Positions 1 to 64,000 of a stretch of 64,000 nucleotides of DNA are shown here, piece by piece (the first letter of the stretch is position 1; each line of letters starts with the position of its first letter). The DNA comes from a virus. The notes below the pieces were generated by a model, which ran no database searches, had not been told where the DNA came from, and was given only the letters and a program-made list of their open reading frames with translations. Made by a program: the position numbers and the translations under genes. The stretch is from the IMG/VR virus record IMGVR_UViG_3300025887_000011, positions 1 to 64,000 of that record; one strand, 5' to 3'.

Positions 1-164
1 ACATGCAAAACAATGCAGTAGACATAAATTTCAGTAATGTTTCTCCTTGGAAAGCCTCAAAAATAATGAAAGAATATAGAACCAGAGGAGAGTTTAAAGG
101 GGGCATAGGAATTTACAGATCATTCATCCATGTTGATACAAGGGGTGAGAATGCTAGTTGGTGA
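1..164 (+). CDS. M15-type peptidase / endolysin, C-terminal end (partial)
   Basis: The left window edge cuts this gene, and only the last 53 or so codons are visible, in the frame whose codons begin at base 3. The visible part has MQNNAVDI, which matches the zinc-ligand region SxHxxGxAxD(I/V) of M15A peptidases with Asn in place of Gly, followed about 40 residues later by FIHVDTRGENASW at the C-terminus. That tail, with its His-x-Asp, is how phage and bacterial Peptidase_M15_3 proteins typically end. The family cleaves peptidoglycan cross-link peptides, so this is probably the phage endolysin or a tail-associated lysin (inference). It converges on the leftward tail gene with a 2-base gap. Confidence 0.72.
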   Translation, partial: MQNNAVDINFSNVSPWKASKIMKEYRTRGEFKGGIGIYRSFIHVDTRGENASW

Positions 165-166
165 TT

Positions 167-988
167 TTACGGCAGCAAGGCCTCTAAAGCTACGACTCTG
201 GCTTGCAATGCTTCTAAAGCTTCTGTCACGTTTAATCCAGAAACAGTAGAATCATTTCTGACATCTGTAGATGGTTGTTTAGGATAAGAAGCTAAAACCT
301 GCAAAGCTCCATTATTTTGTTGGCTTTTCAAGCATATAGCTATTGGTTGGGAGTAACCACTTGTAGGCTCTACTCCAGTAAGTTGTCCAAGACCATCAAC
401 ATAGAGTATCTCTCCTTCGTTGAAATCCTGCGTGTCTGCATGATCTAAAACACCAGCTGTAATTATATTACCAAAAGATCCTTGAGATATATCATCTTCA
501 GCCAAACCTATCGTAACATCTGTTAGTTGGTTAGACAAGCTAACATTAATAGCATTTTGCCCTACGTTGAAACTGTCATATTTAACTGGCTGACCCTTAA
601 GTAAGTTTTCGTCTGCTTTAATCCTAAAATGTAACTGATCAGCATGTATTACATTACTTGCGTCTGTTAGTGTTTTATTCGTGAACGAAATAGGACCATC
701 AGCAAGGTCAGTAACATCACTCATCAAATGAGTGTGTATGGCTGGAGCAAAATCACCAGAAACATTTATAGCATCTAAAGCTATTTGAGTAGCGGTGCTT
801 ATTGGTTTGTTGAGATCAGAAGTATTGTTGACGTTTTCAAGACCAGCAACATCAGCTTGAGTTAAAAGAACATCTCCAACTCTGCCAGCAACAGAAGTTA
901 CAGCGCTTTCAGCTACCTTATTAGTAACTTTCGCAGTTCTAATTGGGCTGTTTAAATTGGTTATTGTTACTGTGATTGGTTCAGCCAT
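167..988 (-). CDS. Tail fibre-like structural protein
   Basis: A 273-residue protein. Residues about 32-66 carry the tail-fibre signature SVAGRVGDVLLTQADVAGLENVNNTSDLNKPIS, seen in many phage fibres next to collagen-like or trimeric stalk segments. The middle (about 120-235) is a beta-rich module of the kind found in phage head or tail decoration proteins. The C-terminus ends in a short heptad-like helix (VTEALEALQARVVALEALL), suited to trimer formation. It starts one base after the stop of the upstream 114-residue gene, so the two are probably co-transcribed. The exact position in the tail is inferred. Confidence 0.7.
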   Translation of the reverse strand: MAEPITVTITNLNSPIRTAKVTNKVAESAVTSVAGRVGDVLLTQADVAGLENVNNTSDLNKPISTATQIALDAINVSGDFAPAIHTHLMSDVTDLADGPISFTNKTLTDASNVIHADQLHFRIKADENLLKGQPVKYDSFNVGQNAINVSLSNQLTDVTIGLAEDDISQGSFGNIITAGVLDHADTQDFNEGEILYVDGLGQLTGVEPTSGYSQPIAICLKSQQNNGALQVLASYPKQPSTDVRNDSTVSGLNVTEALEALQARVVALEALLP

Positions 989-1332
989 TAGTCTGTTATG
1001 TGTCTGCTTGTTTTAAGATACATGGTTTCAGTATAATAGACTGCGCCACTAGGCTCTACGAACTTAATATCGTATTGCAAGCTATAATCAGCTGGTAATA
1101 CTAATGTTTCGGCTGGTGTAGCAGAAATGCCTACAATACCACTAGCGAAAGAGCCGCTATCAACAGCAAAAGACAAAAGTCCGCTGGCACCTGGTGACTC
1201 TTTTAAATCGCTACTAACGCCCCAACCACTTAGGTTTACAGCTATATCAGACTCATCCAAACAGGTAATAACTTGTTCAAAAGTGGAGCCTCTTTTGATT
1301 TCTGTTACAGTTTTTTCCAAATCACAAGACAT
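988..1332 (-). CDS. Small beta-rich phage structural protein (BppU N-terminal-like)
   Basis: A 114-residue protein with no signal peptide or membrane segment. The pattern GSTFEQVITCLDESDIAVNLSGW...DLKE resembles small phage proteins with an immunoglobulin-like or BppU_N fold (typical consensus: G-x-T-F ... D-x-x-G-x-P-x-D-L-T-G-W), found in baseplate and receptor-binding operons. It ends one base into the next gene (shared base 988), so translation is likely coupled. Family assignment rests on a short pattern only. No Shine-Dalgarno is seen before the ATG. Confidence 0.5.
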   Translation of the reverse strand: MSCDLEKTVTEIKRGSTFEQVITCLDESDIAVNLSGWGVSSDLKESPGASGLLSFAVDSGSFASGIVGISATPAETLVLPADYSLQYDIKFVEPSGAVYYTETMYLKTSRHITD

Positions 1333-1381
1333 CTTATATGTTAATACACAAACCTGATTAAATTTTGCATAATTATATCAT

Positions 1382-2179
1382 TTACAGGTCATTAATCCAA
1401 TCAAAGCTTTGCTTAATCTGATCTGAGAACTCTCTACCCAAAACATCGTGCCAATCTGGCTTCAATGGCTTAACAACATTGCGGATCTTATGCTCACCAT
1501 AAGGCCAACCAAGCTCATGCTCATCTGTGTATTGCTCTACATTGAGCGGATTTACCTCAAATCTATCCATCTCTAAGTAGTCCCAGATTGCATTCATTGC
1601 TTCTACTGGGTTTGCTGTTAGATCTTCTGCATGAACAAAGTGAAGTTTATCCTTATGTCTCTTTACTGCATCATGAAGTCTCTCAACGGCAATGCCAAGT
1701 GGCGGCATTTGTAGCCATCCCTGTGATCTCTTCTCAACAGTTGTCCAGCTTTGGGGGTTTTGCTTCTCTACCCCAACAAACCTTGATGGATGTTTGATCC
1801 TCATCTTCTCAAAGCTAGATAGGATGCCACGAACATCTCTCACTGGCACTAATACCTTAGCATCTGGAAACACTTGAAACAATTGATCAAGATGCCCAAT
1901 CCATGATCTACACTTATCTACAACAACTGGTCTGTCAGTATCGCCATCAAATGCGCTTTTAATACCACCTCTAAGGAAATTGTGATATTGTCTTTCGCCG
2001 TCTAGTGGGTTTTTAAATGTTTTAAATTCCTCTGTTTCAAAGAAGTCTCTAGCAATGTAACCAATCTCATGAATGCCAGATGTGGCGGTGGCATGGACCT
2101 CAGGGTTTTGGGCTAGTAAGTTTTGTAGAAGAGTAGAGCAAGCTCTAGGAAGACCAGAAGTAAAATGAACTGTTTTCAT
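1382..2179 (-). CDS. PAPS-dependent sulfotransferase
   Basis: A 265-residue cytosolic-type sulfotransferase, expected to move sulfate from PAPS to a glycan or other hydroxyl. The 5'-phosphosulfate loop is SGLPRACSTLLQNLL (residues 8-22). The 3'-phosphate-binding motif is PVRDVRGILSSFEK (about 112-125, with R114 and S121/S122 in the expected places). It lies inside the tail-fibre cassette but has its own promoter with -10 only 8 bases from the ATG, so it is probably expressed separately from the fibre genes. A second, unrelated-looking sulfotransferase lies at 44690-45286. The substrate is unknown. Confidence 0.87.
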   Translation of the reverse strand: MKTVHFTSGLPRACSTLLQNLLAQNPEVHATATSGIHEIGYIARDFFETEEFKTFKNPLDGERQYHNFLRGGIKSAFDGDTDRPVVVDKCRSWIGHLDQLFQVFPDAKVLVPVRDVRGILSSFEKMRIKHPSRFVGVEKQNPQSWTTVEKRSQGWLQMPPLGIAVERLHDAVKRHKDKLHFVHAEDLTANPVEAMNAIWDYLEMDRFEVNPLNVEQYTDEHELGWPYGEHKIRNVVKPLKPDWHDVLGREFSDQIKQSFDWINDL

Positions 2180-2187
2180 ATATTAGT

Positions 2188-2215
2188 ATTATATATACTA
2201 ATAAAAAAAAGTCAA
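2188..2215 (-). promoter_or_regulatory. Sigma70-type promoter, leaderless, for the sulfotransferase
   Basis: On the minus strand, TTGACT (2210-2215) and TATAAT (2188-2193) are separated by 16 bases. Only 8 bases lie between the -10 and the ATG (2177-2179), so the expected transcription start falls on or next to the start codon. Confidence 0.7.
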
Positions 2216-2221
2216 CAAAAA

Positions 2222-2854
2222 TTATGGTATATCAGGGTAGTTTGTCCAAGTGGATACTATGGCTGATGTGCCTTGTGTAATTTTCCAAGCAGCATCATAG
2301 CCAGTTGCATTCGGGCCTGTGTAGATATTAACAAGTGCGGTTGTTCCGTTTAATGCAGCGAATGCCCACGATGCAGCTGGTGTATTGGTATAAAGAGCGG
2401 TAATAGAAGAGCAAAAACCAAAAGCATAAGCTCCAATACTCGCAACACTATTTGGAACGACTAATGACGTAAAGCCAGTGCAATCATAAAACGCAAAATT
2501 TGCAATACTTGTTACACTATTTCCAATAGTTAATGTGCCAGTAAAGCCACAACTCCAAAACACATAATTTCCAATAGTCGTAACACTATCTGGAATGACC
2601 AAAGAACCAGTTAAGCCAGTGCAATTATTAAACGCATCAGTTCCAATACTCGTACAACTTGTGCCAATCTGTAATTGCTTTAAAGAGTCATCTAAATTCT
2701 TCCAGTTATCAGGAATAGCACCCATCACTTGATCAATAGTGCCTTGGGTATCATCCCAAACAATAGTCTGCGTTCCTATATTGCCAACACCTTCTTCTTG
2801 TAGGGTGAGTTCAGTTACGCCGTTGGTAGTTAGTCCTGTGTATAATTTGCTCAT
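2222..2854 (-). CDS. BspA-type leucine-rich repeat (LRR_5) protein 1
   Basis: A 210-residue protein. Residues 1 to about 60 form an N-terminal module (MSKLYTGLTTNGVTELTLQE...) almost identical to that of the next gene. About five 23-residue LRR_5 repeats follow, of the type TSIGxxAFxxCxGLTGxLxIPxS, then a short end WTNYPDIP shared with the gene at 3920-4711. LRR_5 proteins are surface adhesins in Bacteroidetes and protists; here the setting among tail-fibre genes suggests a receptor-binding or fibre-tip role (inference). It is the shortest of four tandem paralogues. Confidence 0.8.
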   Translation of the reverse strand: MSKLYTGLTTNGVTELTLQEEGVGNIGTQTIVWDDTQGTIDQVMGAIPDNWKNLDDSLKQLQIGTSCTSIGTDAFNNCTGLTGSLVIPDSVTTIGNYVFWSCGFTGTLTIGNSVTSIANFAFYDCTGFTSLVVPNSVASIGAYAFGFCSSITALYTNTPAASWAFAALNGTTALVNIYTGPNATGYDAAWKITQGTSAIVSTWTNYPDIP

Positions 2855-2858
2855 GTTT

Positions 2859-3920
2859 TTATAAATCGTAAACTACTGTCAACACTGGATTCGTTCCATA
2901 AGTGGCGGCATATCCTGTTGCTCCAGATGGAACATGAATCTCCGCTGGAGATACTGAGGTCATGTTATTGAAAGCAGTAGAGTTAATTGTTGGTGCTGTT
3001 GTCGCTAGAATGTTGGCAGATGTAATGGAAGAGCAACCACGAAAAGCATAAAACCCAATACTTGCAACACTATCAGGTATAGTTAACGAACCATTAAAGC
3101 TATTACAATCACGAAAAGCATAACCCCCAATAGTCGTAACACTATTCGGAATCACTAAGTCGCCAGTTAAGCCAGTGCAATAAGCAAAAGCACTAGTCCC
3201 AATACTCGTAACACTATTTCCAATAGTTAACGAACCAGTTAAGCCAGAGCAACTACGAAAAGAATAATTGCCAATAGTTACAACACCATTTCCAATAGTT
3301 AATGATGTGAAGCCGTTACAATTTTCAAAAGTGAAACTCGCAATATTTGTAACACTGTCTGGAATAACTAAATCTCCAGTGAAGCTTTCGCAACCACGGA
3401 AAGCATAATCTCCAATAATTTGCACAGTATTTGGAATTACTAATAAACCAGTTAAGCTTCCGCATTCATAAAAAGCCGATTGGCCAATACTTACTATACT
3501 ATTTCCAAGAGACAATGAGTTAGCAAGAACACAATAACCAAAAGCGTCACTCCCAATACTTGTAACTCCATCTCCTATTACTATCGCTCCATCTAATAAA
3601 CTTTCCGCATCACTACCCATGTAAAAAGCATAACTACCAATACTTGTAACACTATCTGGAATAACTAAATCTCCTGTAAGCCCATAACAATAAGCAAAAG
3701 AGTAATTTCCAATACTTGTGCATGAACTACCTATCTGTAATTTTTTTAAAGACTGGTCATTGTACTTCCAGTCATCAGGAATAGAGCCTATCACTTGATC
3801 AATAGTGCCTTGGGTATTATCCCAAACAATAGTTTGTGTTCCTATATTGCCAACACCTTCTTCTTGTAGAGTGAGTTCAATTACGCCGTTGGTAGTTAGT
3901 CCTGCGTATGCTTTGCTCAT
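2859..3920 (-). CDS. BspA-type leucine-rich repeat (LRR_5) protein 2
   Basis: A 353-residue paralogue of the neighbouring gene. The first 58 or so residues (MSKAYAGLTTNGVIELTLQE...) are nearly the same as in the gene at 2222-2854, after which roughly eleven 23-residue LRR_5 units run to residue 310. The end EIHVPSGATGYAATYGTN...VVYDL differs from that of protein 1 but resembles the end of the 5301-6494 protein (EIHVPAASSW...VIKDL). Heads, repeat arrays and tails have therefore been re-combined among paralogues. It shares one base (3920) with the upstream gene. Confidence 0.8.
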   Translation of the reverse strand: MSKAYAGLTTNGVIELTLQEEGVGNIGTQTIVWDNTQGTIDQVIGSIPDDWKYNDQSLKKLQIGSSCTSIGNYSFAYCYGLTGDLVIPDSVTSIGSYAFYMGSDAESLLDGAIVIGDGVTSIGSDAFGYCVLANSLSLGNSIVSIGQSAFYECGSLTGLLVIPNTVQIIGDYAFRGCESFTGDLVIPDSVTNIASFTFENCNGFTSLTIGNGVVTIGNYSFRSCSGLTGSLTIGNSVTSIGTSAFAYCTGLTGDLVIPNSVTTIGGYAFRDCNSFNGSLTIPDSVASIGFYAFRGCSSITSANILATTAPTINSTAFNNMTSVSPAEIHVPSGATGYAATYGTNPVLTVVYDL

Positions 3921-4711
3921 TATGGTATGTTAGGGTAGTTAGTCCAGTCTATTACGGTGACATTAGATTTACCACCGACTGTTTGACCAGCGCCCAATGT
4001 CCAGCCATTGGCTACCGCATCTTTAGCATAGATGGTACTTAATCCAGAGGATAGAAATGCATTACTAGCAACGTTTGCTAGTGGCGGCGCTAGATATGCT
4101 GTATATAAGCCAATGCAATTCAAAAACGCATAACTACCAATACTTGTCACATTATTTGGAATAATTAATGAACCACTTAAGCCATTGCAACCACCAAAAG
4201 CATAATTCCCAATAGTCGTAACACTATTTCCAATGGTTAATGAAGTTAAGCCATAGCAACCATCAAACGCAAAAGACCCAATACTCGCAACACTATCTGG
4301 GATGACTAATGAACCAGTTAAGTCAAAGCAGAAGTAAAAAGAATAATCCCCAATACTCGTAACACTATTTCCAATGGTTAATGAAGTTACGCTGGTGCTA
4401 GCAAACGCATAACTTCCAATACTTGTAACACTATTTGGAATGACTAAGTCACCAGTTAAGGTAGAGCAATAACCAAAAGCATTACTTCCAATACTCGTAC
4501 AACTAGTGCCAATAACTAACCCCTTTGCAATACCACTAAAAACGTATTGACTTGCTGGTATATCGCCAACAATCTGCTCAACTACATTCGGTCCAGTATT
4601 CTTTGTAACAACAGTAGGAGTGCCAAGATTAGGCAACGTGCCTTCGTTGGCATCAAGCAAATTAAGCTCAACGACATTACCTGTCACATCTCCTTTGTAT
4701 GTTTTACTCAT
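3920..4711 (-). CDS. BspA-type leucine-rich repeat (LRR_5) protein 3
   Basis: A 263-residue protein with an N-terminal module of the second type (MSKTYKGDVTGNVVELNLLD...), about seven LRR_5 repeats (residues about 65-215) and the WTNYPNIP C-terminus shared with the protein at 2222-2854. It starts one base after the stop of the DUF4376 gene, so it belongs to the same leftward transcript. No signal peptide is present, which fits a virion protein better than a secreted adhesin. Confidence 0.8.
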   Translation of the reverse strand: MSKTYKGDVTGNVVELNLLDANEGTLPNLGTPTVVTKNTGPNVVEQIVGDIPASQYVFSGIAKGLVIGTSCTSIGSNAFGYCSTLTGDLVIPNSVTSIGSYAFASTSVTSLTIGNSVTSIGDYSFYFCFDLTGSLVIPDSVASIGSFAFDGCYGLTSLTIGNSVTTIGNYAFGGCNGLSGSLIIPNNVTSIGSYAFLNCIGLYTAYLAPPLANVASNAFLSSGLSTIYAKDAVANGWTLGAGQTVGGKSNVTVIDWTNYPNIP

Positions 4712-4712
4712 A

Positions 4713-5279
4713 TTACCAAGTGATCGCTTGTAGTTCTGCTAGTGTAGTTGCGGCGTCGATTGAGGTGTTTGCAGTCTTTTCTTTTGTAAATGCTTCTTTA
4801 AGGTGTGCTGTTACAGCATCAGATATACCAATAATGGCTGTAGCATCGATTGTAAGGAATGTACCATCACCAAGTTTCCAATCAGTAGCAAATGCGGCAT
4901 CTTCTTTAGCCAAGAATCTTGCTTGGTAAATTCTCTCTACTGTAAACCTATCAGTTCTTACTGATAGTCCATTTACATCAATACCACCTACTTCAAAATC
5001 ATATCTCTTACTGGCAAAGTGATCTCTTACGAATGCTTTTGCACCATCAATATCAGCACCAAACTCAGTAATTTGTGCTTCATATCTTTCTTGTTGTTTA
5101 GCTGCTCTGAATTCTTCCATTGTCAGTAGAACACCATCAACGATAAAGAATCTACCCTCACTAGCTTCTACTGTAGCTGCATCTGCATCAGAGATTTCGC
5201 TGTAGGTTTGACCGTCTGTTGGCTCTTCATCTACTATGTTAAAAATTGCTCCTCTTGGGCCTGTGATTGCGTATTTCAT
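4713..5279 (-). CDS. DUF4376-like phage tail-associated protein
   Basis: A 188-residue protein. The C-terminal two thirds match the DUF4376 pattern found in phage tail-fibre operons: RDHFASKRYDFEVGGIDVNG, then RIYQARFLAKEDAAFATDW, DGTFLTIDATAIIGISDAV and a final TTLAELQAITW. Residues 1-60 look like the small tail-assembly N-terminus that often precedes this domain. It sits between two LRR_5 genes and is likely a fibre component or assembly factor. Molecular function is not known for the family. Confidence 0.72.
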   Translation of the reverse strand: MKYAITGPRGAIFNIVDEEPTDGQTYSEISDADAATVEASEGRFFIVDGVLLTMEEFRAAKQQERYEAQITEFGADIDGAKAFVRDHFASKRYDFEVGGIDVNGLSVRTDRFTVERIYQARFLAKEDAAFATDWKLGDGTFLTIDATAIIGISDAVTAHLKEAFTKEKTANTSIDAATTLAELQAITW

Positions 5280-5300
5280 ATTATTATTTATTTAAAGTTT

Positions 5301-6494
5301 TTATAAGTCTTTTATTACTGTTAATCCATTCCATGTACTGCCAGCTACCCAAGAGCTTGCTGCGGGTACATGAATCTCTGTTGCATTATTTCCACCTGCA
5401 AATGGATTAACTGACGTTGGTGGTGGAGATGTCCTATAATATTCTATTCTTGTAAATGCACACCCATTGAACGCATTATTACCCACAGAAGAAGTAGTTG
5501 CTGGCAATACCAATGTACCAGTCATAGATGCGCAGAGATACAGCAAACCATTCGGTATTGCTGTAAGACCAGAACCTATGGTCACAGAAGTAAAATTATT
5601 ATTTCTAAAGCAAAATGTACCAATTATAGTTACCGTATCAGGTATATTGAGATTCCCAGTAAAACTACAATATTCAAAAGCTGCACCATTGATTGTTGTA
5701 ACATTGCTAGGTATAATCAAATTCCCAGTCATAGAGGTGCAGTTACTAAATATTCTAGCTCCAATGGTATTAAAGCTAGGATTTATAGGTAAAGTTAGGC
5801 TTGTTAAGCTAGAGCAACCCCTAAAAGCATTACCCCCAATACTTGTAACACTATCTGGGATAGTTAATGAGCCAGTTAAGCTATTGCAAAAACCAAAAGC
5901 ATAACTCCCAATACTTGTAACGCTATTTCCAATAGTTAATGAACCAGTGAAGCCAGTGCAACTATTAAAAGCGGCAAACCCAATAGTCGTAACACTATCT
6001 GGAATAGTTAATGAACCAGTAAAGCCAGAGCAAGAACGAAAAGCATAATTCCCAATACTTGTAACGCTATTTGGAATAATCAAGTCACCAGTTAAGCTAG
6101 CGGCTCCAATCGATTGGTCAAAAGCCTCATCTCCAATAGTTACAACACTATTTCCAAGTGTTAAAGAAGTTAAGTTACCGCAATAAGCAAAAGACCTATA
6201 GGATATACTCGTAACACTGTCTGGAATGACTAATGAACCAGTTAAGCCATCGCAAAGATAAAAAGCATTACTTCCAATACTTGTGCAACTTGTGCCAATT
6301 ACTAATCCTTTTAAATCAGCCCTAGCGTCATAAAACCCACTACTCTGAGTAATATCTCCGTTATGAACTACCCTGATTTCACCATTATTTATTCCACCAA
6401 GACCATAGGATGATGAGCCAATATTAGTCGCTCCAGCTTGTAAGTTAAGCTCGACTACATTGTTAGTTACGTCTCCTTTGAATGTTTGACTCAT
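5301..6494 (-). CDS. BspA-type leucine-rich repeat (LRR_5) protein 4
   Basis: A 397-residue protein and the first and longest of the four tandem LRR_5 genes. Its N-terminus (MSQTFKGDVTNNVVELNLQA...) resembles that of protein 3. Roughly twelve LRR_5 units follow; the first half is regular (TSIGxxAFxxC), and those around residues 230-350 are more diverged (SFNTIGARIFSNCTSM, TINGAAFEYC). The C-terminal EIHVPAASSW...LTVIKDL is shared in type with protein 2. It is preceded by the 288-residue fibre gene at a distance of 3 bases. Confidence 0.8.
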   Translation of the reverse strand: MSQTFKGDVTNNVVELNLQAGATNIGSSSYGLGGINNGEIRVVHNGDITQSSGFYDARADLKGLVIGTSCTSIGSNAFYLCDGLTGSLVIPDSVTSISYRSFAYCGNLTSLTLGNSVVTIGDEAFDQSIGAASLTGDLIIPNSVTSIGNYAFRSCSGFTGSLTIPDSVTTIGFAAFNSCTGFTGSLTIGNSVTSIGSYAFGFCNSLTGSLTIPDSVTSIGGNAFRGCSSLTSLTLPINPSFNTIGARIFSNCTSMTGNLIIPSNVTTINGAAFEYCSFTGNLNIPDTVTIIGTFCFRNNNFTSVTIGSGLTAIPNGLLYLCASMTGTLVLPATTSSVGNNAFNGCAFTRIEYYRTSPPPTSVNPFAGGNNATEIHVPAASSWVAGSTWNGLTVIKDL

Positions 6495-6497
6495 GGT

Positions 6498-7364
6498 TTA
6501 GGTTGCTTCGGTCTTATTGAGAGTTACCTCCCAAGATACCGAATCAGCACTATCACCAGTTACAATAAAGGTAAGTGCATTATTAGCCGCAGTTACTGTA
6601 ATGTCCCAAGCTATATCTTCTTCGGCGAAAACTGTTTTGGCTACAACGCCAACTAATGCGGCTGTTCCAGCATCGTTCTTAATGACACCCTCGATCTTAT
6701 AGCCAGCACTTTCAGTGGCAGATCTTGCGGCAACTAAAGCAGAGAATGTAATTGTTGAACCAGTAGCTACATCTACTCTATTCGGAGATGTTCCATCTAC
6801 AAAGATTTCTGTTGGAGTGGCATTTGCTGTAGTGCCTGAGAGTATACCTCCGCCTCCAGCAGCATTAATGATTGGGTTCTTTTGATCAGTGTTGTCGATT
6901 GTGACGTTTGTTCCGCCAACTACACTTTGCAAAGCATTATCTGCATTATCTAGCTGTGCTTGTGTAGCAAATTTGTTAGTTGTGGTAGCGTCAGAAATAT
7001 CATCAGCATCTAACACTACTGCACCTGTTTGAGTATTTACACTATCTACGGGTGCTGCTGGGGCTGTTGTTAAATACCCAGCATCATTTGTTAAAGTAGA
7101 AACATTATCCCCGCTTTGAAGTGCCGTGTCTGCCTTGTCTCCTTGAATTGAAGTAGCAAAATCTCCCGTGTTAGAAGCTGCCGCTGTGCCTAGTGTCGGT
7201 TTGTTGAGGATTTCACTTAAACCGCTAACGCTATTCCAGTCAGAGTTAGATGATTCTAATGCGGATATTCTAGTCTCAGAATCATTGACATTTAAATTGA
7301 TTATATCAACGCAGTCTTGGTGCGTCGATACTCCTGAAATTGGATTGAAAGGTGTTTGGGACAT
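6498..7364 (-). CDS. Tail fibre-like protein with shared N-terminal module
   Basis: A 288-residue protein. Residues 1-38 (MSQTPFNPISGVSTHQDCVDI then NDSETRISALES) are a module shared with the proteins at 7411-8640 and 8762-9184. The segment around 95-145 (NTQTGAVVLDADDISDATTT, TNKFATQAQLDNADNALQS) is also shared with the 409-residue neighbour. Such T-G-x-V-x-L-D-A-D segments are common in trimeric phage fibres. The C-terminal 130 residues form a predicted beta domain. The common head suggests attachment to the same virion site (inference). Confidence 0.72.
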   Translation of the reverse strand: MSQTPFNPISGVSTHQDCVDIINLNVNDSETRISALESSNSDWNSVSGLSEILNKPTLGTAAASNTGDFATSIQGDKADTALQSGDNVSTLTNDAGYLTTAPAAPVDSVNTQTGAVVLDADDISDATTTNKFATQAQLDNADNALQSVVGGTNVTIDNTDQKNPIINAAGGGGILSGTTANATPTEIFVDGTSPNRVDVATGSTITFSALVAARSATESAGYKIEGVIKNDAGTAALVGVVAKTVFAEEDIAWDITVTAANNALTFIVTGDSADSVSWEVTLNKTEAT

Positions 7365-7410
7365 TTTTTAAGTTTTTGTTATTTAATTTTATTAATTAAA
7401 GGTAGCTAAA

Positions 7411-8640
7411 TTAAAGTGATGTTATTGATGTGTCACTAACATAAACATATATAAGGCTTCCATCGTAATACCAACCAATAGTACAAACGTAACTTGCTGC
7501 TGGCATATCAGAAGCTATAACAGACAAGTCTCCAGATAGAGTTCTTAAGGAAGACCCTCCAAAAGCAAAAGGACTGACGCCTCCTTGTTGAACTAAAATC
7601 ATACCAGAATCTCCTTCTACAGCATTGCTAATAGATACACTAGTAACGTCCTCGGTGAGGCTGACTTTAATAGTTGAACCAAGATTATGATCCCATGTCA
7701 ACAACCCTCCTGATGATGTTACGACTTGTGGTGCCACACCACCAGAATTTGATTGCCATGTGCCAACTCCGTTCGCATCTGATGTTAGAACGTAGGTATC
7801 GGTTGCTCCTGTAGGCATTTTGAATCCTGCACCAACATTTAGGTTTGGAACGTATGTTGTATCCGCTGCATCTGTTGTGATATTCTGGCCACCTAAAATT
7901 ACTGAACGATGGTGGGTAGATTGAATTGTATTTGACTGCCCCCCCACAATAGCTGACTGGGTTGCGTTTTCAATGACTGAGGATTCCCCACCTAATGTAA
8001 GGCTGTGCTTTGCTACGGGATCTGTAGCGGGTGAGGTTGCAAGCCCTACCACATGATTAGCCCCCCCTACTGTATTGGTGAACTTTGTGTTTAGGGTAAC
8101 ATTTGTTCCACCAAATCCTTCTGACTCGTCTCCTCGGACAATTTGACTTGTCCCTCCAAAGGTTGAAGATTCGACTCCATTTGCTTGGTTTATTCTACCC
8201 CCAATAGTTACAGATCTATTACCCGCTGCTACGTTGGCTGTGCCTCCAATAGACGCACTGCTACTACCAGAGGCGGTATTGTTGTTTGCTGGAACTGTTG
8301 GATGCGCTGTGGCAATTCTCCCTACACTAATATCGTTTAGCGTGGTTGCTCCGTTAGTTGTTATACTTTCTAGCGTGGGGTCACTTGGCTGCAAGGCACT
8401 ATCAGCATTGTCCAACTGCGCTTGAGTTGCAAACTTATTAGTTGTGGTAGCGTCTGAAATATTATCAGCATCTAACACAACAACTCCTGTCTGAGCGTTT
8501 ACTGAAAATACCGCCCCACCACCAGAACCTGACTCCAATGCGGTCAGCCTAACTTCTGCATCATAAGCGTTTGCATTGTAAATATTTCTTGCTTCTAAGT
8601 GAGTAGATCCTTCTAATGGTATAAATGTTTCTTGTGGCAT
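7411..8640 (-). CDS. Tail fibre with YadA-head-like beta-roll repeats
   Basis: A 409-residue protein. Order: shared N-terminal module (residues 1-38, ending YDAEVRLTALES), Gly-rich linker, VNAQTGVVVLDADNISDATTT, then repeats from about 110 to 250 such as SASIGGTANVAAGNRSVTIG, SSTFGGTSQIVRGDESEGFG and SAIVGGQSNTIQSTHHRSV. This 14-residue G-G/N-T periodicity is typical of YadA/Hep_Hag trimeric left-handed beta-rolls. The last 100 residues end in CTIGWYYDGSLIYVYVSD, matching the end of the 140-residue neighbour (CSLSWYYDGAEYILYVSE). A trimeric adhesin-type fibre is the likely role. Confidence 0.77.
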   Translation of the reverse strand: MPQETFIPLEGSTHLEARNIYNANAYDAEVRLTALESGSGGGAVFSVNAQTGVVVLDADNISDATTTNKFATQAQLDNADSALQPSDPTLESITTNGATTLNDISVGRIATAHPTVPANNNTASGSSSASIGGTANVAAGNRSVTIGGRINQANGVESSTFGGTSQIVRGDESEGFGGTNVTLNTKFTNTVGGANHVVGLATSPATDPVAKHSLTLGGESSVIENATQSAIVGGQSNTIQSTHHRSVILGGQNITTDAADTTYVPNLNVGAGFKMPTGATDTYVLTSDANGVGTWQSNSGGVAPQVVTSSGGLLTWDHNLGSTIKVSLTEDVTSVSISNAVEGDSGMILVQQGGVSPFAFGGSSLRTLSGDLSVIASDMPAASYVCTIGWYYDGSLIYVYVSDTSITSL

Positions 8641-8644
8641 GTTG

Positions 8645-8737
8645 TTAAATTTTTATTGCTAGGTTTATGTATCTAATCCTTGATGATTTTTTCTGAGCTT
8701 CAGTAATTTGGTTTGGTTCTTCGTTTAATAAGCTCAT
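8645..8737 (-). CDS. Possible 30-residue small ORF between fibre genes
   Basis: An ATG at 8737 opens a 30-codon frame: MSLLNEEPNQITEAQKKSSR then IRYINLAIKI and TAA. It fills most of the space between two fibre genes, and its hydrophilic, amphipathic composition looks protein-like. An AAGGA stretch lies upstream but about 11-14 bases away. It could also be the remnant of a longer gene. Weakly supported. Confidence 0.33.
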   Translation of the reverse strand: MSLLNEEPNQITEAQKKSSRIRYINLAIKI

Positions 8738-8761
8738 GTTTTACATATTTCCTTTGGGTTT

Positions 8762-9184
8762 TTAAGCAGATTCCGATACATATAAAATATATTCAGCGCC
8801 GTCGTAATACCAACTTAAAGAACATATCCCAGTAGTAGGGACAATATTTACTATAGTCGCTATAGATCCAGAAAGAACCTTATTAGAAGTTGTCATAGAC
8901 CAAGACCCTGTTGAATCTTGCCTGATTGTAATTATACCAGCGTCACCAGCACTAGCTCCAGAGATGACTAAGTTGGTGTTTTCTGTCATTACCATTGTAG
9001 CATTATAACCAGATGAGACATCAAGGGTTGTAGTGTTTCCAGAAGAAGACAGAGTTTGTTGTGTGTAAATATTTTCTAAAGCAGAAAGTCTTGTTTCAGA
9101 ATCAGAAAAGTTTGCATTAAAAGCCGCCCTAGCATCAGAGTGGGTTGTAACGTTGGGTGTTGGCGCAAAAGGAATTTGTGACAT
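8762..9184 (-). CDS. Short tail fibre paralogue
   Basis: A 140-residue protein made only of the two ends seen in the 409-residue fibre. The N-terminal module (MSQIPFAPTPNVTTHSDARA then FSDSETRLSALEN) is followed directly by a beta domain ending LSWYYDGAEYILYVSES. It looks like a minimal or internally deleted version of its neighbour. It is the first gene of the fibre run after a 109-base AT-rich spacer (9185-9293), in which I see no good promoter or RNA gene. Confidence 0.65.
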   Translation of the reverse strand: MSQIPFAPTPNVTTHSDARAAFNANFSDSETRLSALENIYTQQTLSSSGNTTTLDVSSGYNATMVMTENTNLVISGASAGDAGIITIRQDSTGSWSMTTSNKVLSGSIATIVNIVPTTGICSLSWYYDGAEYILYVSESA

Positions 9185-9293
9185 TTTATTTTAAAGTTGA
9201 TTTTTTGTTTTTCTTATTAAGTTATATTGCTAATTATTTTTACACTATAACTTTATTGTTTTTATTAAATTTTATTTATTTGTCTGTTCGTAG

Positions 9294-9635
9294 TTAAGAT
9301 AACCAAGTTTCTGGTTCGTCCCATGTTTCGCTTTCATCCCAAACTTTAGAGTTTTCCCATGCGCTTGTTTCTTCCCACAGTTCAGCCTCGACCCATAAAG
9401 AGGTGCTTAATGGTGGTTCAGGTGGTCCAGGCGCTTCAGTTACAGTCCAAACGCATTGGTTCCTCCAAATCTTTTCATTTTCCCATAGGGAACCGTCGCA
9501 TACATCTTGCTCTTTCCAAATGCAATCATCATCCCATTTTACAAGGTCCTTCCAAGAAGCGATGCAACAACCACCTAAGACGACGGCTACAAACCTTCTT
9601 CTTATAGTGTTACCAAGTAATCTTAGAACTCTCAT
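9294..9635 (-). CDS. Tryptophan hexad-repeat protein
   Basis: A 113-residue protein of unusual composition. Residues 1-27 are basic then hydrophobic (MRVLRLLGNTIRRRF, VAVVLGGCCIAS) and could be a membrane or lipoprotein-type signal with a Cys pair. The rest is acidic with Trp at nearly every sixth position: WKDLVK, WDDDCI, then after a Pro-rich linker (APGPPEPP) WVEAEL, WEETSA, WENSKV, WDESET, WDEPET. I do not recognise the family. Regular Trp spacing suggests stacked beta or coil structure on the particle, or a membrane-anchored carbohydrate binder (speculative). It overlaps nothing and is 3 bases from its neighbour. Confidence 0.6.
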   Translation of the reverse strand: MRVLRLLGNTIRRRFVAVVLGGCCIASWKDLVKWDDDCIWKEQDVCDGSLWENEKIWRNQCVWTVTEAPGPPEPPLSTSLWVEAELWEETSAWENSKVWDESETWDEPETWLS

Positions 9636-9638
9636 TTT

Positions 9639-9890
9639 TTAGCTAGAATAGTACACGATGGCATCCCCAGAAAGGTGGATGGTGGTCCATTCGCCAACAA
9701 TTACATCGCCAAGAACGATTGTGGCTCCAACAAAATTAGCGATGCTTCCTTCTGTGCCAGCCATTACAGCTGTATCAGCAAGTGCATGTATTGCCATGAA
9801 TTTTCCAGTTACTGTTTGATCCCCTACGATTCGCTCTCCGCCGTAGTGACCTACTTGTTTTAAAAGTGTAGATTGTGTTGATGTCGACAT
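9639..9890 (-). CDS. Small beta-rich phage structural protein
   Basis: An 83-residue protein: a G-G-E-R-I-V-G-D-Q-T-V-T-G-K-F-M-A-I core, then GATIVLGDVIVGEWTTIHLS and a C-terminal AIVYYSS. The alternation GKFxAIxxLxDT ... GATIxxGxxIxGxWTxIxL is common in small phage head or tail proteins of unknown function. It sits directly before the Trp-repeat gene on the same transcript. Confidence 0.55.
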   Translation of the reverse strand: MSTSTQSTLLKQVGHYGGERIVGDQTVTGKFMAIHALADTAVMAGTEGSIANFVGATIVLGDVIVGEWTTIHLSGDAIVYYSS

Positions 9891-9915
9891 AAAAATACAT
9901 ACACATAAATGGTTA

Positions 9916-10170
9916 TTATGGCAAATATTTCAATGATATTCTTCCAACTTTTGAAGATTCGTCGGCCACAAAACCATCGATTATAACCTCTCCGTCGACA
10001 AAATATATATTTTTTATATCAAAACTATAATCTTTACTATTAATTTTCGTAGTAGCTATATTATTCTTTTCAGAGAAAACAAAATTAGGCATAGAAAAAA
10101 CAACGCCATCTAGATATTCTGTAGTTTTATTTACCCCTATAACTTTAAAGTTGCAGTTTTTTAATTTCAT
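9916..10170 (-). CDS. Hypothetical protein
   Basis: An 84-residue protein, alternating hydrophobic and polar, consistent with a small beta-sheet domain (FKVIGVN, VVFSMPNFVF, IKNIYFVDGEVIIDGFV). No recognised motif. It overlaps the upstream 173-residue gene by 26 bases, which supports co-translation with it. Confidence 0.5.
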   Translation of the reverse strand: MKLKNCNFKVIGVNKTTEYLDGVVFSMPNFVFSEKNNIATTKINSKDYSFDIKNIYFVDGEVIIDGFVADESSKVGRISLKYLP

Positions 10171-10666
10171 ATTCTAGGTGTTTCTTTTTTATTATTAGTT
10201 TTTCTGAGTAACCTTTTTTTATTTTTTTGATTTCAAAAGCTTTACACCATCTTTTAATAAACTTGATCATTGATGCTTTTTTATGCCTTCTTCTTACCTT
10301 TGCATTTATTTTGTCATATCCAGATAACTCCATAGCTTTTAAGCAACATATATAAAATCCCCATCTTAATTCTTTTAGCTTTTTTACTGAAGAAAAAGCT
10401 TGGGCTGGGAAAACAAAAGAAAGATCTATCGTTTTCGATTGTTCTTTTTTATCAAAAAAACAATAAATAACAGGTTTGTTTCTATCGTTTATCGAAAATA
10501 TAGCTATATCTGACGAATGAAGTTCTGCAAGGTAAGACTTTGCTTGTATTGTTTTTGATTCTAAAGAGCCGTATTCAACCTCTTCAATAGGCAAAGAAGA
10601 TATACAGAAATCAACAAATCTTTTTTTAAAAAAGATATTATTAAAATCTATTTCTTTTATCTTCAT
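10145..10666 (-). CDS. Hypothetical protein, possibly GNAT-like virion protein
   Basis: A 173-residue protein. The middle (residues about 95-125: FPAQAFSSVKKLKELRWGFY, then ICCLKAMELSGYDKINAKVR) resembles the acetyltransferase-like proteins found next to tail and internal-virion genes of some phages, but no acetyl-CoA loop is clear. The C-terminus is very basic (KRWCKAFEIKKIKKGYSEKL). The ATG overlaps the stop of the upstream 65-residue gene (ATGA). Function uncertain. Confidence 0.5.
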   Translation of the reverse strand: MKIKEIDFNNIFFKKRFVDFCISSLPIEEVEYGSLESKTIQAKSYLAELHSSDIAIFSINDRNKPVIYCFFDKKEQSKTIDLSFVFPAQAFSSVKKLKELRWGFYICCLKAMELSGYDKINAKVRRRHKKASMIKFIKRWCKAFEIKKIKKGYSEKLIIKKKHLEYEIKKLQL

Positions 10667-10860
10667 TTCTTCCCAGCAAAGTAAAGCATTTTAGAATCAA
10701 TGGTCTCTCCAGATTCATTTAAGGTATCTTCATATACATAACCTCTTTCAGATGTAGCACAGTCCAAAGCCCACTGGTAACAGTCCTTCAGTTTAGCTGA
10801 ATAACTTTGCCTATATCTTTTTTTGTTGTCAAAAACCCTATAAATTTTATTAGTTACCAT
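10663..10860 (-). CDS. Small basic hypothetical protein
   Basis: A 65-residue protein (MVTNKIYRVFDNKKRYRQSY then KDCYQWALDCATSERG) with no recognised domain. It is the first gene of the leftward fibre block, with a plausible promoter 24 bases upstream, and ends in an ATGA overlap with the next gene. Confidence 0.5.
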   Translation of the reverse strand: MVTNKIYRVFDNKKRYRQSYSAKLKDCYQWALDCATSERGYVYEDTLNESGETIDSKMLYFAGKK

Positions 10861-10884
10861 ATTATTTTGTGTTTGTATAAAGGT

Positions 10885-10912
10885 ATATTAAGAAAATGCA
10901 TTAAAACTTCAA
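10885..10912 (-). promoter_or_regulatory. Candidate promoter for the leftward fibre block
   Basis: On the minus strand TTGAAG (10907-10912) and TAATAT (10885-10890) are 16 bases apart, ending 24 bases before the ATG at 10860. This implies a leader of about 15-20 bases. The -35 is identical to that of the promoter at 47026-47058. Confidence 0.45.
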
Positions 10913-10944
10913 CTTTTATTTTATATTAATAATCACTTTAAAAA

Positions 10945-10984
10945 CGTACAAATTTTTATATTATCAATATAATAAGTGTAAAAT
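10945..10984 (+). promoter_or_regulatory. Candidate promoter region for the rightward tail-tip operon
   Basis: The 129-base divergent spacer contains TATAAT at 10968-10973, 16 bases before the ATG at 10990, with only a poor -35 (CGTACA, 10945-10950). A second -10-like TAAAAT (10979-10984) lies 5 bases from the ATG. Which is used cannot be told by eye. Confidence 0.35.
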
Positions 10985-10989
10985 AAAAT

Positions 10990-11952
10990 ATGGACAAAGG
11001 AAGCATGAAGGTTGCTAGAGAATTGTTGAGCTTAGAGCCAACAGCTATAGTAGAACTATACACAATATACCCAAACTTCAAAAAAAGAAGCGATGTGGTT
11101 TTTAATGTTCATAATGGTTCATTATTTGGAGGAGATATAGTATGGCAAGGTGTCAATTATAGCCCTCTACCAATGGAAATAGAAGGTTTCGAGGTGGAGG
11201 CAAACGGCAGATTAAGCAGACCGAAACTTAGAATATCAAATAAAGATCTTTATTTGTCTGATTTGCTTTCTAAATGGGATGATTTTATTAATGGAAAGGT
11301 TTACAGAAAAAGAACATTTTTAAAATTCATAGACGATGAAAACTTTGATGGAGGGAATCCTTTTGGAGAAGCCGACCCAACAGCAGAATTGACAAATCAA
11401 GTTTTTCTTGTTTCTCAAAAAACACAAGAGAACAGGGCTTATATAGAATTAGAACTTACAACACCCCTTGATTTAGACAACAGCCAAATAAATAGCAGAA
11501 GGATTATGGCTAAATTTTGCTATTGGAAATATAGAGGCAATGGTTGTGGATATGAGGGTCCACCGCTACAAAAAGGAGATGGATTACCTTTTTATAATTT
11601 TACTGGTAGTATCCAAGACCCAAGAGGTATACCAGATTTTAAATACGGAAACCCAGATGATTTGTATGACGAAAATAAAGTTTATGGAATAAATGAACTT
11701 TCATACGTAGAAAATCCAAATGTAATGGTAAGTGATCCTGAAGGATTTAAAGATCCAGAGCCAGCATTAACTTATTATGTAGCTTCTTCTGGTGATTTGA
11801 GTGGATATCATCCAGAAAAACACCCAGAATACTGGAATGCTGACGGATGCAATAAACAGCTGTCTTCTTGCAAATTAAGATTTGGGGATGAAAGAATACC
11901 ATTTGGAGGATTCCCTGGGACTCAAGGTTATCAATTTAGGGCTGGTAGTTAA
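10990..11952 (+). CDS. L: Minor tail protein L (lambda gpL-like, Fe-S type)
   Basis: A 320-residue tail-tip protein that in lambda joins the tip complex next to gpM, gpI and gpJ. The N-terminal half follows the gpL pattern (ELLSLEPTAIVELYTI..., then FEVEANGRLSRPKLRISN). The C-terminal part has four Cys: C177 and C186 (C-x8-C, in FCYWKYRGNGCGYEG), and C287 and C294 (C-x6-C, in GCNKQLSSCKLRFG), followed by PFGGFPG. This spacing is that of the iron-sulfur site of lambda gpL, except that about 100 residues lie between the two pairs, far more than in lambda. First gene of the L-K-I-I-I-J operon; no Shine-Dalgarno. Confidence 0.9.
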   Translation: MDKGSMKVARELLSLEPTAIVELYTIYPNFKKRSDVVFNVHNGSLFGGDIVWQGVNYSPLPMEIEGFEVEANGRLSRPKLRISNKDLYLSDLLSKWDDFINGKVYRKRTFLKFIDDENFDGGNPFGEADPTAELTNQVFLVSQKTQENRAYIELELTTPLDLDNSQINSRRIMAKFCYWKYRGNGCGYEGPPLQKGDGLPFYNFTGSIQDPRGIPDFKYGNPDDLYDENKVYGINELSYVENPNVMVSDPEGFKDPEPALTYYVASSGDLSGYHPEKHPEYWNADGCNKQLSSCKLRFGDERIPFGGFPGTQGYQFRAGS

Positions 11953-11960
11953 TAAAAATA

Positions 11961-12374
11961 ATGAAAAACAACAAAAAAGAAATTTTTGAGTCTCAAGATT
12001 TAGAAAAGTGCCTAGATAAAATAAAGGATTGGTCTACAAAAAGAAAAGCTGTAGAAATCTGCGGTTTTTTAGGTTTTAAAAATGATAAATATATATTGTG
12101 GCATTGTCAAAATATAGCAGAAGACCCTACTAAATACTTCGCAATAGACCCTTTAGATTTTCTAGTTTTTAAGGAAGAAAATAAAATACTTTGCGTTTTT
12201 CATAGTCATATATTTGGCAATGAAAACCCATCTGAATTTGATGTTACTATGTCTGAAAACTGTTGCGTTCCATTTATGATTTATTCATTGAATACAAAAA
12301 AATTCAAAATATTCAAACCAAAGACTAACGAAGCAGACGGTTTTATATTATCTAAAGTAGAGAAAGCTATATGA
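11961..12374 (+). CDS. JAMM/MPN metalloprotease-like tail protein (lambda gpK N-domain)
   Basis: A 137-residue protein with the JAB/MPN (JAMM) fold. E32 lies in EICGFLG, H81 and H83 in FHSH, and S91 and D94 in PSEFD, giving the full E...HxH...SxxD zinc site. Lambda gpK has this domain followed by an NlpC/P60 peptidoglycan hydrolase; here the second domain is absent, so only the JAMM part is kept. The position between L and I matches lambda gene order. It overlaps the following gene by 4 bases. Role: tail-tip assembly or processing. Confidence 0.85.
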   Translation: MKNNKKEIFESQDLEKCLDKIKDWSTKRKAVEICGFLGFKNDKYILWHCQNIAEDPTKYFAIDPLDFLVFKEENKILCVFHSHIFGNENPSEFDVTMSENCCVPFMIYSLNTKKFKIFKPKTNEADGFILSKVEKAI

Positions 12375-13789
12375 CTAAAGTTGTTATACATGGAAATCTT
12401 GCTAATGTTTTTGGAAGGGATTTTAAATGCAAAGTGTCTTCTATAAAAGAGGTATTTAATTTTCTTGAAGCAAATAGACCTGGTTTTTATGCAAAACTAC
12501 AAAAACTGTCAAAACAGGGAATGCATTATGCTATCATAGCAGACGGAGAAAAACTCTCTAAGTTAAATCAGATAGAGAATATAAAAAAAATAAAAAGAAT
12601 AGATATTGTTCCTGCTGTAGTTGGAAGCGGACCAATAGCAGTTGGAATAGGAGCAACAATTGCAACCATAGGTTTATCTACAGCTTTAGCAGCTGGCACA
12701 ATAAGTATGACTACATTTATTATAGCTTCTGTAGTAGTTGCTGTTGTCAGCATGGCATTACAAATGATGCTTGCTCCCAAACCCCCAACGCCTCCAGCAA
12801 TAGAAAGCACAACTAGAGCTTTGGAGCAATCGTTCACTTTTGCGAATAAAGATAATGTAGCCGCTCAAGGGTCTCAAATACCATTCGGATATGGAAGACT
12901 TCTTTGTCCAACTTTTGTAATTGAATCTTCAACGAAAAATTACCCGCAAAACATCAGAGCTAACCAAATATTTTCAAACGAAATTAAAGACAACTACCTA
13001 GGTGGCAACGTCGATAGAGAAAAATCAAGTATTGTTTTCCCAACAGAAAAGCCTGACAATGTAGAAGTTTGGGGGCAAGATTCCAGTTTTGATTTTGAAC
13101 ATGAATCATTTTGGGACCCTCTTCAATGTATAGGCGCTCGGAGTTTGCAAATCGAAGGAATAGGAACTCATCTTGTTGAGTTTCACGACGATCCTAATCA
13201 TAGATTAAAGGTTTATCGATGGAACCAATCGTCTACTCTTAATTACACAAACTACTTTCAACAATCGCTTGGGGCGGGATTCTGGTCGGGAGTGTTTTAC
13301 ATGAATGGAGACGGAGGGATTCAACAACGTGTTCTAACTCCCAACGGAATGAACTCTGGATTCTATCAGTATAATACAATTAGTTTCGAAAATAACACCC
13401 CAGAAGTCCAAAGAGACAATCCTCATTGTCAACCTCCTTATGTATCTCCACAATGGGGCAAGAGCGTAAGTTTCGACGTCAAAAACTCCATACGAATAGT
13501 TGTGACAGATTATGATCAAAAACCAGGTTACAATCCTTCAACAGACCCAAGTCCTCCTGGAATCATACGTGCAGAATTTTCTATTAATTTCACAACTACA
13601 AGAACAGTTATATTTGGCAAAACGGGAGAAATTCCACAAAACCTGGACAGAACAAAGATTTTTTATTGGCAGGTTTCAAACTCTGGTAAACCGTCTTCTT
13701 ATCCAAACTATGGGCCTGGCCCATTAACAAGATTTGGAGCAACAAACGGGCAAAGTCCTTCAATAGATAACGGTAAGCTTATAATCTAA
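12371..13789 (+). CDS. Tail assembly protein I-like, copy 1
   Basis: A 472-residue protein. Residues 1-82 are the ubiquitin-like domain of lambda gpI (MTKVVIHGNLANVFGRDFKC... to IDIVPAVVG). A long hydrophobic stretch, about 86-136 (GPIAVGIGATIATIGLSTAL, FIIASVVVAVVSMALQMMLA), resembles two membrane segments. Then come KPPTPPAIESTTRALEQ and GSQIPFGYGRLL, which is where ordinary gpI ends. A unique 290-residue C-terminal extension follows, rich in Trp, Asn and Pro. GpI is about 220 residues in lambda. The stop codon overlaps the next start by one base. Confidence 0.8.
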   Translation: MTKVVIHGNLANVFGRDFKCKVSSIKEVFNFLEANRPGFYAKLQKLSKQGMHYAIIADGEKLSKLNQIENIKKIKRIDIVPAVVGSGPIAVGIGATIATIGLSTALAAGTISMTTFIIASVVVAVVSMALQMMLAPKPPTPPAIESTTRALEQSFTFANKDNVAAQGSQIPFGYGRLLCPTFVIESSTKNYPQNIRANQIFSNEIKDNYLGGNVDREKSSIVFPTEKPDNVEVWGQDSSFDFEHESFWDPLQCIGARSLQIEGIGTHLVEFHDDPNHRLKVYRWNQSSTLNYTNYFQQSLGAGFWSGVFYMNGDGGIQQRVLTPNGMNSGFYQYNTISFENNTPEVQRDNPHCQPPYVSPQWGKSVSFDVKNSIRIVVTDYDQKPGYNPSTDPSPPGIIRAEFSINFTTTRTVIFGKTGEIPQNLDRTKIFYWQVSNSGKPSSYPNYGPGPLTRFGATNGQSPSIDNGKLII

Positions 13790-15090
13790 TGACAAAAATA
13801 TTTCTACACGGAATTCTTGGAGTGAAGTTTAAAAAAACTTTTGTTGCTAAAATAGATAAAATTGAAGATGTCTTTGGTTTTTTAAAAGCCAACAATCCAA
13901 AGTTTGAAAAAGAAATTTGCGACATGCATTTAAATGGCGTTAATTACTGCTTGATAGTAGATGGAAAAAAAATAAAAACAAAGGAAGAACTTAGTTTAAA
14001 GAAAAGACCCAAAGAAGTTCACCTGGTCCCTATCTTAGTCGGCCATGGACCATATTCAGCTATAGCTGTTATTGTTGCAAAAGTTATCTTCGCCGTAGTT
14101 GCTTTGTATCTTATTGTAATTTTGCTAACCTCTAAACCACCAAAACCGCCAAGCCTGGAACAATCGACAAGAGCTTTAGAAGAGTCTTACGGCATTAACA
14201 ATAAACCCAATATAACAGCACAAGGAACACAGGTTCCAGTAGGTTATGGAAGATTACTTATTGGAACTCACGTTATAGAATATACTGAAAAAAACTACCC
14301 ACAAAACGTCAGGGCTAACCAAATATTTTCGAATGGAATTAAAGACGGCTACTTAGTTAGTAGCGAACCTAATATTAATACAATACTATGGCCAACAGAA
14401 ACCCCTCCAGAGTACGACGGCTGGGGCGACAATCAGGTTCTAGAATACGAGGGCGAGACATATCACGACCCAGACAGAAATCATGGAGGCACAGGACCAT
14501 TAATATTTCGATGTTGGGAAGGTATTTCTTTTCTTACATTCGGTTACTACTCAATTACAACCCATGTCCCAGAAGGCGGGCTAAACAAGCAAAGATTTGC
14601 TCTTTGGAGTATGCCTATTGATAATTACAACACGGAAAGGACTTCAAGACCTGAAATCTGCACTTCAGGAAGTTCAAGTATTAATGGTGTCCAAAGATGG
14701 TATTTCGGCAGTCTCACACAAATGACCGACAGTAATACTAATGAATTCTACCTAACCAAATACCCGACAAGCAGGCCAGATCCAGAAACAGGAGATCATA
14801 TACTAGGTCGTTTTACTATAACGATCTCTAATGTTATCAAGATTACATACTTTGATAATGGATATGAACTCAGCGGGAACTGCTCAACTGTCTATTACCC
14901 TCCGTGCAACAGGGGTGTATATCTAAATTACCTTACCGTTCCAGAAACAGACAACAACGGTCGATGCCAAATACTCACTACTAAGATTCCTAATATTAAT
15001 TGTGGAATAGATGAAGCTTTTAAATTTAGGGCAGGAGGCTCGCTAATTCAAGGGGCTGAAATTCCTTACGGTGAAGTACCACAAGGTTAA
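13789..15090 (+). CDS. Tail assembly protein I-like, copy 2
   Basis: A 433-residue paralogue. The ubiquitin-like domain (residues 1-80) is the most diverged of the three, and the hydrophobic region is shortened to one segment (IAVIVAKVIFAVVALYLIVI). The GTQVPVGYGRLL and NVRANQIFSNGIKD core is kept. Its extension shares with copy 3 the blocks DPDRNHGGTGPLIF and CSTVYYPPCNR. The DNA for the first block differs by a single base over about 40, which suggests recent gene conversion or duplication. No Shine-Dalgarno before the ATG. Confidence 0.8.
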   Translation: MTKIFLHGILGVKFKKTFVAKIDKIEDVFGFLKANNPKFEKEICDMHLNGVNYCLIVDGKKIKTKEELSLKKRPKEVHLVPILVGHGPYSAIAVIVAKVIFAVVALYLIVILLTSKPPKPPSLEQSTRALEESYGINNKPNITAQGTQVPVGYGRLLIGTHVIEYTEKNYPQNVRANQIFSNGIKDGYLVSSEPNINTILWPTETPPEYDGWGDNQVLEYEGETYHDPDRNHGGTGPLIFRCWEGISFLTFGYYSITTHVPEGGLNKQRFALWSMPIDNYNTERTSRPEICTSGSSSINGVQRWYFGSLTQMTDSNTNEFYLTKYPTSRPDPETGDHILGRFTITISNVIKITYFDNGYELSGNCSTVYYPPCNRGVYLNYLTVPETDNNGRCQILTTKIPNINCGIDEAFKFRAGGSLIQGAEIPYGEVPQG

Positions 15091-15113
15091 CAGCAAAATT
15101 TAAAGAATACAGT

Positions 15114-16613
15114 ATGACAGAAGTAGTATTACATGGAAACTTAGGTGTTAAGTTCGGTAAAAATTTTAAATGTAAAATTTCTTCTGTAAGAGAGGTGTTT
15201 GATTTTATAGATGCAAATAGACCTGGATTTTCTGAATGTCTTAAAAAACTATCTCAGCAAGGCATGCATTATGCCCTTATATTAGATGGTAAAAAGCTTT
15301 CTGACATGAAAGAAATAAATAATAAAAAGAATATAAAAAAAATAGACATTGTTCCAGCTGTCTTAGGAAAAGGACCAATAGCAGTTGGGATAGGGTCGAC
15401 AATTGCAACCATAGCCTTATCATCTGCGTTGGCAGCGGGAACTATAAGTCTTACTACTTTTATAGTAGCATCTGTTGTTATAGCTGTCGTGAGTATGGCT
15501 TTACAAATGATGCTTGCTCCCAAACCTCCAGAAGCACCGTCAATAGAAGCTACAACTAGAGCTTTACAGCAGTCATTTTACTTTGCAAATAAAGCAAACA
15601 TAGCAGAACAAGGAAATACTATTCCAGTTGGTTATGGCAGGTTATTAGTTAGCAGTTATGTGATTGAAGCTTGTAACAAAAACTTCCCGCAAAACACCAG
15701 AGCTAACCAAATATTTTCAAACGGAATTAAAGACAACTACTTAGGTGGTAACGACAAAATAAATATAGATATTTTATTCCCAGATGAAGAGCCTCCTCCA
15801 GATTATCGTGGATGGGGCAGTTCGGTGAGTTTAAGTGGAAACTCTGATTTATATTTTGACCCAGACAGAAATCATGGAGGCACAGGACCAGTAATATTTC
15901 AATGTTGGCAATCTCCTTTTAAGAGTGGAACGTCAAGTTTCGCCTATAGCGTTTCACATCCATATGGTTTTAGGGGTCTTATCTGGGCTCTGTTCAATAG
16001 AGGATCGTCACCAAGACTTAGTTACGCTAAAATAAACCAGTATGGAGGCAGCCCAACCTCTAATTGGGGAGCAAAAGGAATGGCCCAGGTACCCTCTGAC
16101 GGTGTTCCGTTTGAAGGGGTATCAGAAGCAGTTATGCAGGACATTGCTGGTAATGTTCAATGGGGCAATCCATGGGGAGACAGCCAAATACAACAAGGCC
16201 TTGTCGATGTCGCTCAATATAACGACGGTGGGTATCAAGACTACGGGAAAGAAATAAAAATAGCTAATGGATCTTATTCGTACCAACTTTATCTTGTTAA
16301 TTACTTTAACACTTCTTTCAACCCTATAACGAAAGAAGGTGTTATTGCAGAGTCTGTTATAAACGTGAGTCACAATGTAAACGTTATAATGTTCGACAAT
16401 GGATGGCTTCCTAGGTCCGAACCACCCCCAAATGAATGTTCGACTGTTTACTACCCTCCATGTAACAGAATACAGGTTTACGCAAACCAAGGCAATGGAG
16501 GCAACGAATGCACGGTCGGATCTGGAAATATAAAATCTGGACCAATATTTAGAATGGGCGTCATAAATGCAGGAGGTTTAGGAGCTCAAGGAGGAGAAAA
16601 GTCAACTTATTAA
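15114..16613 (+). CDS. Tail assembly protein I-like, copy 3
   Basis: A 499-residue paralogue closest to copy 1 over residues 1-215 (same FKCKISSVREVF, GMHYALILDGKKLS, two hydrophobic segments, QMMLAPKPP, TTRALQQSF), but its extension is related to that of copy 2 (DPDRNHGGTGPVIF, CSTVYYPPCNRIQ). It is therefore a mosaic of the other two. It lies 16 bases before gene J, the normal place for gene I. The extensions may form surface or receptor-facing parts of the tip (inference). Confidence 0.8.
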   Translation: MTEVVLHGNLGVKFGKNFKCKISSVREVFDFIDANRPGFSECLKKLSQQGMHYALILDGKKLSDMKEINNKKNIKKIDIVPAVLGKGPIAVGIGSTIATIALSSALAAGTISLTTFIVASVVIAVVSMALQMMLAPKPPEAPSIEATTRALQQSFYFANKANIAEQGNTIPVGYGRLLVSSYVIEACNKNFPQNTRANQIFSNGIKDNYLGGNDKINIDILFPDEEPPPDYRGWGSSVSLSGNSDLYFDPDRNHGGTGPVIFQCWQSPFKSGTSSFAYSVSHPYGFRGLIWALFNRGSSPRLSYAKINQYGGSPTSNWGAKGMAQVPSDGVPFEGVSEAVMQDIAGNVQWGNPWGDSQIQQGLVDVAQYNDGGYQDYGKEIKIANGSYSYQLYLVNYFNTSFNPITKEGVIAESVINVSHNVNVIMFDNGWLPRSEPPPNECSTVYYPPCNRIQVYANQGNGGNECTVGSGNIKSGPIFRMGVINAGGLGAQGGEKSTY

Positions 16614-16628
16614 AAATAAATTTAAAAA

Positions 16629-19600
16629 ATGAAACATTATGAATTAAAAACAGAAGTAGCTGGAGCAGGAGGAAGAAAAGGCAAAAAGCCAAAACCAGCA
16701 ACACTAAAGCCGCCTAAACTTGGCGACTATAAAGTGGCTTCATCTTATACTTATGCAGAAATTTTAGATTTGGTCTCTGATGGCCCTATAGAAGGTCTTG
16801 TTAATAAAAATGGTTATACACTTCCATATAACGCTTTGCTTCAAGGCGTTTATCTTAATAATGTTCCAGTAGAAGAGACAAACGAAAATTTCTTAACAGA
16901 AGCAGGTATAAAAACACCACTTTTGGACCAGTCAAAATTCTCTAGCGGGATTAAAGAAATGTTTGACGATATTCAATTTTCGACAAGGGATGAGATAGAA
17001 GATAAAGGTTTACTTTACCCAGATACAGATAATTTTGCTGACGCTAAAGAAGTATATTACTCTTTCAATACTGGGCTTTATAAGGGCAATCAATTTATAA
17101 ATAAAGTAGAAGATTTAAGTTCTTTAATAAATTTCCCAGCAGACATAAGAAATCCAGAAAAATACCCAGTTGTTACATATGGAGATACTTACGTTTCTGG
17201 AAAATCCGATAACACTCCAATTAGAGGCTCTTTTTTCTCAGACAATAAGTATGAAGCTAATTTTTCAATGGGAATAAAACATATAAATGATGTTTTCCAA
17301 GAAGGAACGAACGCAAAAAAGGGTTTGGATGAATTCTTAGAATCAGTTTATTCAGACAATTTATATATCGGGGAGTACGCAAAAGGAAAACTAAGGTCTT
17401 TCGGTTATACAGAAGAAGATATAGACAATGGAGTAGGAGAACAAAACATAAAAAACCTTTTTGCCAATATATTTTCAAAGCAAATACCAGATTGGTATTT
17501 AAATAGCAATGACTTTATAACCCCTTATGTTTGTATTACTGTAGATGGGGTAATGGAAGGTTATGAATTTTATAATCATGTAAACTATTTTCTAGAAAAA
17601 GATGAAAGTGGTTCTGTTACATCAAAATTAAATTATTATGCTGATTTTGATCTTGATTCAGAATCTAGGTCTGAAGGTCTAAACTTGTCTAGTAATACTC
17701 TATCAATGTTTATTCCGAATTTAGCCGAAAACGGAACTTGGGATGGAAAAGTTCAAGGTTTTTATTTCTTTCTATTAGATGCTGAGTCTGTTGTTTACGA
17801 AAATATAGAAAAAGTTTCTGGTCCTTCTGATTTTGACGCTTTGACTATGGGGATAGATCAGTCTGAACTTTCGTTTTTGAGGAGTTTAAAAGGATTTATA
17901 CTTTCAGACAACAACCCATTGAACAATGAAAAAGCTCCTAAAAAAATAATACCATACTACGAACTATACTCTTTTGAGAGAAAGCTTGTAGATACTGGAG
18001 GATGTGTATTCACAACCGAACTTAACAGGGTATCTTTAGATAAAGGATATTCAGACCAAGATTCCATAGAGTCTATATCTGAAGATAAATATCAAAGCGA
18101 TGTTATAAGAAAAGGCGTTCAAGTTAAGTGGAGTTTTAAATATCAAACTTATCGAGAACGCTTTATGGAAATACCTATAGATATTTGGTGTAAAAAAGTT
18201 TCTGGCATCACTACAGATATACATTATAAAGCAAGGGTATTTTTAGATGGAGAATTAGTCTTAACAGAAGAAAAGACAAATTGGAACACTAATGGAACCG
18301 ATAACCCAGAGCTTTCTGTTAGGATTCCTCCTTCTCAGTTTTTGCAAACAATAACTCTCGATATTGTTGCCTACTCGAGTTTAGAAACCCCAACTTCTTG
18401 CCCTTTTTCATTACCTGTAATACCTGAAGTTAGAGCTAGAGTATTTAGACCTGATATATTTCGTGAGCTTGAAGATGATATTGAAGCTCAAGATGTTGGT
18501 GCGGTAAAATATAACTGGTCAAATGTTTTGGCTGAGTTTAGGCCAGGTTCAAGAAACCAAGCGCCATTAACATATTTTAAAGATGTTAATGTCGATTATA
18601 ATTATCAATACACGCTTCTTGGTCCTTTTAACCCAGATAAAAATGACGGGACGACTGTGCAAAGGATAGTGCAAGGAGACGGAAAACTTAAAAAGCCCGA
18701 CAAGTATCCAATATTAAATATGGCATCAACATTCGTACCTACAATGGACGAAGAATACCTAAGTGCGATACAAGAAGGAAGCTCTGACAAAAGATGGACT
18801 GGAGCTTATAAAACAATTAGTTCTTCTGGCGGTGGTTTAAAAATACGAATAAAGAATCCTGATGACTTCGCTGGTTGGGATGTTAACGGACAAGATTATT
18901 CTGAAGAAGCACAACCTTTAACGCACATTATAGAAAACCCAAATGTAACATCTGTATGGTTTACTTTAAATATAGATGCTTTAAAAGATACTGTACATAG
19001 ATCGATAGGAGACCCAGCTGAACCAGATGTAGATGCTGGATCATCTTTACCAGCAAACGTAAATATAAGAGTAGAGACAGGATTAATAGACTACAACGGA
19101 AAAACAACTACGACTTATAGTAAACTATTTCAGATAACAGCGCTAGTAGAATCTCCTTCTTTGTTGGATATTGGAAATTCAGACAACCAAGGATTACAAT
19201 CTTATTTCGACTATATAAATGTGTATAATGATATTAATGAAGTCGATCAAAATAATAACCCTATCGATAGAGGAGGGATGTTTTCCCCTTTCTTGTTGGA
19301 CGATCCTAAATCTCAAACTGGAGATCCAGATTTAAATACCAAAAACCAAGAACATACATCTACAAAAAGATTTATAAGAGTCACTAAATTGACAACAGAA
19401 ACCAGCTCTACCTTAATTTTCAAAGAGGTAGGTGTTGTAAAATTTTCAGAAATCATACCAGGGCAATGTCAATATCCGTATTCAGCTTACTGTGGCATCA
19501 AAATCGATTCTCGAGTTTTTGCAGACATACCATCAAGATCATACGAAGCTAAATTAAAAAAGGTAAAAATACCATCTAATTACTTCCCTACTTTTAGAAA

Positions 19601-21323
19601 TGGAAAAGACAAAAGGTATTATGACAAAGCTAATTCTTACTCTGTGGCAAGTGGTGAGGATAGACATATATACAAAGGAGACTGGGACGGCACATTTAAA
19701 TTTGCATGGACAGACAATCCTGCTTGGATACTGTACGATGTAATACTTAATGATCGTTATGGACTAGGTGGATTTGTAGAAGCGTCATCTGTAAACAAAT
19801 GGGATTTATATAAAATAGGAAGATTTTGTGATGCTGTAGACGAACAAGGTTATTTTGTTGGTTTAGATGACGGAAGAGGAGGTTTAGAACCTAGATTTTC
19901 TTGTAATATAATGTTCTCTGAAGAAACTAAAGTATTTGATGCTATAAACACAATAGCTACTATATTTAGAGGTGTTGTCTATTATAATAATTCTACTATA
20001 GAATTCTCTGATGATAGACCAAAAGAACCTATAGCTCTTTTTACTAACTCTAATGTAAAAGAAGGAATTTTCACTTACTCTAATTACCAAAGAGACGAGC
20101 AAATAAATACAATAGAAGTTGTTTATATTGATAGGTACGATGGATATAAAACTAAACTAGAATTAGTAGAAAACCAAGCAGATATAGCAGAAAGAGGGAT
20201 ATTTAAAAAATCAATTAATGCATTCGGAATTACTTCAAAAGCTATGGCCAGAAGGGCTGGAGATCATTTTCTTTACCAAACCACAAAAGAAAACCAATCA
20301 GTGGCTTTTAACTGCGGTTTAGAAACTCTATTATGCAAACCTGGTGATTTAATAGTTGTTGATGATGAACTGAAATCATTTAAATCAAATTTTGGAAAAG
20401 TGTTAGATGTCAATAACAATGAAAAATCAGTAAGAATATCGCAAAGCTTTCTACCAAATGATTACGATGCGCAAATTACTCTTTATAAACCATCTAAATT
20501 AAACGATGTTGATTCAATAGATGATAGTATATCTTTTTATAGATCTAGATTAGATACCTTTACTATACTAGGAAATAACACTGATTTATTGGCAGGTAGC
20601 GGATGGAACAACATGATTGGAGAGTGGCAATTTAGCGGCTACACAAGTGGATACCAAGAAGTAAAAGACGCTGTAGGAAATTATATATCCCCTCTTCAAG
20701 AAGAGTATGCATTATATAAAAATATAGAACCTACTTCTTCTGGTTATTCTCCTACTCTCTGGTTTAATACAGAAGCTCAAGGTTGGGTGTTTTCTACTGG
20801 AAATTATTCAAATTCAGGAGCTTTAGAAAATAATAATTTATTTATATTAGAACCTAATTTATTCAGCTTTTTGGACCTTCAGTTGTTCGATCCAAACGAC
20901 TTGACAAAAACCCGTATTAAAAAATACGAGCCGATTAATCAAGATAAAAGAGGAGCTACTATAGGAAACTTTACTGGTGACTTTATTTATAATGACCCAA
21001 GCGTCGATCTTGTTTATTACAACGGTAATCAATCTACAGAATCCACAATAGGAAGCAGCGTCCAAATATTTTCCGTACCTATAACTGGATGGGGATCATC
21101 TGAGTATGGGGACGATGTCTTTGTAGATAAAGACGATATAAACTCATCTTTACTTGAATTCGTTCCTATTGGAACAACTTATAGATTTACTATTAAAGAC
21201 GAAAAAGATAGTATATATAAAGTAACCTCTATAAAAGAAGAAGGAAGAAGTGAGTTTTCAATTATAGCGACAAAATTTGATACTGGCAAGTACGACCTTA
21301 TAGATAAGGGGGGTGCTTTCTAA
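16629..21323 (+). CDS. J: Host specificity / tip attachment protein J
   Basis: A 1564-residue gpJ homologue; lambda gpJ is 1132. The N-terminus is canonical: Gly/Lys-rich AGGRKGKKPKP, then SSYTYAEILDLVSDGPIEGL (about residues 39-58). The conserved tail-tip core lies late, at about 980-1200 (NPAWILYDVILNDRYGLGGF, LYKIGRFCDAVDEQG, EPRFSCNIMFSEETKVFDAI). A long low-similarity region of roughly 850 residues separates the two. GpJ forms the trimeric tip that contacts the host receptor and lets DNA pass. It is the last gene of the operon and its stop is 4 bases from a convergent small gene. Confidence 0.88.
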   Translation: MKHYELKTEVAGAGGRKGKKPKPATLKPPKLGDYKVASSYTYAEILDLVSDGPIEGLVNKNGYTLPYNALLQGVYLNNVPVEETNENFLTEAGIKTPLLDQSKFSSGIKEMFDDIQFSTRDEIEDKGLLYPDTDNFADAKEVYYSFNTGLYKGNQFINKVEDLSSLINFPADIRNPEKYPVVTYGDTYVSGKSDNTPIRGSFFSDNKYEANFSMGIKHINDVFQEGTNAKKGLDEFLESVYSDNLYIGEYAKGKLRSFGYTEEDIDNGVGEQNIKNLFANIFSKQIPDWYLNSNDFITPYVCITVDGVMEGYEFYNHVNYFLEKDESGSVTSKLNYYADFDLDSESRSEGLNLSSNTLSMFIPNLAENGTWDGKVQGFYFFLLDAESVVYENIEKVSGPSDFDALTMGIDQSELSFLRSLKGFILSDNNPLNNEKAPKKIIPYYELYSFERKLVDTGGCVFTTELNRVSLDKGYSDQDSIESISEDKYQSDVIRKGVQVKWSFKYQTYRERFMEIPIDIWCKKVSGITTDIHYKARVFLDGELVLTEEKTNWNTNGTDNPELSVRIPPSQFLQTITLDIVAYSSLETPTSCPFSLPVIPEVRARVFRPDIFRELEDDIEAQDVGAVKYNWSNVLAEFRPGSRNQAPLTYFKDVNVDYNYQYTLLGPFNPDKNDGTTVQRIVQGDGKLKKPDKYPILNMASTFVPTMDEEYLSAIQEGSSDKRWTGAYKTISSSGGGLKIRIKNPDDFAGWDVNGQDYSEEAQPLTHIIENPNVTSVWFTLNIDALKDTVHRSIGDPAEPDVDAGSSLPANVNIRVETGLIDYNGKTTTTYSKLFQITALVESPSLLDIGNSDNQGLQSYFDYINVYNDINEVDQNNNPIDRGGMFSPFLLDDPKSQTGDPDLNTKNQEHTSTKRFIRVTKLTTETSSTLIFKEVGVVKFSEIIPGQCQYPYSAYCGIKIDSRVFADIPSRSYEAKLKKVKIPSNYFPTFRNGKDKRYYDKANSYSVASGEDRHIYKGDWDGTFKFAWTDNPAWILYDVILNDRYGLGGFVEASSVNKWDLYKIGRFCDAVDEQGYFVGLDDGRGGLEPRFSCNIMFSEETKVFDAINTIATIFRGVVYYNNSTIEFSDDRPKEPIALFTNSNVKEGIFTYSNYQRDEQINTIEVVYIDRYDGYKTKLELVENQADIAERGIFKKSINAFGITSKAMARRAGDHFLYQTTKENQSVAFNCGLETLLCKPGDLIVVDDELKSFKSNFGKVLDVNNNEKSVRISQSFLPNDYDAQITLYKPSKLNDVDSIDDSISFYRSRLDTFTILGNNTDLLAGSGWNNMIGEWQFSGYTSGYQEVKDAVGNYISPLQEEYALYKNIEPTSSGYSPTLWFNTEAQGWVFSTGNYSNSGALENNNLFILEPNLFSFLDLQLFDPNDLTKTRIKKYEPINQDKRGATIGNFTGDFIYNDPSVDLVYYNGNQSTESTIGSSVQIFSVPITGWGSSEYGDDVFVDKDDINSSLLEFVPIGTTYRFTIKDEKDSIYKVTSIKEEGRSEFSIIATKFDTGKYDLIDKGGAF

Positions 21324-21327
21324 AAAG

Positions 21328-21489
21328 CTATTTACCATTCATGGTTTCTTCAAGAGCAAGCAAGAAATTGTTTTTAAGATTTCTGGGAACTTTCTTGTAT
21401 TGCTCTTTAGCTCTTCTATAAACCCTTCTGCTGATAGCGTCATTTGGGTTTATGATTTTCCTTAATTTTTTAGCAATTTTTTTATTCAT
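21328..21489 (-). CDS. 53-residue basic protein
   Basis: A short frame from ATG 21489 to TAG 21328: MNKKIAKKLRKIINPNDAIS then RRVYRRAKEQYKKVPRN and a helical end. It overlaps the stop of the GNAT gene as ATGA, the usual coupling pattern in this block, which supports it as a real gene. The strongly basic helix could bind nucleic acid; no family is recognised. Confidence 0.65.
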   Translation of the reverse strand: MNKKIAKKLRKIINPNDAISRRVYRRAKEQYKKVPRNLKNNFLLALEETMNGK

Positions 21490-21944
21490 AATTTAGCAAC
21501 GTATGTAGTTGAATCTTTCAAGAAACCCAGCTTTTTATAGAAGTTTTCTATTTTTTCTGAATTTGGATTGTCTTCTAAAACAGAAAGTGTTATGATTTTA
21601 AAACCACTTTCCCTAGCGAACTTTATAGCTTCTTTAAATAATTTAAATCCAATTTTGGGATTTTTTGAAACCCAAACATATTCAGAAAACATATCAACAC
21701 CAAACTTTACGTTTTTATCGTTAAAAAAAGCAATGCAAGCGTCGTATTTCTCACCTGTTTTATTAGCCCAAATAAAAAGATCCCAAGCTAACAATTGTTT
21801 ATTCGAATAGTTCAGTTTAATACTCTCTGTATCATGAGACATTCCTAAAGCGTGAGCTTCGTAAGAATCTTCTTTAGGTATAATGTCTCGAAGATCATCA
21901 ACCATTAGGCAAAACTCATCTGGATTTGTAATTCTTTTTATCAT
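21486..21944 (-). CDS. GNAT-family acetyltransferase-like protein
   Basis: A 152-residue protein with the layout of phage GNAT proteins. A beta-rich centre (DACIAFFNDKNVKFGVDMFS, EYVWVSKNPKIGFKLFKEAI) is followed by FARESGFKIITLSV and NSEKIENFYKKLGF, where the last stretch matches the motif B end of GNATs (N-x-x-...-FYxKLGF). The acetyl-CoA loop (Q/RxxGxG/A) is poorly conserved. The target is unknown. It overlaps the upstream gene by 4 bases. Confidence 0.6.
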   Translation of the reverse strand: MIKRITNPDEFCLMVDDLRDIIPKEDSYEAHALGMSHDTESIKLNYSNKQLLAWDLFIWANKTGEKYDACIAFFNDKNVKFGVDMFSEYVWVSKNPKIGFKLFKEAIKFARESGFKIITLSVLEDNPNSEKIENFYKKLGFLKDSTTYVAKL

Positions 21945-22774
21945 TTAGAAATAATACCTATGAGTTTTCTTGCTTCTTTTGCAGGTATGTTATCAAAATC
22001 TTTCCAGTTCTTAACGTCTTCATTGATATACTTCTCAGACTTCCATAAGTCTCTTAGAAGCTCCTTGAAACCATCAAACGATTCCACACTATGCTTTTCT
22101 CTTAAGGTCTTCTCAAGCAATCCAGAGGGAGTTATAGGGGCGAAGTTTTCGCCAGACGATTTAGATGAGGTCTTTGTGTTTTCAGACTTATCAATTTCAT
22201 CAGCACCTACAATATTAATGTTTAAAAAGTTTCGTACACAACGAACAAAAGCTCTATTACACGCAATGGTTTCTAGGAATTTTTCGCAAAAGGCGTCTGT
22301 GTTTTCTAAAGATGCGTTGGCATAATCTTCGTAAGAAACGATTTTGTTGGAAGATTCATAATTGCCAATCCATTCAATATCACAACGAGCCGTAACATAA
22401 CCATCTTCTACGTTTCTCGCATCATAAGCAACAGCATGAAAACCTCTAAGTTTAGCCAAATCTTTAATTCCTCCAAGCATAATCAGTAGTTGATTGTCTC
22501 TGAGTCCTTCTGTAGATGTAGGGGTTTGTTGTCCACGCATTTCAAACCAACCCTTATTTGGATAAAGAAATTCTGGTTTAATCATAGCCCTCCAATTAAC
22601 AGAGCCATCTTCGTTAAAAATATAATCAACGCATTCAAGAAGGCCATGTCCATCTCTCTTGTAAAGATCTGGGCCATATAATTTTTTAGCCGCTTGTTTC
22701 TTGGCTGTTTGTTTTTTTACAGCTTTTTTTGCAGATTTTTTAACTGCTTTATTTTTGTCCTCTTTTTTGTTCAT
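21941..22774 (-). CDS. Hypothetical protein with Lys/Ala-rich N-terminal tail
   Basis: A 277-residue protein. Residues 1-32 are a histone H1-like tail of AVKKSAKKAVKKQTAKKQ type. The central region (about 34-190) contains WFEMRGQQTPTSTEGLRDNQ, GFHAVAYDARNVEDGYVTAR and FLETIACNRAFVRCVRNFLN. The last of these recalls the C-terminal helix of phage single-strand annealing proteins (A-x-x-R-A-x-x-R-x-x-R-x-x-L), so a recombination or DNA-binding role is possible but unproven. The C-terminal 60 residues are separate and helical. Its 5' end overlaps the end of the GT9-like gene by 26 bases. Confidence 0.5.
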   Translation of the reverse strand: MNKKEDKNKAVKKSAKKAVKKQTAKKQAAKKLYGPDLYKRDGHGLLECVDYIFNEDGSVNWRAMIKPEFLYPNKGWFEMRGQQTPTSTEGLRDNQLLIMLGGIKDLAKLRGFHAVAYDARNVEDGYVTARCDIEWIGNYESSNKIVSYEDYANASLENTDAFCEKFLETIACNRAFVRCVRNFLNINIVGADEIDKSENTKTSSKSSGENFAPITPSGLLEKTLREKHSVESFDGFKELLRDLWKSEKYINEDVKNWKDFDNIPAKEARKLIGIISK

Positions 22775-23936
22775 AAATATAAAAGTAATCTAGTTCTTCC
22801 CAGTAATCAGGATTATCGACTATATTATCTTCAGAGTCAAGATTTTTTTTCCAGTGATATGTAGAATTATATACTTTACCTCCTTCAACTACGTATTTAA
22901 AAGAAAAGAAGTAGTCTTCTGCTCCAACAAATTCAGGTTTTTTTGTTGGAGGGTCGTAACATTCTACGACCTCGTCAAAATATTCGAATCTTATATCATC
23001 TAAAATTTCTTTGTTTTTAACCAAAAAAGAAAAGTTTATACCTAAAGATTTAAGTATGGAAAAATATTTACTTGGTATAGTGTCAGGTTTTTCTGTTGTT
23101 ATCACTTTAATATCTTTTATGTTTTCAGCAAAACGTTTTATAGAGTCTATCTGCAAGAAAGAGTCCTTGAGTATTATAGAACATTTATGATTACTTAGAT
23201 ACTTATAGAAATCATCTTCTTGAATCTTTCCTAGGTCCAATCTTATATTTAAAACTTGATCATCAAAAATATGACTATTGACATAGTTGCTAGGAATAAC
23301 ATCTATACAGCTAGATTTATTTTTATTTATTAATTTTGTTTTAAAATTTATATTTTGTAAAAAAGTTTTTTTGCCTCCTGTTTTAGATTGATGCAGCAGC
23401 TTTAAGCAGGAAATTGCAACCCTCTCCGCTTTGATCTTGTCTATAGATTGGTCTGGATCAGATACAGACATGCAAGGTTTGACGTCCCAATCTGGCTCTA
23501 GATCTATTTTATTCTTTTTGCTAGACCAAAAAGCAGTTGTTATTGATGGGTATATATTACCATAAAGATTCACTATAGGCACATCTTGACTGCTGGCATA
23601 TTGAGTTATAGCATTATCAACAGAAATTAAAAGTTTAGCCTTAGATACTATGTATGCATTTTTCCTAAAACTCAATCCTGGGTAAGAATAATCAGACCTA
23701 TCTGTAATATTACTTTCAGAACCTATAACAACAACTTTTAAATCTTGTTTATTTAGGTCGGTTCTTATTAAATCTACAACAAGAGAATAATAGTTATAAC
23801 ACTTTGAATCTACGTCTTGTTCGTTGTATATTACTATATAATTTTCTGGTATTACTGGATAAAAATGTTTGTTTACCACAACCGAGGAAGGTTTTACTTC
23901 TAGATTTTTTGAGTATTCTGTTAATATATGTGACAT
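22749..23936 (-). CDS. GT9-type glycosyltransferase, C-terminal half (split gene)
   Basis: A 395-residue protein that begins in the middle of a heptosyltransferase-type (GT9) fold. AKLLISVDNAITQYASSQDV then PIVNLYGNIYPS (about 103-135) is the nucleotide-sugar-binding C-terminal Rossmann domain. The N-terminal Rossmann half is at the end of the upstream 618-residue protein, in the +1 frame relative to this gene. Reading across the join gives CYIHNGK followed by SHILTEYSKNL, as in an uninterrupted GT9. Residues about 200-395 form an extra domain without clear match. It may work as a two-chain enzyme or be inactivated by the break. Confidence 0.7.
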   Translation of the reverse strand: MSHILTEYSKNLEVKPSSVVVNKHFYPVIPENYIVIYNEQDVDSKCYNYYSLVVDLIRTDLNKQDLKVVVIGSESNITDRSDYSYPGLSFRKNAYIVSKAKLLISVDNAITQYASSQDVPIVNLYGNIYPSITTAFWSSKKNKIDLEPDWDVKPCMSVSDPDQSIDKIKAERVAISCLKLLHQSKTGGKKTFLQNINFKTKLINKNKSSCIDVIPSNYVNSHIFDDQVLNIRLDLGKIQEDDFYKYLSNHKCSIILKDSFLQIDSIKRFAENIKDIKVITTEKPDTIPSKYFSILKSLGINFSFLVKNKEILDDIRFEYFDEVVECYDPPTKKPEFVGAEDYFFSFKYVVEGGKVYNSTYHWKKNLDSEDNIVDNPDYWEELDYFYIYEQKRGQK

Positions 23937-23940
23937 TTTT

Positions 23941-25797
23941 TTATTTTCCGTTATGTATGTAGCATGGAACTTTCTGAGTAGTAGTAGATGGATAATAAGC
24001 AGCTTCGAAGAAGCCTTCGTGCTTACTAAAGCCTTCCATAGACATTGGGTTGTCTAAAGCAGCTGCATATTGAAGACATCTATATACATAAGGATTATCT
24101 TCAATGTACTCAAAGTATTCTGGCTTTGTAAAAACATAAATGTTGTGGCCTTTATGTTTCTTTTGTAGGTTTTTTATCAATGAGTTTATAAGCAAAACGT
24201 CTGTTGCTGCTTCAGGGATGATAATAGCAACTCTTTTACCTTTATCATCTTTAGATAGGAAATCTTCAAATACATTTGTAGTTTTTGAGTTTTGTTTTTT
24301 AGCTACATGTATAAAATGATGATAAAGATTGTTTTGGTTTATCTCTTGTTTGCTGAGTTTTGCCAGCCATGTTTTATATCCATCGTTATAATGATCTACA
24401 TCATCATTAAGTATGTTTTTGTATAAATCTATAATAAAATCCTCGTTAGATAGATTTTGAGGCATTTTATACATTTCATTGTAGTGATTGTTTTTAATGT
24501 CTACGTCATCTCCTAAATAAGGAGTAGAGTCAATTATATCTTCCAGTTTTTTGCCGATAACTTCTATTGAAAAATTGTCTATAACCCATTGCCTTGACTT
24601 TTTACCAGTAAGGTTTCGTTCTTCTTTCGACATGTTAAAAACCGTGTCCAGCATTTGGTTTATGCTGTCAGCGTCTGTAGAAGCTTTTATAAACTGAGTT
24701 CCTGGTTCTCTGTATTCATGCCAACTAAGCGGCAAACCACCGCTCTCTTCACTACAACTATCTTCTCCACAAGAATAGTCTGTAACCAATGTAATAAGTT
24801 CTGTGAGTTTTGCTTCTTGAACTGGAATTTCTTGACCACCACTAGTAAAAGGGTGACAATATACATCCATTAAATTATAAACTTCGTTTAATTGCTCTTC
24901 CGAAACTCCGTTTTTTACATTTGTAGTGTTAAAATCATCACTTCCACATGATTCACATTTTTGATTTTGACCTGTAAAAGTTTTAACTTTGTAAGAATTA
25001 CAAGAAGGGCAAAAATAAGTAGTTAAAATATCGGACCTGTTTATTTTTTTTTCCTCAAGAAGTCTAAGTATATCCCAACCTTCGCCCCAGTGAGTATGTA
25101 GAAGCAACTTAGCTTTGTTGCAAGTTTTTTTAAACATTTTAAACCCATCAAGTAAATTCGGAACAGACTTTCTTAGCTGATTTCTAAATACAAAGCCAAC
25201 TACAAAATCATCTTTATTTACGTCATGATAAGATCTTAAGATGTTTCTTTTTTCATCATCTAATCTAAAAAAATGATCTGTATCAAGAGAACCTCTTAAT
25301 GTTTTAATGTGATCATAACCTAGTTCTTTAAAGGCTTTTTCAGCGAAGCTAGACCAGACATAATAATCTTTTATTTTAGGTGCGTATTCAACAGCTTGAG
25401 GTAAAATGGGGAGACTGTCAAGAGTAGTCCAAACCATGCACTTTATCTTATTCCACCAAGGTTTATGATGGTAGTTCGTGAAACCCCAAATGTCTTCAAC
25501 CCCAATATATATATCTGGCTTTACTTCATTTACTATTTCATCTATCAAAAGACTTCCATATCCAGCTTCTTTTTTGCTAGCTTCATCTAAAGAGTGGTAG
25601 TTTTCAGGTATCGTTCCGTAACACTTCCAAGGTAAATAGCTTAAACTTGGATCGTTGTGCAATTTCATGTTTGCGGCCTCGAAAACTTCGTATTTGCCGC
25701 TTTTATAAAGATATTTTAAAATGTTTTTTTGGTTTTTCCCGAAACCAGTAAAAGCTTTGCAGAAATTAGAATGGATAAGTATTCTTTTTTTTCTCAT
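23941..25797 (-). CDS. GT4-type glycosyltransferase with zinc-ribbon insert and GT9 N-terminal half
   Basis: A 618-residue fusion. Residues 1 to about 400 form a GT-B glycosyltransferase of family 4 type (ILIHSNFCKAFTGFGKNQKN, VVGFVFRNQLRKSVPNLLDG, TSGGQEIPVQEAKLTE as the EX7E region). An insert with C263, C266, C281 and C284 (FCPSCN...QKCESCGS) is a probable zinc ribbon. Residues 523-618 (VAIIIPEAATDVLLINSLIK ... YPSTTTQKVPCYIHNGK) form the first Rossmann half of a GT9 enzyme, whose second half is the next gene. The stop lies in GGAAAATAAAAAAATG, next to a run of seven A. Confidence 0.78.
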   Translation of the reverse strand: MRKKRILIHSNFCKAFTGFGKNQKNILKYLYKSGKYEVFEAANMKLHNDPSLSYLPWKCYGTIPENYHSLDEASKKEAGYGSLLIDEIVNEVKPDIYIGVEDIWGFTNYHHKPWWNKIKCMVWTTLDSLPILPQAVEYAPKIKDYYVWSSFAEKAFKELGYDHIKTLRGSLDTDHFFRLDDEKRNILRSYHDVNKDDFVVGFVFRNQLRKSVPNLLDGFKMFKKTCNKAKLLLHTHWGEGWDILRLLEEKKINRSDILTTYFCPSCNSYKVKTFTGQNQKCESCGSDDFNTTNVKNGVSEEQLNEVYNLMDVYCHPFTSGGQEIPVQEAKLTELITLVTDYSCGEDSCSEESGGLPLSWHEYREPGTQFIKASTDADSINQMLDTVFNMSKEERNLTGKKSRQWVIDNFSIEVIGKKLEDIIDSTPYLGDDVDIKNNHYNEMYKMPQNLSNEDFIIDLYKNILNDDVDHYNDGYKTWLAKLSKQEINQNNLYHHFIHVAKKQNSKTTNVFEDFLSKDDKGKRVAIIIPEAATDVLLINSLIKNLQKKHKGHNIYVFTKPEYFEYIEDNPYVYRCLQYAAALDNPMSMEGFSKHEGFFEAAYYPSTTTQKVPCYIHNGK

Positions 25798-25800
25798 TTT

Positions 25801-26268
25801 TTATTTTTTGTTCGCTTCTATTCTATAGGAGAAAATTTTATCTAAAGCGTGTTTAAAAAATTGGCACATTAGGTAAGCCTCAGACATCTCAACTCCCATA
25901 CCAAATTTATTTGAAGAGTTTCTTGTCACAGTATAAGAAAAGGCGTCTTCTCCGCTTTTTTTCTTATAAGGACTAAACATGATAGATGTAGAATTGTCGT
26001 CAAAAGTGTGATAAGCACTAAACTTTTCATACTTTTCTACAGCATATATAAATCCACTAATTTCTATTTCATTGAATTTAACAGATAGTGATTTTTCTGG
26101 ATTTTTATGATTGCCAGAAAAAGATCCAGTTTTTTTACTAGAATCCCAGGAGTACTGTTTCACAGCGGTCATATATACACAAGGCTCATAGTTTTTCCCT
26201 TGAGTCCCCATGCGAAAGCCAAAAGCACAACCTGTGCTTTGCGAGTTAGGTTTATAAAAGTTAATCAT
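25801..26268 (-). CDS. Hypothetical phage protein, possible ssDNA-binding fold
   Basis: A 155-residue protein: MINFYKPNSQSTGCAFGFRM, VYMTAVKQYSWDSSKKTGSF, then SVKFNEIEISGFIYAVEKYE and MFSPYKKKSGEDAFSYTVTR. Strands followed by a final helix (MSEAYLMCQFFKHALDKIF) recall PC4/Whirly-type ssDNA-binding folds seen in phage hypothetical proteins, but I cannot confirm this by eye. It has its own leaderless-type promoter, unlike most neighbours. Confidence 0.5.
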   Translation of the reverse strand: MINFYKPNSQSTGCAFGFRMGTQGKNYEPCVYMTAVKQYSWDSSKKTGSFSGNHKNPEKSLSVKFNEIEISGFIYAVEKYEKFSAYHTFDDNSTSIMFSPYKKKSGEDAFSYTVTRNSSNKFGMGVEMSEAYLMCQFFKHALDKIFSYRIEANKK

Positions 26269-26275
26269 ACCTATT

Positions 26276-26303
26276 ATGATAGGCGAATCATGATACTTTT
26301 CTA
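26276..26303 (-). promoter_or_regulatory. Candidate leaderless promoter
   Basis: Minus strand: TAGAAA (26298-26303), 16 bases, TATCAT (26276-26281), then 7 bases to the ATG (26266-26268). The -35 is the same as that of the promoter at 27770-27797. Weaker match than the TTGACA group. Confidence 0.42.
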
Positions 26304-26304
26304 C

Positions 26305-27762
26305 TTAAATATTTAAAACATCCAATGTTACTACTTCAAAGTCAGAATCTGCAGTTTTTTCACCACCAATTGTTTTAACCCCAATTCCATAAGAGCCTAA
26401 AACATCAATGTCTTTATATTTAATATTAATACATTCAGAATTTTTATATTGTTTTGTTTTACCATTAGGTTTCAAAACATAACAAAAATATTTAGAAAAT
26501 TCGTCTACATAAGACCATGAAATATCAATATAAAGATCACCGTTTTCGTTTTTATTGAGAGAAGCATTAACTTTCGGTTTGTTAGCTTTTTTTTCTTCAG
26601 TTAATCTGTCTGGAACTACAATGTCATTTGGAGGAGAAGACACATCAACTTGGTTGGATATAATAGGTTCAGATAATATATCTGATATAATGTTTCTATA
26701 TTCAGGAATAATATCAAATTTTTCCAGCCAATAAAAAGATTTTGAAAATGACTCTATTAAATCTAATACTGTAGATTCTCTTTTACTTAAAAACACGCAA
26801 GTCTCAATTATATAAGAGTGCATTATATCAGTGTAAAACATACATACTGCAACCTTCATACATTTTTCAAAATCTTTTTCAACTATAGCAATATCTATTT
26901 TTGTAGCTAGGGAATAATGGTATAAGATAAAATCTACATCGTTTTGTTTAAATCCAGAGTTCAAGGCAAAAAAAGCAACATCAAATAGCTTGTTGCTTTT
27001 GAAGGTTTTGCTGCAGTTTATAAACTTAAACCATCCATCTCTAAAGATTATATCTTCCTTAGACAAAGAACCATGGCATACTGAATTGCCTTTAAAAACA
27101 TCTTCTTCGTAATTTTTTTGACAAAAGTCTTTCAAGGAAGAAAAAACACTTTTAACATCTTTTAATCCATAGTTAACCTCTATTGACTCTTTTATAAATT
27201 TAGAAAATTTATATGGAGATCTATCTTTAAAGAAAGAGTTGTAATGCTTCTTGAAAGATGTCTTACATTTTAAACCAGAAAAAGCTAAAAATGTAAAAAT
27301 GAAACTTACCACATTTTCAAAAATGATATATCTACCTAAATCTTTTAAGGAGTCAGCAATTTCATGAGAAACAAGCAAATATCTTACTTTCACTTTACCG
27401 TCTAACACACCATGAGAAATTATTTTTTCTGTAAATAAGTTTTCATTTTGGTTTAAAAAATCAGACTCTCTTATTAATTCTTCGCAATTTTCATCAAGGG
27501 ATAATTTAATTTTAATCTTTCTAGAAACAGAGTTCTTTCCGTCTTTATTTAGCTTACTCTTAAAAAGATATTCTGAATCTTCCAATAGATAGCTGTCGAA
27601 ATTTTCATTGCTATATAACTCTTTGATTCTATGGCATTTAAAATTTAAATTTGATTTTTTAATTATTTCATTTATGATAGAACTGTATTTATGTGTGTAA
27701 AAAAGGCTTTCTTTTTTTTCAGAAAGAAAAGCCCTCCCAGTAAATAGTTGAGAAGTATTCAT
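26305..27762 (-). CDS. APH-like pseudokinase with C-terminal FN3-like domain
   Basis: A 485-residue protein. Residues about 60-300 follow the aminoglycoside-phosphotransferase/choline-kinase fold; VCHGSLSKEDIIFRDGWFKF, INC and LFDVAFFALNSG align with the HGDLHxxNIL...DxD...DLA signature. However, the catalytic Asp is Ser (S232), the Mg-binding Asn is Asp (D237) and the second acidic motif starts with Asn (N249), so phosphotransfer is unlikely. Residues about 400-480 (KPKVNASLNKNENGDLYIDI, SWSYVDEF ... SYGIGVKTIGG) look like a fibronectin type III domain. It may bind a small molecule or sugar. It has its own leaderless promoter. Confidence 0.6.
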   Translation of the reverse strand: MNTSQLFTGRAFLSEKKESLFYTHKYSSIINEIIKKSNLNFKCHRIKELYSNENFDSYLLEDSEYLFKSKLNKDGKNSVSRKIKIKLSLDENCEELIRESDFLNQNENLFTEKIISHGVLDGKVKVRYLLVSHEIADSLKDLGRYIIFENVVSFIFTFLAFSGLKCKTSFKKHYNSFFKDRSPYKFSKFIKESIEVNYGLKDVKSVFSSLKDFCQKNYEEDVFKGNSVCHGSLSKEDIIFRDGWFKFINCSKTFKSNKLFDVAFFALNSGFKQNDVDFILYHYSLATKIDIAIVEKDFEKCMKVAVCMFYTDIMHSYIIETCVFLSKRESTVLDLIESFSKSFYWLEKFDIIPEYRNIISDILSEPIISNQVDVSSPPNDIVVPDRLTEEKKANKPKVNASLNKNENGDLYIDISWSYVDEFSKYFCYVLKPNGKTKQYKNSECINIKYKDIDVLGSYGIGVKTIGGEKTADSDFEVVTLDVLNI

Positions 27763-27769
27763 ACAACTA

Positions 27770-27797
27770 ATTATACCAGAAGGGCTGTTTTTTTCTA
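27770..27797 (-). promoter_or_regulatory. Extended -10 leaderless promoter
   Basis: Minus strand: a perfect TATAAT (27770-27775) with extended element TGG directly upstream, -35 TAGAAA (27792-27797) at 16 bases, and 7 bases to the ATG at 27762. Confidence 0.62.
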
Positions 27798-27812
27798 TAT
27801 ATTTCTATATAT

Positions 27813-28040
27813 TTATGAAGCTGTACCTATTTTCTTGCCCTGCAAACGGATGCCAGTGACACTTGTTTTTGCCAGCTTGGTGCGAGATCCGCTGTTTCTG
27901 TCGTATACATTGATGTAAGATGCCGTCTCAGAAACGAACTGAGCGTTAATAGCTTTTCCCGATTTTGTGTATAGACCGAAATAACGACCTTTACTTGAAC
28001 GGATGGCTTTCATAATTTGGTTTTGTGTTCTTGTACTCAT
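27813..28040 (-). CDS. Small basic protein, possible nucleic-acid binder
   Basis: A 75-residue protein. An upstream in-frame ATG at 28046 would add MN, but that codon begins only 2 bases from the -10. The ATG at 28040, 8 bases from TAATAT, fits the promoter geometry of this genome and was chosen. The sequence MSTRTQNQIMKAIRSSKGRY, then GLYTKSGKAINAQFVSETAS, YINVYDRNSGSRTKLAKTSV and TGIRLQGKKIG looks like a short SH3/OB-type barrel with a basic N-terminal helix. It is visibly richer in G and C than its neighbours, suggesting a different history. Confidence 0.6.
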   Translation of the reverse strand: MSTRTQNQIMKAIRSSKGRYFGLYTKSGKAINAQFVSETASYINVYDRNSGSRTKLAKTSVTGIRLQGKKIGTAS

Positions 28041-28048
28041 ATTCATAT

Positions 28049-28077
28049 ATATTAAACTATCTTGATCTGATTGTCAA
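28049..28077 (-). promoter_or_regulatory. Leaderless sigma70-type promoter; decides the start of the small basic gene
   Basis: Minus strand: TTGACA (28072-28077), 17 bases, TAATAT (28049-28054). The second of two in-frame ATGs (28038-28040) lies 8 bases downstream of the -10; the first lies only 2 bases away and would not be in the transcript. The promoter overlaps the 3' end of the Clp gene. Confidence 0.62.
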
Positions 28078-30490
28078 CATCTTTTATTGTTATTTGTGAT
28101 TTTTTAGAATTTGAAATAACTATTTTAGCCAATGGTATGTGGATTTTATCGTAGATATACCTTTTTATATCTCTTGCATGCATTTTCTTATTAGTAATAT
28201 CCTGAAAAATGCAGTTAATTGATGATGCTTTTACGTTTATTTCAAGACCTCTATCGTGCAACTTGTTTTTAACTTTATCAACCTCATGTTTTATGATTCT
28301 TTTCATGTCAGAGTCGCATAGCTCATCAAAAACCAAAACATCATTTATCCTTGCTAACAGTTCTGGTTTTAATTCTTTTTTTACGGAGTTTTTATAAGAA
28401 TCCTCTTCGCTCTCATCATTTTGGACAAAACCCATACTTCTTTTTTTAACTTCTTTATGACCTATATTACTAGTAAGTATTACTATAGATTTAGAAAAGT
28501 CTACTTTTTCATGTTTGTTATCCTCCACGTAACCTTCATCTAGAAGATGAAGCAATATATTTAGTATTTGAGGGTCAGCTTTTTCAACCTCATCAAACAA
28601 AACGACACAGTTGGGATTATCTTTAACAAAATTAGTCAATAAGCCCCCTTCTTCGTAACCAACATAGCCAGAGTTAGAACCAATAAGTTTACTAATTCCT
28701 GTCTTATCATAAAGCTCGCTCATGTTGATTTGGAGAATAGCTTTTTCATTACCAAAAAAGTTTTTTGCTATTTTTTTAGCCGTGTAAGTTTTACCAACAC
28801 TAGTAGGCCCAACAAAAAACATGCTAGCTAAAGGTTTGTTTTCCTCTGTTAAACCTGCTTTAGCGCAAGAAAGTAAGTCTGTAATAGTATCTATTGCTTT
28901 ATCTTGACCGAATACTTCTTTTTTAATCCTTGAAGAGAAAGAAGTGAAGTTTTGACTTCCAGATTTAACTTGATCAGCTGAAATTTTTGCATGTTCAGCT
29001 ATAACATCAATTATATCTTCTTTCTTTATTTTTATAGGTTTTACATCTTTGTTATTCCTGACGCCATCTAGATCATCAAGAAAGTAGTTTAGTTTTTCTT
29101 TTATTAAAGTTTCGCTGATTTCTTTTTCTGTTAAGCATTTTATTAGATCGTCGTGCTTATCCATTATATCTTTACAAGGCTTTGAGTTCTTAATTTTAAC
29201 TCTAGATCCAACTTGGTCTATTATATCAAAAGCTTTATCTGGAAACTTTTTATTACTAATTAAACTAGAAGAAAAATCAACAACACAATCTATAATGGGT
29301 TTAGTGAAAATTACGTTGTGAAATTCTTCATACTTGCTTTTGCATTTGTAAAGTATTTGTTTTGTTTCATCTTTTGTAGGCTCTTCTACTTTAACCTCAA
29401 AGAATCTACGCTTCATCGCGCTATCCTTTTTGAATATTTTATTATATTCTTCAGTTGTTGTAGCTCCTATACATTTAATTTCTCCTCTAGCTAAATAAGG
29501 TTTCATCATGTTCGCTGCATCTATGCTACCTTCTTGGTTGCCTCCTGCTCCAAATATAGTATGTATCTCGTCAAAAAATAAAACTGTATTAGTAGACTTT
29601 TTAGCCATCTGTAATAGAGATTTAAACTTTTGCTCGAATTGACCTCTATACTGAGTACCAGCAAGCATTGATCCTATATTGACGCTAAGTATTTCCATAC
29701 CAAACATATTAGATGGTATTTCTGCTTTGCATATTTTAGCAACAAGAGCTTCTACAATCGCTGTTTTTCCAACACCAGCATTACCAGTTAATATTGCATT
29801 GCTTTTATTTTTTTTAGATATTGTTTCTATAAGCAGCGATACCTCATCGTCCCTGCCATAGACATCTGGAAGTCCGCCCTCCATATAAACACTGTTTAAA
29901 TGAGTTACAAAATCTGGAGTTTCTTCTTCTTGTTCGTTATAAGTTTCCAAAACTTGAACTTCATCAACTAAATCTTCCATTCCAAAATATGAATTGTCCT
30001 CTTCAGACAGATCAAAATCACCATTAACAAAAATAGCTAGTTTTTCTACAAAAGATTCGTACTCTAAAATATTATCACTAATACATTCAGATACATGTAC
30101 AGATGTATTTAATAAAGCTAAGATTATATGCTCTACACCTATATAGTGTTGATCTAACTTATGAGATATTTTGTTAGCTTCTCCAATTGTATAAACTACT
30201 TCTTTATTCCAAGGGTCAGAGTTTTTATTTACAAAAAAATGCTTGCTATCTTTTTCAGCAGATTCTTTTATAATATCTAAAGCTTCATGATGATTTATCA
30301 TGAAGCCATTAATCATTAAAAAATTGGTGATTTCTGTAGATGCATTTTTTAAACAGCCATATAAAACGTGCAAGTTAGTTATGTTTTTATGCCCAAGTTC
30401 TTTTGAAACTGAATAAGCATCTGTATATGCTTTTTTTGCTCTAGGGGTAAGGTTAAAGTCTTTAAATATCACGTTGTTGTTTACACTCAT
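28052..30490 (-). CDS. Clp/Hsp100 AAA+ ATPase (ClpA/ClpC-like)
   Basis: An 812-residue full-length class I Clp ATPase. N-domain repeats span about 10-155. AAA+ 1 has Walker A GNAGVGKT (236-243) and Walker B VLFFDEIH (303-310). AAA+ 2 has Walker A GPTSVGKT (561-568) and Walker B VVLFDEVEKA (629-638). The long ClpB coiled-coil middle domain is not seen, and SMGF (685-688) lies where ClpA/ClpC carry their ClpP-docking tripeptide, so docking to host ClpP is possible. It follows the polymerase gene with a 4-base overlap, in one transcript with PHP, exonuclease and polymerase, suggesting replisome remodelling or proteolysis during infection (inference). Confidence 0.88.
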   Translation of the reverse strand: MSVNNNVIFKDFNLTPRAKKAYTDAYSVSKELGHKNITNLHVLYGCLKNASTEITNFLMINGFMINHHEALDIIKESAEKDSKHFFVNKNSDPWNKEVVYTIGEANKISHKLDQHYIGVEHIILALLNTSVHVSECISDNILEYESFVEKLAIFVNGDFDLSEEDNSYFGMEDLVDEVQVLETYNEQEEETPDFVTHLNSVYMEGGLPDVYGRDDEVSLLIETISKKNKSNAILTGNAGVGKTAIVEALVAKICKAEIPSNMFGMEILSVNIGSMLAGTQYRGQFEQKFKSLLQMAKKSTNTVLFFDEIHTIFGAGGNQEGSIDAANMMKPYLARGEIKCIGATTTEEYNKIFKKDSAMKRRFFEVKVEEPTKDETKQILYKCKSKYEEFHNVIFTKPIIDCVVDFSSSLISNKKFPDKAFDIIDQVGSRVKIKNSKPCKDIMDKHDDLIKCLTEKEISETLIKEKLNYFLDDLDGVRNNKDVKPIKIKKEDIIDVIAEHAKISADQVKSGSQNFTSFSSRIKKEVFGQDKAIDTITDLLSCAKAGLTEENKPLASMFFVGPTSVGKTYTAKKIAKNFFGNEKAILQINMSELYDKTGISKLIGSNSGYVGYEEGGLLTNFVKDNPNCVVLFDEVEKADPQILNILLHLLDEGYVEDNKHEKVDFSKSIVILTSNIGHKEVKKRSMGFVQNDESEEDSYKNSVKKELKPELLARINDVLVFDELCDSDMKRIIKHEVDKVKNKLHDRGLEINVKASSINCIFQDITNKKMHARDIKRYIYDKIHIPLAKIVISNSKKSQITIKDVDNQIKIV

Positions 30491-33030
30491 TTTAGTTCTG
30501 AAAGTTTCATATAAATTTTTTCTCTTAATGGACGAAGGGTGTTGATGAATATCAAATCGTCAGCGGTATCACCAACAACTATAACAACGTCACCTTTCTT
30601 CGGCAACTTATTACCACAATTTAGGTAGTCTGTCAACCTTTCTTGTCTGTCTGAATCCATAAATAATCCAGAAACAGTTCCAAGTTCATCATTTATATCA
30701 AGCCTAGCATACTTATTTCCATTTCTACTTGTCCTCCTGCTTATATCTGCAATAATACCCACAAATTTAACAGTTCTTCTTGCTTGAGAAAGCCTGATCT
30801 CCTCAGATGTCTGAAAAGACTCTTCATCGCCGCTACTAAATATCTCTCTTACGTTATAAGAATAACTATATCCAAGTAGTTTGGTCTCAAAAAACCAATT
30901 AGCAAACTTTAAGTGGCTTGTGTTTTGTTCGTAAATGCTTTTATATGGATCATACTTTTTCTTAAAGGTGTTAAATCTTTTGTCTGAAAAAAGAACTCTA
31001 CCATCATCAGCGGGTGTGGTCTCAGACCTGCAATCATGAATTGTATTTAGGATATCATAGTTGAATTTAGGTCCTAGTTCTATTACATTTCTTTTTTCTC
31101 TGTCAGTTAATATATTGAATGTTTGAGCCTCAAGAACTAATCTACATCTGTCTTTATCAACAAAAGAATCAAGAAGACCAGCTTGGGCAAACGCAGACAT
31201 AGTTCCTATATTAACACCGCAATCTTTTGCCGTGATAAATACATCATACTTGTTTTTAAAAGATCCTTCTCTGAACTCAACCAGCGATTCCATAACTTTA
31301 TCTGAAACACCTTTAATTGAATTTAATCCATATCTAATGTTTTTACCTTCAATTTTGAAATCAAAACCTGACAGATTTAAATCTGGAGGAAGTAGCTTTA
31401 TGTCAAAAAAAGAAAGCTCTTGAGCAATACTTGTAATCTCATCATGAGAATTTGGCTCGAATCTCGCCATTTTCAATAAACTTAAGAAGAATTCTTGTGG
31501 GTAATTAAACTTAAGGTAAACTGTAAGTGCGGCTAAATATGCATACGATATACTATGAGACTTATTAAACGAATAGTTAGCTGAGTCTTCAGCAACCTTC
31601 CATAAGACTTCTCCTATTACTGGATCTAAATTGTTACTTTTTATTTTTTCTTCAATTTTAGCTTTCCATGCTGGCATGTCCTCAACCTTTTTCTTTCCTA
31701 CTATTCTTCTAAGTTGCTCTGACTCATCAAGACTAAAGCCAACTTTAACAGCCATCTTCATTAACTGCTCTTGGTAAAGAGGAATGCCTCCTGTATAACT
31801 AAGTATATCATCAAAAAATTCATGCACACAATTGAACTCTCCAGTTCTTACATATTCAGCATAACTATCTTTGAAATCCAAAGCCCCTGGACGAGCTATA
31901 GCGACAACGGCAGACAATTGCTCAAGGTTTCTGGGCGCGACTTGCTTACAAACCTTGAAGTTTACTTCCGCTTCGATCTGAAACAATCCTTTAGGTTGTT
32001 GGAGACAAGCTAACGCTGCATAGATGCTTTCGTCGCTAGGGTCGATGTCACAGGCTTTGATGCCAATTTGGTTACATACGTCATGAACCACTGAAAGCGT
32101 CCTCAGTCCAAGTATATCGAACTTAACACTAAGGCTTGCTACGTCATCCATATCATAACCAGACACTAAAGCTCCTTCATTTGTTTTTTGAAGAGGCATT
32201 ATGTCTGTCTGATTATAATAGCTAATCGATATTCCAGAAGGATGGACTCCAGTATTCTTTATTAAACCTTCTAGTTTTTTTGATATTTTAAATGACTTCT
32301 TGTACTTGTCAGCATAAACTCTGAAACTTTCACTTTCTTCGTAAGCTTGCGAAAGCTTTGCTACCTTCCCAAAGTGTTTTGGTATAGTGTCACTAATTTG
32401 ATTAACATCTATCTCGGATAAACCATCAACGATTTTGCCACATTCTTTAACACAAAGCTTAGAACTTAAAGTATTTAAGGTTAAAATCTTAGATGTTTTT
32501 CCTTTATATTTTTTTTCAATGTATTCAATAACTTCAACTCTTCTATCATAGGATATATCGTTGTCCACATCAGCCAAAAGAGAACCATCTAAATAAGTTA
32601 CTCCGTTATGCTCTATTTTTTTAGCCCTACTCTTAGAAACAAAACGCTCAAAGAAAAGCTCGTATTTAATAGGGTCAATATTGGTGACCCCAAGCAGGTA
32701 AAGAACCAAGCTTCCAGCAGCGCTACCTCTGCCAGCACCAGTTGGGATATCTTTAGATTTACAAAAGTCAAGTATGTCCCAATTCAAAAGTATATAATCG
32801 ACAAAACCAAGCTCCTCTAAAATTTCCAGTTCAGTTTCTGTTCTTTTGTAATACTCAGATCTGTTTTCTTTTTTAGTTATGCCTCTTTCTCTCAAACCCT
32901 TTCTGCAAAGCTGTTTTAGAATATCAAAACTAGAAGCGTTAGAGTCTAGATCTAAATCTTTTAAAGTTTTATCAGGAACTTCGATTTCTGGGAGCTTAAC
33001 TCCTACTGGGAATGGCGTTTGATAGTTCAT
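30487..33030 (-). CDS. dnaE: DNA polymerase III alpha subunit, catalytic part (PHP-less)
   Basis: An 847-residue C-family polymerase without the N-terminal PHP domain. GAGRGSAAGSLVLYLLGVTN (98-117) is the conserved palm motif. The catalytic aspartates are D156 and D158 in LADVDNDISYDRR and D305 in VKFDILGLRTL. Fingers (RRIVGKKKVEDM region, then NYSFNKSHSISYAYLA) and a C-terminal OB domain (RTVKFVGIIADISRRTSRNG) are present. Bacterial DnaE is about 1160 residues; the missing front end is encoded separately at 33662-34405, with the exonuclease gene between. ATGA-type overlaps join it to the exonuclease and Clp genes. Confidence 0.9.
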   Translation of the reverse strand: MNYQTPFPVGVKLPEIEVPDKTLKDLDLDSNASSFDILKQLCRKGLRERGITKKENRSEYYKRTETELEILEELGFVDYILLNWDILDFCKSKDIPTGAGRGSAAGSLVLYLLGVTNIDPIKYELFFERFVSKSRAKKIEHNGVTYLDGSLLADVDNDISYDRRVEVIEYIEKKYKGKTSKILTLNTLSSKLCVKECGKIVDGLSEIDVNQISDTIPKHFGKVAKLSQAYEESESFRVYADKYKKSFKISKKLEGLIKNTGVHPSGISISYYNQTDIMPLQKTNEGALVSGYDMDDVASLSVKFDILGLRTLSVVHDVCNQIGIKACDIDPSDESIYAALACLQQPKGLFQIEAEVNFKVCKQVAPRNLEQLSAVVAIARPGALDFKDSYAEYVRTGEFNCVHEFFDDILSYTGGIPLYQEQLMKMAVKVGFSLDESEQLRRIVGKKKVEDMPAWKAKIEEKIKSNNLDPVIGEVLWKVAEDSANYSFNKSHSISYAYLAALTVYLKFNYPQEFFLSLLKMARFEPNSHDEITSIAQELSFFDIKLLPPDLNLSGFDFKIEGKNIRYGLNSIKGVSDKVMESLVEFREGSFKNKYDVFITAKDCGVNIGTMSAFAQAGLLDSFVDKDRCRLVLEAQTFNILTDREKRNVIELGPKFNYDILNTIHDCRSETTPADDGRVLFSDKRFNTFKKKYDPYKSIYEQNTSHLKFANWFFETKLLGYSYSYNVREIFSSGDEESFQTSEEIRLSQARRTVKFVGIIADISRRTSRNGNKYARLDINDELGTVSGLFMDSDRQERLTDYLNCGNKLPKKGDVVIVVGDTADDLIFINTLRPLREKIYMKLSELK

Positions 33031-33659
33031 ATTTCAATTTCTAAAATTTGTCTTCTAAATATTTGGAAGTTCATTTCGATGTCATAAAGAGCATCATGTA
33101 AACGTTTCTGGTCAAAAGTAATATCATATTTTTTAAGCAGAGTCAACTGAGAAGTTTTTAAACCTCTCTCCCTAAAGTTTAGCCATTTATATTGCCAGTA
33201 AATAAAATTATCTTTATCCACTGGGGCGTTTTTAGCTATGGCCGTAGCTATAGCTTTAGTGTCAATGATTCTCTTGATATAAGATTGATCTAGTTTTTCC
33301 CCAATAAGATTTCTCCATACATCAACCATATAAACATCAAAAGCAAGAAGGTTTTGCCCTACGATTAAATAGTCATCATCATAAAGGTATTTTGAGAACT
33401 CGCTCCAAACTTTATCTGCTGGTTCCGAATTGTTCTTGTAATACTCTTTATCAAAACCAGTTATTCTTGCAGCGTCTGGAGAAACGTTTAAGTCGTCCCA
33501 ATGTATAAGTTTATCGTATTTTTTAATAACTCTGTCTCCCTCAACAACAATCCAAGCTGCTTGCCAAGGCTTAGACTTGATTAGATTCAAGCCTTCAGTT
33601 TCTGTATCAAATATGATATATTTTTGGTTTCTTTTAAACCTAAGAAGTGATTCATTCAT
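33027..33659 (-). CDS. DnaQ-like DEDDh 3'-5' exonuclease (proofreading)
   Basis: A 210-residue protein from the ATG at 33659; an earlier in-frame ATG at 33692 would add 11 residues and overlap the PHP gene, while 33659 begins 2 bases after that gene's stop. In the longer numbering the active site is D29 and E31 (IIFDTETEGL), D119 (VGQNLLAFDVYM), H199 and D204 (RLHDALYDI), a complete DEDDh set. The fold is the proofreading exonuclease type. Lying between the PHP and polymerase genes, it probably supplies proofreading to the split Pol III alpha. It overlaps the polymerase gene by 4 bases. Confidence 0.85.
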   Translation of the reverse strand: MNESLLRFKRNQKYIIFDTETEGLNLIKSKPWQAAWIVVEGDRVIKKYDKLIHWDDLNVSPDAARITGFDKEYYKNNSEPADKVWSEFSKYLYDDDYLIVGQNLLAFDVYMVDVWRNLIGEKLDQSYIKRIIDTKAIATAIAKNAPVDKDNFIYWQYKWLNFRERGLKTSQLTLLKKYDITFDQKRLHDALYDIEMNFQIFRRQILEIEI

Positions 33660-33661
33660 AA

Positions 33662-34405
33662 TTAAACTTGTTCTTTGTAAGACTCCCAGCAAAACTCATC
33701 ACTACCAAAATGACTTAAGTTTGGATTAGACAATGTTGCTTGCCTACCAAAAGATCTATTACACAGAACTTTATAAGTTTGCAATGCTTCTACATCCTCT
33801 TTGTTTTTGTATTTGATTGTTTTGACTAAGCTTATAGGGTATTTGCCGTCGACAAAAGATTTAACCTTATCTTCTAGAAGAGAATCAAAAGGGAGGTTAT
33901 TTCTTTCTATCCAAAACCTAGGGTTTAAGCCTTCTAAATAAGGTATGCAGTTTTTTAGAAAGAAGTTATTTTCATGTATGAAACTACCATAAAAAGGAAC
34001 AACAAAAGAAAGATGTTTGTTATTCCAGAACCTTATTAGGTTATCATAATTAATTTTGCCACCACACTCAGTGAAAGCAAAAGAATAAATCTTGTTTAAA
34101 AGCTTACAACCTTCGTCGTCTAAAGCAAAAATTACAGCCTTATGGGAGTCATCTTTATTTTCGCTTTCAGAGTTATTGCAAAGATTAATCTTTAATCCAT
34201 AAGTCAATCTAATGTCGTTTTCTTTGCAGACATGAAAAGCTTTCATGAAGCTTGTTAGATTGTCTTCAACAAGAACTAGATCTTTTAAACCTTCCTCTTT
34301 ACAGATTGAAATTATTGAGTCTGGACCCTCATCCGATTCAGAGTTGTTTAAAGTTAGTATACTTTTACCTGTAGAGTAGCAAGAAGTAAATATCGGCTTG
34401 ATCAT
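33662..34405 (-). CDS. Pol III alpha PHP-domain protein (separate, degenerate)
   Basis: A 247-residue protein that resembles the front end of DnaE: a PHP-like barrel start (PIFTSCYSTGKSILTLNNS), GLKDLVLVEDNLTSFMKAFH, then NDIRLTYGLKINL and AVIFALDDEGCKLLNKIYSF, which match the PHP pattern 'G-x-x-A-L-T-D...x-K-P-I-x-G-x-E'. The N-terminal metal-binding HxH is replaced by non-ligands, so the domain is probably structural. The protein ends where bacterial DnaE would continue into the palm. First gene of the PHP-exonuclease-polymerase-Clp operon, under its own leaderless promoter. Confidence 0.75.
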   Translation of the reverse strand: MIKPIFTSCYSTGKSILTLNNSESDEGPDSIISICKEEGLKDLVLVEDNLTSFMKAFHVCKENDIRLTYGLKINLCNNSESENKDDSHKAVIFALDDEGCKLLNKIYSFAFTECGGKINYDNLIRFWNNKHLSFVVPFYGSFIHENNFFLKNCIPYLEGLNPRFWIERNNLPFDSLLEDKVKSFVDGKYPISLVKTIKYKNKEDVEALQTYKVLCNRSFGRQATLSNPNLSHFGSDEFCWESYKEQV

Positions 34406-34411
34406 GTTATG

Positions 34412-34439
34412 ATATTAGCATAAATCATAAGTTTGTCAA
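34412..34439 (-). promoter_or_regulatory. Leaderless sigma70-type promoter for the polymerase operon
   Basis: Minus strand: TTGACA (34434-34439), 16 bases, TAATAT (34412-34417) with TGC directly upstream (extended -10), and 6 bases to the ATG at 34405. The -35 overlaps the stop codon of the preceding nuclease gene. Confidence 0.65.
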
Positions 34440-35461
34440 GATGAATGTGCAGGGCAACCAGGATAATACTTCATTTCATATGAACCTCCTTCTGGAACCA
34501 TTTCTTCTGAAAACTCATCGTCAAAACAAGATTTTGCAAAGTTGCCATTTGAATCTCTAATGTCATAATAAAAGAAATCAAACTTCATTCCACAATACCA
34601 CATTGGAGTGCCATCTTTTTTAAGTTGTCCCTTTTCTTTAGCGAAACCACAAAGAAGTTTGCAACTAAAAGAACCATCGCTAGGGAAACCTTTGTAAGCC
34701 GCCATGTTCTTTGTAGCAGATTCTTCATTAAAATTATCTAGATACTCTTGAATCTCAGTAAGATGATGTTCGAAACCGTGGAGATCATGTTCATCAAGAG
34801 GCTTCATTCTTACTATGCCGCTTTTTTTGACATCTGGTATTAAGTCAAACTTAAGAAACAAAAATTCACTTTGTTTTGTTTCGTACTCTGGAAATAGATG
34901 CTTAACAGCAAGACTATACATTAGATCCTGCATGTTGTCTTCTGCATCCTTACCTTTGAATGTTTCCTTGCTTGTTTTAAAGTCTCTAATTAAAGCGAAT
35001 TTTTTATCTTTATAAAGAAAAAGTTTATCAATAAACCCTCTGATTTTATATTTTACTGTACCGTCATTAACTACGATGTGGAAGTCTTTTTCTGAATGCT
35101 CTTCAGTAGGATCTACTTCTGTATCTCCAAAAAAATCATACATCAAACCATTAAGGGTCATCTCTTTCATCATCTGAACGTTATCTTTATCATCAACGCC
35201 CTCCCTTATCGCATGTTTCATTATTAGCCTTTTTATAGACGGAACACTGAATACATCAAGAGTACGGATAATTTCGTCAAAGTAATGTCTTCTTCTTTTT
35301 TCTCCCAAAACTTCAAAAATTAAGTGACAAATAGAACCTCTTCTAGCTCCATCATTACTCCTGTCTGGAAGCTTTAGTTTATACTTAGACCAGTAAAGCC
35401 AAGAACAACTTTCTGCTGTTTTGATTCTGCTTGCCGACAATGTTGTTATTGGTTCACTCAT
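34436..35461 (-). CDS. PD-(D/E)XK nuclease, RecB/Cas4-like
   Basis: A 341-residue nuclease-fold protein. LSASRIKTAESCSWLYWSKY (8-27) and GSICHLIFEVLG (about 42-53) match the RecB-family N-terminus. RGFIDKLFLYKDKKFALIRD then FKTSK gives the GxxD and DFKT (D/ExK) active site. MQDLMYSLAVKHL is the QxxxY motif, with Gln and Tyr. Cys residues near the start (C19) and near the C-terminus (CKLLC, YCGM) could hold an Fe-S cluster as in Cas4/AddB, but spacing is not exact. It lies between primase and polymerase genes; likely role is DNA end-processing or recombination. Confidence 0.83.
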   Translation of the reverse strand: MSEPITTLSASRIKTAESCSWLYWSKYKLKLPDRSNDGARRGSICHLIFEVLGEKRRRHYFDEIIRTLDVFSVPSIKRLIMKHAIREGVDDKDNVQMMKEMTLNGLMYDFFGDTEVDPTEEHSEKDFHIVVNDGTVKYKIRGFIDKLFLYKDKKFALIRDFKTSKETFKGKDAEDNMQDLMYSLAVKHLFPEYETKQSEFLFLKFDLIPDVKKSGIVRMKPLDEHDLHGFEHHLTEIQEYLDNFNEESATKNMAAYKGFPSDGSFSCKLLCGFAKEKGQLKKDGTPMWYCGMKFDFFYYDIRDSNGNFAKSCFDDEFSEEMVPEGGSYEMKYYPGCPAHSS

Positions 35462-36479
35462 TTAATTTAGCAGCTTTCTTTAAGTCTAACTTAGAGAAAT
35501 TGTTTTTATTGTTTTTAACGAAATTCGAAATAAATAGTCTTTGTTTGATTTTGTCTGTTTCTTTTTCTTCCCAAGAAGAGAAGTTAGCAGAAGACTCATT
35601 TGCGTCGCCAAAGTCGTTAAAACCCTTTGGCGGAAGTTTAATGGTTAAGTTTTCTAGGTCGAAGTAACGAGAAAGCTTTAGGTAGTTTTTAACACACCCA
35701 ATTAAACCTCTATTCTCTTTAGAATCGAAATCATTGTTTCCAGCAATTATAACTTCATCTAAAACCTTGCTTGACAAATAAGATATAAGAGATGGGCTTA
35801 TTGATAAACCGAAAACAACTAAAACGTTTTTTATTCCGTTTTGATATAAAGACATTGCATCTCCTATACTTTCAGTAAGATATACCGAACGCTTTTCATT
35901 TATAATGGAATCTACAGTTTCTTCATTCGGTATATAAGCTGGATATATCCAATTATTTTTTTTACCCAAATGCTTCCACTTTGCAAAGTTATTTTCGTCC
36001 ACCCTTCTTCCAGAAAAACCTACTATCTGAGAATGTTCGTTATAAATAGGGAAAACCATTCTCCTGTACATTTGTCCCGAACCAGCGAGACCAACTCTAA
36101 ATGATTTTTGAGTTTCTTCTGATATTTTTTTGGGCAAATAAAAATTATAATTAGGAAATAACTTTTGTAAAATTGATTCATCGTATACTTTTTCCATTTC
36201 TATGAGTGCTTTCTGTTTGTATTCTGTGAAATCTGATACGTTTGATTCTATCGATCTCAATACAGAATTTAATTTCTTTTTATCGTCTTTTAGAGTAAGT
36301 TTAACTAAAGCCTCAAAAGGTTTAGATTTATTTCCATGAATAAAATCTATCCAAACTCCAGTATTTTTATATATTCTTAGAGCAGTCTGATTATCCCCAG
36401 ACCTATATAGAGCACTAGTCCTCCAATGGTTTCCGCAATCAACAAGATTGTAACCAAGCTCCTCTAATATTTGCTTCAT
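35454..36479 (-). CDS. DnaG-type primase (TOPRIM)
   Basis: The frame is open from an ATG at 36545 but that would overlap the helicase by 62 bases. The ATG at 36479, 4 bases after the helicase stop, gives MKQILEELGYNLVDCGNHWR, a normal primase start, and was chosen (341 residues). A zinc-finger-like region (CGNHWRTSALYRSGDNQTAL) keeps the layout but lacks a full Cys/His set. RMVFPIYNEHSQIVGFSGRR is the DnaG RNAP basal motif. The TOPRIM core is VYLTESIGDAMSLYQNG with the later GNNDFDSKENRG. The product makes RNA primers with the DnaB-type helicase upstream. Confidence 0.83.
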   Translation of the reverse strand: MKQILEELGYNLVDCGNHWRTSALYRSGDNQTALRIYKNTGVWIDFIHGNKSKPFEALVKLTLKDDKKKLNSVLRSIESNVSDFTEYKQKALIEMEKVYDESILQKLFPNYNFYLPKKISEETQKSFRVGLAGSGQMYRRMVFPIYNEHSQIVGFSGRRVDENNFAKWKHLGKKNNWIYPAYIPNEETVDSIINEKRSVYLTESIGDAMSLYQNGIKNVLVVFGLSISPSLISYLSSKVLDEVIIAGNNDFDSKENRGLIGCVKNYLKLSRYFDLENLTIKLPPKGFNDFGDANESSANFSSWEEKETDKIKQRLFISNFVKNNKNNFSKLDLKKAAKLNE

Positions 36480-36483
36480 TTTA

Positions 36484-37998
36484 TTACAGTTGGTCAAAAT
36501 CTGGTAGTTCGCCTGGCTCTGACCCATCGATATCAGCGCCGCCATTAACGGATCTAACTATATCCCTAAGATCACCACGTTCTGAAATATTAAAATTAGC
36601 GAAGTTTAAGTTTATAAAGTTTTTCCTTAAGGAATCTCCAACTTGAATAGGCTCTAAAGCTCCAGCTATGTCCTTGCCCAAGTGTCTCGATTTAATTCCA
36701 ACAAGCTTGTGAGTTCCAAAATGAGAACCCTCTATCTCAATTTCATCAGCTGTTTTACTACGAAGTATAAACATGTGAGAGCAAAACTGAATGATTCTGT
36801 CAGAAAGGGATACAGTACTTTCATCATCCACTACATTCTGAGCATTCCTGTTGTTTGTAATACCCAGCCTATTGGATTGAACAGAAGTTATCATAGGAAT
36901 GATGGGTTCTCCTTCATGAAGGATTTCTTTTTGCACACACTTTTTGAATTTATCCACCATCTCTCCAACGATCTGCCACTCGTTTTTGTTTGCCGATGAT
37001 TCACTAGTAGTCTTGATGTAGTCAAAAGAAAATATCATCTTATTACCTCTTCCCACTTTTGAGAAGTAAAAACGCTTTAATGTATTAACCATTGAATCTA
37101 CATCTAAGCCTCCTACGTTATAGTAATAAAATTTAAGATTTTTAACCTTTGGCCAAACACTTCTTACTTTTGCTACCACCTCTTCTCCAGCTTGCCTCCA
37201 CTTACCACTTTCCAATAAATGCATAGGAACGCCAGATAAAGAAGCGCACTGACGCATTATTAACTCTTCTTTGCTCATCTCTCCATTATCAAAATGAAGC
37301 ACTGGAACATCATACTTTAAACTTACTTTGGTAGCATAATCCATGCAGAACTGAGTTTTTCCAACCCCAGATCTAGCGACAATAACAGTAATATTTCCTG
37401 GCCTTAAAAGAGATCCATAAATTTTATTTACTGTTGGGTGCGGACCCATCATTCCAAATTCGACAACGGGATTATTGCCCCGCTCTTCAACAAGATCCTC
37501 CATCTCATCATAAATATTTTCTGGGAGATTATCTCCAGCCTCGTAAAGATTTATTTTAGAATTATAAACATGATCTGCTTTTTCAACAATCTCATTATAA
37601 GGTATCTCTGGAGACATCTTCTTCATCTCCATTGCAACCTCTTGAGCCGCTTTATATATACCTCTTCTTACTGATGTTTTTTTAAGTTCTTTAGCTGTTT
37701 TTAAAACGTTTCCTTCAGGCACTCTCCTTAAGGCTAAAGATTTAATATAATCAGACGGATTAAGATTATCTTCAAAAGACAAACCTATACTAGATATCCT
37801 GCCAGCCACGATTATCTCATCGACCTGATCACCAGACTGATGAGCCTGTTTGATGACAGTAAAGATGGTCTTGTGAAGATTAGATTCCTCTGAATAAAAA
37901 TCACTGCTATCAATAAAATCAGATATGTCTGAGAAAGAGTCTGAATCTTTGATTAAGCCAGCCAAAAGCTGCTTCTCTAGTTCTAAATTATAAATCAC
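36484..37998 (-). CDS. dnaB: DnaB-type replicative helicase
   Basis: A 504-residue hexameric helicase. The N-terminal domain is helical (LELEKQLLAGLIKDSDSFSD). The RecA-type domain has Walker A VARSGVGKTQF (A208-T215), catalytic Glu in HFDNGEMSKEEL (E240), Walker B MIFSFDYIKT (D326) and the end of the core near SVQSNRLG and IKSRHLGKD. Length and order are normal for DnaB. It shares one base with the upstream small gene and is followed by the primase, the usual helicase-primase pair. Confidence 0.9.
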   Translation of the reverse strand: MIYNLELEKQLLAGLIKDSDSFSDISDFIDSSDFYSEESNLHKTIFTVIKQAHQSGDQVDEIIVAGRISSIGLSFEDNLNPSDYIKSLALRRVPEGNVLKTAKELKKTSVRRGIYKAAQEVAMEMKKMSPEIPYNEIVEKADHVYNSKINLYEAGDNLPENIYDEMEDLVEERGNNPVVEFGMMGPHPTVNKIYGSLLRPGNITVIVARSGVGKTQFCMDYATKVSLKYDVPVLHFDNGEMSKEELIMRQCASLSGVPMHLLESGKWRQAGEEVVAKVRSVWPKVKNLKFYYYNVGGLDVDSMVNTLKRFYFSKVGRGNKMIFSFDYIKTTSESSANKNEWQIVGEMVDKFKKCVQKEILHEGEPIIPMITSVQSNRLGITNNRNAQNVVDDESTVSLSDRIIQFCSHMFILRSKTADEIEIEGSHFGTHKLVGIKSRHLGKDIAGALEPIQVGDSLRKNFINLNFANFNISERGDLRDIVRSVNGGADIDGSEPGELPDFDQL

Positions 37999-38243
37999 TA
38001 ATTGTTATTGTTGATGGTTTCTATTGAAGAAGACATGTCAGAAAGAAAATTTTCTAAAGCTTTTCTTAATCCTAGCTCTATAATAGTTGAATCGTGCCTT
38101 GAATATATTGTAGGGCTTCCATTTTCAGTACACAAAGCCAATATCATACCTTTGTTTTTATCTGCCCCGCCGCTAAACTCATAAATTTTATCTATAAAAT
38201 TTTCTGGTATGGAGAATTCTATTTCTTCTGTTTCTTTGCTCAT
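37998..38243 (-). CDS. Hypothetical protein in the replication operon
   Basis: An 81-residue acidic protein (IEFSIPENFIDKIYEFSGGA, then ALCTENGSPTIYSRHDSTII and LRKALENFLSDM) with no recognised domain. It overlaps the flanking nuclease and helicase genes by 4 bases and 1 base, so it is clearly part of the operon. The layout is like that of small helicase or primase partners in phages, but this is a guess. Confidence 0.55.
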   Translation of the reverse strand: MSKETEEIEFSIPENFIDKIYEFSGGADKNKGMILALCTENGSPTIYSRHDSTIIELGLRKALENFLSDMSSSIETINNNN

Positions 38244-38647
38244 AAATTAATATCCTGGTCTTTGAAAAGTGATGCGTTTATTTCGTCCGTAGTATAAACT
38301 TCTAGAAGCTTTATATCATTAATCTCGCAAAAGTCAAACTTCTTTTGATCCCTTTTTAGTTGATCTAAATATTTAAGCCTGTTTTTGTGAAAGTGTTTAA
38401 CATACCTAATATGTTGATCACCTTGGACTTCAACTGCGATGCCTTTATTGGCGTTGTAAAAATCTAAGGATAGTCTTGTTCCGACTATTCTGAATTCTTC
38501 AAAAACTACATCATGCTTCCAGTAAGGCTTTAAAAAATCTTTAACTTTATTTTGGAACTTGCTTCTGCTAAGTGCATTCCAATCAATTAGGTATTTTTTT
38601 GCTCCTTTTAAATTTCTTGGTTTTCCATATGGATCCAAGAATTTCAT
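38240..38647 (-). CDS. VSR-fold PD-(D/E)XK endonuclease
   Basis: A 135-residue protein. VFEEFRIVGTRLSLDFYNAN then IAVEVQGDQHIRY carries the active-site pattern E...D-F...E-V-Q-G (restriction-endonuclease fold, E/D-x-Q variant), followed by QLKRDQKKFDFCEINDIKLL EVY, the usual VSR/DUF559-type end. Phage homologues act as endonucleases in recombination or host-DNA breakdown. It overlaps its neighbours by 4 bases on each side, next to the RecA-like gene. Confidence 0.72.
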   Translation of the reverse strand: MKFLDPYGKPRNLKGAKKYLIDWNALSRSKFQNKVKDFLKPYWKHDVVFEEFRIVGTRLSLDFYNANKGIAVEVQGDQHIRYVKHFHKNRLKYLDQLKRDQKKFDFCEINDIKLLEVYTTDEINASLFKDQDINL

Positions 38648-39771
38648 GTCAGTTCTGCTATCGCATTTTTAAAATATTTAATCAAGAAGTCAGAAAGTTT
38701 GTCGTCGTCTTCAATCAATTTAAACAGGTTGTTCTCTCCTTGTATTTTTTCTGGAAACTCAAGTTCGTTTTCAATGAGCAGTTCTTTAAAGTCTTCTGTA
38801 GCGGATATCCAAGCTCCCCCTTTTTTAAGGAACTCCCAAGCATACATCAAATCAATAATCTCTTTTTCAATCCATATAGAGTTTCCTCCTTTACGGCCAT
38901 ACCTCAAGGGGTAGGTTATTCTAGAGTTTGTTTTTTCGTTGGGTGACTTTTTAACTGTGACAACAGCAAAGTGGCCAATAATTGGATTTTTTTTCATGTC
39001 CATTTTTTTAATAGAAGAGTTTTGAAGTATAACATCCTTATTAAATCTTGGTTCAAATTCGATAATCCAATTAGCAAAGTGAAGTAGTGCGTTGCCTCCT
39101 GTAGCGCTGGTTTGTCTAATGGGGGCCTTTGTATAAGGATCTAATTTGATATCTGCTCTGACTTGAGAAATAAATATTGCCATGTGACCTCGCTTCGCCA
39201 AAGCAATAGACATTTTCTTCATAAAAGTACCTGCAATTACGGCCCCACCAGCAATCTTAGAAGAGTCCTCAAACCCCTTATCCATATCATTCTTCGGTAT
39301 CAGTCCATCTACAGAGTCAAGAACAAAACAATACTTTGTGTCGTTTTCATTGTCCGCAACAAGTTGCCTCATTAAATCTACAGCTGTTTCATAAATATTA
39401 GATTCAAATACAAAACAAGTTCCATCCACCCAGTCTTTTGCGCTGAAAACAAATTCAAGACCAGATCTTTCTCTCATCTCTTTAGACAGTCTTCCTTCTG
39501 CTTTTATGTAAACACCTTTCGATCTAGGTATTGTAGATAGAAAGTTTTTTATAACCTCTAAAGCCTCTGATGTCTTGCCTCCTTCATTCATACCACAAAA
39601 TCTATGGAGTCCAGGCCCAAAGCCGCCTCCAAGCTGAAGGTCGAATTGTAGAGATCCGCTAGATACTTTATAATCTATCTCTTCTTCGAAGTTATAGTGA
39701 TCATCCTTGTTTGCCTTAAGGAATCTGTCTAATAAATTGATTGAGTCTTGTTGTTGTTCTTCTTTATTCAT
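38644..39771 (-). CDS. RecA/UvsX-type recombinase
   Basis: A 375-residue strand-exchange protein. YKVSSGSLQFDLQLGGGFGP leads into Walker A CGMNEGGKTS (59-68, GxxEGGKTS type) and Walker B CFVLDSVDGL (148-157). The ISQVRADI and TSATGGNALLHFAN segments match loop L1 and the core. The C-terminal 90 residues extend beyond the RecA core. It lies with two nucleases and a Zn-ribbon protein upstream of the helicase. Expected role is homologous recombination and replication restart on phage DNA. Confidence 0.88.
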   Translation of the reverse strand: MNKEEQQQDSINLLDRFLKANKDDHYNFEEEIDYKVSSGSLQFDLQLGGGFGPGLHRFCGMNEGGKTSEALEVIKNFLSTIPRSKGVYIKAEGRLSKEMRERSGLEFVFSAKDWVDGTCFVFESNIYETAVDLMRQLVADNENDTKYCFVLDSVDGLIPKNDMDKGFEDSSKIAGGAVIAGTFMKKMSIALAKRGHMAIFISQVRADIKLDPYTKAPIRQTSATGGNALLHFANWIIEFEPRFNKDVILQNSSIKKMDMKKNPIIGHFAVVTVKKSPNEKTNSRITYPLRYGRKGGNSIWIEKEIIDLMYAWEFLKKGGAWISATEDFKELLIENELEFPEKIQGENNLFKLIEDDDKLSDFLIKYFKNAIAELT

Positions 39772-40216
39772 CTAAAAATTTCTTTGTTGTTTTTTTTGTT
39801 CTCGTTATTATTTGATCTTCTCCGACCTTTTCTCCAATATTATACTCTGGATATTTATTGTTGTCAAACTTATAATTAAATGCTCTGAATTTCTCATCTA
39901 GTTTACCCCTAAGCTTAGGGCTTGTCAAGTAAGCTAAGGAATCAAATTTCTTACCGAAATTAACTATATTCATAAACTCAAGAGAATACCTTTCGCACAA
40001 AGAATTTAACATCTTCATTTCCCTTGCGAAGAAAAATCTTTTTTGTTTTTCTGGCACTTCTACTAAACGATAAAGAACGGATCTTTTGTTTATGTTTTTT
40101 TCTTTGCTTTCAATTTTAACCTTATCTTTAGCAAATAAATGCCCACACAAACAAGATACAGACCTTACGCCTGTAAACTCCTTGCATGAAGGGCATTGCT
40201 TTTTACCTCTTGGCAT
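39764..40216 (-). CDS. Zinc-ribbon protein
   Basis: A 150-residue protein. A zinc ribbon lies at residues 8-24 (CPSCKEFTGVRSVSCLCGHL, with C8, C11, C22 and C24), and a mainly helical, basic C-terminal part has no known match. A TTGACA and a strong inverted repeat lie just upstream. It overlaps the RecA-like gene by 8 bases, suggesting a job in DNA transactions (inference). Confidence 0.62.
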   Translation of the reverse strand: MPRGKKQCPSCKEFTGVRSVSCLCGHLFAKDKVKIESKEKNINKRSVLYRLVEVPEKQKRFFFAREMKMLNSLCERYSLEFMNIVNFGKKFDSLAYLTSPKLRGKLDEKFRAFNYKFDNNKYPEYNIGEKVGEDQIITRTKKTTKKFLDE

Positions 40217-40217
40217 A

Positions 40218-40253
40218 GGTTGACCTTATCCGATATTTATATCGGTGTCAACC
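40218..40253. promoter_or_regulatory. Nested inverted repeat with TTGACA, between gmd and the Zn-ribbon gene
   Basis: On the + strand GGTTGAC (40218-40224) pairs with GTCAACC (40247-40253), and inside it CCGATAT (40230-40236) pairs with ATATCGG (40239-40245). The minus strand carries TTGACA (40246-40251) with a poor -10 TAAGGT (40223-40228), 6 bases from the ATG at 40216. It spans the last codons and stop of gmd. It may be an operator on a leaderless promoter, or an RNA hairpin separating the glycan genes from the replication genes. Confidence 0.42.
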
Positions 40254-41257
40254 ATCTTTTTAACAAGCCCTTGGAAATTTGTTTTTCTGATCCAGCCAAG
40301 CTCTTTTTCTGCTCTGGAAGGGTCCCCTAATAAAAGCTCTACTTCGGCAGGTCTGTAATATCTAGGATTAATCTCAACAAGTAATTTATCACCGTGGATA
40401 TATTTCTCGTCTAGACCTTCACCGACCCATTTGCATTTTTCAGCACCGTAACCAGCATAAGAAAAAGCAGTTTCCACAAAATCTCTGATTGTATGGGTCT
40501 CCCCAGAAGCTAGAACATATTCCTTTGGCTCTTTTTGATTAAGCATCTTCCAAATACCATCTACAAAATCCTCCGCATCAGACCAGTCTCTTTTTGCTTC
40601 AAGGTTTCCAAGCTCAATAGGTTTGAAACTATCTCCGATGCTGTTTTTCAAAAATATCTCAGCCACACCTTTAGTGACTTTTCGGGTAAGAAACTCTTCA
40701 CCTCTCCTTGTTCCTTCGTGATTAAATAACCAACCTTGTATTGCATAAAGATTGTAAGAGTCCCTCCAAACTTTAACCAAGTGTCTTGCGGAGGCTTTGG
40801 ATGCTCCATACGGGCTTCTGGGGCGCAATGGATGCGTCTCGTCCTGAGGAGCGGTAACTACGTCGCCGAATTCTTCAGACGAGCCAGCATTGTAGTATCG
40901 GCAATCTGGGCAGTATTTGCGGATAGCCTCAAGCTGGTACAATACAGACATGCAATTTGTATTCATGTGGTTCTCTGGCATATCCCAACTAACACCAACA
41001 AATGAATTTGCTGCAAAATTAATAAAGTAGTCTGGCTTCTCTTCTTCGATAACACGATTGACATTTGATTGGTCAGTTATGTCAAGGTCGATGAGTCTAA
41101 ATCTTGGGTTGTCAGACAAGTGTTTTATGTTTTCGTGATTTTTAACACTAAGTCGGCGCACTCCTGCGATGATATCGATGTCTGTATTCTCCAACAAGTA
41201 GTCAGCCATAAAGCTTCCGTCTTGTCCTGTTACACCTGTGATAATTACTTTTTTCAT
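40226..41257 (-). CDS. gmd: GDP-mannose 4,6-dehydratase
   Basis: A 343-residue short-chain dehydrogenase that turns GDP-mannose into GDP-4-keto-6-deoxymannose, the precursor of fucose-, rhamnose- and perosamine-type sugars. GVTGQDGS (8-15) binds NADP. S126/S127 with E128 (AGSSEEFG), and Y150 and K154 (YGASK), are the catalytic residues. WLFNHEGTRRGEEFLTRKVT is the GMD signature. Length is normal. No epimerase/reductase partner is seen in the window. It sits directly after the GDPD-like gene with no spacer and closes the glycan island. Confidence 0.93.
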   Translation of the reverse strand: MKKVIITGVTGQDGSFMADYLLENTDIDIIAGVRRLSVKNHENIKHLSDNPRFRLIDLDITDQSNVNRVIEEEKPDYFINFAANSFVGVSWDMPENHMNTNCMSVLYQLEAIRKYCPDCRYYNAGSSEEFGDVVTAPQDETHPLRPRSPYGASKASARHLVKVWRDSYNLYAIQGWLFNHEGTRRGEEFLTRKVTKGVAEIFLKNSIGDSFKPIELGNLEAKRDWSDAEDFVDGIWKMLNQKEPKEYVLASGETHTIRDFVETAFSYAGYGAEKCKWVGEGLDEKYIHGDKLLVEINPRYYRPAEVELLLGDPSRAEKELGWIRKTNFQGLVKKMVDTDINIG

Positions 41258-41671
41258 TTAAACGTAGTCTGTGCAAACGCCAAAGCATTTGTATTTTTTT
41301 TCCTTCCAGTTAACATCATTATCTACAATAACACATCTTTTTTCAACTCTTTTACCAGGAAAAGTCCAAATAATTTTTTTTGATGTTAGTGTATAGTCGT
41401 CGTTTTCGTGCCAAAAGTAATTACAGCTTGGAGGACAGTTAACCAAAGCCTCTAAATTCTTGCAATGAATCCATAGACCTTTATTGTATAAAAAAGAAAA
41501 ATCTATCTTGTATTGAGGGTAATCATGCCCAAGAAAAAAACAGGAATCTTTTTGCCATAAATCTATCTCGCAATCAAAACCAAGCTGTAAACATTTTAAG
41601 ATTTGATCTGGATTGTTCTCTGTATCTTTGTTTACTCCTTTAAGGTTCCCTCTGTGCGATATTATCTTCAT
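41258..41671 (-). CDS. Glycerophosphodiester phosphodiesterase-like protein
   Basis: A 137-residue, short GDPD-type protein. H6 and R7 (ISHRGN), E18 (DTENNP), E35 and D37 (CEIDLW) and H49 (LGHDYP) match the GDPD metal and catalytic positions, and LWIHCKNLEAL with YFWHENDDYTLTSK follows, as in small versions often placed with nucleotidyltransferases in surface-glycan loci. Normal GDPDs are about 250 residues, so this is a minimal form. A TAATAT element lies 6 bases from its ATG. Confidence 0.72.
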   Translation of the reverse strand: MKIISHRGNLKGVNKDTENNPDQILKCLQLGFDCEIDLWQKDSCFFLGHDYPQYKIDFSFLYNKGLWIHCKNLEALVNCPPSCNYFWHENDDYTLTSKKIIWTFPGKRVEKRCVIVDNDVNWKEKKYKCFGVCTDYV

Positions 41672-41677
41672 GATTTG

Positions 41678-41701
41678 ATATTACGTAGAATAGGCATTCT
41701 A
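41678..41701 (-). promoter_or_regulatory. Possible leaderless -10 with adjacent inverted repeat
   Basis: Minus-strand TAATAT (41678-41683) lies 6 bases from the ATG at 41671, like the polymerase promoter. There is no -35, but a perfect repeat TAGAAT-AGGC-ATTCTA (41686-41701) occupies the spacer. It could be an activator site or chance. Confidence 0.33.
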
Positions 41702-43063
41702 AATTTTATTTTTTAAAAACAAATCGAGATCTTCTGGAGTTCCTAAACCCCACATTTTTTCTATATTAAATGTTTTTATTTTTTTGCCGTCAGCTATAGC
41801 TTCATTAAAAACTGGACAAACATAAAACTCATTATTAAATCTTTTGTTTTCACTAATCATTTGTTCTGCATATTTAACATAATCAGAACCCTTCTTCCAA
41901 TAATAAATCCCAACTGTGGCAATATCTGATATCGGGTTTTTTTCTGCAACCTCTGTAACGAAACCGTTTTCATCAATTTTAGCAAAAGACCACTTAGGAT
42001 GCGTCGACCTAAAGGTCAGTATCCCAGCATCAAGATCTTGTTCTTGCATTTTATACATAAACTCACTTGTGTCCCACTCAGCAAATTGGTCGGAGTTCGC
42101 TATGATTAAAGGGTTGTCATTATTTATAATATCTTTAGCCAACAGCGTAGTACAAGCGGCACCTTCTGTGATTCCTTCGACTTCTACTATGTTCGGTTTT
42201 TCTGCAATCATGCCAAGCATTGAATCAAGGTTATATTTTTCTCTATGACTTTTTTGAACTATAAAAGAATGCTTGCTTTCAAAGTTTAAGTTGTCCACGA
42301 CAACTTGTATCATTGCTTTGCCATCTACCTCAATCAAAGGTTTTGGAAATGTATAGCCAGCTTTTTCAAAACGACTACCTGCACCAGCCATGGGAATAAG
42401 AACATTTAGCTTCCTATCTTGCCACTTTGTATTTGTATTTGTGTTTTTCGTTTCCAAAAGGTTTCTTTCTATTTTTTCTAAAGTCAAGTCTTTCGCATTT
42501 TTAACCCTAACCACTTTAGCTCCAGATCTTTGAGCCGCTAGTAGTCCGTGTGGAGAATCTTCCACTATCAATGTTTCTTCTGGGTTTTTTTCAAGTATTG
42601 ACATAGCATCCCAATACATTTGAGGATGAGGTTTTGAATTTTTTACATCTTCGTTGGAGATTATAAGATCGAAGTACTCTATTACGCCTACTTTAGAAAG
42701 CATTAGTATAACAGACCTTCTTATAGAGTTGGAGCAACAAGCAATCTTAAAACCTTTAGCTCTTAAACCCTTAAACATTGAGATTAAATTTTGATTAAAT
42801 TCTAATTCTTGTATCTTTTTAGATGTTATTCTTTGTTTCCCTTGCCAAATTTGTTTGTGCAGTTTTTCTGGCAATCCTTTTTTCTCTGATAGAATATTTA
42901 ACTTAGATGTTGTTTTGAGACCATCATAAATACTCAAATGTTCTTGTTCAGATATTACAAATTCTGATCCGACTTCAGCCAAAGCCTCGTTCAAGGCATC
43001 GTAATGAATTTCTTTAGCGTCAACTAAAACACCGTCTAAATCAAATATTATTAATTTTATCAT
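41699..43063 (-). CDS. HAD phosphatase - sugar nucleotidyltransferase fusion
   Basis: A 454-residue two-domain enzyme. Residues 1-205 form a HAD phosphatase (FDLDGV with D8 and D10, CCSNS at 109-113, K144 in NSKPHP, VEDSPHG at 167-173). Residues 218-454 form a GT-A nucleotidyltransferase (LIPMAGAGSRFEKAGYTFPK at 222-241, NSDQF, then GIYYWKKGSDYV). Such a pair would process a sugar phosphate and activate it as an NDP- or CDP-sugar. It overlaps the upstream gene by 4 bases. Substrate not determinable from sequence. Confidence 0.83.
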   Translation of the reverse strand: MIKLIIFDLDGVLVDAKEIHYDALNEALAEVGSEFVISEQEHLSIYDGLKTTSKLNILSEKKGLPEKLHKQIWQGKQRITSKKIQELEFNQNLISMFKGLRAKGFKIACCSNSIRRSVILMLSKVGVIEYFDLIISNEDVKNSKPHPQMYWDAMSILEKNPEETLIVEDSPHGLLAAQRSGAKVVRVKNAKDLTLEKIERNLLETKNTNTNTKWQDRKLNVLIPMAGAGSRFEKAGYTFPKPLIEVDGKAMIQVVVDNLNFESKHSFIVQKSHREKYNLDSMLGMIAEKPNIVEVEGITEGAACTTLLAKDIINNDNPLIIANSDQFAEWDTSEFMYKMQEQDLDAGILTFRSTHPKWSFAKIDENGFVTEVAEKNPISDIATVGIYYWKKGSDYVKYAEQMISENKRFNNEFYVCPVFNEAIADGKKIKTFNIEKMWGLGTPEDLDLFLKNKI

Positions 43064-43761
43064 AAGTCTCTAAAAAGTTTGTAGTAGTGGTTTTGTAGAG
43101 GCGTTTTTTTAATATTAAACAAATCAGAACAATGTAAATTAAAACCAAGGAAACATTCTGGATTAACAGCACAACCATTTTCTACCATAGATTCTATACG
43201 GACAAACGTTTGACTATAAACATCCATATCTTTACTGTTTGAAAAACTAAAAAGATCGTTTACTGCGTATTCAGTATGAACAAATTGATCATTAATATAC
43301 ATGTTCTCTTGGTTGTAATCATCAATTTTAAAATCTTTTGTGAAAAACAAGTCGGTTCTTAACCTTACGGACCAATCAAAATCAACATTTCTTGCTTGAG
43401 AAAATAAAATCTTCAAGTTATTAGCCATCATAATTGAATAAAACATAGAAAATGTGTTTTCAATAGGATGCGGGAACCTTGGATCTGGGATTAAATCGCT
43501 TTTAAAAGATATAGGCTTCTCCAAAAGAAAAGAATCTGGATTAACATCTAAAATGTCAGAAACGTTTTTAGATTTATAAAAACCCCTGTCTGTTCTTTCT
43601 CCAAAATGACTTTTACCTTCTAAAGATTTATCAGACCAAGAGTGAAAAAATATATAAAAATTATATTCTGGGTTTGCCTCTACAATATGTCTTACATGTG
43701 ATTCAAAGCATTTTTTAAAGTCTCTAATTTGACCAGAATAACAAAGTGCTACGTTTTTCAT
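43060..43761 (-). CDS. Glycosyltransferase-like protein
   Basis: A 233-residue protein: MKNVALCYSGQIRDFKKCFE, YNFYIFFHSWSDKS, SMFYSIMMANNLK and WSVRLRTDLFFT, the last with RxD. This series is typical of small phage and bacterial proteins placed in glycan loci and annotated as putative glycosyltransferases (WavE-like). Overlaps both neighbours by 4 bases. Donor and acceptor unknown. Confidence 0.62.
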   Translation of the reverse strand: MKNVALCYSGQIRDFKKCFESHVRHIVEANPEYNFYIFFHSWSDKSLEGKSHFGERTDRGFYKSKNVSDILDVNPDSFLLEKPISFKSDLIPDPRFPHPIENTFSMFYSIMMANNLKILFSQARNVDFDWSVRLRTDLFFTKDFKIDDYNQENMYINDQFVHTEYAVNDLFSFSNSKDMDVYSQTFVRIESMVENGCAVNPECFLGFNLHCSDLFNIKKTPLQNHYYKLFRDL

Positions 43762-44702
43762 TTTATTTTTTCAATTAAGTTTTCAAATTTTCTTGCTATG
43801 TTCATCCAATCAAAAGACTCTGCATAGGAAACTATACTATCTCTTTGGTTTAAAGAAATATGTTTGTTTGTTTCTATTTTATCATTAATATAAATTATGT
43901 CATTTATCCTATCATCGGGAATAACAGTTATAAAATCCTTTGATGTATCTAGATTTTGAACACAAGCTTCTGTAACTACAAGCCCAAGACCAGCAGACAT
44001 AGCCTCTAAACATACTAATGGCTGAAGTTCAGAAGACGAAAGAAGTATCAAGTTAGCATAATGAGTCAAATCTTCTTTAACTTTTTTAGATTCCCATGCA
44101 CCTAAGTAATTAGGGTCATCTTTATTGAAATCACTATCAAAACAAGATCCTACATACTTAACCATCGATGTTTGGCTTTGCAGTTGAGCTTGCCTTTTTC
44201 TTGAATCTATCTTACCTAAGCATATACTATACTCTGAGTTCTCTACGTATTGTTTTTTAACCCTGTTAAATTTAGAAAAACAAACTCCGTTTGGCAATAT
44301 GTTTATTTTACTAGGAGATATTCCAACTTTTAAAAGTAGGTTTTCTTCGAAGGTTGTTAGGCAAAAAAAGTTACAGTCATAAAAAAACTCCCTTATCAAC
44401 TTTTCGTGAAAAGGCAAGCTGTTTATAAAACTACCGTCATGAGTTGTAATAATTTTTTTACACTTGAGGTGAGGCATCATTTCCCAATGCTTACCGTAGT
44501 GCAGGTGAACTATATCTGGATTTATTTCAAGAACTTTTTGATGAGTAAGGTTAGTCGATTTTTCATTTATAAAATAAACATCATGACCAAGCTTTCTTAA
44601 TGATTCATACTGGTTCCAAAGCACAGTCTCTAAAGCGCCCCAACCATCTGGAGGTATTTCTATTTCACCTGGAGCTATAAAACATATTTTCATTTTGAAC
44701 AC
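43758..44702 (-). CDS. GT4-family glycosyltransferase
   Basis: A 314-residue GT-B enzyme. The N-terminal start CFIAPGEIEIPPDGWGALET has the Gly-rich donor loop. HYGKHWEMMPHLKCKKIITT HDG, LPNGVCFSKFNRV and ICLGKIDSRKRQAQL mark the fold, and SSELQPLVCLEAMSAGLGLV holds the Glu of the C-terminal donor site. Family 4 enzymes use activated sugars such as GDP- or UDP-hexoses. It overlaps its neighbours and belongs to the glycan operon started at 47025. Confidence 0.83.
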   Translation of the reverse strand: MFKMKICFIAPGEIEIPPDGWGALETVLWNQYESLRKLGHDVYFINEKSTNLTHQKVLEINPDIVHLHYGKHWEMMPHLKCKKIITTHDGSFINSLPFHEKLIREFFYDCNFFCLTTFEENLLLKVGISPSKINILPNGVCFSKFNRVKKQYVENSEYSICLGKIDSRKRQAQLQSQTSMVKYVGSCFDSDFNKDDPNYLGAWESKKVKEDLTHYANLILLSSSELQPLVCLEAMSAGLGLVVTEACVQNLDTSKDFITVIPDDRINDIIYINDKIETNKHISLNQRDSIVSYAESFDWMNIARKFENLIEKIK

Positions 44703-45286
44703 AGTTTATTGTAAATTTCTATATCTTTTTCGTAAAGAAACTTATAATCTTCGAATTTAACTTCTGAGATTTTATTGCCAACAGATTCGTTTTGATGATA
44801 AGCTTCAACCTTTACGTCTAAGTATTCAGATAAGTTATCAAAAAGTTGATCGTCACACAAGAAGTCTTTATCGGTTATTTTTTTTTCTCCATCAAAAATA
44901 AATTCGTTTTGAGGACATCCATGTATAAAGTTACAACTTTGAATGTAATACTTGTTTCTTATTGAATTAAGGTAAGAATAATAAAAAAACAAATGTTCTG
45001 GGTTTCCTAAGTGCTTGGTAGCATAGGAAAGAGAAGAATAAAACCTTTCTTCTGGGTTTCTAATCGTAGAAAAAACTTTATAACCGTTATCTATAGCTGA
45101 CTGTATAACATGAAATTTAGAGTAGTGCATTGGCAGCATATGAGTTTTATCTATAGTCCCATCTTCGGTTGCCATATGAGTATCTATAAGATCTGGATCT
45201 ATCTTCTTAAAAGATTTGTATATAGAAGAACCCCAATTCTTAGGGATATGTATATATAGGAATTTTAACTTGTGACTAACCAGCAT
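44690..45286 (-). CDS. Sulfotransferase_2-type carbohydrate sulfotransferase
   Basis: A 198-residue protein. FLYIHIPKNWGSSIYKSFKK (about 9-28) is the PAPS 5'-phosphosulfate loop in the Golgi-type sulfotransferase form (HIPKxGGTS), and FSTIRNPEERFYSSLSY (about 72-88) is the 3'-phosphate motif (R-N-P-x-x-R-x-x-S). It differs from the sulfotransferase at 1382-2179. Placed between a GT90 and a GT4, it probably sulfates the same glycan. Confidence 0.78.
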   Translation of the reverse strand: MLVSHKLKFLYIHIPKNWGSSIYKSFKKIDPDLIDTHMATEDGTIDKTHMLPMHYSKFHVIQSAIDNGYKVFSTIRNPEERFYSSLSYATKHLGNPEHLFFYYSYLNSIRNKYYIQSCNFIHGCPQNEFIFDGEKKITDKDFLCDDQLFDNLSEYLDVKVEAYHQNESVGNKISEVKFEDYKFLYEKDIEIYNKLCSK

Positions 45287-46334
45287 TGTATATTTCGTTG
45301 TATTTTAGTAAAGCTTCTTTAGTGTAACTCATTTGGAAACCTCTGTCAAGTATAATAGATGCAAAATATTGTTGTTTTTTTATTAATGCTTCTACGTCTT
45401 CTTTTTTCTTAAACGCCTTAAAATCTTCAAGAAAGGATTCTTCTTCGAATGTAGGAAGAATTCCAAGATTGTTTAAAAAAGAATGATACCAAATATAATC
45501 GTCTTCATTCTCTTTTGGTTTCACCTGTATCAATAAAGAATTAGAAGCGAGTTGCCACATCATCCTATCTCCAGAAACTGTGTTTCCGTTTATATAGGCT
45601 ATGTATTTATATTTTAATTGATCTTCTGAAGAAGTATGCTCTGAATATATTTCACTTTTATTTATATTGTGGCTTTTTAACATATCATCAGAGTAATGAG
45701 CAAAAAAGGTTATTTTAGAATCTATATATTCAGAGTCTTTATTGTTAATGCAGAACGTTAATCTTTGATTTAAAAGATCTTCTCTTTGTTTGCTTGTGTC
45801 TGAACCTCTAAATATTATGCCATCTTTTTTTTCTGAAAAAGGAATGTCATCATTTAGGTAAGTTCTTATTTTGTAACCAAAGGTCAAGACCCCGCATACT
45901 AATGGGTCTGGCATTCCAATATGATTACTTGACTTATGCCTACCGAATGTAGAGAACTTTGTATATTTATCTGTGATTGGTAGGCCGTCATTTAAACAAG
46001 CTACAAACCTGCAATTTAATTTAATTTTATAAGTGTCTATGACTGATTTAATCAAGCCGTAAAAACTTTGAAGTTTCCATTCGTTATTTTTATCTGCAAT
46101 AGCATCTATAACTTTAATAGGTGACAATTCTCCATTTTGATCTGTATCTGGATCTTCAGTATTAATTTCAAAAACGAATTCAAGAAGGCTTGCTCTTTCA
46201 TGTTTTTCTAGAAAACTTTTGTTAAATTTTATGGTATTATTTTTAAATTCGCTTTCTATGCAGTAATCAACTACATCTTCACTTGTGTATAAAGTAGACA
46301 TCTTTTCTATTATTTTGGTATTTTTTAAATTCAC
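45276..46334 (-). CDS. GT90-type glycosyltransferase (CAP10/POGLUT-like)
   Basis: A 352-residue protein. The C-terminal two thirds match glycosyltransferase family 90: DGIIFRGSDTSKQREDLLNQ, ITFFAHYSDDML, QLKYKYIAYINGNTVSGDRM then MWQLASNSLLIQV and WYHSFL. Eukaryotic relatives add xylose or glucose; phage and marine bacterial versions are of unknown donor. It overlaps its neighbour at each end (56 and 11 bases). A later ATG at 46301 (MSTLYTSEDVVDYCIESEF) would avoid most of the first overlap. Confidence 0.77.
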   Translation of the reverse strand: MNLKNTKIIEKMSTLYTSEDVVDYCIESEFKNNTIKFNKSFLEKHERASLLEFVFEINTEDPDTDQNGELSPIKVIDAIADKNNEWKLQSFYGLIKSVIDTYKIKLNCRFVACLNDGLPITDKYTKFSTFGRHKSSNHIGMPDPLVCGVLTFGYKIRTYLNDDIPFSEKKDGIIFRGSDTSKQREDLLNQRLTFCINNKDSEYIDSKITFFAHYSDDMLKSHNINKSEIYSEHTSSEDQLKYKYIAYINGNTVSGDRMMWQLASNSLLIQVKPKENEDDYIWYHSFLNNLGILPTFEEESFLEDFKAFKKKEDVEALIKKQQYFASIILDRGFQMSYTKEALLKYNEIYNAG

Positions 46335-47025
46335 TACATACTGGATCGCCCATTAAGAATTTGTTTTCAGAAAGTATAGATCTTAATAAATATTGAAGTA
46401 TCCACATGTCAGAATTAAAATCGGTGTTACCCATCTTTATTCTGGTTTCACAAAATTTTTGATAAAACAATAGCATATCTTCATATCGACCTCCTACAAC
46501 GCCCATATTTATAAGCTCCCAAGAATTATTATTAATAATGAATTTAACACTGTCATCCCAATTAAATTGATTGTGAACATTCAAGTATGGGAACTCTTGT
46601 AATTGGATGCTGTCTTTACAAGCAAAATAAGAATAATCTGGGAAAGATTCAATAAGTCCAGAAGGATCTTTTACAACGACAACATCAGAAGCATCAGTAT
46701 GAAATACTGTGTCGAATTTATTTTCTTCAAGATAGTTTCTAAAACAAAAGAATCTATAGTCGTTATTTGAATATTCAAAGTCACCTACCTTCTTGAATTT
46801 TATTTTATCTGTCTCGTATTTTGATACAAAATCATCAGATAATCCATCATAAAAAAGAACAGCATTTAGATTTTTATCTAAAATAGAATTATACCATTTT
46901 TCAATATATGGAAAATAATCCTTTTGTATATGGTTGTTTTCCATCCTGCCGACAACATGCTTGTCATCGACACTGTTTGGATGTATTTTTTTTGTGAAAT
47001 ATGAACTAAGTATTACACTCGACAT
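46279..47025 (-). CDS. GT-A fold glycosyltransferase
   Basis: A 248-residue protein. FFCFRNYLEENKFDTVFHTD then ASDVVVVKDPSGL is the acidic D-x-S-D (DxD-like) metal site of GT-A enzymes, followed by INMGVVGGRYEDMLLFYQKF and NSDMWILQYLL, typical of small hexosyl- or galactosyl-transferases. It is the first gene of the glycan operon, with a strong promoter 5 bases before the ATG. Confidence 0.7.
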   Translation of the reverse strand: MSSVILSSYFTKKIHPNSVDDKHVVGRMENNHIQKDYFPYIEKWYNSILDKNLNAVLFYDGLSDDFVSKYETDKIKFKKVGDFEYSNNDYRFFCFRNYLEENKFDTVFHTDASDVVVVKDPSGLIESFPDYSYFACKDSIQLQEFPYLNVHNQFNWDDSVKFIINNNSWELINMGVVGGRYEDMLLFYQKFCETRIKMGNTDFNSDMWILQYLLRSILSENKFLMGDPVCSEFKKYQNNRKDVYFIHK

Positions 47026-47058
47026 GAGGTATTATACCTCAAATGCTTTCGTCTTCAA
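47026..47058 (-). promoter_or_regulatory. Leaderless promoter with palindrome over the -10 (glycan operon)
   Basis: Minus strand: TTGAAG (47053-47058), 16 bases, TATAAT (47031-47036), 5 bases, ATG at 47025. The -10 lies in the centre of a perfect 15-base palindrome GAGGTAT-T-ATACCTC (47026-47040), a likely operator position or an RNA structure at the 5' end. Confidence 0.62.
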
Positions 47059-47914
47059 CTATATAATCTACATATTTTAGATCTGAATTGATTTCAAGTA
47101 TTTCGTCCATATTGACAACGGAAGACTCATCCCAACCCCACTGACTAAGTATTTCCTCATCATCCCATTCTACAGCCTCAGAAGATACCGATTTGTTTAC
47201 TGGTTTTTTACTCCACATCTTACAAGACCAGTAACGGGGTGTCGTTTTATCCTTGGCTGTATCACACTTATGTCTAGCTCTAAAGCTACGACGGCGATCT
47301 GGATCATCTCTTTTGATTTCCATATTTGGGTCACCAAACTTAACTACGATAACGTTGCCCGTTTTTGGGCTTTTTACGTAAACTCCAAATTTTTTGCTTT
47401 CACCTTTTAGCCGAAACGGCTTATTAAGTGTCTTTTTTTCAGCTTCTGAATAGAAGAGCTCTTCGCATTCAGCATCTTGATCCCATTTTTCCAAACCAGC
47501 CTTAACCAAATCTAGGTTTGCTAAGTTTAAATCTAAATCGGAGAAAGAAAAGAACGAGCAGATATTTTCTCCTTCTTCTCGGTAACGATTAGATATAATG
47601 TCTTTTTCAGATTCAATATATTGTTCGTCAACATTTTCTCCTCTGTTGCACTTTAAAAACATATTTACCCTGGCCATAGCCCATTGGCTTTTGGTTTTGC
47701 CAACCCTATGAGTAGAATTATAAGAATGAGAACCTCTTAAATAAACTCTTTTTAACTGATCTTCAGATACTTTATTTTCATAACGGTCGTTATGTTTTTG
47801 AGTTTTTTCAGATATAACGGAAGAGATTATTTCAGAAACATCGAATGAACTAAGGTAATTAACCTTGTAATCTTTGTTTAATTCTTTTATTTGCTTAGAA
47901 AAATCGTATTCCAT
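47039..47914 (-). CDS. Phage protein with DUF5824-like and DUF6321-like domains
   Basis: A 291-residue protein. Residues about 52-95 (QLKRVYLRGSHSYNSTHRVG, QWAMARVNMFLK) follow the pattern of a phage domain I know as DUF5824. Residues about 175-235 (FGVYVKSPKTGNVIVVKFGD, FRARHKCDTAKD, RYWSCKMW) follow that of DUF6321. Both occur in phage proteins near capsid or portal genes, sometimes as one fusion; functions are not established. The stop overlaps the palindromic promoter of the next operon. No Shine-Dalgarno and no clear promoter in the 41 bases upstream. Confidence 0.6.
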   Translation of the reverse strand: MEYDFSKQIKELNKDYKVNYLSSFDVSEIISSVISEKTQKHNDRYENKVSEDQLKRVYLRGSHSYNSTHRVGKTKSQWAMARVNMFLKCNRGENVDEQYIESEKDIISNRYREEGENICSFFSFSDLDLNLANLDLVKAGLEKWDQDAECEELFYSEAEKKTLNKPFRLKGESKKFGVYVKSPKTGNVIVVKFGDPNMEIKRDDPDRRRSFRARHKCDTAKDKTTPRYWSCKMWSKKPVNKSVSSEAVEWDDEEILSQWGWDESSVVNMDEILEINSDLKYVDYIVEDESI

Positions 47915-47955
47915 TGTGATAAATTATTACACTAAAATTTTAAAATAATGAAACG

Positions 47956-49626
47956 TTAACCTTCGCAAGATGTACATTCCATGATAGATTGAGCTAAAGC
48001 TTGGCTTGGGTTTGTGCTCCTTTGGTAGTAGAAACCCTTAAGGCCCATTTCCCAACCCAAAATCATAAGATCACTGACTTCCTTTGGGGACGCTTTAGGG
48101 TGAACCATTAGATTGAGAGATTGGCCTTGGTCTATATACTTTTGGCGTTGAGAAGCTTGTATTACAATTTCTTTCTGGGATACTTCTGAAAATGTTTTGA
48201 ATACATCCTTTTCGTGTTCGTCCAGAAAGCTCAAGTGTTGCACTGATCCGTCCTTAACCAAAATTGATTTCCATACGGCTTCTGTGTTTTTACCTTTAGA
48301 TTCAAGGAGTCTCTCTAGATGTGGGCTTCTAATTGTGAATTTTCCTTTTGCTGAATTCTTTGTATAGTAATTAACAGTAGGCTCAATTCCTTGAGATACC
48401 TGACCAAGAATAAGAGAACTCGTTGTAGTGGGAGCGACTGCCATTGTGGTAGTGTTTCTACGCCCATAACCTTTCAATACTTCTGGTTCTCCAAATACTT
48501 TAGCTAGTTCTTCAGTGGCTTTATCTGCTCTTTCTCTGATGGTTCTGAAGATTTCTGCATTTTTCATCTTAGCTTCCATGCTTTCAAAAGAAATCATGTT
48601 GTCTTGTAAATAAGAATGCCAGCCAAGAACACCCATCCCCAAAGCTCTGTGACGCTTTGCAAAGTCGTGATCAGGCTCCATATAAGGAATGTCCTCAGTC
48701 TTATTGATGTATTCCTCCATTACGGAATCAAGAAAGTAAACCATTGTTTCAATAGCATCAGTCTCAACGATCTGGTCCCATCTTTCCAGATTAAGGGAAG
48801 ATAAGCAACAGACAAATGATTCTTCTGGTGATGATGGCAATGCAATCTCATTGCAGAGATTTGAAGCGTAAATCTTCATGTCTTTATCTTTATATACTTG
48901 AGGCGCGTTTTTATTCGCGGTATCTTGGAAAAACAAGTATGGATAACCCGATTCAAACTTTTTCTGCACAATCTTCGCCCAGATCTTTCGCTTATCAATA
49001 TCTCCACCTTTCATGCTCTCCATCCATTCGTCTGTAATAGTAACAGCAAATGATAGGTCTTGAATTGGATGACCGTCAGACCTGATGCGAAGAAACTCTA
49101 CAATGTCTGGATGGTCAACTGGAAGATAGGCAGCAAAAGAACCTCTGCGAACACTGCTCTGAGACACTACAGAAGTAACCTTATCAAATAACTCCATGAA
49201 GTGAACAGATCCAGAAGAGCTTCCTCCTGTGCTAATGGATTTGCCCCTGCCTCTCAATTCACCGAAATAACCAGAAGTTCCAGCTCCATGCTTGGTTTGC
49301 ATACCAACCTCAGACTGTTTTGTTAGAATGCCCTCCATTGTATCTGGAACATAAACGCCATTACATGAAACTGGCAAACCTCTATCTCTTCCGTAGTTAG
49401 CCCAAACAGGGCTAGATAAAGAAAAGAAGCCGAGAGACATATAATGCTCAAACTTCTCGCATAAGTTAGAAAAACTACCCTTATGTTCCGCAGGGGCGCG
49501 AGATACGAAATCTTTCTGAAAAGCCTCGCCTACACTTAATACTCTATCAATCAAACTTTCGCCATCAAGATATCCTCTGTTTAAGATTTGCTTCGAAGTT
49601 TCGTTGTTCCAATAATATTTTTTCAT
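47956..49626 (-). CDS. nrdA: Ribonucleotide reductase class Ia, alpha subunit
   Basis: A 556-residue NrdA that reduces ribonucleotides to deoxyribonucleotides. Redox Cys C88 (PVSCNGVY) pairs with C273/C274 (VCCLSSLNL). The radical site is N256, C258 and E260 (SNLCNEI). FYYQRST holds the Tyr pair of the radical path, and the C-terminal CTSC (551-554) is the shuttle. Compared with about 760 residues in E. coli, the N-terminal ATP-cone is missing, so dATP feedback should be absent. Overlaps nrdB by 4 bases. Confidence 0.93.
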   Translation of the reverse strand: MKKYYWNNETSKQILNRGYLDGESLIDRVLSVGEAFQKDFVSRAPAEHKGSFSNLCEKFEHYMSLGFFSLSSPVWANYGRDRGLPVSCNGVYVPDTMEGILTKQSEVGMQTKHGAGTSGYFGELRGRGKSISTGGSSSGSVHFMELFDKVTSVVSQSSVRRGSFAAYLPVDHPDIVEFLRIRSDGHPIQDLSFAVTITDEWMESMKGGDIDKRKIWAKIVQKKFESGYPYLFFQDTANKNAPQVYKDKDMKIYASNLCNEIALPSSPEESFVCCLSSLNLERWDQIVETDAIETMVYFLDSVMEEYINKTEDIPYMEPDHDFAKRHRALGMGVLGWHSYLQDNMISFESMEAKMKNAEIFRTIRERADKATEELAKVFGEPEVLKGYGRRNTTTMAVAPTTTSSLILGQVSQGIEPTVNYYTKNSAKGKFTIRSPHLERLLESKGKNTEAVWKSILVKDGSVQHLSFLDEHEKDVFKTFSEVSQKEIVIQASQRQKYIDQGQSLNLMVHPKASPKEVSDLMILGWEMGLKGFYYQRSTNPSQALAQSIMECTSCEG

Positions 49627-50600
49627 GCAAATACGCTCTCTAGATCAAATGTTTGTGATTTTTTTGAATACTCCACGGGGCGGGAGTGAAAGAAGTCTGT
49701 GGAATTATTCCCCATCAACTCCTCTTCGAACCACATTGTATCTTTTATCAAGGTATTGTCAACATCAAATGACTTTTTAAATGAAATTTGTTCAAGGGAG
49801 TCATTGATTCTTTCTTTTATAAATTCTTTAAGTAGCGGAGCGCTAAGACCTTTTTCGTTTATACCATTCACCATCCAATCAATAATTTTAGCTTCTGCAA
49901 TATAAGCCTGTTCAGCCTCTTGCCTGATACGCTCTTCAAGCTCCTCGTCGAAAAGCTCTGGATGCTCTTCTCTGATTGTATTTATAATTTTAATACCTAC
50001 TTGAGCATGTATGTTTTCTTCATTTCTTGTATACCTAACTTGCTGCTCTGTATCCTTAAGAACATTTTTATTTCTGGAGAACCAGTTAATAATGTAAAAC
50101 TGACTCATCAATGATACGTTCTCAACAAACAGAGTAAACAGAATCAATGAATATACATATTGCTTCTTAGAATCCTTGTAATACCTATGGTTATATTTAC
50201 GCAAATAATTAACCCTACCTTCAATAAAATCCAATTTCAGGTTTTCTTCGAAAACGTCCTCTAAACCAAGGACCTTAAGAAGCCTTTCGTATGCATTATT
50301 ATGAACGACTTCAACGTTTGCCATTACATAACCAAGGTCTGTTAACGAAGGGTGAGGTAGGTTATCTCCGAGTTTGGCCCAAAACTTTTTAACAGCCACC
50401 TCAATTTGTCCGATTGCAGATAAAGTTCTAATGATGATCTCTCTTTGTTGATCGTCCATTGTAATATTAAAATCTTGAATGTCAGAAGAAAAACTAAATT
50501 CCTTATCCGTCCAAAAGCCATTATGCATGACTTCAATGAATTCTTCTGCCCATGGATAATGATTAGGTTTTCTTGATATCTGCTCGTCGAATATACTCAT
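49623..50600 (-). CDS. nrdB: Ribonucleotide reductase class Ia, beta subunit
   Basis: A 325-residue radical-generating subunit. Metal ligands: E67 (GQIEVAV), E97 and H100 (VEVVHNNAY), E160 (LFVENVS), E195 and H198 (EENIH). Y104, four residues after H100, matches the radical Tyr. The first ligand is Glu, not the Asp of E. coli. The C-terminal end ...FDLESVF keeps the acidic-aromatic tail that docks NrdA. It heads a two-gene nrdBA unit with an 80-base leader and no Shine-Dalgarno. Confidence 0.92.
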   Translation of the reverse strand: MSIFDEQISRKPNHYPWAEEFIEVMHNGFWTDKEFSFSSDIQDFNITMDDQQREIIIRTLSAIGQIEVAVKKFWAKLGDNLPHPSLTDLGYVMANVEVVHNNAYERLLKVLGLEDVFEENLKLDFIEGRVNYLRKYNHRYYKDSKKQYVYSLILFTLFVENVSLMSQFYIINWFSRNKNVLKDTEQQVRYTRNEENIHAQVGIKIINTIREEHPELFDEELEERIRQEAEQAYIAEAKIIDWMVNGINEKGLSAPLLKEFIKERINDSLEQISFKKSFDVDNTLIKDTMWFEEELMGNNSTDFFHSRPVEYSKKSQTFDLESVFA

Positions 50601-50687
50601 TTTGTTGTTTTTTTTGGTTTGTTTTGGTTTCTATTGCTGGCGAGACTCGCTCAAAAGCTCCTAATGCCTCCCGCTGATTTAATTTAC

Positions 50688-50715
50688 ACTGTAGTTATAT
50701 TTTGGTCACAGTCAA
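50688..50715 (-). promoter_or_regulatory. Promoter for nrdBA
   Basis: Minus strand: TTGACT (50710-50715), 16 bases, TACAGT (50688-50693). The start would leave a leader of about 80 bases, unlike the leaderless promoters nearby. The inverted repeat at 50714-50730 overlaps the -35, a possible operator. Confidence 0.48.
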
Positions 50716-50766
50716 CTATGAAATATAGTTAATTTTTTGACTTGAAAAAAAAGTTGAAAAAAGTTG

Positions 50767-50795
50767 TAGAAAAAATTGCTGACAAGTTTTATAAT
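50767..50795 (+). promoter_or_regulatory. Candidate rightward promoter in the divergent region
   Basis: TATAAT (50790-50795) with a weak -35 TAGAAA (50767-50772) at 17 bases. An ATA codon that opens a 41-codon frame begins 6 bases after the -10. Confidence 0.42.
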
Positions 50796-50801
50796 CAGTA
50801 G

Positions 50802-50927
50802 ATATCGAACAGCGAAAAAGAAAGCGTCGAAGTCAACGATATAGATAACTTAATCACTGAACAACTCAATAAAGGTCTCGTTAAGCATATGCTTTACGTA
50901 ATTTATTTAAAAACAAGTTTTAAATAA
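50802..50927 (+). CDS. Possible 41-residue frame with AUA start
   Basis: The frame follows an in-frame TAG and reads ISNSEKESVEVNDIDNLITE then QLNKGLVKHMLYVIYLKTSF and K before TAA. No ATG, GTG or TTG opens it before codon 30. Its composition looks protein-like, and it begins 6 bases after a TATAAT, the same geometry as the leaderless genes here. It may use AUA, be a mutated former gene, or be non-coding. Confidence 0.3.
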   Translation: MSNSEKESVEVNDIDNLITEQLNKGLVKHMLYVIYLKTSFK

Positions 50928-51014
50928 ATAACAACAAAAAGGAGGAGTTTTAAAAAAAATACGTAATTTTCTAATTTTAAAGAAAAAGAGCAAAAGAAAC
51001 TTTATCTTTTTTTG

Positions 51015-51042
51015 TTGACAACTTTAATAAAAAGAATATAAT
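51015..51042 (+). promoter_or_regulatory. Consensus sigma70 promoter, leaderless (dNMP kinase operon)
   Basis: Perfect TTGACA (51015-51020), 16 bases, perfect TATAAT (51037-51042), then 7 bases (AGCCTGC) to the ATG at 51050. The clearest example of the leaderless promoter class. Confidence 0.82.
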
Positions 51043-51049
51043 AGCCTGC

Positions 51050-51649
51050 ATGAGTAAAAACTCTACAAATAGATTTAAACACAAAATCATAGGAATCTCT
51101 GGTAATGCTAGATCAGGTAAGGACACCTTGGGCCGAAACATGGTTTCTATTCTTTCGGATTCAGGTATAAAAGCAAAAACCTTTTCTTTTGCTCACGAAC
51201 TTAAAAAGTCAGTTGATGGTTTTCTTATTGAACAGCTTGGCATATCAGCTTTCACCGAAGACTCTGATGAGAAAAAAATAATCAGACCTTTTCTTGTGAA
51301 TTGGGGTACAGAAATAATGAGAAAGAAAGACTCAGAACATTGGATAAAATCTATAGAGAAAAAACTATCTGAGGATTGTGTTAATATAATTACAGATGTA
51401 AGGTTTGAGAATGAACTAGACTGGGTAAAAGAAAAGGATGGTCTTTCTGTTTTCTTGAGTAGAGAAGGAATATCCCCAGCAAACTCCTACGAGGAAGAAA
51501 ACAACAAACTACTCTCTGAAAATGTTGATTTGAAGTTTTTCATTGGTAACTTTGAAGACGAAAAATTAATTATGTTGACATCTAACGAAATATTAGATAG
51601 ACTAATAAATAACGATATATTTGAATTATGGAAAGCGACCTGTCACTAA
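51050..51649 (+). CDS. Deoxynucleoside monophosphate kinase
   Basis: A 199-residue P-loop kinase of the T4 gp1 type, which phosphorylates dNMPs so that host-derived nucleotides feed phage DNA synthesis. The Walker A is GISGNARSGKDTLG (15-28). RPFLVNWGTEIMRKKDSEHW (79-98) and NIITDVRFENELDWVKEKDG (112-131) are family signatures. First gene of the rightward operon; overlaps the sigma-like gene by 22 bases. Confidence 0.85.
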   Translation: MSKNSTNRFKHKIIGISGNARSGKDTLGRNMVSILSDSGIKAKTFSFAHELKKSVDGFLIEQLGISAFTEDSDEKKIIRPFLVNWGTEIMRKKDSEHWIKSIEKKLSEDCVNIITDVRFENELDWVKEKDGLSVFLSREGISPANSYEEENNKLLSENVDLKFFIGNFEDEKLIMLTSNEILDRLINNDIFELWKATCH

Positions 51650-52242
51650 TAGATAAAGTTAAGAAAAACAACGATAGTAAATGCTTGACAGAGCTTATAA
51701 ATAGGCATTCTGGGGTATACCAATATGTGATAGATAAGTTTGCTAAATCTCCAAGTAGTGTTTTGGATAAGAGTTTGTTTATAGACGACAAGAACTATGT
51801 CATTTATGAATCTGTTTTAGAATACGACCCCAACAGGAACAGTAAGTTTTCGACTTTTTTAGCAAACAAAGCTAAATGGAAATGTTTGACTGCCTTAAAT
51901 AAACACAAAAAGTTCAAATCTGTTTCTATTGATAATCCAGAATCATCATACAAAAACAGCAAAGAGTTAAATGAAAGCAAAAAATTGCTTAACAATTCGG
52001 GATCTCCATTAGAGTTTATATCTAATATGGAAATTTTTGACTTCTTTTATGACATGCTTAATAAAGAAGACGATAAAAGACTTGAGAAAATTATTGACAT
52101 AAGATACAATACGTATACTAATAAGCTAGCGCCTTGGAGAGAGTCGGCAGAAAAGCTTGATTTAAGCATCCAATGGGTGATAGTCATACACAACAGATTT
52201 ATTAAAAAAGTAAAACAACAATTAGAAAAAGATTATGTATAA
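51628..52242 (+). CDS. RNA polymerase sigma factor-like protein (region 2)
   Basis: A 204-residue protein. Residues about 5-40 (LSLIDKVKKNNDSKCLTELI, NRHSGVYQYVIDKF) and 60-90 (YESVLEYDPNRNSKFSTFLA, NKAKWKCLTAL) match sigma-70 region 2, including Y-D-P-x-R-x-x-K-F-S-T-x-x, the core of regions 2.2-2.3. The C-terminal 60 residues (LAPWRESAEKLDLSIQWVIV) resemble a region-4 helix-turn-helix. It could redirect host RNA polymerase to phage promoters. Overlaps both neighbours, so it is made together with the dNMP kinase and SSB. Confidence 0.72.
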   Translation: MESDLSLIDKVKKNNDSKCLTELINRHSGVYQYVIDKFAKSPSSVLDKSLFIDDKNYVIYESVLEYDPNRNSKFSTFLANKAKWKCLTALNKHKKFKSVSIDNPESSYKNSKELNESKKLLNNSGSPLEFISNMEIFDFFYDMLNKEDDKRLEKIIDIRYNTYTNKLAPWRESAEKLDLSIQWVIVIHNRFIKKVKQQLEKDYV

Positions 52243-52615
52243 TACAATAACAGCAGCAGGGTATTTGGTTTCTGATCCAGAAATTAGATCTTTTGGAGAC
52301 AACCAAGTTTGTCATATTCGCATGTGCGCATCATCAGATAGAGCAAAAGAAAAATGCTTTATTGATGTTGAGCTTTGGGGAAAACAAGCAGATATTGCAA
52401 AGCAGTATCTTAGTAAAGGCAGGAGTATCCTTCTTACTGGAGAACTAAAGTTTTCTAGTTGGGAGCATGACGGAAAGAAATATTCTAAGAACTTCATTAG
52501 AGGCAACGAGTTCACCTTCCTTCCGACTGGAGGGAAAAAAGAAGATTCAGAAAATTCTAACCAAGAAAACTCCCAAAGTAAGAGTAATTCTTCAAGCGAA
52601 GAAATTCCTTTTTAA
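52235..52615 (+). CDS. ssb: Single-stranded DNA-binding protein
   Basis: A 126-residue SSB. The OB domain at 1-103 (NTITAAGYLVSDPEIRSFGD, FIDVELWGKQADIAKQYLSK GRSILLTGEL) is followed by a Ser/Asn/Gln-rich linker and the acidic tip EEIPF, which is the usual partner-docking end (DDxIPF). It protects ssDNA at the phage fork and recruits replication proteins. Overlaps the sigma-like gene by 8 bases. Confidence 0.9.
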   Translation: MYNTITAAGYLVSDPEIRSFGDNQVCHIRMCASSDRAKEKCFIDVELWGKQADIAKQYLSKGRSILLTGELKFSSWEHDGKKYSKNFIRGNEFTFLPTGGKKEDSENSNQENSQSKSNSSSEEIPF

Positions 52616-52618
52616 TTT

Positions 52619-53677
52619 ATGAAAATTCTATTGGAGGCTCCATTAAACAGCTTAAGCTTTGGAAATGTAACACTTAACTTTATTAAAGAGTTACACAAAA
52701 AGGGTCATGATTTTGGTATCTGGCCAGTCAATAACGATATTGATTTGTCAGCTTATGATATAACACCCGATCTAAAATTAAGAATCGAAGAAGCTATAAA
52801 TGAGCGTTACAGCTTTTTATCTTCTGATGTTCCATCTTTAAAGATTTGGCATATTAATGGAGCCGAAAATAGAAAAAATGAAAAGCAATACCTTTATACT
52901 TTTTATGAATGTAGTGAACCTACAGAAGAAGAAAAGGTTACTGTAGAAGCCCAAACACAAACTATTTTTAGTTCTTCTTATTCAGCTAATCAATTTAACA
53001 AGCCATTTGTACCACTTGGTTTTGATTCTGATTTTAACGTAACTAATAAGAATTATCTTAATAACGTTACTCATTTTGGTTTAATGGGTAAGCTAGAAAA
53101 AAGAAAACATACAGTTAAAATAATCAACACTTGGGCAAAAAAATACGGAAACAACCCCAAATACCAATTGTCTTGCTTGATCAATAATGCTTTCTTGGAA
53201 AAAGAAGAAATGTTAAATACTATTAATTTAGCATTAGAAGGAGAAAGATATAACAATATAAACTTTATACCTTTTCTTAAAACCAATAAAGAGGTTAACG
53301 AGTTTTTAAATGCTATAGACATCGATTTGACTGGACTTTCTGGAGGAGAAGGTTGGAATCTACCAGCTTTTAATTCAACATGTTTAGGCAAGTGGAGCAT
53401 TGTCCTTAACTCAACATCTCATAAAGATTGGGCTAATTCACAAAATTCAATCCTTGTAGAACCTGAAGGTAGGTTTGATTGTTATGATAATAAATTTTTC
53501 CAAAAAGGCTCAAAATTTAATCAGGGACAATTCTTTGACTTTAATGTAGAAGAAGTTATTTCAGCTATGGAATTAGCAGAAAGCAAAGTAGGAAATATTA
53601 ATACAGAAGGTTTAAAATTAGCTGAGAAATTCACATACTCTAAGACGGTTGATAGTATTTTGTCACATATTTCTTAG
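52619..53677 (+). CDS. Glycosyltransferase (GT4-like)
   Basis: A 352-residue GT-B protein. MKILLEAPLNSLSFGNVTLN and FIKELHKKGHDFGIWPVN form the first Rossmann start. HFGLMGKLEKRKHTVKIINT begins the second, and DIDLTGLSGGEGWNLPAFNS, with Glu in SGGEGW, is the donor-site region. It lies apart from the main glycan island, in an early-type operon with SSB. The substrate is unknown. Confidence 0.78.
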   Translation: MKILLEAPLNSLSFGNVTLNFIKELHKKGHDFGIWPVNNDIDLSAYDITPDLKLRIEEAINERYSFLSSDVPSLKIWHINGAENRKNEKQYLYTFYECSEPTEEEKVTVEAQTQTIFSSSYSANQFNKPFVPLGFDSDFNVTNKNYLNNVTHFGLMGKLEKRKHTVKIINTWAKKYGNNPKYQLSCLINNAFLEKEEMLNTINLALEGERYNNINFIPFLKTNKEVNEFLNAIDIDLTGLSGGEGWNLPAFNSTCLGKWSIVLNSTSHKDWANSQNSILVEPEGRFDCYDNKFFQKGSKFNQGQFFDFNVEEVISAMELAESKVGNINTEGLKLAEKFTYSKTVDSILSHIS

Positions 53678-53688
53678 CTTTATATATT
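53660..53688 (+). promoter_or_regulatory. Candidate internal promoter for the FmdB-like gene
   Basis: TTGTCA (53660-53665), 17 bases, TATATT (53683-53688), each one base off consensus, 16 bases before the ATG at 53705. It lies over the end of the glycosyltransferase gene. Confidence 0.4.
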
Positions 53689-53704
53689 CTGTGTAATAAA
53701 TATT

Positions 53705-54097
53705 ATGCCAATCTACATTTACAAGCATCCAGCCAAAGAAGAATACACGGAAGTATTGCAGACAATGAGCGAGGATCACATATACTTTGATCCTGATGGG
53801 CTTGAATGGAAAAGAGTGTTCACTGTCCCACATGCATCAATAGACTCTCAAATAGATCCAAGCAATAAGAGGCAGTTCTTAGACGTTACAGAATCAAAAA
53901 AAGGTTCCGTAGGAGATATGATGGATTTTAGTAGGGAATTAAGTGAAAGAAGGACAGATTCAAACGGAGGCATAGACCCTATAAAAGAAAAATATTTCTC
54001 CGATTACTCAAAGAAAAGAAATGGAGCTAAACATTTTGACCAAATAAGGCAAAAGGGACATGATGGAAAACATGTCAAAATGGATTTTAGTGAGTAG
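53705..54097 (+). CDS. FmdB-like protein without zinc cysteines
   Basis: A 130-residue protein. MPIYIYKHPAKEEYTEVLQT MSEDHIYFDPDGLEWKRVFT follows the FmdB zinc-ribbon family start (MPxYxYxCxxC...xxxQxMSD), but the Cys residues are replaced, so no zinc should be bound. The phage family also carries the later conserved SVGDMMDFSRELSERR stretch seen here. Common in marine phages; function unknown. Last gene of the rightward operon. Confidence 0.7.
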   Translation: MPIYIYKHPAKEEYTEVLQTMSEDHIYFDPDGLEWKRVFTVPHASIDSQIDPSNKRQFLDVTESKKGSVGDMMDFSRELSERRTDSNGGIDPIKEKYFSDYSKKRNGAKHFDQIRQKGHDGKHVKMDFSE

Positions 54098-54114
54098 ATC
54101 AACTGATCTTTAAA
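54096..54114. terminator. Weak hairpin between convergent operons
   Basis: AGATC-AACT-GATCT (54096-54109) then TTTAAATT, in the 26-base gap between convergent genes. The stem is short and AT-rich, so termination is doubtful. Confidence 0.28.
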
Positions 54115-54123
54115 TTACTTACA

Positions 54124-54273
54124 TCACCCTCCTCCTGATGCATACTTTAAAAACCATTCTTTAAGAGCTTCAGACATAGTTGTAGCAAAAACAACTTTGT
54201 TTTCTTCTTTTGTTATTAAATAAGCTACGCAAAGACCATCGTCTATTTTTTTTACGTTAGGTTTATTGTTCAT
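54124..54273 (-). CDS. 49-residue hypothetical protein
   Basis: ATG at 54273 to TGA at 54124: MNNKPNVKKIDDGLCVAYLI then TKEENKVVFATTMSEALKEW and FLKYASGGG. It starts one base after the stop of the giant LRR gene, consistent with co-translation, and its alternating pattern (strand, strand, helix) looks like a folded mini-protein. No family recognised. Confidence 0.6.
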   Translation of the reverse strand: MNNKPNVKKIDDGLCVAYLITKEENKVVFATTMSEALKEWFLKYASGGG

Positions 54274-54274
54274 T

Positions 54275-57200
54275 TTAATTTCCATCTGTAGAAGGATAAA
54301 GCCTCCAAGGTAATACTGTCAAACCCTGGAATGTTGGACCGTAATTTCCTGTGTATTCATCTGTTACGTATAAATTGCCAGTAGGGCCATTTAAAAAAGC
54401 ATTAGCTCCTATGTTGGGAGAATCAATATCAAGAAAAACATTCCTTATTTTTGAGCAGTTTTCATAAGCAGAAGCACCTATTGACATGTTTAATTCAAAA
54501 TAATTAGCAAAAATAATGTCTCCAGTTATATTAGAACAACCTTTAAATGCATTATCTCCTATTTTAGATAAAGATGGGATATCTTCATAACTAAGTATTT
54601 GAGATATACCGCTACAGTTTCTGAACGCTGCGTTATCTATTACTTCTAAACTAGGACCAAGAGCTAAAAAAGGTCCAACTTGAGAACAACCATCAAAAGC
54701 TTGATTTGCTATTCCAGTGGTGCCAAAACCAAAGGCTAATGATCCAGATAAATTATCTAAACCAGCAAAAGCTCTGGTGCCAATAGAAATCAGACCTTCA
54801 GAAAGCAAACGTAATTGTCCTGAAAATCCAGAACATTCATAAAAAGATTCTTTTCCTATTCTTTGGATGTTTGGTGGTAAAGTTAGTCCTCCATTAAAAC
54901 CAGTACATCTTGAAAAACTATAATCATCTAAATATAGTAGGGTTCCTGGTAGTTCTAGCTTTCCAGTAAAATTATAATCATAGAATCCAGAAACACCAAC
55001 CCCAGTAACTCCTTCTTTAAAAGATAGAGTGCTTTGGCTGTCAAAGTTATATGTTTTATAGAATTCAAAAGAACTTTTTTGCACCGAAGACGAAGGACAG
55101 GAAGCTAATACAAGGCCAGTAAAATAAGATTGGTCAAATACATTTATCCCGACATCTGTAGATGGGCTCATTTGCAAAAACCCACTAAAAGGACTATCTT
55201 GAAAAGCTGAATTTTCGATCTTTTGGACAGAACAACCTATTTTAGCGCTTCCCGATAATCCAGTACAACCTTTAAACGCAGCAAAACCAATGCCAGTGAC
55301 TGAATTAGGAATGTTAATAGATCCTGTTAAGTTATATCCAGAAAAAGCATATTCATGCAAACCCGAAGCATTATTATTAATTATTAAGTTTAGATTAATA
55401 TCTTTAAACTCTTCATAGAATCCAGACTTAATCTCTGTTAATGATGAAGCTGTAAATAATCTTCCACCTTCAATATTTATTCCTGAAAAATTTGTTCCAT
55501 AAAAAACATTTCTTCCTATTGATGTTCCGTCTTCTATATTCAATAACCCTGAAAGGCCAGAACAACCAGAAAATGCGAAGTTTCCTATTTTATTTAAATT
55601 GTCGCTAAATGTCAATCCTCCAGTTAAAGGCCAATTATCAAAAGATCTTGAATTTATGTTTTTAACGCTTTCAGGGAAACTAACAGAACTAGAGTTGCTA
55701 TTTGATAAATAGTAGTCAAATTCATTGTTGCTTATGTTTTTAACCCCTTGAGACACTTTAAGGTTTGTAAAATCACATCCAGTAAAAGCTAATGGATGTA
55801 TCAAACCGCTTCCAGATTGAGGCTCTAAACCTCCCTCCCATATTGCTGGGAAAGTTGTTAAAGTTTTTGCGTTTGAACAATTTCTAAAAGCTCCGCTTTC
55901 TATAGCGGAATCTCCAGAACCATAAATGAATTGAGCTCTTGATAAAGATATTTCTGAGAAACCACTACAATCATCAAATGCTAAACTTCTTATGCCAGTT
56001 AAGGATGTAGGTAAATCTAATTTACCAGTAAATTGCATTCCTGCAAAAGATCTTTTGTTAATTTGTTCGACCTTTGAAGGAGCTTTGAATGTTAAAATAC
56101 TTTGCTCTGCATAATTAGAAGTTGTTTTTGTGTGTATATCTAACCCGTACCAACCGTATCCGAAATAACTAGTATTTGCATTCCGACCTGTAACAGAGTA
56201 AATAACATTTGGAACTTCTAAGTTTTTAAAATCGTTGTTTTTAAAAGAGTCAGGACTATTAATAAATCTACTGGACTGACCATCCCTGCTTAAATATTGA
56301 TATGAAGGCGGAACAGTTAATTTCCCATCAAAAGCATTTAAATCAAAAGCTAGATTAGAAATGGTTGAAATCCCTGTAGAGTTTAATTCTAGATCTCCAG
56401 TTAAATTACAAAATCGAAACCCCTGACTCCCTACTGACTGCAGATTTTTGCTAAAAAATATTTTTTTCTGTTGTAAACTAGCGCCTCCAAATACACTTGT
56501 CGAAGCAGTCTTTAATTTAGGAAAGTGAAAATCATTTTGAATATCGTAACCTTTAATAAAACCACCTCTGAATGCAAGAGATCCAAGATTTTCCAGGTTG
56601 TTATCGACAGGAAAAGTAAATTTCCCTTTTGGTGATTTATCTTGGTTATAATCCATTCCAAAAGCACTACTCCCAATGCTGCGTACACTCGCTGGTAGAT
56701 AAAAGTCTCCAGTCATATAAGATAGATAGAACCTCGAGGTTATACTTGAGGTCGCGTAAAAAGCCAGATCCTCTATAGTTACAAGACCTTCATTAAGTTT
56801 TAAAGTATGAATTCCTGTTGTCGGGCTGGCATTACTTGTAGATCTGAAAGACTGGTTAAAAGCATAAGGTTCTATACCAGTTATATTGGATGGTATTTCT
56901 AAAACTCCAGTTATGTAGTTATTAGCAAATCCATAAGTTGGGATTATTTGTAAACCAGTTCCAATTTCTAGGCTTCTAATATTATTATCTCTAAACCCAC
57001 TTCCCCCCATAAATACTAATGAATCTGGTATTTTAAGTTCTCCAGTTATAGCCCATCTATAACATGATGCATTAGCTACATTTTTAACGCCCTCTTCTAT
57101 ATTTACATATGGGAACGGCTTAGTAGTTTGTGATAGGCGTCTTCTAAACCATTGATAGTCATTTGTTCCATCAAAAGTTAACGTACAAGATTTTACTGTT

Positions 57201-60109
57201 AAACCAGTCAAACTAGAAGGGGGGAAAGAAGAATTTACTCCAGTATCAGCTATAACTCCGCTACCAGCAGACACCTTAGTAAAATTACAACCAGTAAAAG
57301 CTAAAGGGCCTATTTCAAGATCTCCGCAATTAAGTTCTATTTCTTCATCAAATGAAGAACACCCATTGAAAGCATTGTCTCCTATAACACTAACTGACTC
57401 TGGAATTATCAACTTCCCCGTTAAACTAGAGCAATTCTGGAATGTGTTTTTTCCTATTCCTAGCAAACCGCTTTGAAAATTTAAATTTTTAAATCCAGTT
57501 GAATTATAAAAAGCAAAATCACCAACCCCAGTTATTTGTTGCCCTATGTTTATAGAACCTGTCAAGCTACTGCAATTATAAAATGTTTTTTCTTTTATTA
57601 CGTCTATTGAATTACTTATAGAAAGTTGGCCGTCAAACCCATCACAATCCTGAAAAACACCAACCCCTAAACCAGTTATTTTAGACGTAATGTTTAAATC
57701 TCCTTCGAAGCTGTTGCATCCAGAAAAAGCATGATTACCAATTAAGCTAACGTTGTTTAAGTTTAAATTACCAGTAAAACTATAACCATCAAAAGCGTTA
57801 TCTGCTATGGTTTTAGTATCATCGCCTAAAGTTAAAGACGCAAATGAAGTTTTAAAAGCGTCAAATTGATTGTCATTTATTGTTTTTACTTTGCTTATGA
57901 TTATATTTTTAAAATTATTATTACCAAAAGCATTTGTAGCAATAGTCTTATCTCCAATAATTTGTATTGAAGAGTCAAATCCAGAGCAATCAAAAAAAGC
58001 AGCGTCTTCTATTTCTTTTATGTAATCTGGAAATATAAGATCTCCAGAAAAACCAGCACAACCAGAGAAAACACCTGATTGTAATTTAGATAAACTTGTG
58101 CTAAATTTTAAACCAGTTCCTAAACTTTCACAACCAGCAAAAGAATAGCTTCCTAAACCAGTTATGCTATTAGGCAGTATTAAATTTCCAGTTATATTAG
58201 AGCATTCGTAAAAAGCTTTATTATCAATAATGCTAACTTCTTCATCAAAGAAAATAAAACCATTTATACCAGAGTTATTATTAAAAGCAGACTTGCCTAT
58301 TCTGTTTAAGAAAACAGGAAAAACTAAAGATCCAGTGAATTGATAATTGTCGAATGCGTTATCATTTATGCCGCTAAGATAAGGTGACATAGTTAACAAC
58401 AGCTTTGAATCAGAAAAATAATCATAACCACCGTCATCTACATAATCAATGAGGTCGTCAAATATTAATTCATTAAATTGACAACCAGAAAAAGCGTTTA
58501 AACCAATACTTGTTATTGTACTGTCTGATATTTTTATAGATTTCTTAAAATTAGAACAATTACCAAAAGCTTCTTGTCCTATATTTAAAACATTTCTTGG
58601 GATTTCGAGATCTCCATTTAAGCCAGTGCAATTAAAAAAAGCTTCTCTAGCTATTCCAGATATAGACTCACCAATATAAAGACCACCATCGAATCCAGAA
58701 CAATTATAAAAAGTTTCTGTTTTTACATCTTTAAGTAGATCATGTAGATAAAGATCTCCTTTAAAACCTGCACAATCTTTAAAAGCTGACCTAGATATAT
58801 TTTCTGTAAAGTCTGGAATTCTTAAAGCTCCAGTTATATTGGAGCAACCAGAAAAAGCTTCTCTACCTATTGAGTTTGCTAAGGTTCCTATTCTTAATCT
58901 TGCAGCGTTTAAGTCACCGCTACTCCAATAAGAAGGTATATTTGCTTCGGTTGATCTTAACACTGCTCCATTAGAATCGTATACAGTAGAATCGAAAAAT
59001 GGCGTAGTCCAAAAGTTAAAATCTTTCTTGTTGTTTATCGGAAATGAAAACGAAGATGAATATGTCATACTTTCGTTTTCTTTCATCGAATAAGAAAAAC
59101 TCTCTAATTGTAAGTTTGGAAACCTCAATATTGAAGCATAGTCAGATTCTAAATTCTCAGCTACTAAAGAGAAAGAATAGCGATCTTCGTCAGCCAGTAA
59201 ACCAGATATAAATCCAGTTTGGTATTTTGATACGTTCGACTCAATATTTAAAGTGCCCTCTAAAGGAAATTTTATTTTTCTATCACGAATGTAGTCAGAA
59301 CCTAAGCCTTCTAAGTTTACCCTGTTTATAGGTATAGTCATAGACATGCTTGTCACCCTATGGTCAGCACCATAAAGATCTTGGCCACCAATTTGGATAT
59401 TAGCCAACACCAAACTCAAACCGCAACTAGTAGCGTGGATATCTGGCTTTGTGAAGTCTAAATATCTTTCAGAAGCTTCGTCATAACCAGAAAGTTTTGT
59501 GCCAGATACTAGCAGTCTACCAACTCCATTGTCATTTCCAGATATTAGATTTATAGCTGGAGACTTTATATTACCAGTATAAATATCGCCCTGCATATTA
59601 GAGCATTTATAACTTGTTCTTACTTTTGGTATAGAACCTATCTCGAACGACAAGTTATAAGAGTTTAAGTATGAGTTCCCAAATGAAAATATTTCTCCGC
59701 TATTAGGATTCTGTAAAGCATTAGAGTCAAAATAATCTATAGCATCAGACCCTTCATCTGGATGGTTATAGAAATAAAAATTATAAGACTTGTCTAATAA
59801 TTGCTCTAAAAAACCAGTTGGCTTATAGTTTACACCAGTAACTATACCCAAGCCCATTAAGTTTTCATTAGGCATAAATGGATTATATAGATAATCTATA
59901 GTAAGATCTATTTCTGGGTGTTTGTTGATGCTATTAAGTTGAAAATCTTTTGATCCAACAGCTCCAGCCTTTTCTCTTTGCATGGATACAGAAAAAGACG
60001 AGTTAGTAACCCCGCCAAACAAAACTCCAGACTCATCGTAATCTTTGAACGATGGAGACTCTCCTATTATTACTAAACTATTATTACTATTTAATCTTAT
60101 TCTAGACAT
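54275..60109 (-). CDS. Giant tail protein: tail-type N-domain plus long BspA-type LRR_5 array
   Basis: A 1944-residue protein. Residues 1 to about 370 resemble the neighbouring 264-residue tail protein (SYLNSYNLSFEIGSIPKVRT here against GYLNNYSLSCAVGAVPKSAS there) and look like a tail-tube or distal-tail module. From about 400 to 1900 there are dozens of LRR_5 units (IGREAFSGCSNITGALRIPD, IGSSAFGMDYN and similar), then a short end GPTFQGLTVLPWRLYPSTDG. No signal peptide. Its place after the M-like gene makes it a virion protein. The array would give a very long solenoid, a candidate for receptor or glycan binding (inference). Confidence 0.83.
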   Translation of the reverse strand: MSRIRLNSNNSLVIIGESPSFKDYDESGVLFGGVTNSSFSVSMQREKAGAVGSKDFQLNSINKHPEIDLTIDYLYNPFMPNENLMGLGIVTGVNYKPTGFLEQLLDKSYNFYFYNHPDEGSDAIDYFDSNALQNPNSGEIFSFGNSYLNSYNLSFEIGSIPKVRTSYKCSNMQGDIYTGNIKSPAINLISGNDNGVGRLLVSGTKLSGYDEASERYLDFTKPDIHATSCGLSLVLANIQIGGQDLYGADHRVTSMSMTIPINRVNLEGLGSDYIRDRKIKFPLEGTLNIESNVSKYQTGFISGLLADEDRYSFSLVAENLESDYASILRFPNLQLESFSYSMKENESMTYSSSFSFPINNKKDFNFWTTPFFDSTVYDSNGAVLRSTEANIPSYWSSGDLNAARLRIGTLANSIGREAFSGCSNITGALRIPDFTENISRSAFKDCAGFKGDLYLHDLLKDVKTETFYNCSGFDGGLYIGESISGIAREAFFNCTGLNGDLEIPRNVLNIGQEAFGNCSNFKKSIKISDSTITSIGLNAFSGCQFNELIFDDLIDYVDDGGYDYFSDSKLLLTMSPYLSGINDNAFDNYQFTGSLVFPVFLNRIGKSAFNNNSGINGFIFFDEEVSIIDNKAFYECSNITGNLILPNSITGLGSYSFAGCESLGTGLKFSTSLSKLQSGVFSGCAGFSGDLIFPDYIKEIEDAAFFDCSGFDSSIQIIGDKTIATNAFGNNNFKNIIISKVKTINDNQFDAFKTSFASLTLGDDTKTIADNAFDGYSFTGNLNLNNVSLIGNHAFSGCNSFEGDLNITSKITGLGVGVFQDCDGFDGQLSISNSIDVIKEKTFYNCSSLTGSINIGQQITGVGDFAFYNSTGFKNLNFQSGLLGIGKNTFQNCSSLTGKLIIPESVSVIGDNAFNGCSSFDEEIELNCGDLEIGPLAFTGCNFTKVSAGSGVIADTGVNSSFPPSSLTGLTVKSCTLTFDGTNDYQWFRRRLSQTTKPFPYVNIEEGVKNVANASCYRWAITGELKIPDSLVFMGGSGFRDNNIRSLEIGTGLQIIPTYGFANNYITGVLEIPSNITGIEPYAFNQSFRSTSNASPTTGIHTLKLNEGLVTIEDLAFYATSSITSRFYLSYMTGDFYLPASVRSIGSSAFGMDYNQDKSPKGKFTFPVDNNLENLGSLAFRGGFIKGYDIQNDFHFPKLKTASTSVFGGASLQQKKIFFSKNLQSVGSQGFRFCNLTGDLELNSTGISTISNLAFDLNAFDGKLTVPPSYQYLSRDGQSSRFINSPDSFKNNDFKNLEVPNVIYSVTGRNANTSYFGYGWYGLDIHTKTTSNYAEQSILTFKAPSKVEQINKRSFAGMQFTGKLDLPTSLTGIRSLAFDDCSGFSEISLSRAQFIYGSGDSAIESGAFRNCSNAKTLTTFPAIWEGGLEPQSGSGLIHPLAFTGCDFTNLKVSQGVKNISNNEFDYYLSNSNSSSVSFPESVKNINSRSFDNWPLTGGLTFSDNLNKIGNFAFSGCSGLSGLLNIEDGTSIGRNVFYGTNFSGINIEGGRLFTASSLTEIKSGFYEEFKDINLNLIINNNASGLHEYAFSGYNLTGSINIPNSVTGIGFAAFKGCTGLSGSAKIGCSVQKIENSAFQDSPFSGFLQMSPSTDVGINVFDQSYFTGLVLASCPSSSVQKSSFEFYKTYNFDSQSTLSFKEGVTGVGVSGFYDYNFTGKLELPGTLLYLDDYSFSRCTGFNGGLTLPPNIQRIGKESFYECSGFSGQLRLLSEGLISIGTRAFAGLDNLSGSLAFGFGTTGIANQAFDGCSQVGPFLALGPSLEVIDNAAFRNCSGISQILSYEDIPSLSKIGDNAFKGCSNITGDIIFANYFELNMSIGASAYENCSKIRNVFLDIDSPNIGANAFLNGPTGNLYVTDEYTGNYGPTFQGLTVLPWRLYPSTDGN

Positions 60110-60111
60110 TT

Positions 60112-61143
60112 TTACCAGGGATTAGTATCTTCTTCAAAGCCTCCATTATCATATCCTCCAAAAAACTCTAGAGCCACGTTCTGTATTGTAGTTGGTATTT
60201 CTCCACCAACAGGAACTTCTCTTGGAATAACACCAAGAGGGTCCTCTTTAAACACAACCTGTAAATCATGACTTTCTGGGCTTTTCCAAACATGATTCCA
60301 AGACTGACATATATAAACTTTCGGTCTATTATAAACAGTGGGTATATGATGTCTAAATCTTCTATAGCCACCTTTTAATTCTAAAAAATGAAGCATTGTT
60401 TTCAACTGCTTTTTAGATATAGATGTAAAATTATAACTGATTGGAACTAGAGATATATTTTTAGAATCCTTTATTCTTTGTCCGTATGTTCCATCAAATC
60501 TACTGACTGAGAATTGCACCTGGTTTGTTGTCCCTACATCAGGTTGCCAATAAAAAGATTGACTCCAAGCTGTGTTTATGCCTGTTGGAGAGTTTTCAGA
60601 AACGGAAGAATGTTCACCTGTGCAATAATAAAAGTTGTTCCATTTTTCTTCTGAGTTATCAAAATAAACAATGTCATCTAGTTCGTAATCTAAATCTTCA
60701 GACCATTCTTTAAATTTATATTCTGTAAAATTAGTATTTTTCCAATTTAAAAGGTTTGGAGCTTCATCTACAGAAACAGTAGTGTTGACTCTATAACTGT
60801 TTTCTGATAAATGGCTTATTGAATAACCATCACAATAACCACTTAGGTCTTTATAAATTAAATTGTCAGTTTTAAATACGAAGCTATTTTGCCCACTTAA
60901 AGCCTCTAAGTCGTTTGCTATTTTTTGAGCGCCTTCTTGATTAACATCATAAGAAACAGAGAAATCTACAACCAAACTATTAACACTTGCAGGGATAAGT
61001 GTAAAGTAGTTATCACTAAGCTTTAAATTTTCATTTTTAGTGGAGAAGCTAGCTTGCAAACCATAACTGGGACAAAAACCAGTAAGATCTACATAGTCTA
61101 TATCTTTGAAATTCCTTGTCCTGTCGTAATAATACTCTTCCAT
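60112..61143 (-). CDS. Minor tail protein M-like
   Basis: A 343-residue protein. The C-terminal half resembles lambda gpM (Phage_min_tail): VQFSVSRFDGTYGQRIKDSK, then LKTMLHFLELKGGYRRFRHH and KVYICQSWNHVWKSPESHDL QVVFKED. GpM joins the tail tip between tape measure and gpL. Residues 1-130 are a separate tail module, with tandem halves (DYVDLTGFCPSYGLQASFST and KDLSGYCDGYSISHLSENSY). It shares one base with the upstream gene. The gpL partner is 49 kb away on the opposite strand. Confidence 0.72.
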   Translation of the reverse strand: MEEYYYDRTRNFKDIDYVDLTGFCPSYGLQASFSTKNENLKLSDNYFTLIPASVNSLVVDFSVSYDVNQEGAQKIANDLEALSGQNSFVFKTDNLIYKDLSGYCDGYSISHLSENSYRVNTTVSVDEAPNLLNWKNTNFTEYKFKEWSEDLDYELDDIVYFDNSEEKWNNFYYCTGEHSSVSENSPTGINTAWSQSFYWQPDVGTTNQVQFSVSRFDGTYGQRIKDSKNISLVPISYNFTSISKKQLKTMLHFLELKGGYRRFRHHIPTVYNRPKVYICQSWNHVWKSPESHDLQVVFKEDPLGVIPREVPVGGEIPTTIQNVALEFFGGYDNGGFEEDTNPW

Positions 61144-61937
61144 TACCCGTGTCCTACGTAATTAAGATCAAGTTTTAAACTTCCGTCTTGAGAAATCCTC
61201 AAGGTTTCATTTATCAAACTTGCGTTTGGTATGTTTACACTTTGTAGTTCTTTTCCGTCTCTACCATTAACAATTATAGATAAGTTTTTATTTTCCTTTA
61301 ATTCTAAAAAATTATAAGAATTTTGTAAAAAAGCATCATCAACGTCTATAGAAGCATTAGCTGTGTAAAATATTGGGGCTATTGTTTCTACAGCAAAGGG
61401 GTCTTTTTGACCTATTCCATAGATTGGTTTTCTGTTTATATTTATAGCGTAGTTAAACCCCACAACTCTATTTGTTGTTGAATTATCACATGTTATAGCT
61501 ATAGATCCTTGGCTTGGAATATCTATTTTTGGATGTCTTCTTACAGTTCTTTTTCCACCTGCATCAACACCGCTTTTCATTTCATCTGTTATTATAAAAT
61601 TAGAAGCAGATTTTGGAACAGCTCCGACTGCACAACTTAAAGAATAATTATTTAGGTAACCTTTTTCAAATCCATAATAAGAATCATTATAAAAAAGACT
61701 TGCAGCTATCGGTTCAGATCCAGTATAATTTAAGACTGGGTCGTTATATATTAAATTTCTATTTAAAGTTAAGCCTTGTTGTATAGGCCCACTGTTTACT
61801 GAGAAACCTCTTCTGCTGCCAAGTATATTCTTTACATCTGATGAAGATTTATAAGAAAACTCTAAAGAATTTATACCAGACAGTTCATAATTATCTGTGA
61901 AAAGCCTAGCTTCGTGATTAAATATTCCGTTAAACAT
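61143..61937 (-). CDS. Tail tube-like structural protein
   Basis: A 264-residue, beta-rich protein: FNHEARLFTDNYELSGINSL EFSYKSS, GYLNNYSLSCAVGAVPKSAS, VVGFNYAININRKPIYGIGQ and FLELKENKNLSIIVNGRDG. The layout is like major tail-tube or distal-tail proteins, and it is related to the N-terminal 370 residues of the giant LRR protein. It shares one base with the tape-measure stop. Precise role (tube or tip) is not fixed by sequence. Confidence 0.65.
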   Translation of the reverse strand: MFNGIFNHEARLFTDNYELSGINSLEFSYKSSSDVKNILGSRRGFSVNSGPIQQGLTLNRNLIYNDPVLNYTGSEPIAASLFYNDSYYGFEKGYLNNYSLSCAVGAVPKSASNFIITDEMKSGVDAGGKRTVRRHPKIDIPSQGSIAITCDNSTTNRVVGFNYAININRKPIYGIGQKDPFAVETIAPIFYTANASIDVDDAFLQNSYNFLELKENKNLSIIVNGRDGKELQSVNIPNASLINETLRISQDGSLKLDLNYVGHG

Positions 61938-64000
61938 TATACTCCTCTTCTAAGTGTTCCTCCAAGTCTCTTCTCTTCATTTATAACCTTAAGAACCTGA
62001 TCTCTTATAAGTTTTGCAATTTTAATGTTGTCATCTTCTTCTTGAGATCCAGTACTTTTTTCTTCGCTATTAGAACCATCACTATTCACCGTTATGGTTA
62101 TCGCCCCAGTTGATTCTTTAGTAGCTTTTATTAACTCGTCTAATCTATCTATAACTTCTTCTTGGTTTTCTGGTTCTACTGAAGAAGAATCTCCAGCGTT
62201 AAGTTTTTCTAAGGAAGATTGACCTAATCGACTTGCCGCAGAACTATTTACCACAAACTCTCCACCAGAAAGCATTGTTGGCACTGTATCAATTCCAGGA
62301 GCATCTTGAACTCTTCCTCCAGTAGCAAACCCTTTAGGAGGAAGAAGTCCTCCATTTCCCGATGCCGCAAGACTAAAGAAGTAATCCTGAATCTTTTGGT
62401 ATAAACTTTTTTCTATGTCTGAGTTCCTAGAAGGCAAAGTAGATTCAAGAGCTGCGCCTTCACCATAAACAGGGCTTGAAACTTTACCTGCGCTATATTT
62501 TCTTATTGAGTTATCGCTTGAAGCTTTTAAAGCATCTATACTAAGCTGGTCAACTTGAGAGGCTTTTATCGAAGACAATATAGCTTGATTTCTGCTTGTT
62601 GATAAAGTTTTATCTCCAGATATTTGAGATCCTCTTCCGTCTATAATAGCTTGTACAGCTGGGTTTTTGGCAGTAAATCCATATTTTCCAGAATTTGATG
62701 TAAACTCTCCAGATTTGAAAAAGTCTATAGCAGCTGGAGATGTTGAATTTTTTAAGAAATAATTACCTAACCCCTGCTGATTAACAGTCCCTCTATTATT
62801 AAAAAAGTTTGTTAAGCCTCCGTATGTTTGTTCTCCACCGCCATTTAAAGTTCCTCCACCAAAAGCTCCTCTTACTCCAGTCCAAAATTTACTACCTGCA
62901 GATAGTGTTTCCCCAGAGGCAGCTGCTTGTTGTGTAGCTCCTGATATTGCATTCTGAGCACCTGTTGCTGCAACATTTACACCATAGCTAATTACTGCAC
63001 TTGCTACTGTGGATATTATAGCTTTTTTGAATTCTTCTTTTGCTCTTTTATTTTCTGCATCTATCTGAGCTCTTAAATCGTCATCTCTAATAGCTAAATC
63101 AAAAGCTTGTCTTTTTGCGTCTTGAGTAGCTAGTTGAATAGGAGTTCCTGCTTTTCTTCCAAAGTTTGTTAACCTAAGGCTTTCTGGTTCAAGATCAATA
63201 AATGCTGCATTACTTTTTTGATCGCCGCCAATAAAATCAGTAGCTCCATTTGTAAACCCTTGAGTCGCAAAGTTCCTCAAAGCTTCCGCTCCGCTTATTT
63301 TTCCAGATCCTCTTAATCCTGGAGCGAAATAATTTCCAGTTCCTGTTTGAGTTGGTATTTTATCACGATCAACAATACCACCTTCAGCAAATTGACCGAT
63401 GTTTCCACTGTTTATATCATCAAGAAGTTTCGTGCCGTATTTTTCAACAGACTTTTTCTTAACGACATACTCTCCAGACATTAACAAAGCTGGAACATCG
63501 TCCTTGCTTCCAGAACCTCCGCTCACCGAACCTCCAGAGCTATACCCACCTGCACTGAAAGCATTTACGAAAGCATTTCCTTGGCCTCCTCCTCCTCCTA
63601 TAATATTGGCTATTCCACCAATTGCATTCTTTAAATTTGTTCTTGTAAGCTCTTTCAAGAAGCTTGTGGCAGCATCTCTTAATGTTTCTTTTAAATCTTT
63701 TCCTTCTACAATGGCCGCTTCTATTCCATTTACAATTGCATCTGTAAAATCAACAGCTCCTTTTACTAGCGTATTATTAATATTTTGTACAGCTTCTGGT
63801 CCGTCTACAGAAAGTTCATCTAAGATTCTTTCTGTAACTTTTTCTGGTTTATTCTTCTGAGCTGCGATTTGTTTTCTCAACTCTTGCAACTCATCTCGAC
63901 CTTCCTTAGTTAAAGTCCCCTTACTTTCTTGTTCTGTAAGAGCTTTCGACTTTTGCAACAAATCAAATATTAATAGTCTATCATCGTATTCTCTTTGAAG
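61937..64000 (-). CDS. Tape measure protein, C-terminal part (partial)
   Basis: The frame is open to the right edge (codons continue through 64000 with no stop), so the true start lies outside the window; a TTG at 63961 is not the start. Visible: a charged coiled coil (TKEGRDELQELRKQIAAQKN), a helix LKETLRDAATSFLKELTRTN, the Gly-rich IIGGGGGQGNAF, then two copies of the tape-measure end motif, DDVPALLMSGEYVVKKKSVE and DTVPTMLSGGEFVVNSSAAS. A hydrophobic stretch (AIISTVASAVISYGVNVAA) lies between. It sets tail length and is followed by tail-tube and M-like genes. Confidence 0.87.
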   Translation of the reverse strand, partial: LQREYDDRLLIFDLLQKSKALTEQESKGTLTKEGRDELQELRKQIAAQKNKPEKVTERILDELSVDGPEAVQNINNTLVKGAVDFTDAIVNGIEAAIVEGKDLKETLRDAATSFLKELTRTNLKNAIGGIANIIGGGGGQGNAFVNAFSAGGYSSGGSVSGGSGSKDDVPALLMSGEYVVKKKSVEKYGTKLLDDINSGNIGQFAEGGIVDRDKIPTQTGTGNYFAPGLRGSGKISGAEALRNFATQGFTNGATDFIGGDQKSNAAFIDLEPESLRLTNFGRKAGTPIQLATQDAKRQAFDLAIRDDDLRAQIDAENKRAKEEFKKAIISTVASAVISYGVNVAATGAQNAISGATQQAAASGETLSAGSKFWTGVRGAFGGGTLNGGGEQTYGGLTNFFNNRGTVNQQGLGNYFLKNSTSPAAIDFFKSGEFTSNSGKYGFTAKNPAVQAIIDGRGSQISGDKTLSTSRNQAILSSIKASQVDQLSIDALKASSDNSIRKYSAGKVSSPVYGEGAALESTLPSRNSDIEKSLYQKIQDYFFSLAASGNGGLLPPKGFATGGRVQDAPGIDTVPTMLSGGEFVVNSSAASRLGQSSLEKLNAGDSSSVEPENQEEVIDRLDELIKATKESTGAITITVNSDGSNSEEKSTGSQEEDDNIKIAKLIRDQVLKVINEEKRLGGTLRRGV

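Follow-up and report, generated by a model that had tools for sequence, protein, structure and literature searches.

In phage lambda, gpI (TAPI, the tail tip insertion or plug protein; PHROG 32; PDB 8iyk and 8xcg) is the 223-aa product of one gene between K and J, and three gpI molecules sit with three gpJ in the tip, where gpI plugs the tube and contacts gpJ through three beta-augmentations (PMC11101478, PMC10721106); in older literature, gpI was held to be absent from the mature tail (PMC1779556). The JAB protein gpK is encoded beside this ubiquitin-like gpI with its conserved terminal glycines, and in the prediction of Iyer et al. (2006) the ubiquitin-like domain of gpI is set free by the gpK JAB domain (PMC1779556). 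Pseudomonas phage phiAH14a has more than one gpI, with two TAPI genes that lack an extension, the second being inverted and outside the tail operon (PMC4936722); besides these two separate genes, neither extended nor tandem gpI turned up in the literature searched, most subscription journals lying outside its scope.

The window analysed here is a stretch of 64,000 nucleotides, part of a virus record of 91,807 bases. Its gpI genes likewise lie between K and J and align with lambda gpI through the ubiquitin-like N-terminus, the hydrophobic segment(s), the plug/beta-hairpin and the C-terminal tail, but where lambda has a single gene without extension, the window has three, each with a C-terminal extension of about 240-285 aa. 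What sets these genes apart within the known gpI family is their triplication together with their extensions and homogenised docking tails.

Three gpI genes between K and J

Three intact gpI-family reading frames occupy the interval between K and J, all on the plus strand and of 433-499 residues, just as the preliminary description had placed them: I1 (12371-13789, 472 aa, type A; PHROG 32, E 5e-29), I2 (13789-15090, 433 aa, type B; E 5.5e-19) and I3 (15114-16613, 499 aa, type A; E 1.8e-29). Matches to PHROG 32, the gpI "tail assembly protein", span residues 1-185, 1-163 and 1-184, respectively, and a profile built from all three picks out the lambda gpI chain of solved tail-tip structures (8iyk chain I, E 5.3e-7). 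I1 and I3 are 66% identical over residues 1-250, in line with the suggestion that copies 1 and 3 share their N-terminal half, and I2 and I3 are 46% identical over residues 1-266, so that homology is not confined to residues 1-80. By every sequence feature tested except copy number and length, the three belong to the gpI family; gpI is usually one gene of about 180-255 aa, and we regard the departure from this form as the variation itself, which leaves the homology unaffected. Beyond these three, the 91,807-base record contains no gpI gene.

It is very unlikely that the triplication arose in assembly, because a second contig (IMGVR_UViG_3300022178_005891) carries all three genes within 16.5 kb of 99.99% identity, and most of copy 2 together with copy 3 recurs in a third; both contigs are independent of the window. 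In another near-identical contig (L013:902-2400), copy 3 is split into two reading frames of 177 and 317 aa, a break that could be a sequencing error or a genuine frameshift.

Among the neighbours, the gpK counterpart (11961-12374, plus strand, 137 aa; Prok-JAB, E 9.5e-8) scores 32.4 bits for the JAB domain PF14464 against a Pfam cut-off of 25. Unlike lambda gpK, it consists of the JAB-type peptidase alone, Pfam and PHROG searches finding no fused NlpC/P60 domain, and it faces three possible substrates. The gpJ counterpart (16629-21323, plus strand, 1564 aa; PHROG 31, E 1.6e-104), the expected docking partner of gpI, is most variable between about residues 115 and 620. The gpL counterpart (10990-11952, plus strand, 320 aa; Phage_tail_L, E 1.5e-46) is a short form with four invariant cysteines (C177, C186, C287 and C294) and without the large insert carried by most relatives. 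In the gpL of L015, L018, L020, L023 and others, this variable insert follows the last conserved cysteine and precedes the conserved PFGGFPGT end, bringing the protein to 590-1110 aa; it had no family match.

Elsewhere in the window, a minus-strand gene (54275-60109) encodes a protein of 1944 aa with leucine-rich repeats of the BspA type (LRR_5, E 1.6e-136, 13 stretches), uncommon in phages, near a tape-measure-like gene (61937-63961). Matches to the PHROG 405 DNA polymerase fall in two minus-strand reading frames (30487-33030 and 33662-34405, within 30487-34405) with another (33027-33692) between them, so that the polymerase gene looks split; the region 28052-30490 (minus strand) strongly matches a phage ATP-dependent protease family (phrog_4871, E 1.9e-201). 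Two further minus-strand genes (2859-3920 and 5301-6494) both match PHROGs 35892 and 18805, of unknown function, and from this are probably paralogues.

For copy number among relatives, we collected 114 distinct loci with complete gpI through searches with J, gpL and gpI, a set sampled by similarity to the window phage rather than at random. One short gpI was found in 97 loci and two short copies in 12, some of them close kin; one locus (L014) has a single extended gpI, another (L118) two extended copies, gpI is fused to gpJ in two, and three copies, all extended, occur only in the window phage. Since 13 other distinct loci carry two copies, copy number alone could not be regarded as unusual; the trees require at least four separate duplications across the set, and probably five. 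The two-copy IMG/VR phages (L045, L156, L163, L176, L178, L183, L185, L191 and L194) have tandem genes between K and J as in the window, but their products are 190-253 aa long and lack an extension. Fusion of gpI and gpJ in one reading frame, observed in L111, L116 and L117, supports direct contact between both proteins. For cultured phages, tblastn with lambda gpI gave 1499 places in 1497 records, which points to a second recognisable gpI being a great rarity in them, with the caveat that diverged copies may have escaped detection. The duplication is thus recurrent in environmental phages and nearly unseen among cultured ones.

Extended gpI co-occurs with short gpL. By raw locus counts, in which kinship among loci is ignored, long gpL (450 aa or more) accompanies 69 single-gpI loci and 1 two-copy locus, and short gpL accompanies 12 single-copy loci, 1 extended single copy, 8 two-copy loci, L118, the window and 2 fusions.

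Domain order and the C-terminal extensions

Each copy has five parts, in the order ubiquitin-like domain, hydrophobic segment(s), plug/beta-hairpin, docking tail and extension. The ubiquitin-like domain covers residues 1-87 (12371-12631 in I1, 13789-14049 in I2 and 15114-15374 in I3) and ends in an invariant GxG (G85, G87), with P81, G85 and G87 all invariant in 16 sequences. AlphaFold2 modelled residues 1-80 of I3 at a pLDDT of about 80, and Foldseek gave Urm1 (probability 0.97) and MoaD (0.94-0.98) as the best structural matches by probability; the E-values were only 0.05-0.15, because the remaining I3 model is poor. The I1 domain is homologous to this Urm1/MoaD-like model, and the I2 domain was assigned by alignment, with a weak NCBIfam MoaD match below cut-off. 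As modelled, the gpI N-terminus is a ubiquitin-like domain with a terminal glycine, which agrees with the prediction of Iyer et al. (PMC1779556).

Kyte-Doolittle profiles bore out the observation that copy 2 has a single hydrophobic segment (14068-14124, peak 3.03), against two in I1 (12635-12772, the counterpart of lambda H1/H2) and in I3 (15378-15515). The plug/beta-hairpin part that follows contains a GYGRL motif. Next comes a stretch, some 29 residues long, whose counterpart in the alignment is the C-terminal end of lambda gpI (residues about 204-223), and for which we use the name docking tail by analogy with the lambda tip structure: residues 187-215 in I1 (12929-13015), 166-194 in I2 (14284-14370) and 187-215 in I3 (15672-15758).

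The extensions (13016-13786 in I1, 14371-15087 in I2 and 15759-16610 in I3) are the fastest-diverging part of the gpI copies. Six copies have homologous extensions, namely I1, I2, I3, both L118 copies and the single copy of L014; that of I1 is the most diverged, only its start being detectably homologous, whereas that of I2 is homologous to the I3 and L118 extensions. The extension is older than the triplication, because single-copy L014 has it and all six are homologous. Sequence searches of Pfam, PHROGs, NCBIfam, the PDB and viral contigs found no homologue beyond these six. Two AlphaFold2 runs gave a mean pLDDT of 45 for the whole protein and about 37 for the extension alone, too low for a fold to be assigned to the extension, which has no recognised adhesin fold. 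One candidate origin, a gpL insert moved to gpI, was rejected: a BLAST hint between the gpI extension and the L018 gpL insert (36-37 bits) failed in profile comparison, with an hhalign probability of 0.2% for the one group of inserts compared. A new role for the extensions at the tail tip, as proposed earlier, is a plausible hypothesis.

Gene conversion and duplication history

When phages are compared with one another, few parts of gpI are as poorly conserved as the docking tail (copy A of L118 and I3 have 5% amino-acid identity over residues 201-220); when the copies of a single genome are compared, few are conserved so well. Copies from the same genome have docking identities of 0.73-0.88, against between-phage means of 0.31-0.44 at equal core divergence; the value for I1 is 0.77, and I2 reaches 0.73 to I1 and I3 versus a between-phage mean of 0.31. 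Between-phage pairs of similar core divergence, which are not mutually independent, attained the within-genome value in 0/974, 1/112, 0/603, 0/129 and 0/499 cases.

The same segment stands out at the nucleotide level. Uninterrupted identity reaches 53 nt in L045, 47 nt in L118 and 26 nt between I1 and I3, the last pair having two runs of this length, one of them inside the docking tail (at about 12955-12980 in I1). The longest run of silent-site identity falls in the docking tail in L045 (P 11/5000), L118 (24/5000) and I1-I3 (31/5000; aa 192-209); silent-site run tests on cross-phage gpI orthologues gave nothing similar. The two gpI genes of phiAH14a, a phage whose particles are tail-less, share 50 identical nt at residues 164-180, in the C-terminal half, a tract already reported (PMC4936722); the last 30 or so codons of this pair are 95-97% identical in DNA and the first 40 codons 50-65%. 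These patterns argue that the docking tail is homogenised within a genome by gene conversion in the window phage, L118, L045 and phiAH14a, cases that are not fully independent, the window phage and L118 being related. Older pairs (L156, L163, L176, L183, L185 and L191) have diverged docking tails and no conversion tract, so universal homogenisation was rejected. The phage encodes a UvsX-like recombinase (38644-39771), possibly the agent of conversion.

Conversion also reached the extensions. Copies 2 and 3 do share the two motifs singled out in the preliminary description, but not at one base change in about 40: the DPDRNHGGTGP stretch is identical at 33/33 bases (14467-14499 in I2 and 15858-15890 in I3), a run beyond chance (0 of 5000 shuffles) and on this evidence a conversion tract, while CSTVYYPPCNR differs at 7/33 bases, all silently, and looks like conservation at the protein level.

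An early tree with few relatives, later replaced, had joined the three window copies in one clade, an arrangement disfavoured in the larger tree (p-AU 0.029). There, I1 and I3 form a sister pair (100/95), joined by the first L118 copy (99/91), while I2 groups with the second L118 copy (95/95), both on long branches, which calls for caution. The simplest reading of these trees is an A/B duplication before the split between the window phage and L118, followed by a second duplication of type A in the window lineage. Duplication and gene conversion, as proposed earlier, thus find support both in the trees and in the tests of silent-site runs. The further idea that copy 3 is a mosaic holds for the converted patches and not for the gene as a whole: in its core it is the sister of copy 1, and the extension is colinear with both extended L118 copies (BLAST E 1e-13 to 2e-16).

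L118 (JABXKB010000040.1) is the closest relative (gpL 75%, gpJ 62% identity) and has, like the window phage, tandem extended gpI genes with homogenised docking tails, but it has two copies and another docking-tail sequence. Its tail module lies in a record labelled as a Lokiarchaeota MAG, probably a phage contig binned wrongly.

Possible roles of the copies at the tail tip

We propose that I1, I2 and I3 are paralogous tail-tip plug proteins of the lambda gpI (TAPI) family that share or compete for the same sockets. The JAB-only gpK would probably release the ubiquitin-like domain at the conserved GxG, and what is left of each gpI would dock on the trimer of gpJ, where lambda accommodates three gpI molecules. 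On this reading, gpJ changes between phages, all gpI copies of a phage have to fit one set of gpJ sockets, and phage recombination, in which the UvsX-like recombinase may take part, would spread a fitting tail to every copy by conversion. Because conversion keeps the docking tails alike within a genome, the copies probably use the same three sockets and so form a mixed plug. The extensions, since they follow the docking tail, would be expected on the exterior of the tip, near the site of the relatives' large gpL insert, so that up to three different surface domains could be displayed, most likely for contact with the host envelope. We put the probability of this whole explanation at about one half; its weakest steps are the mixed plug itself and the surface role of the extensions. 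A shared gpJ socket is not general, because the tails of L156/L176/L183 and of L163/L185/L191 have diverged without a tract, and the second gpI of cultured phiAH14a, encoded away from the tail operon, suggests that an additional gpI is not necessarily part of the tip.

That last arrangement also favours a division of labour, in which one copy forms the virion plug and the others have tasks confined to assembly or to the infected cell, such as superinfection exclusion; a mixed plug would then not form. The separation of types A and B across the split from L118 and the differing number of hydrophobic segments in most pairs fit such specialisation, but all three genes lie inside the K-J block and all have a docking tail and an extension, with the tails homogenised; we consider it unlikely, while still giving it some weight. 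Should the copies instead be transient products of neutral or dosage duplication, conversion would be a by-product of recombination and the extensions would have no particular function. Tandem gpI duplication has indeed arisen repeatedly, and the phage has recombination genes, yet both types, A and B, have been retained in phages whose J proteins are 62% identical, all copies are open, and conversion is concentrated at one segment in several genomes, which leaves this explanation improbable. About equally improbable is that the tandem copies act mainly as donors, conversion reshuffling pieces of the extension and so diversifying the tip: the 33-nt tract shared by I2 and I3 lies in the extension, the part that diverges fastest, but homogenisation falls mostly in the docking tail and not in this variable part, a search for biased mutation or a dedicated recombination element found none, and every copy is intact and could be expressed.

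Within the mixed-plug explanation, an obligate heterotrimer of one I1, one I2 and one I3 seems to us rather doubtful; if true, a three-fold tip would be deliberately asymmetric, with three different outer domains and with unlike membrane-active helices surrounding one channel. In a lambda-type tail, DNA and tape measure are retained by the gpI plug, and little is understood of this protein's N-terminus and hydrophobic helices. If mixed plugs form, lambda-type tail tips can be heterogeneous, for which we found no description in the searched papers. The locus supplies three natural variants of gpI that are alike mainly in one short tail, which makes this tail the probable docking element, a proposal that can be tested.
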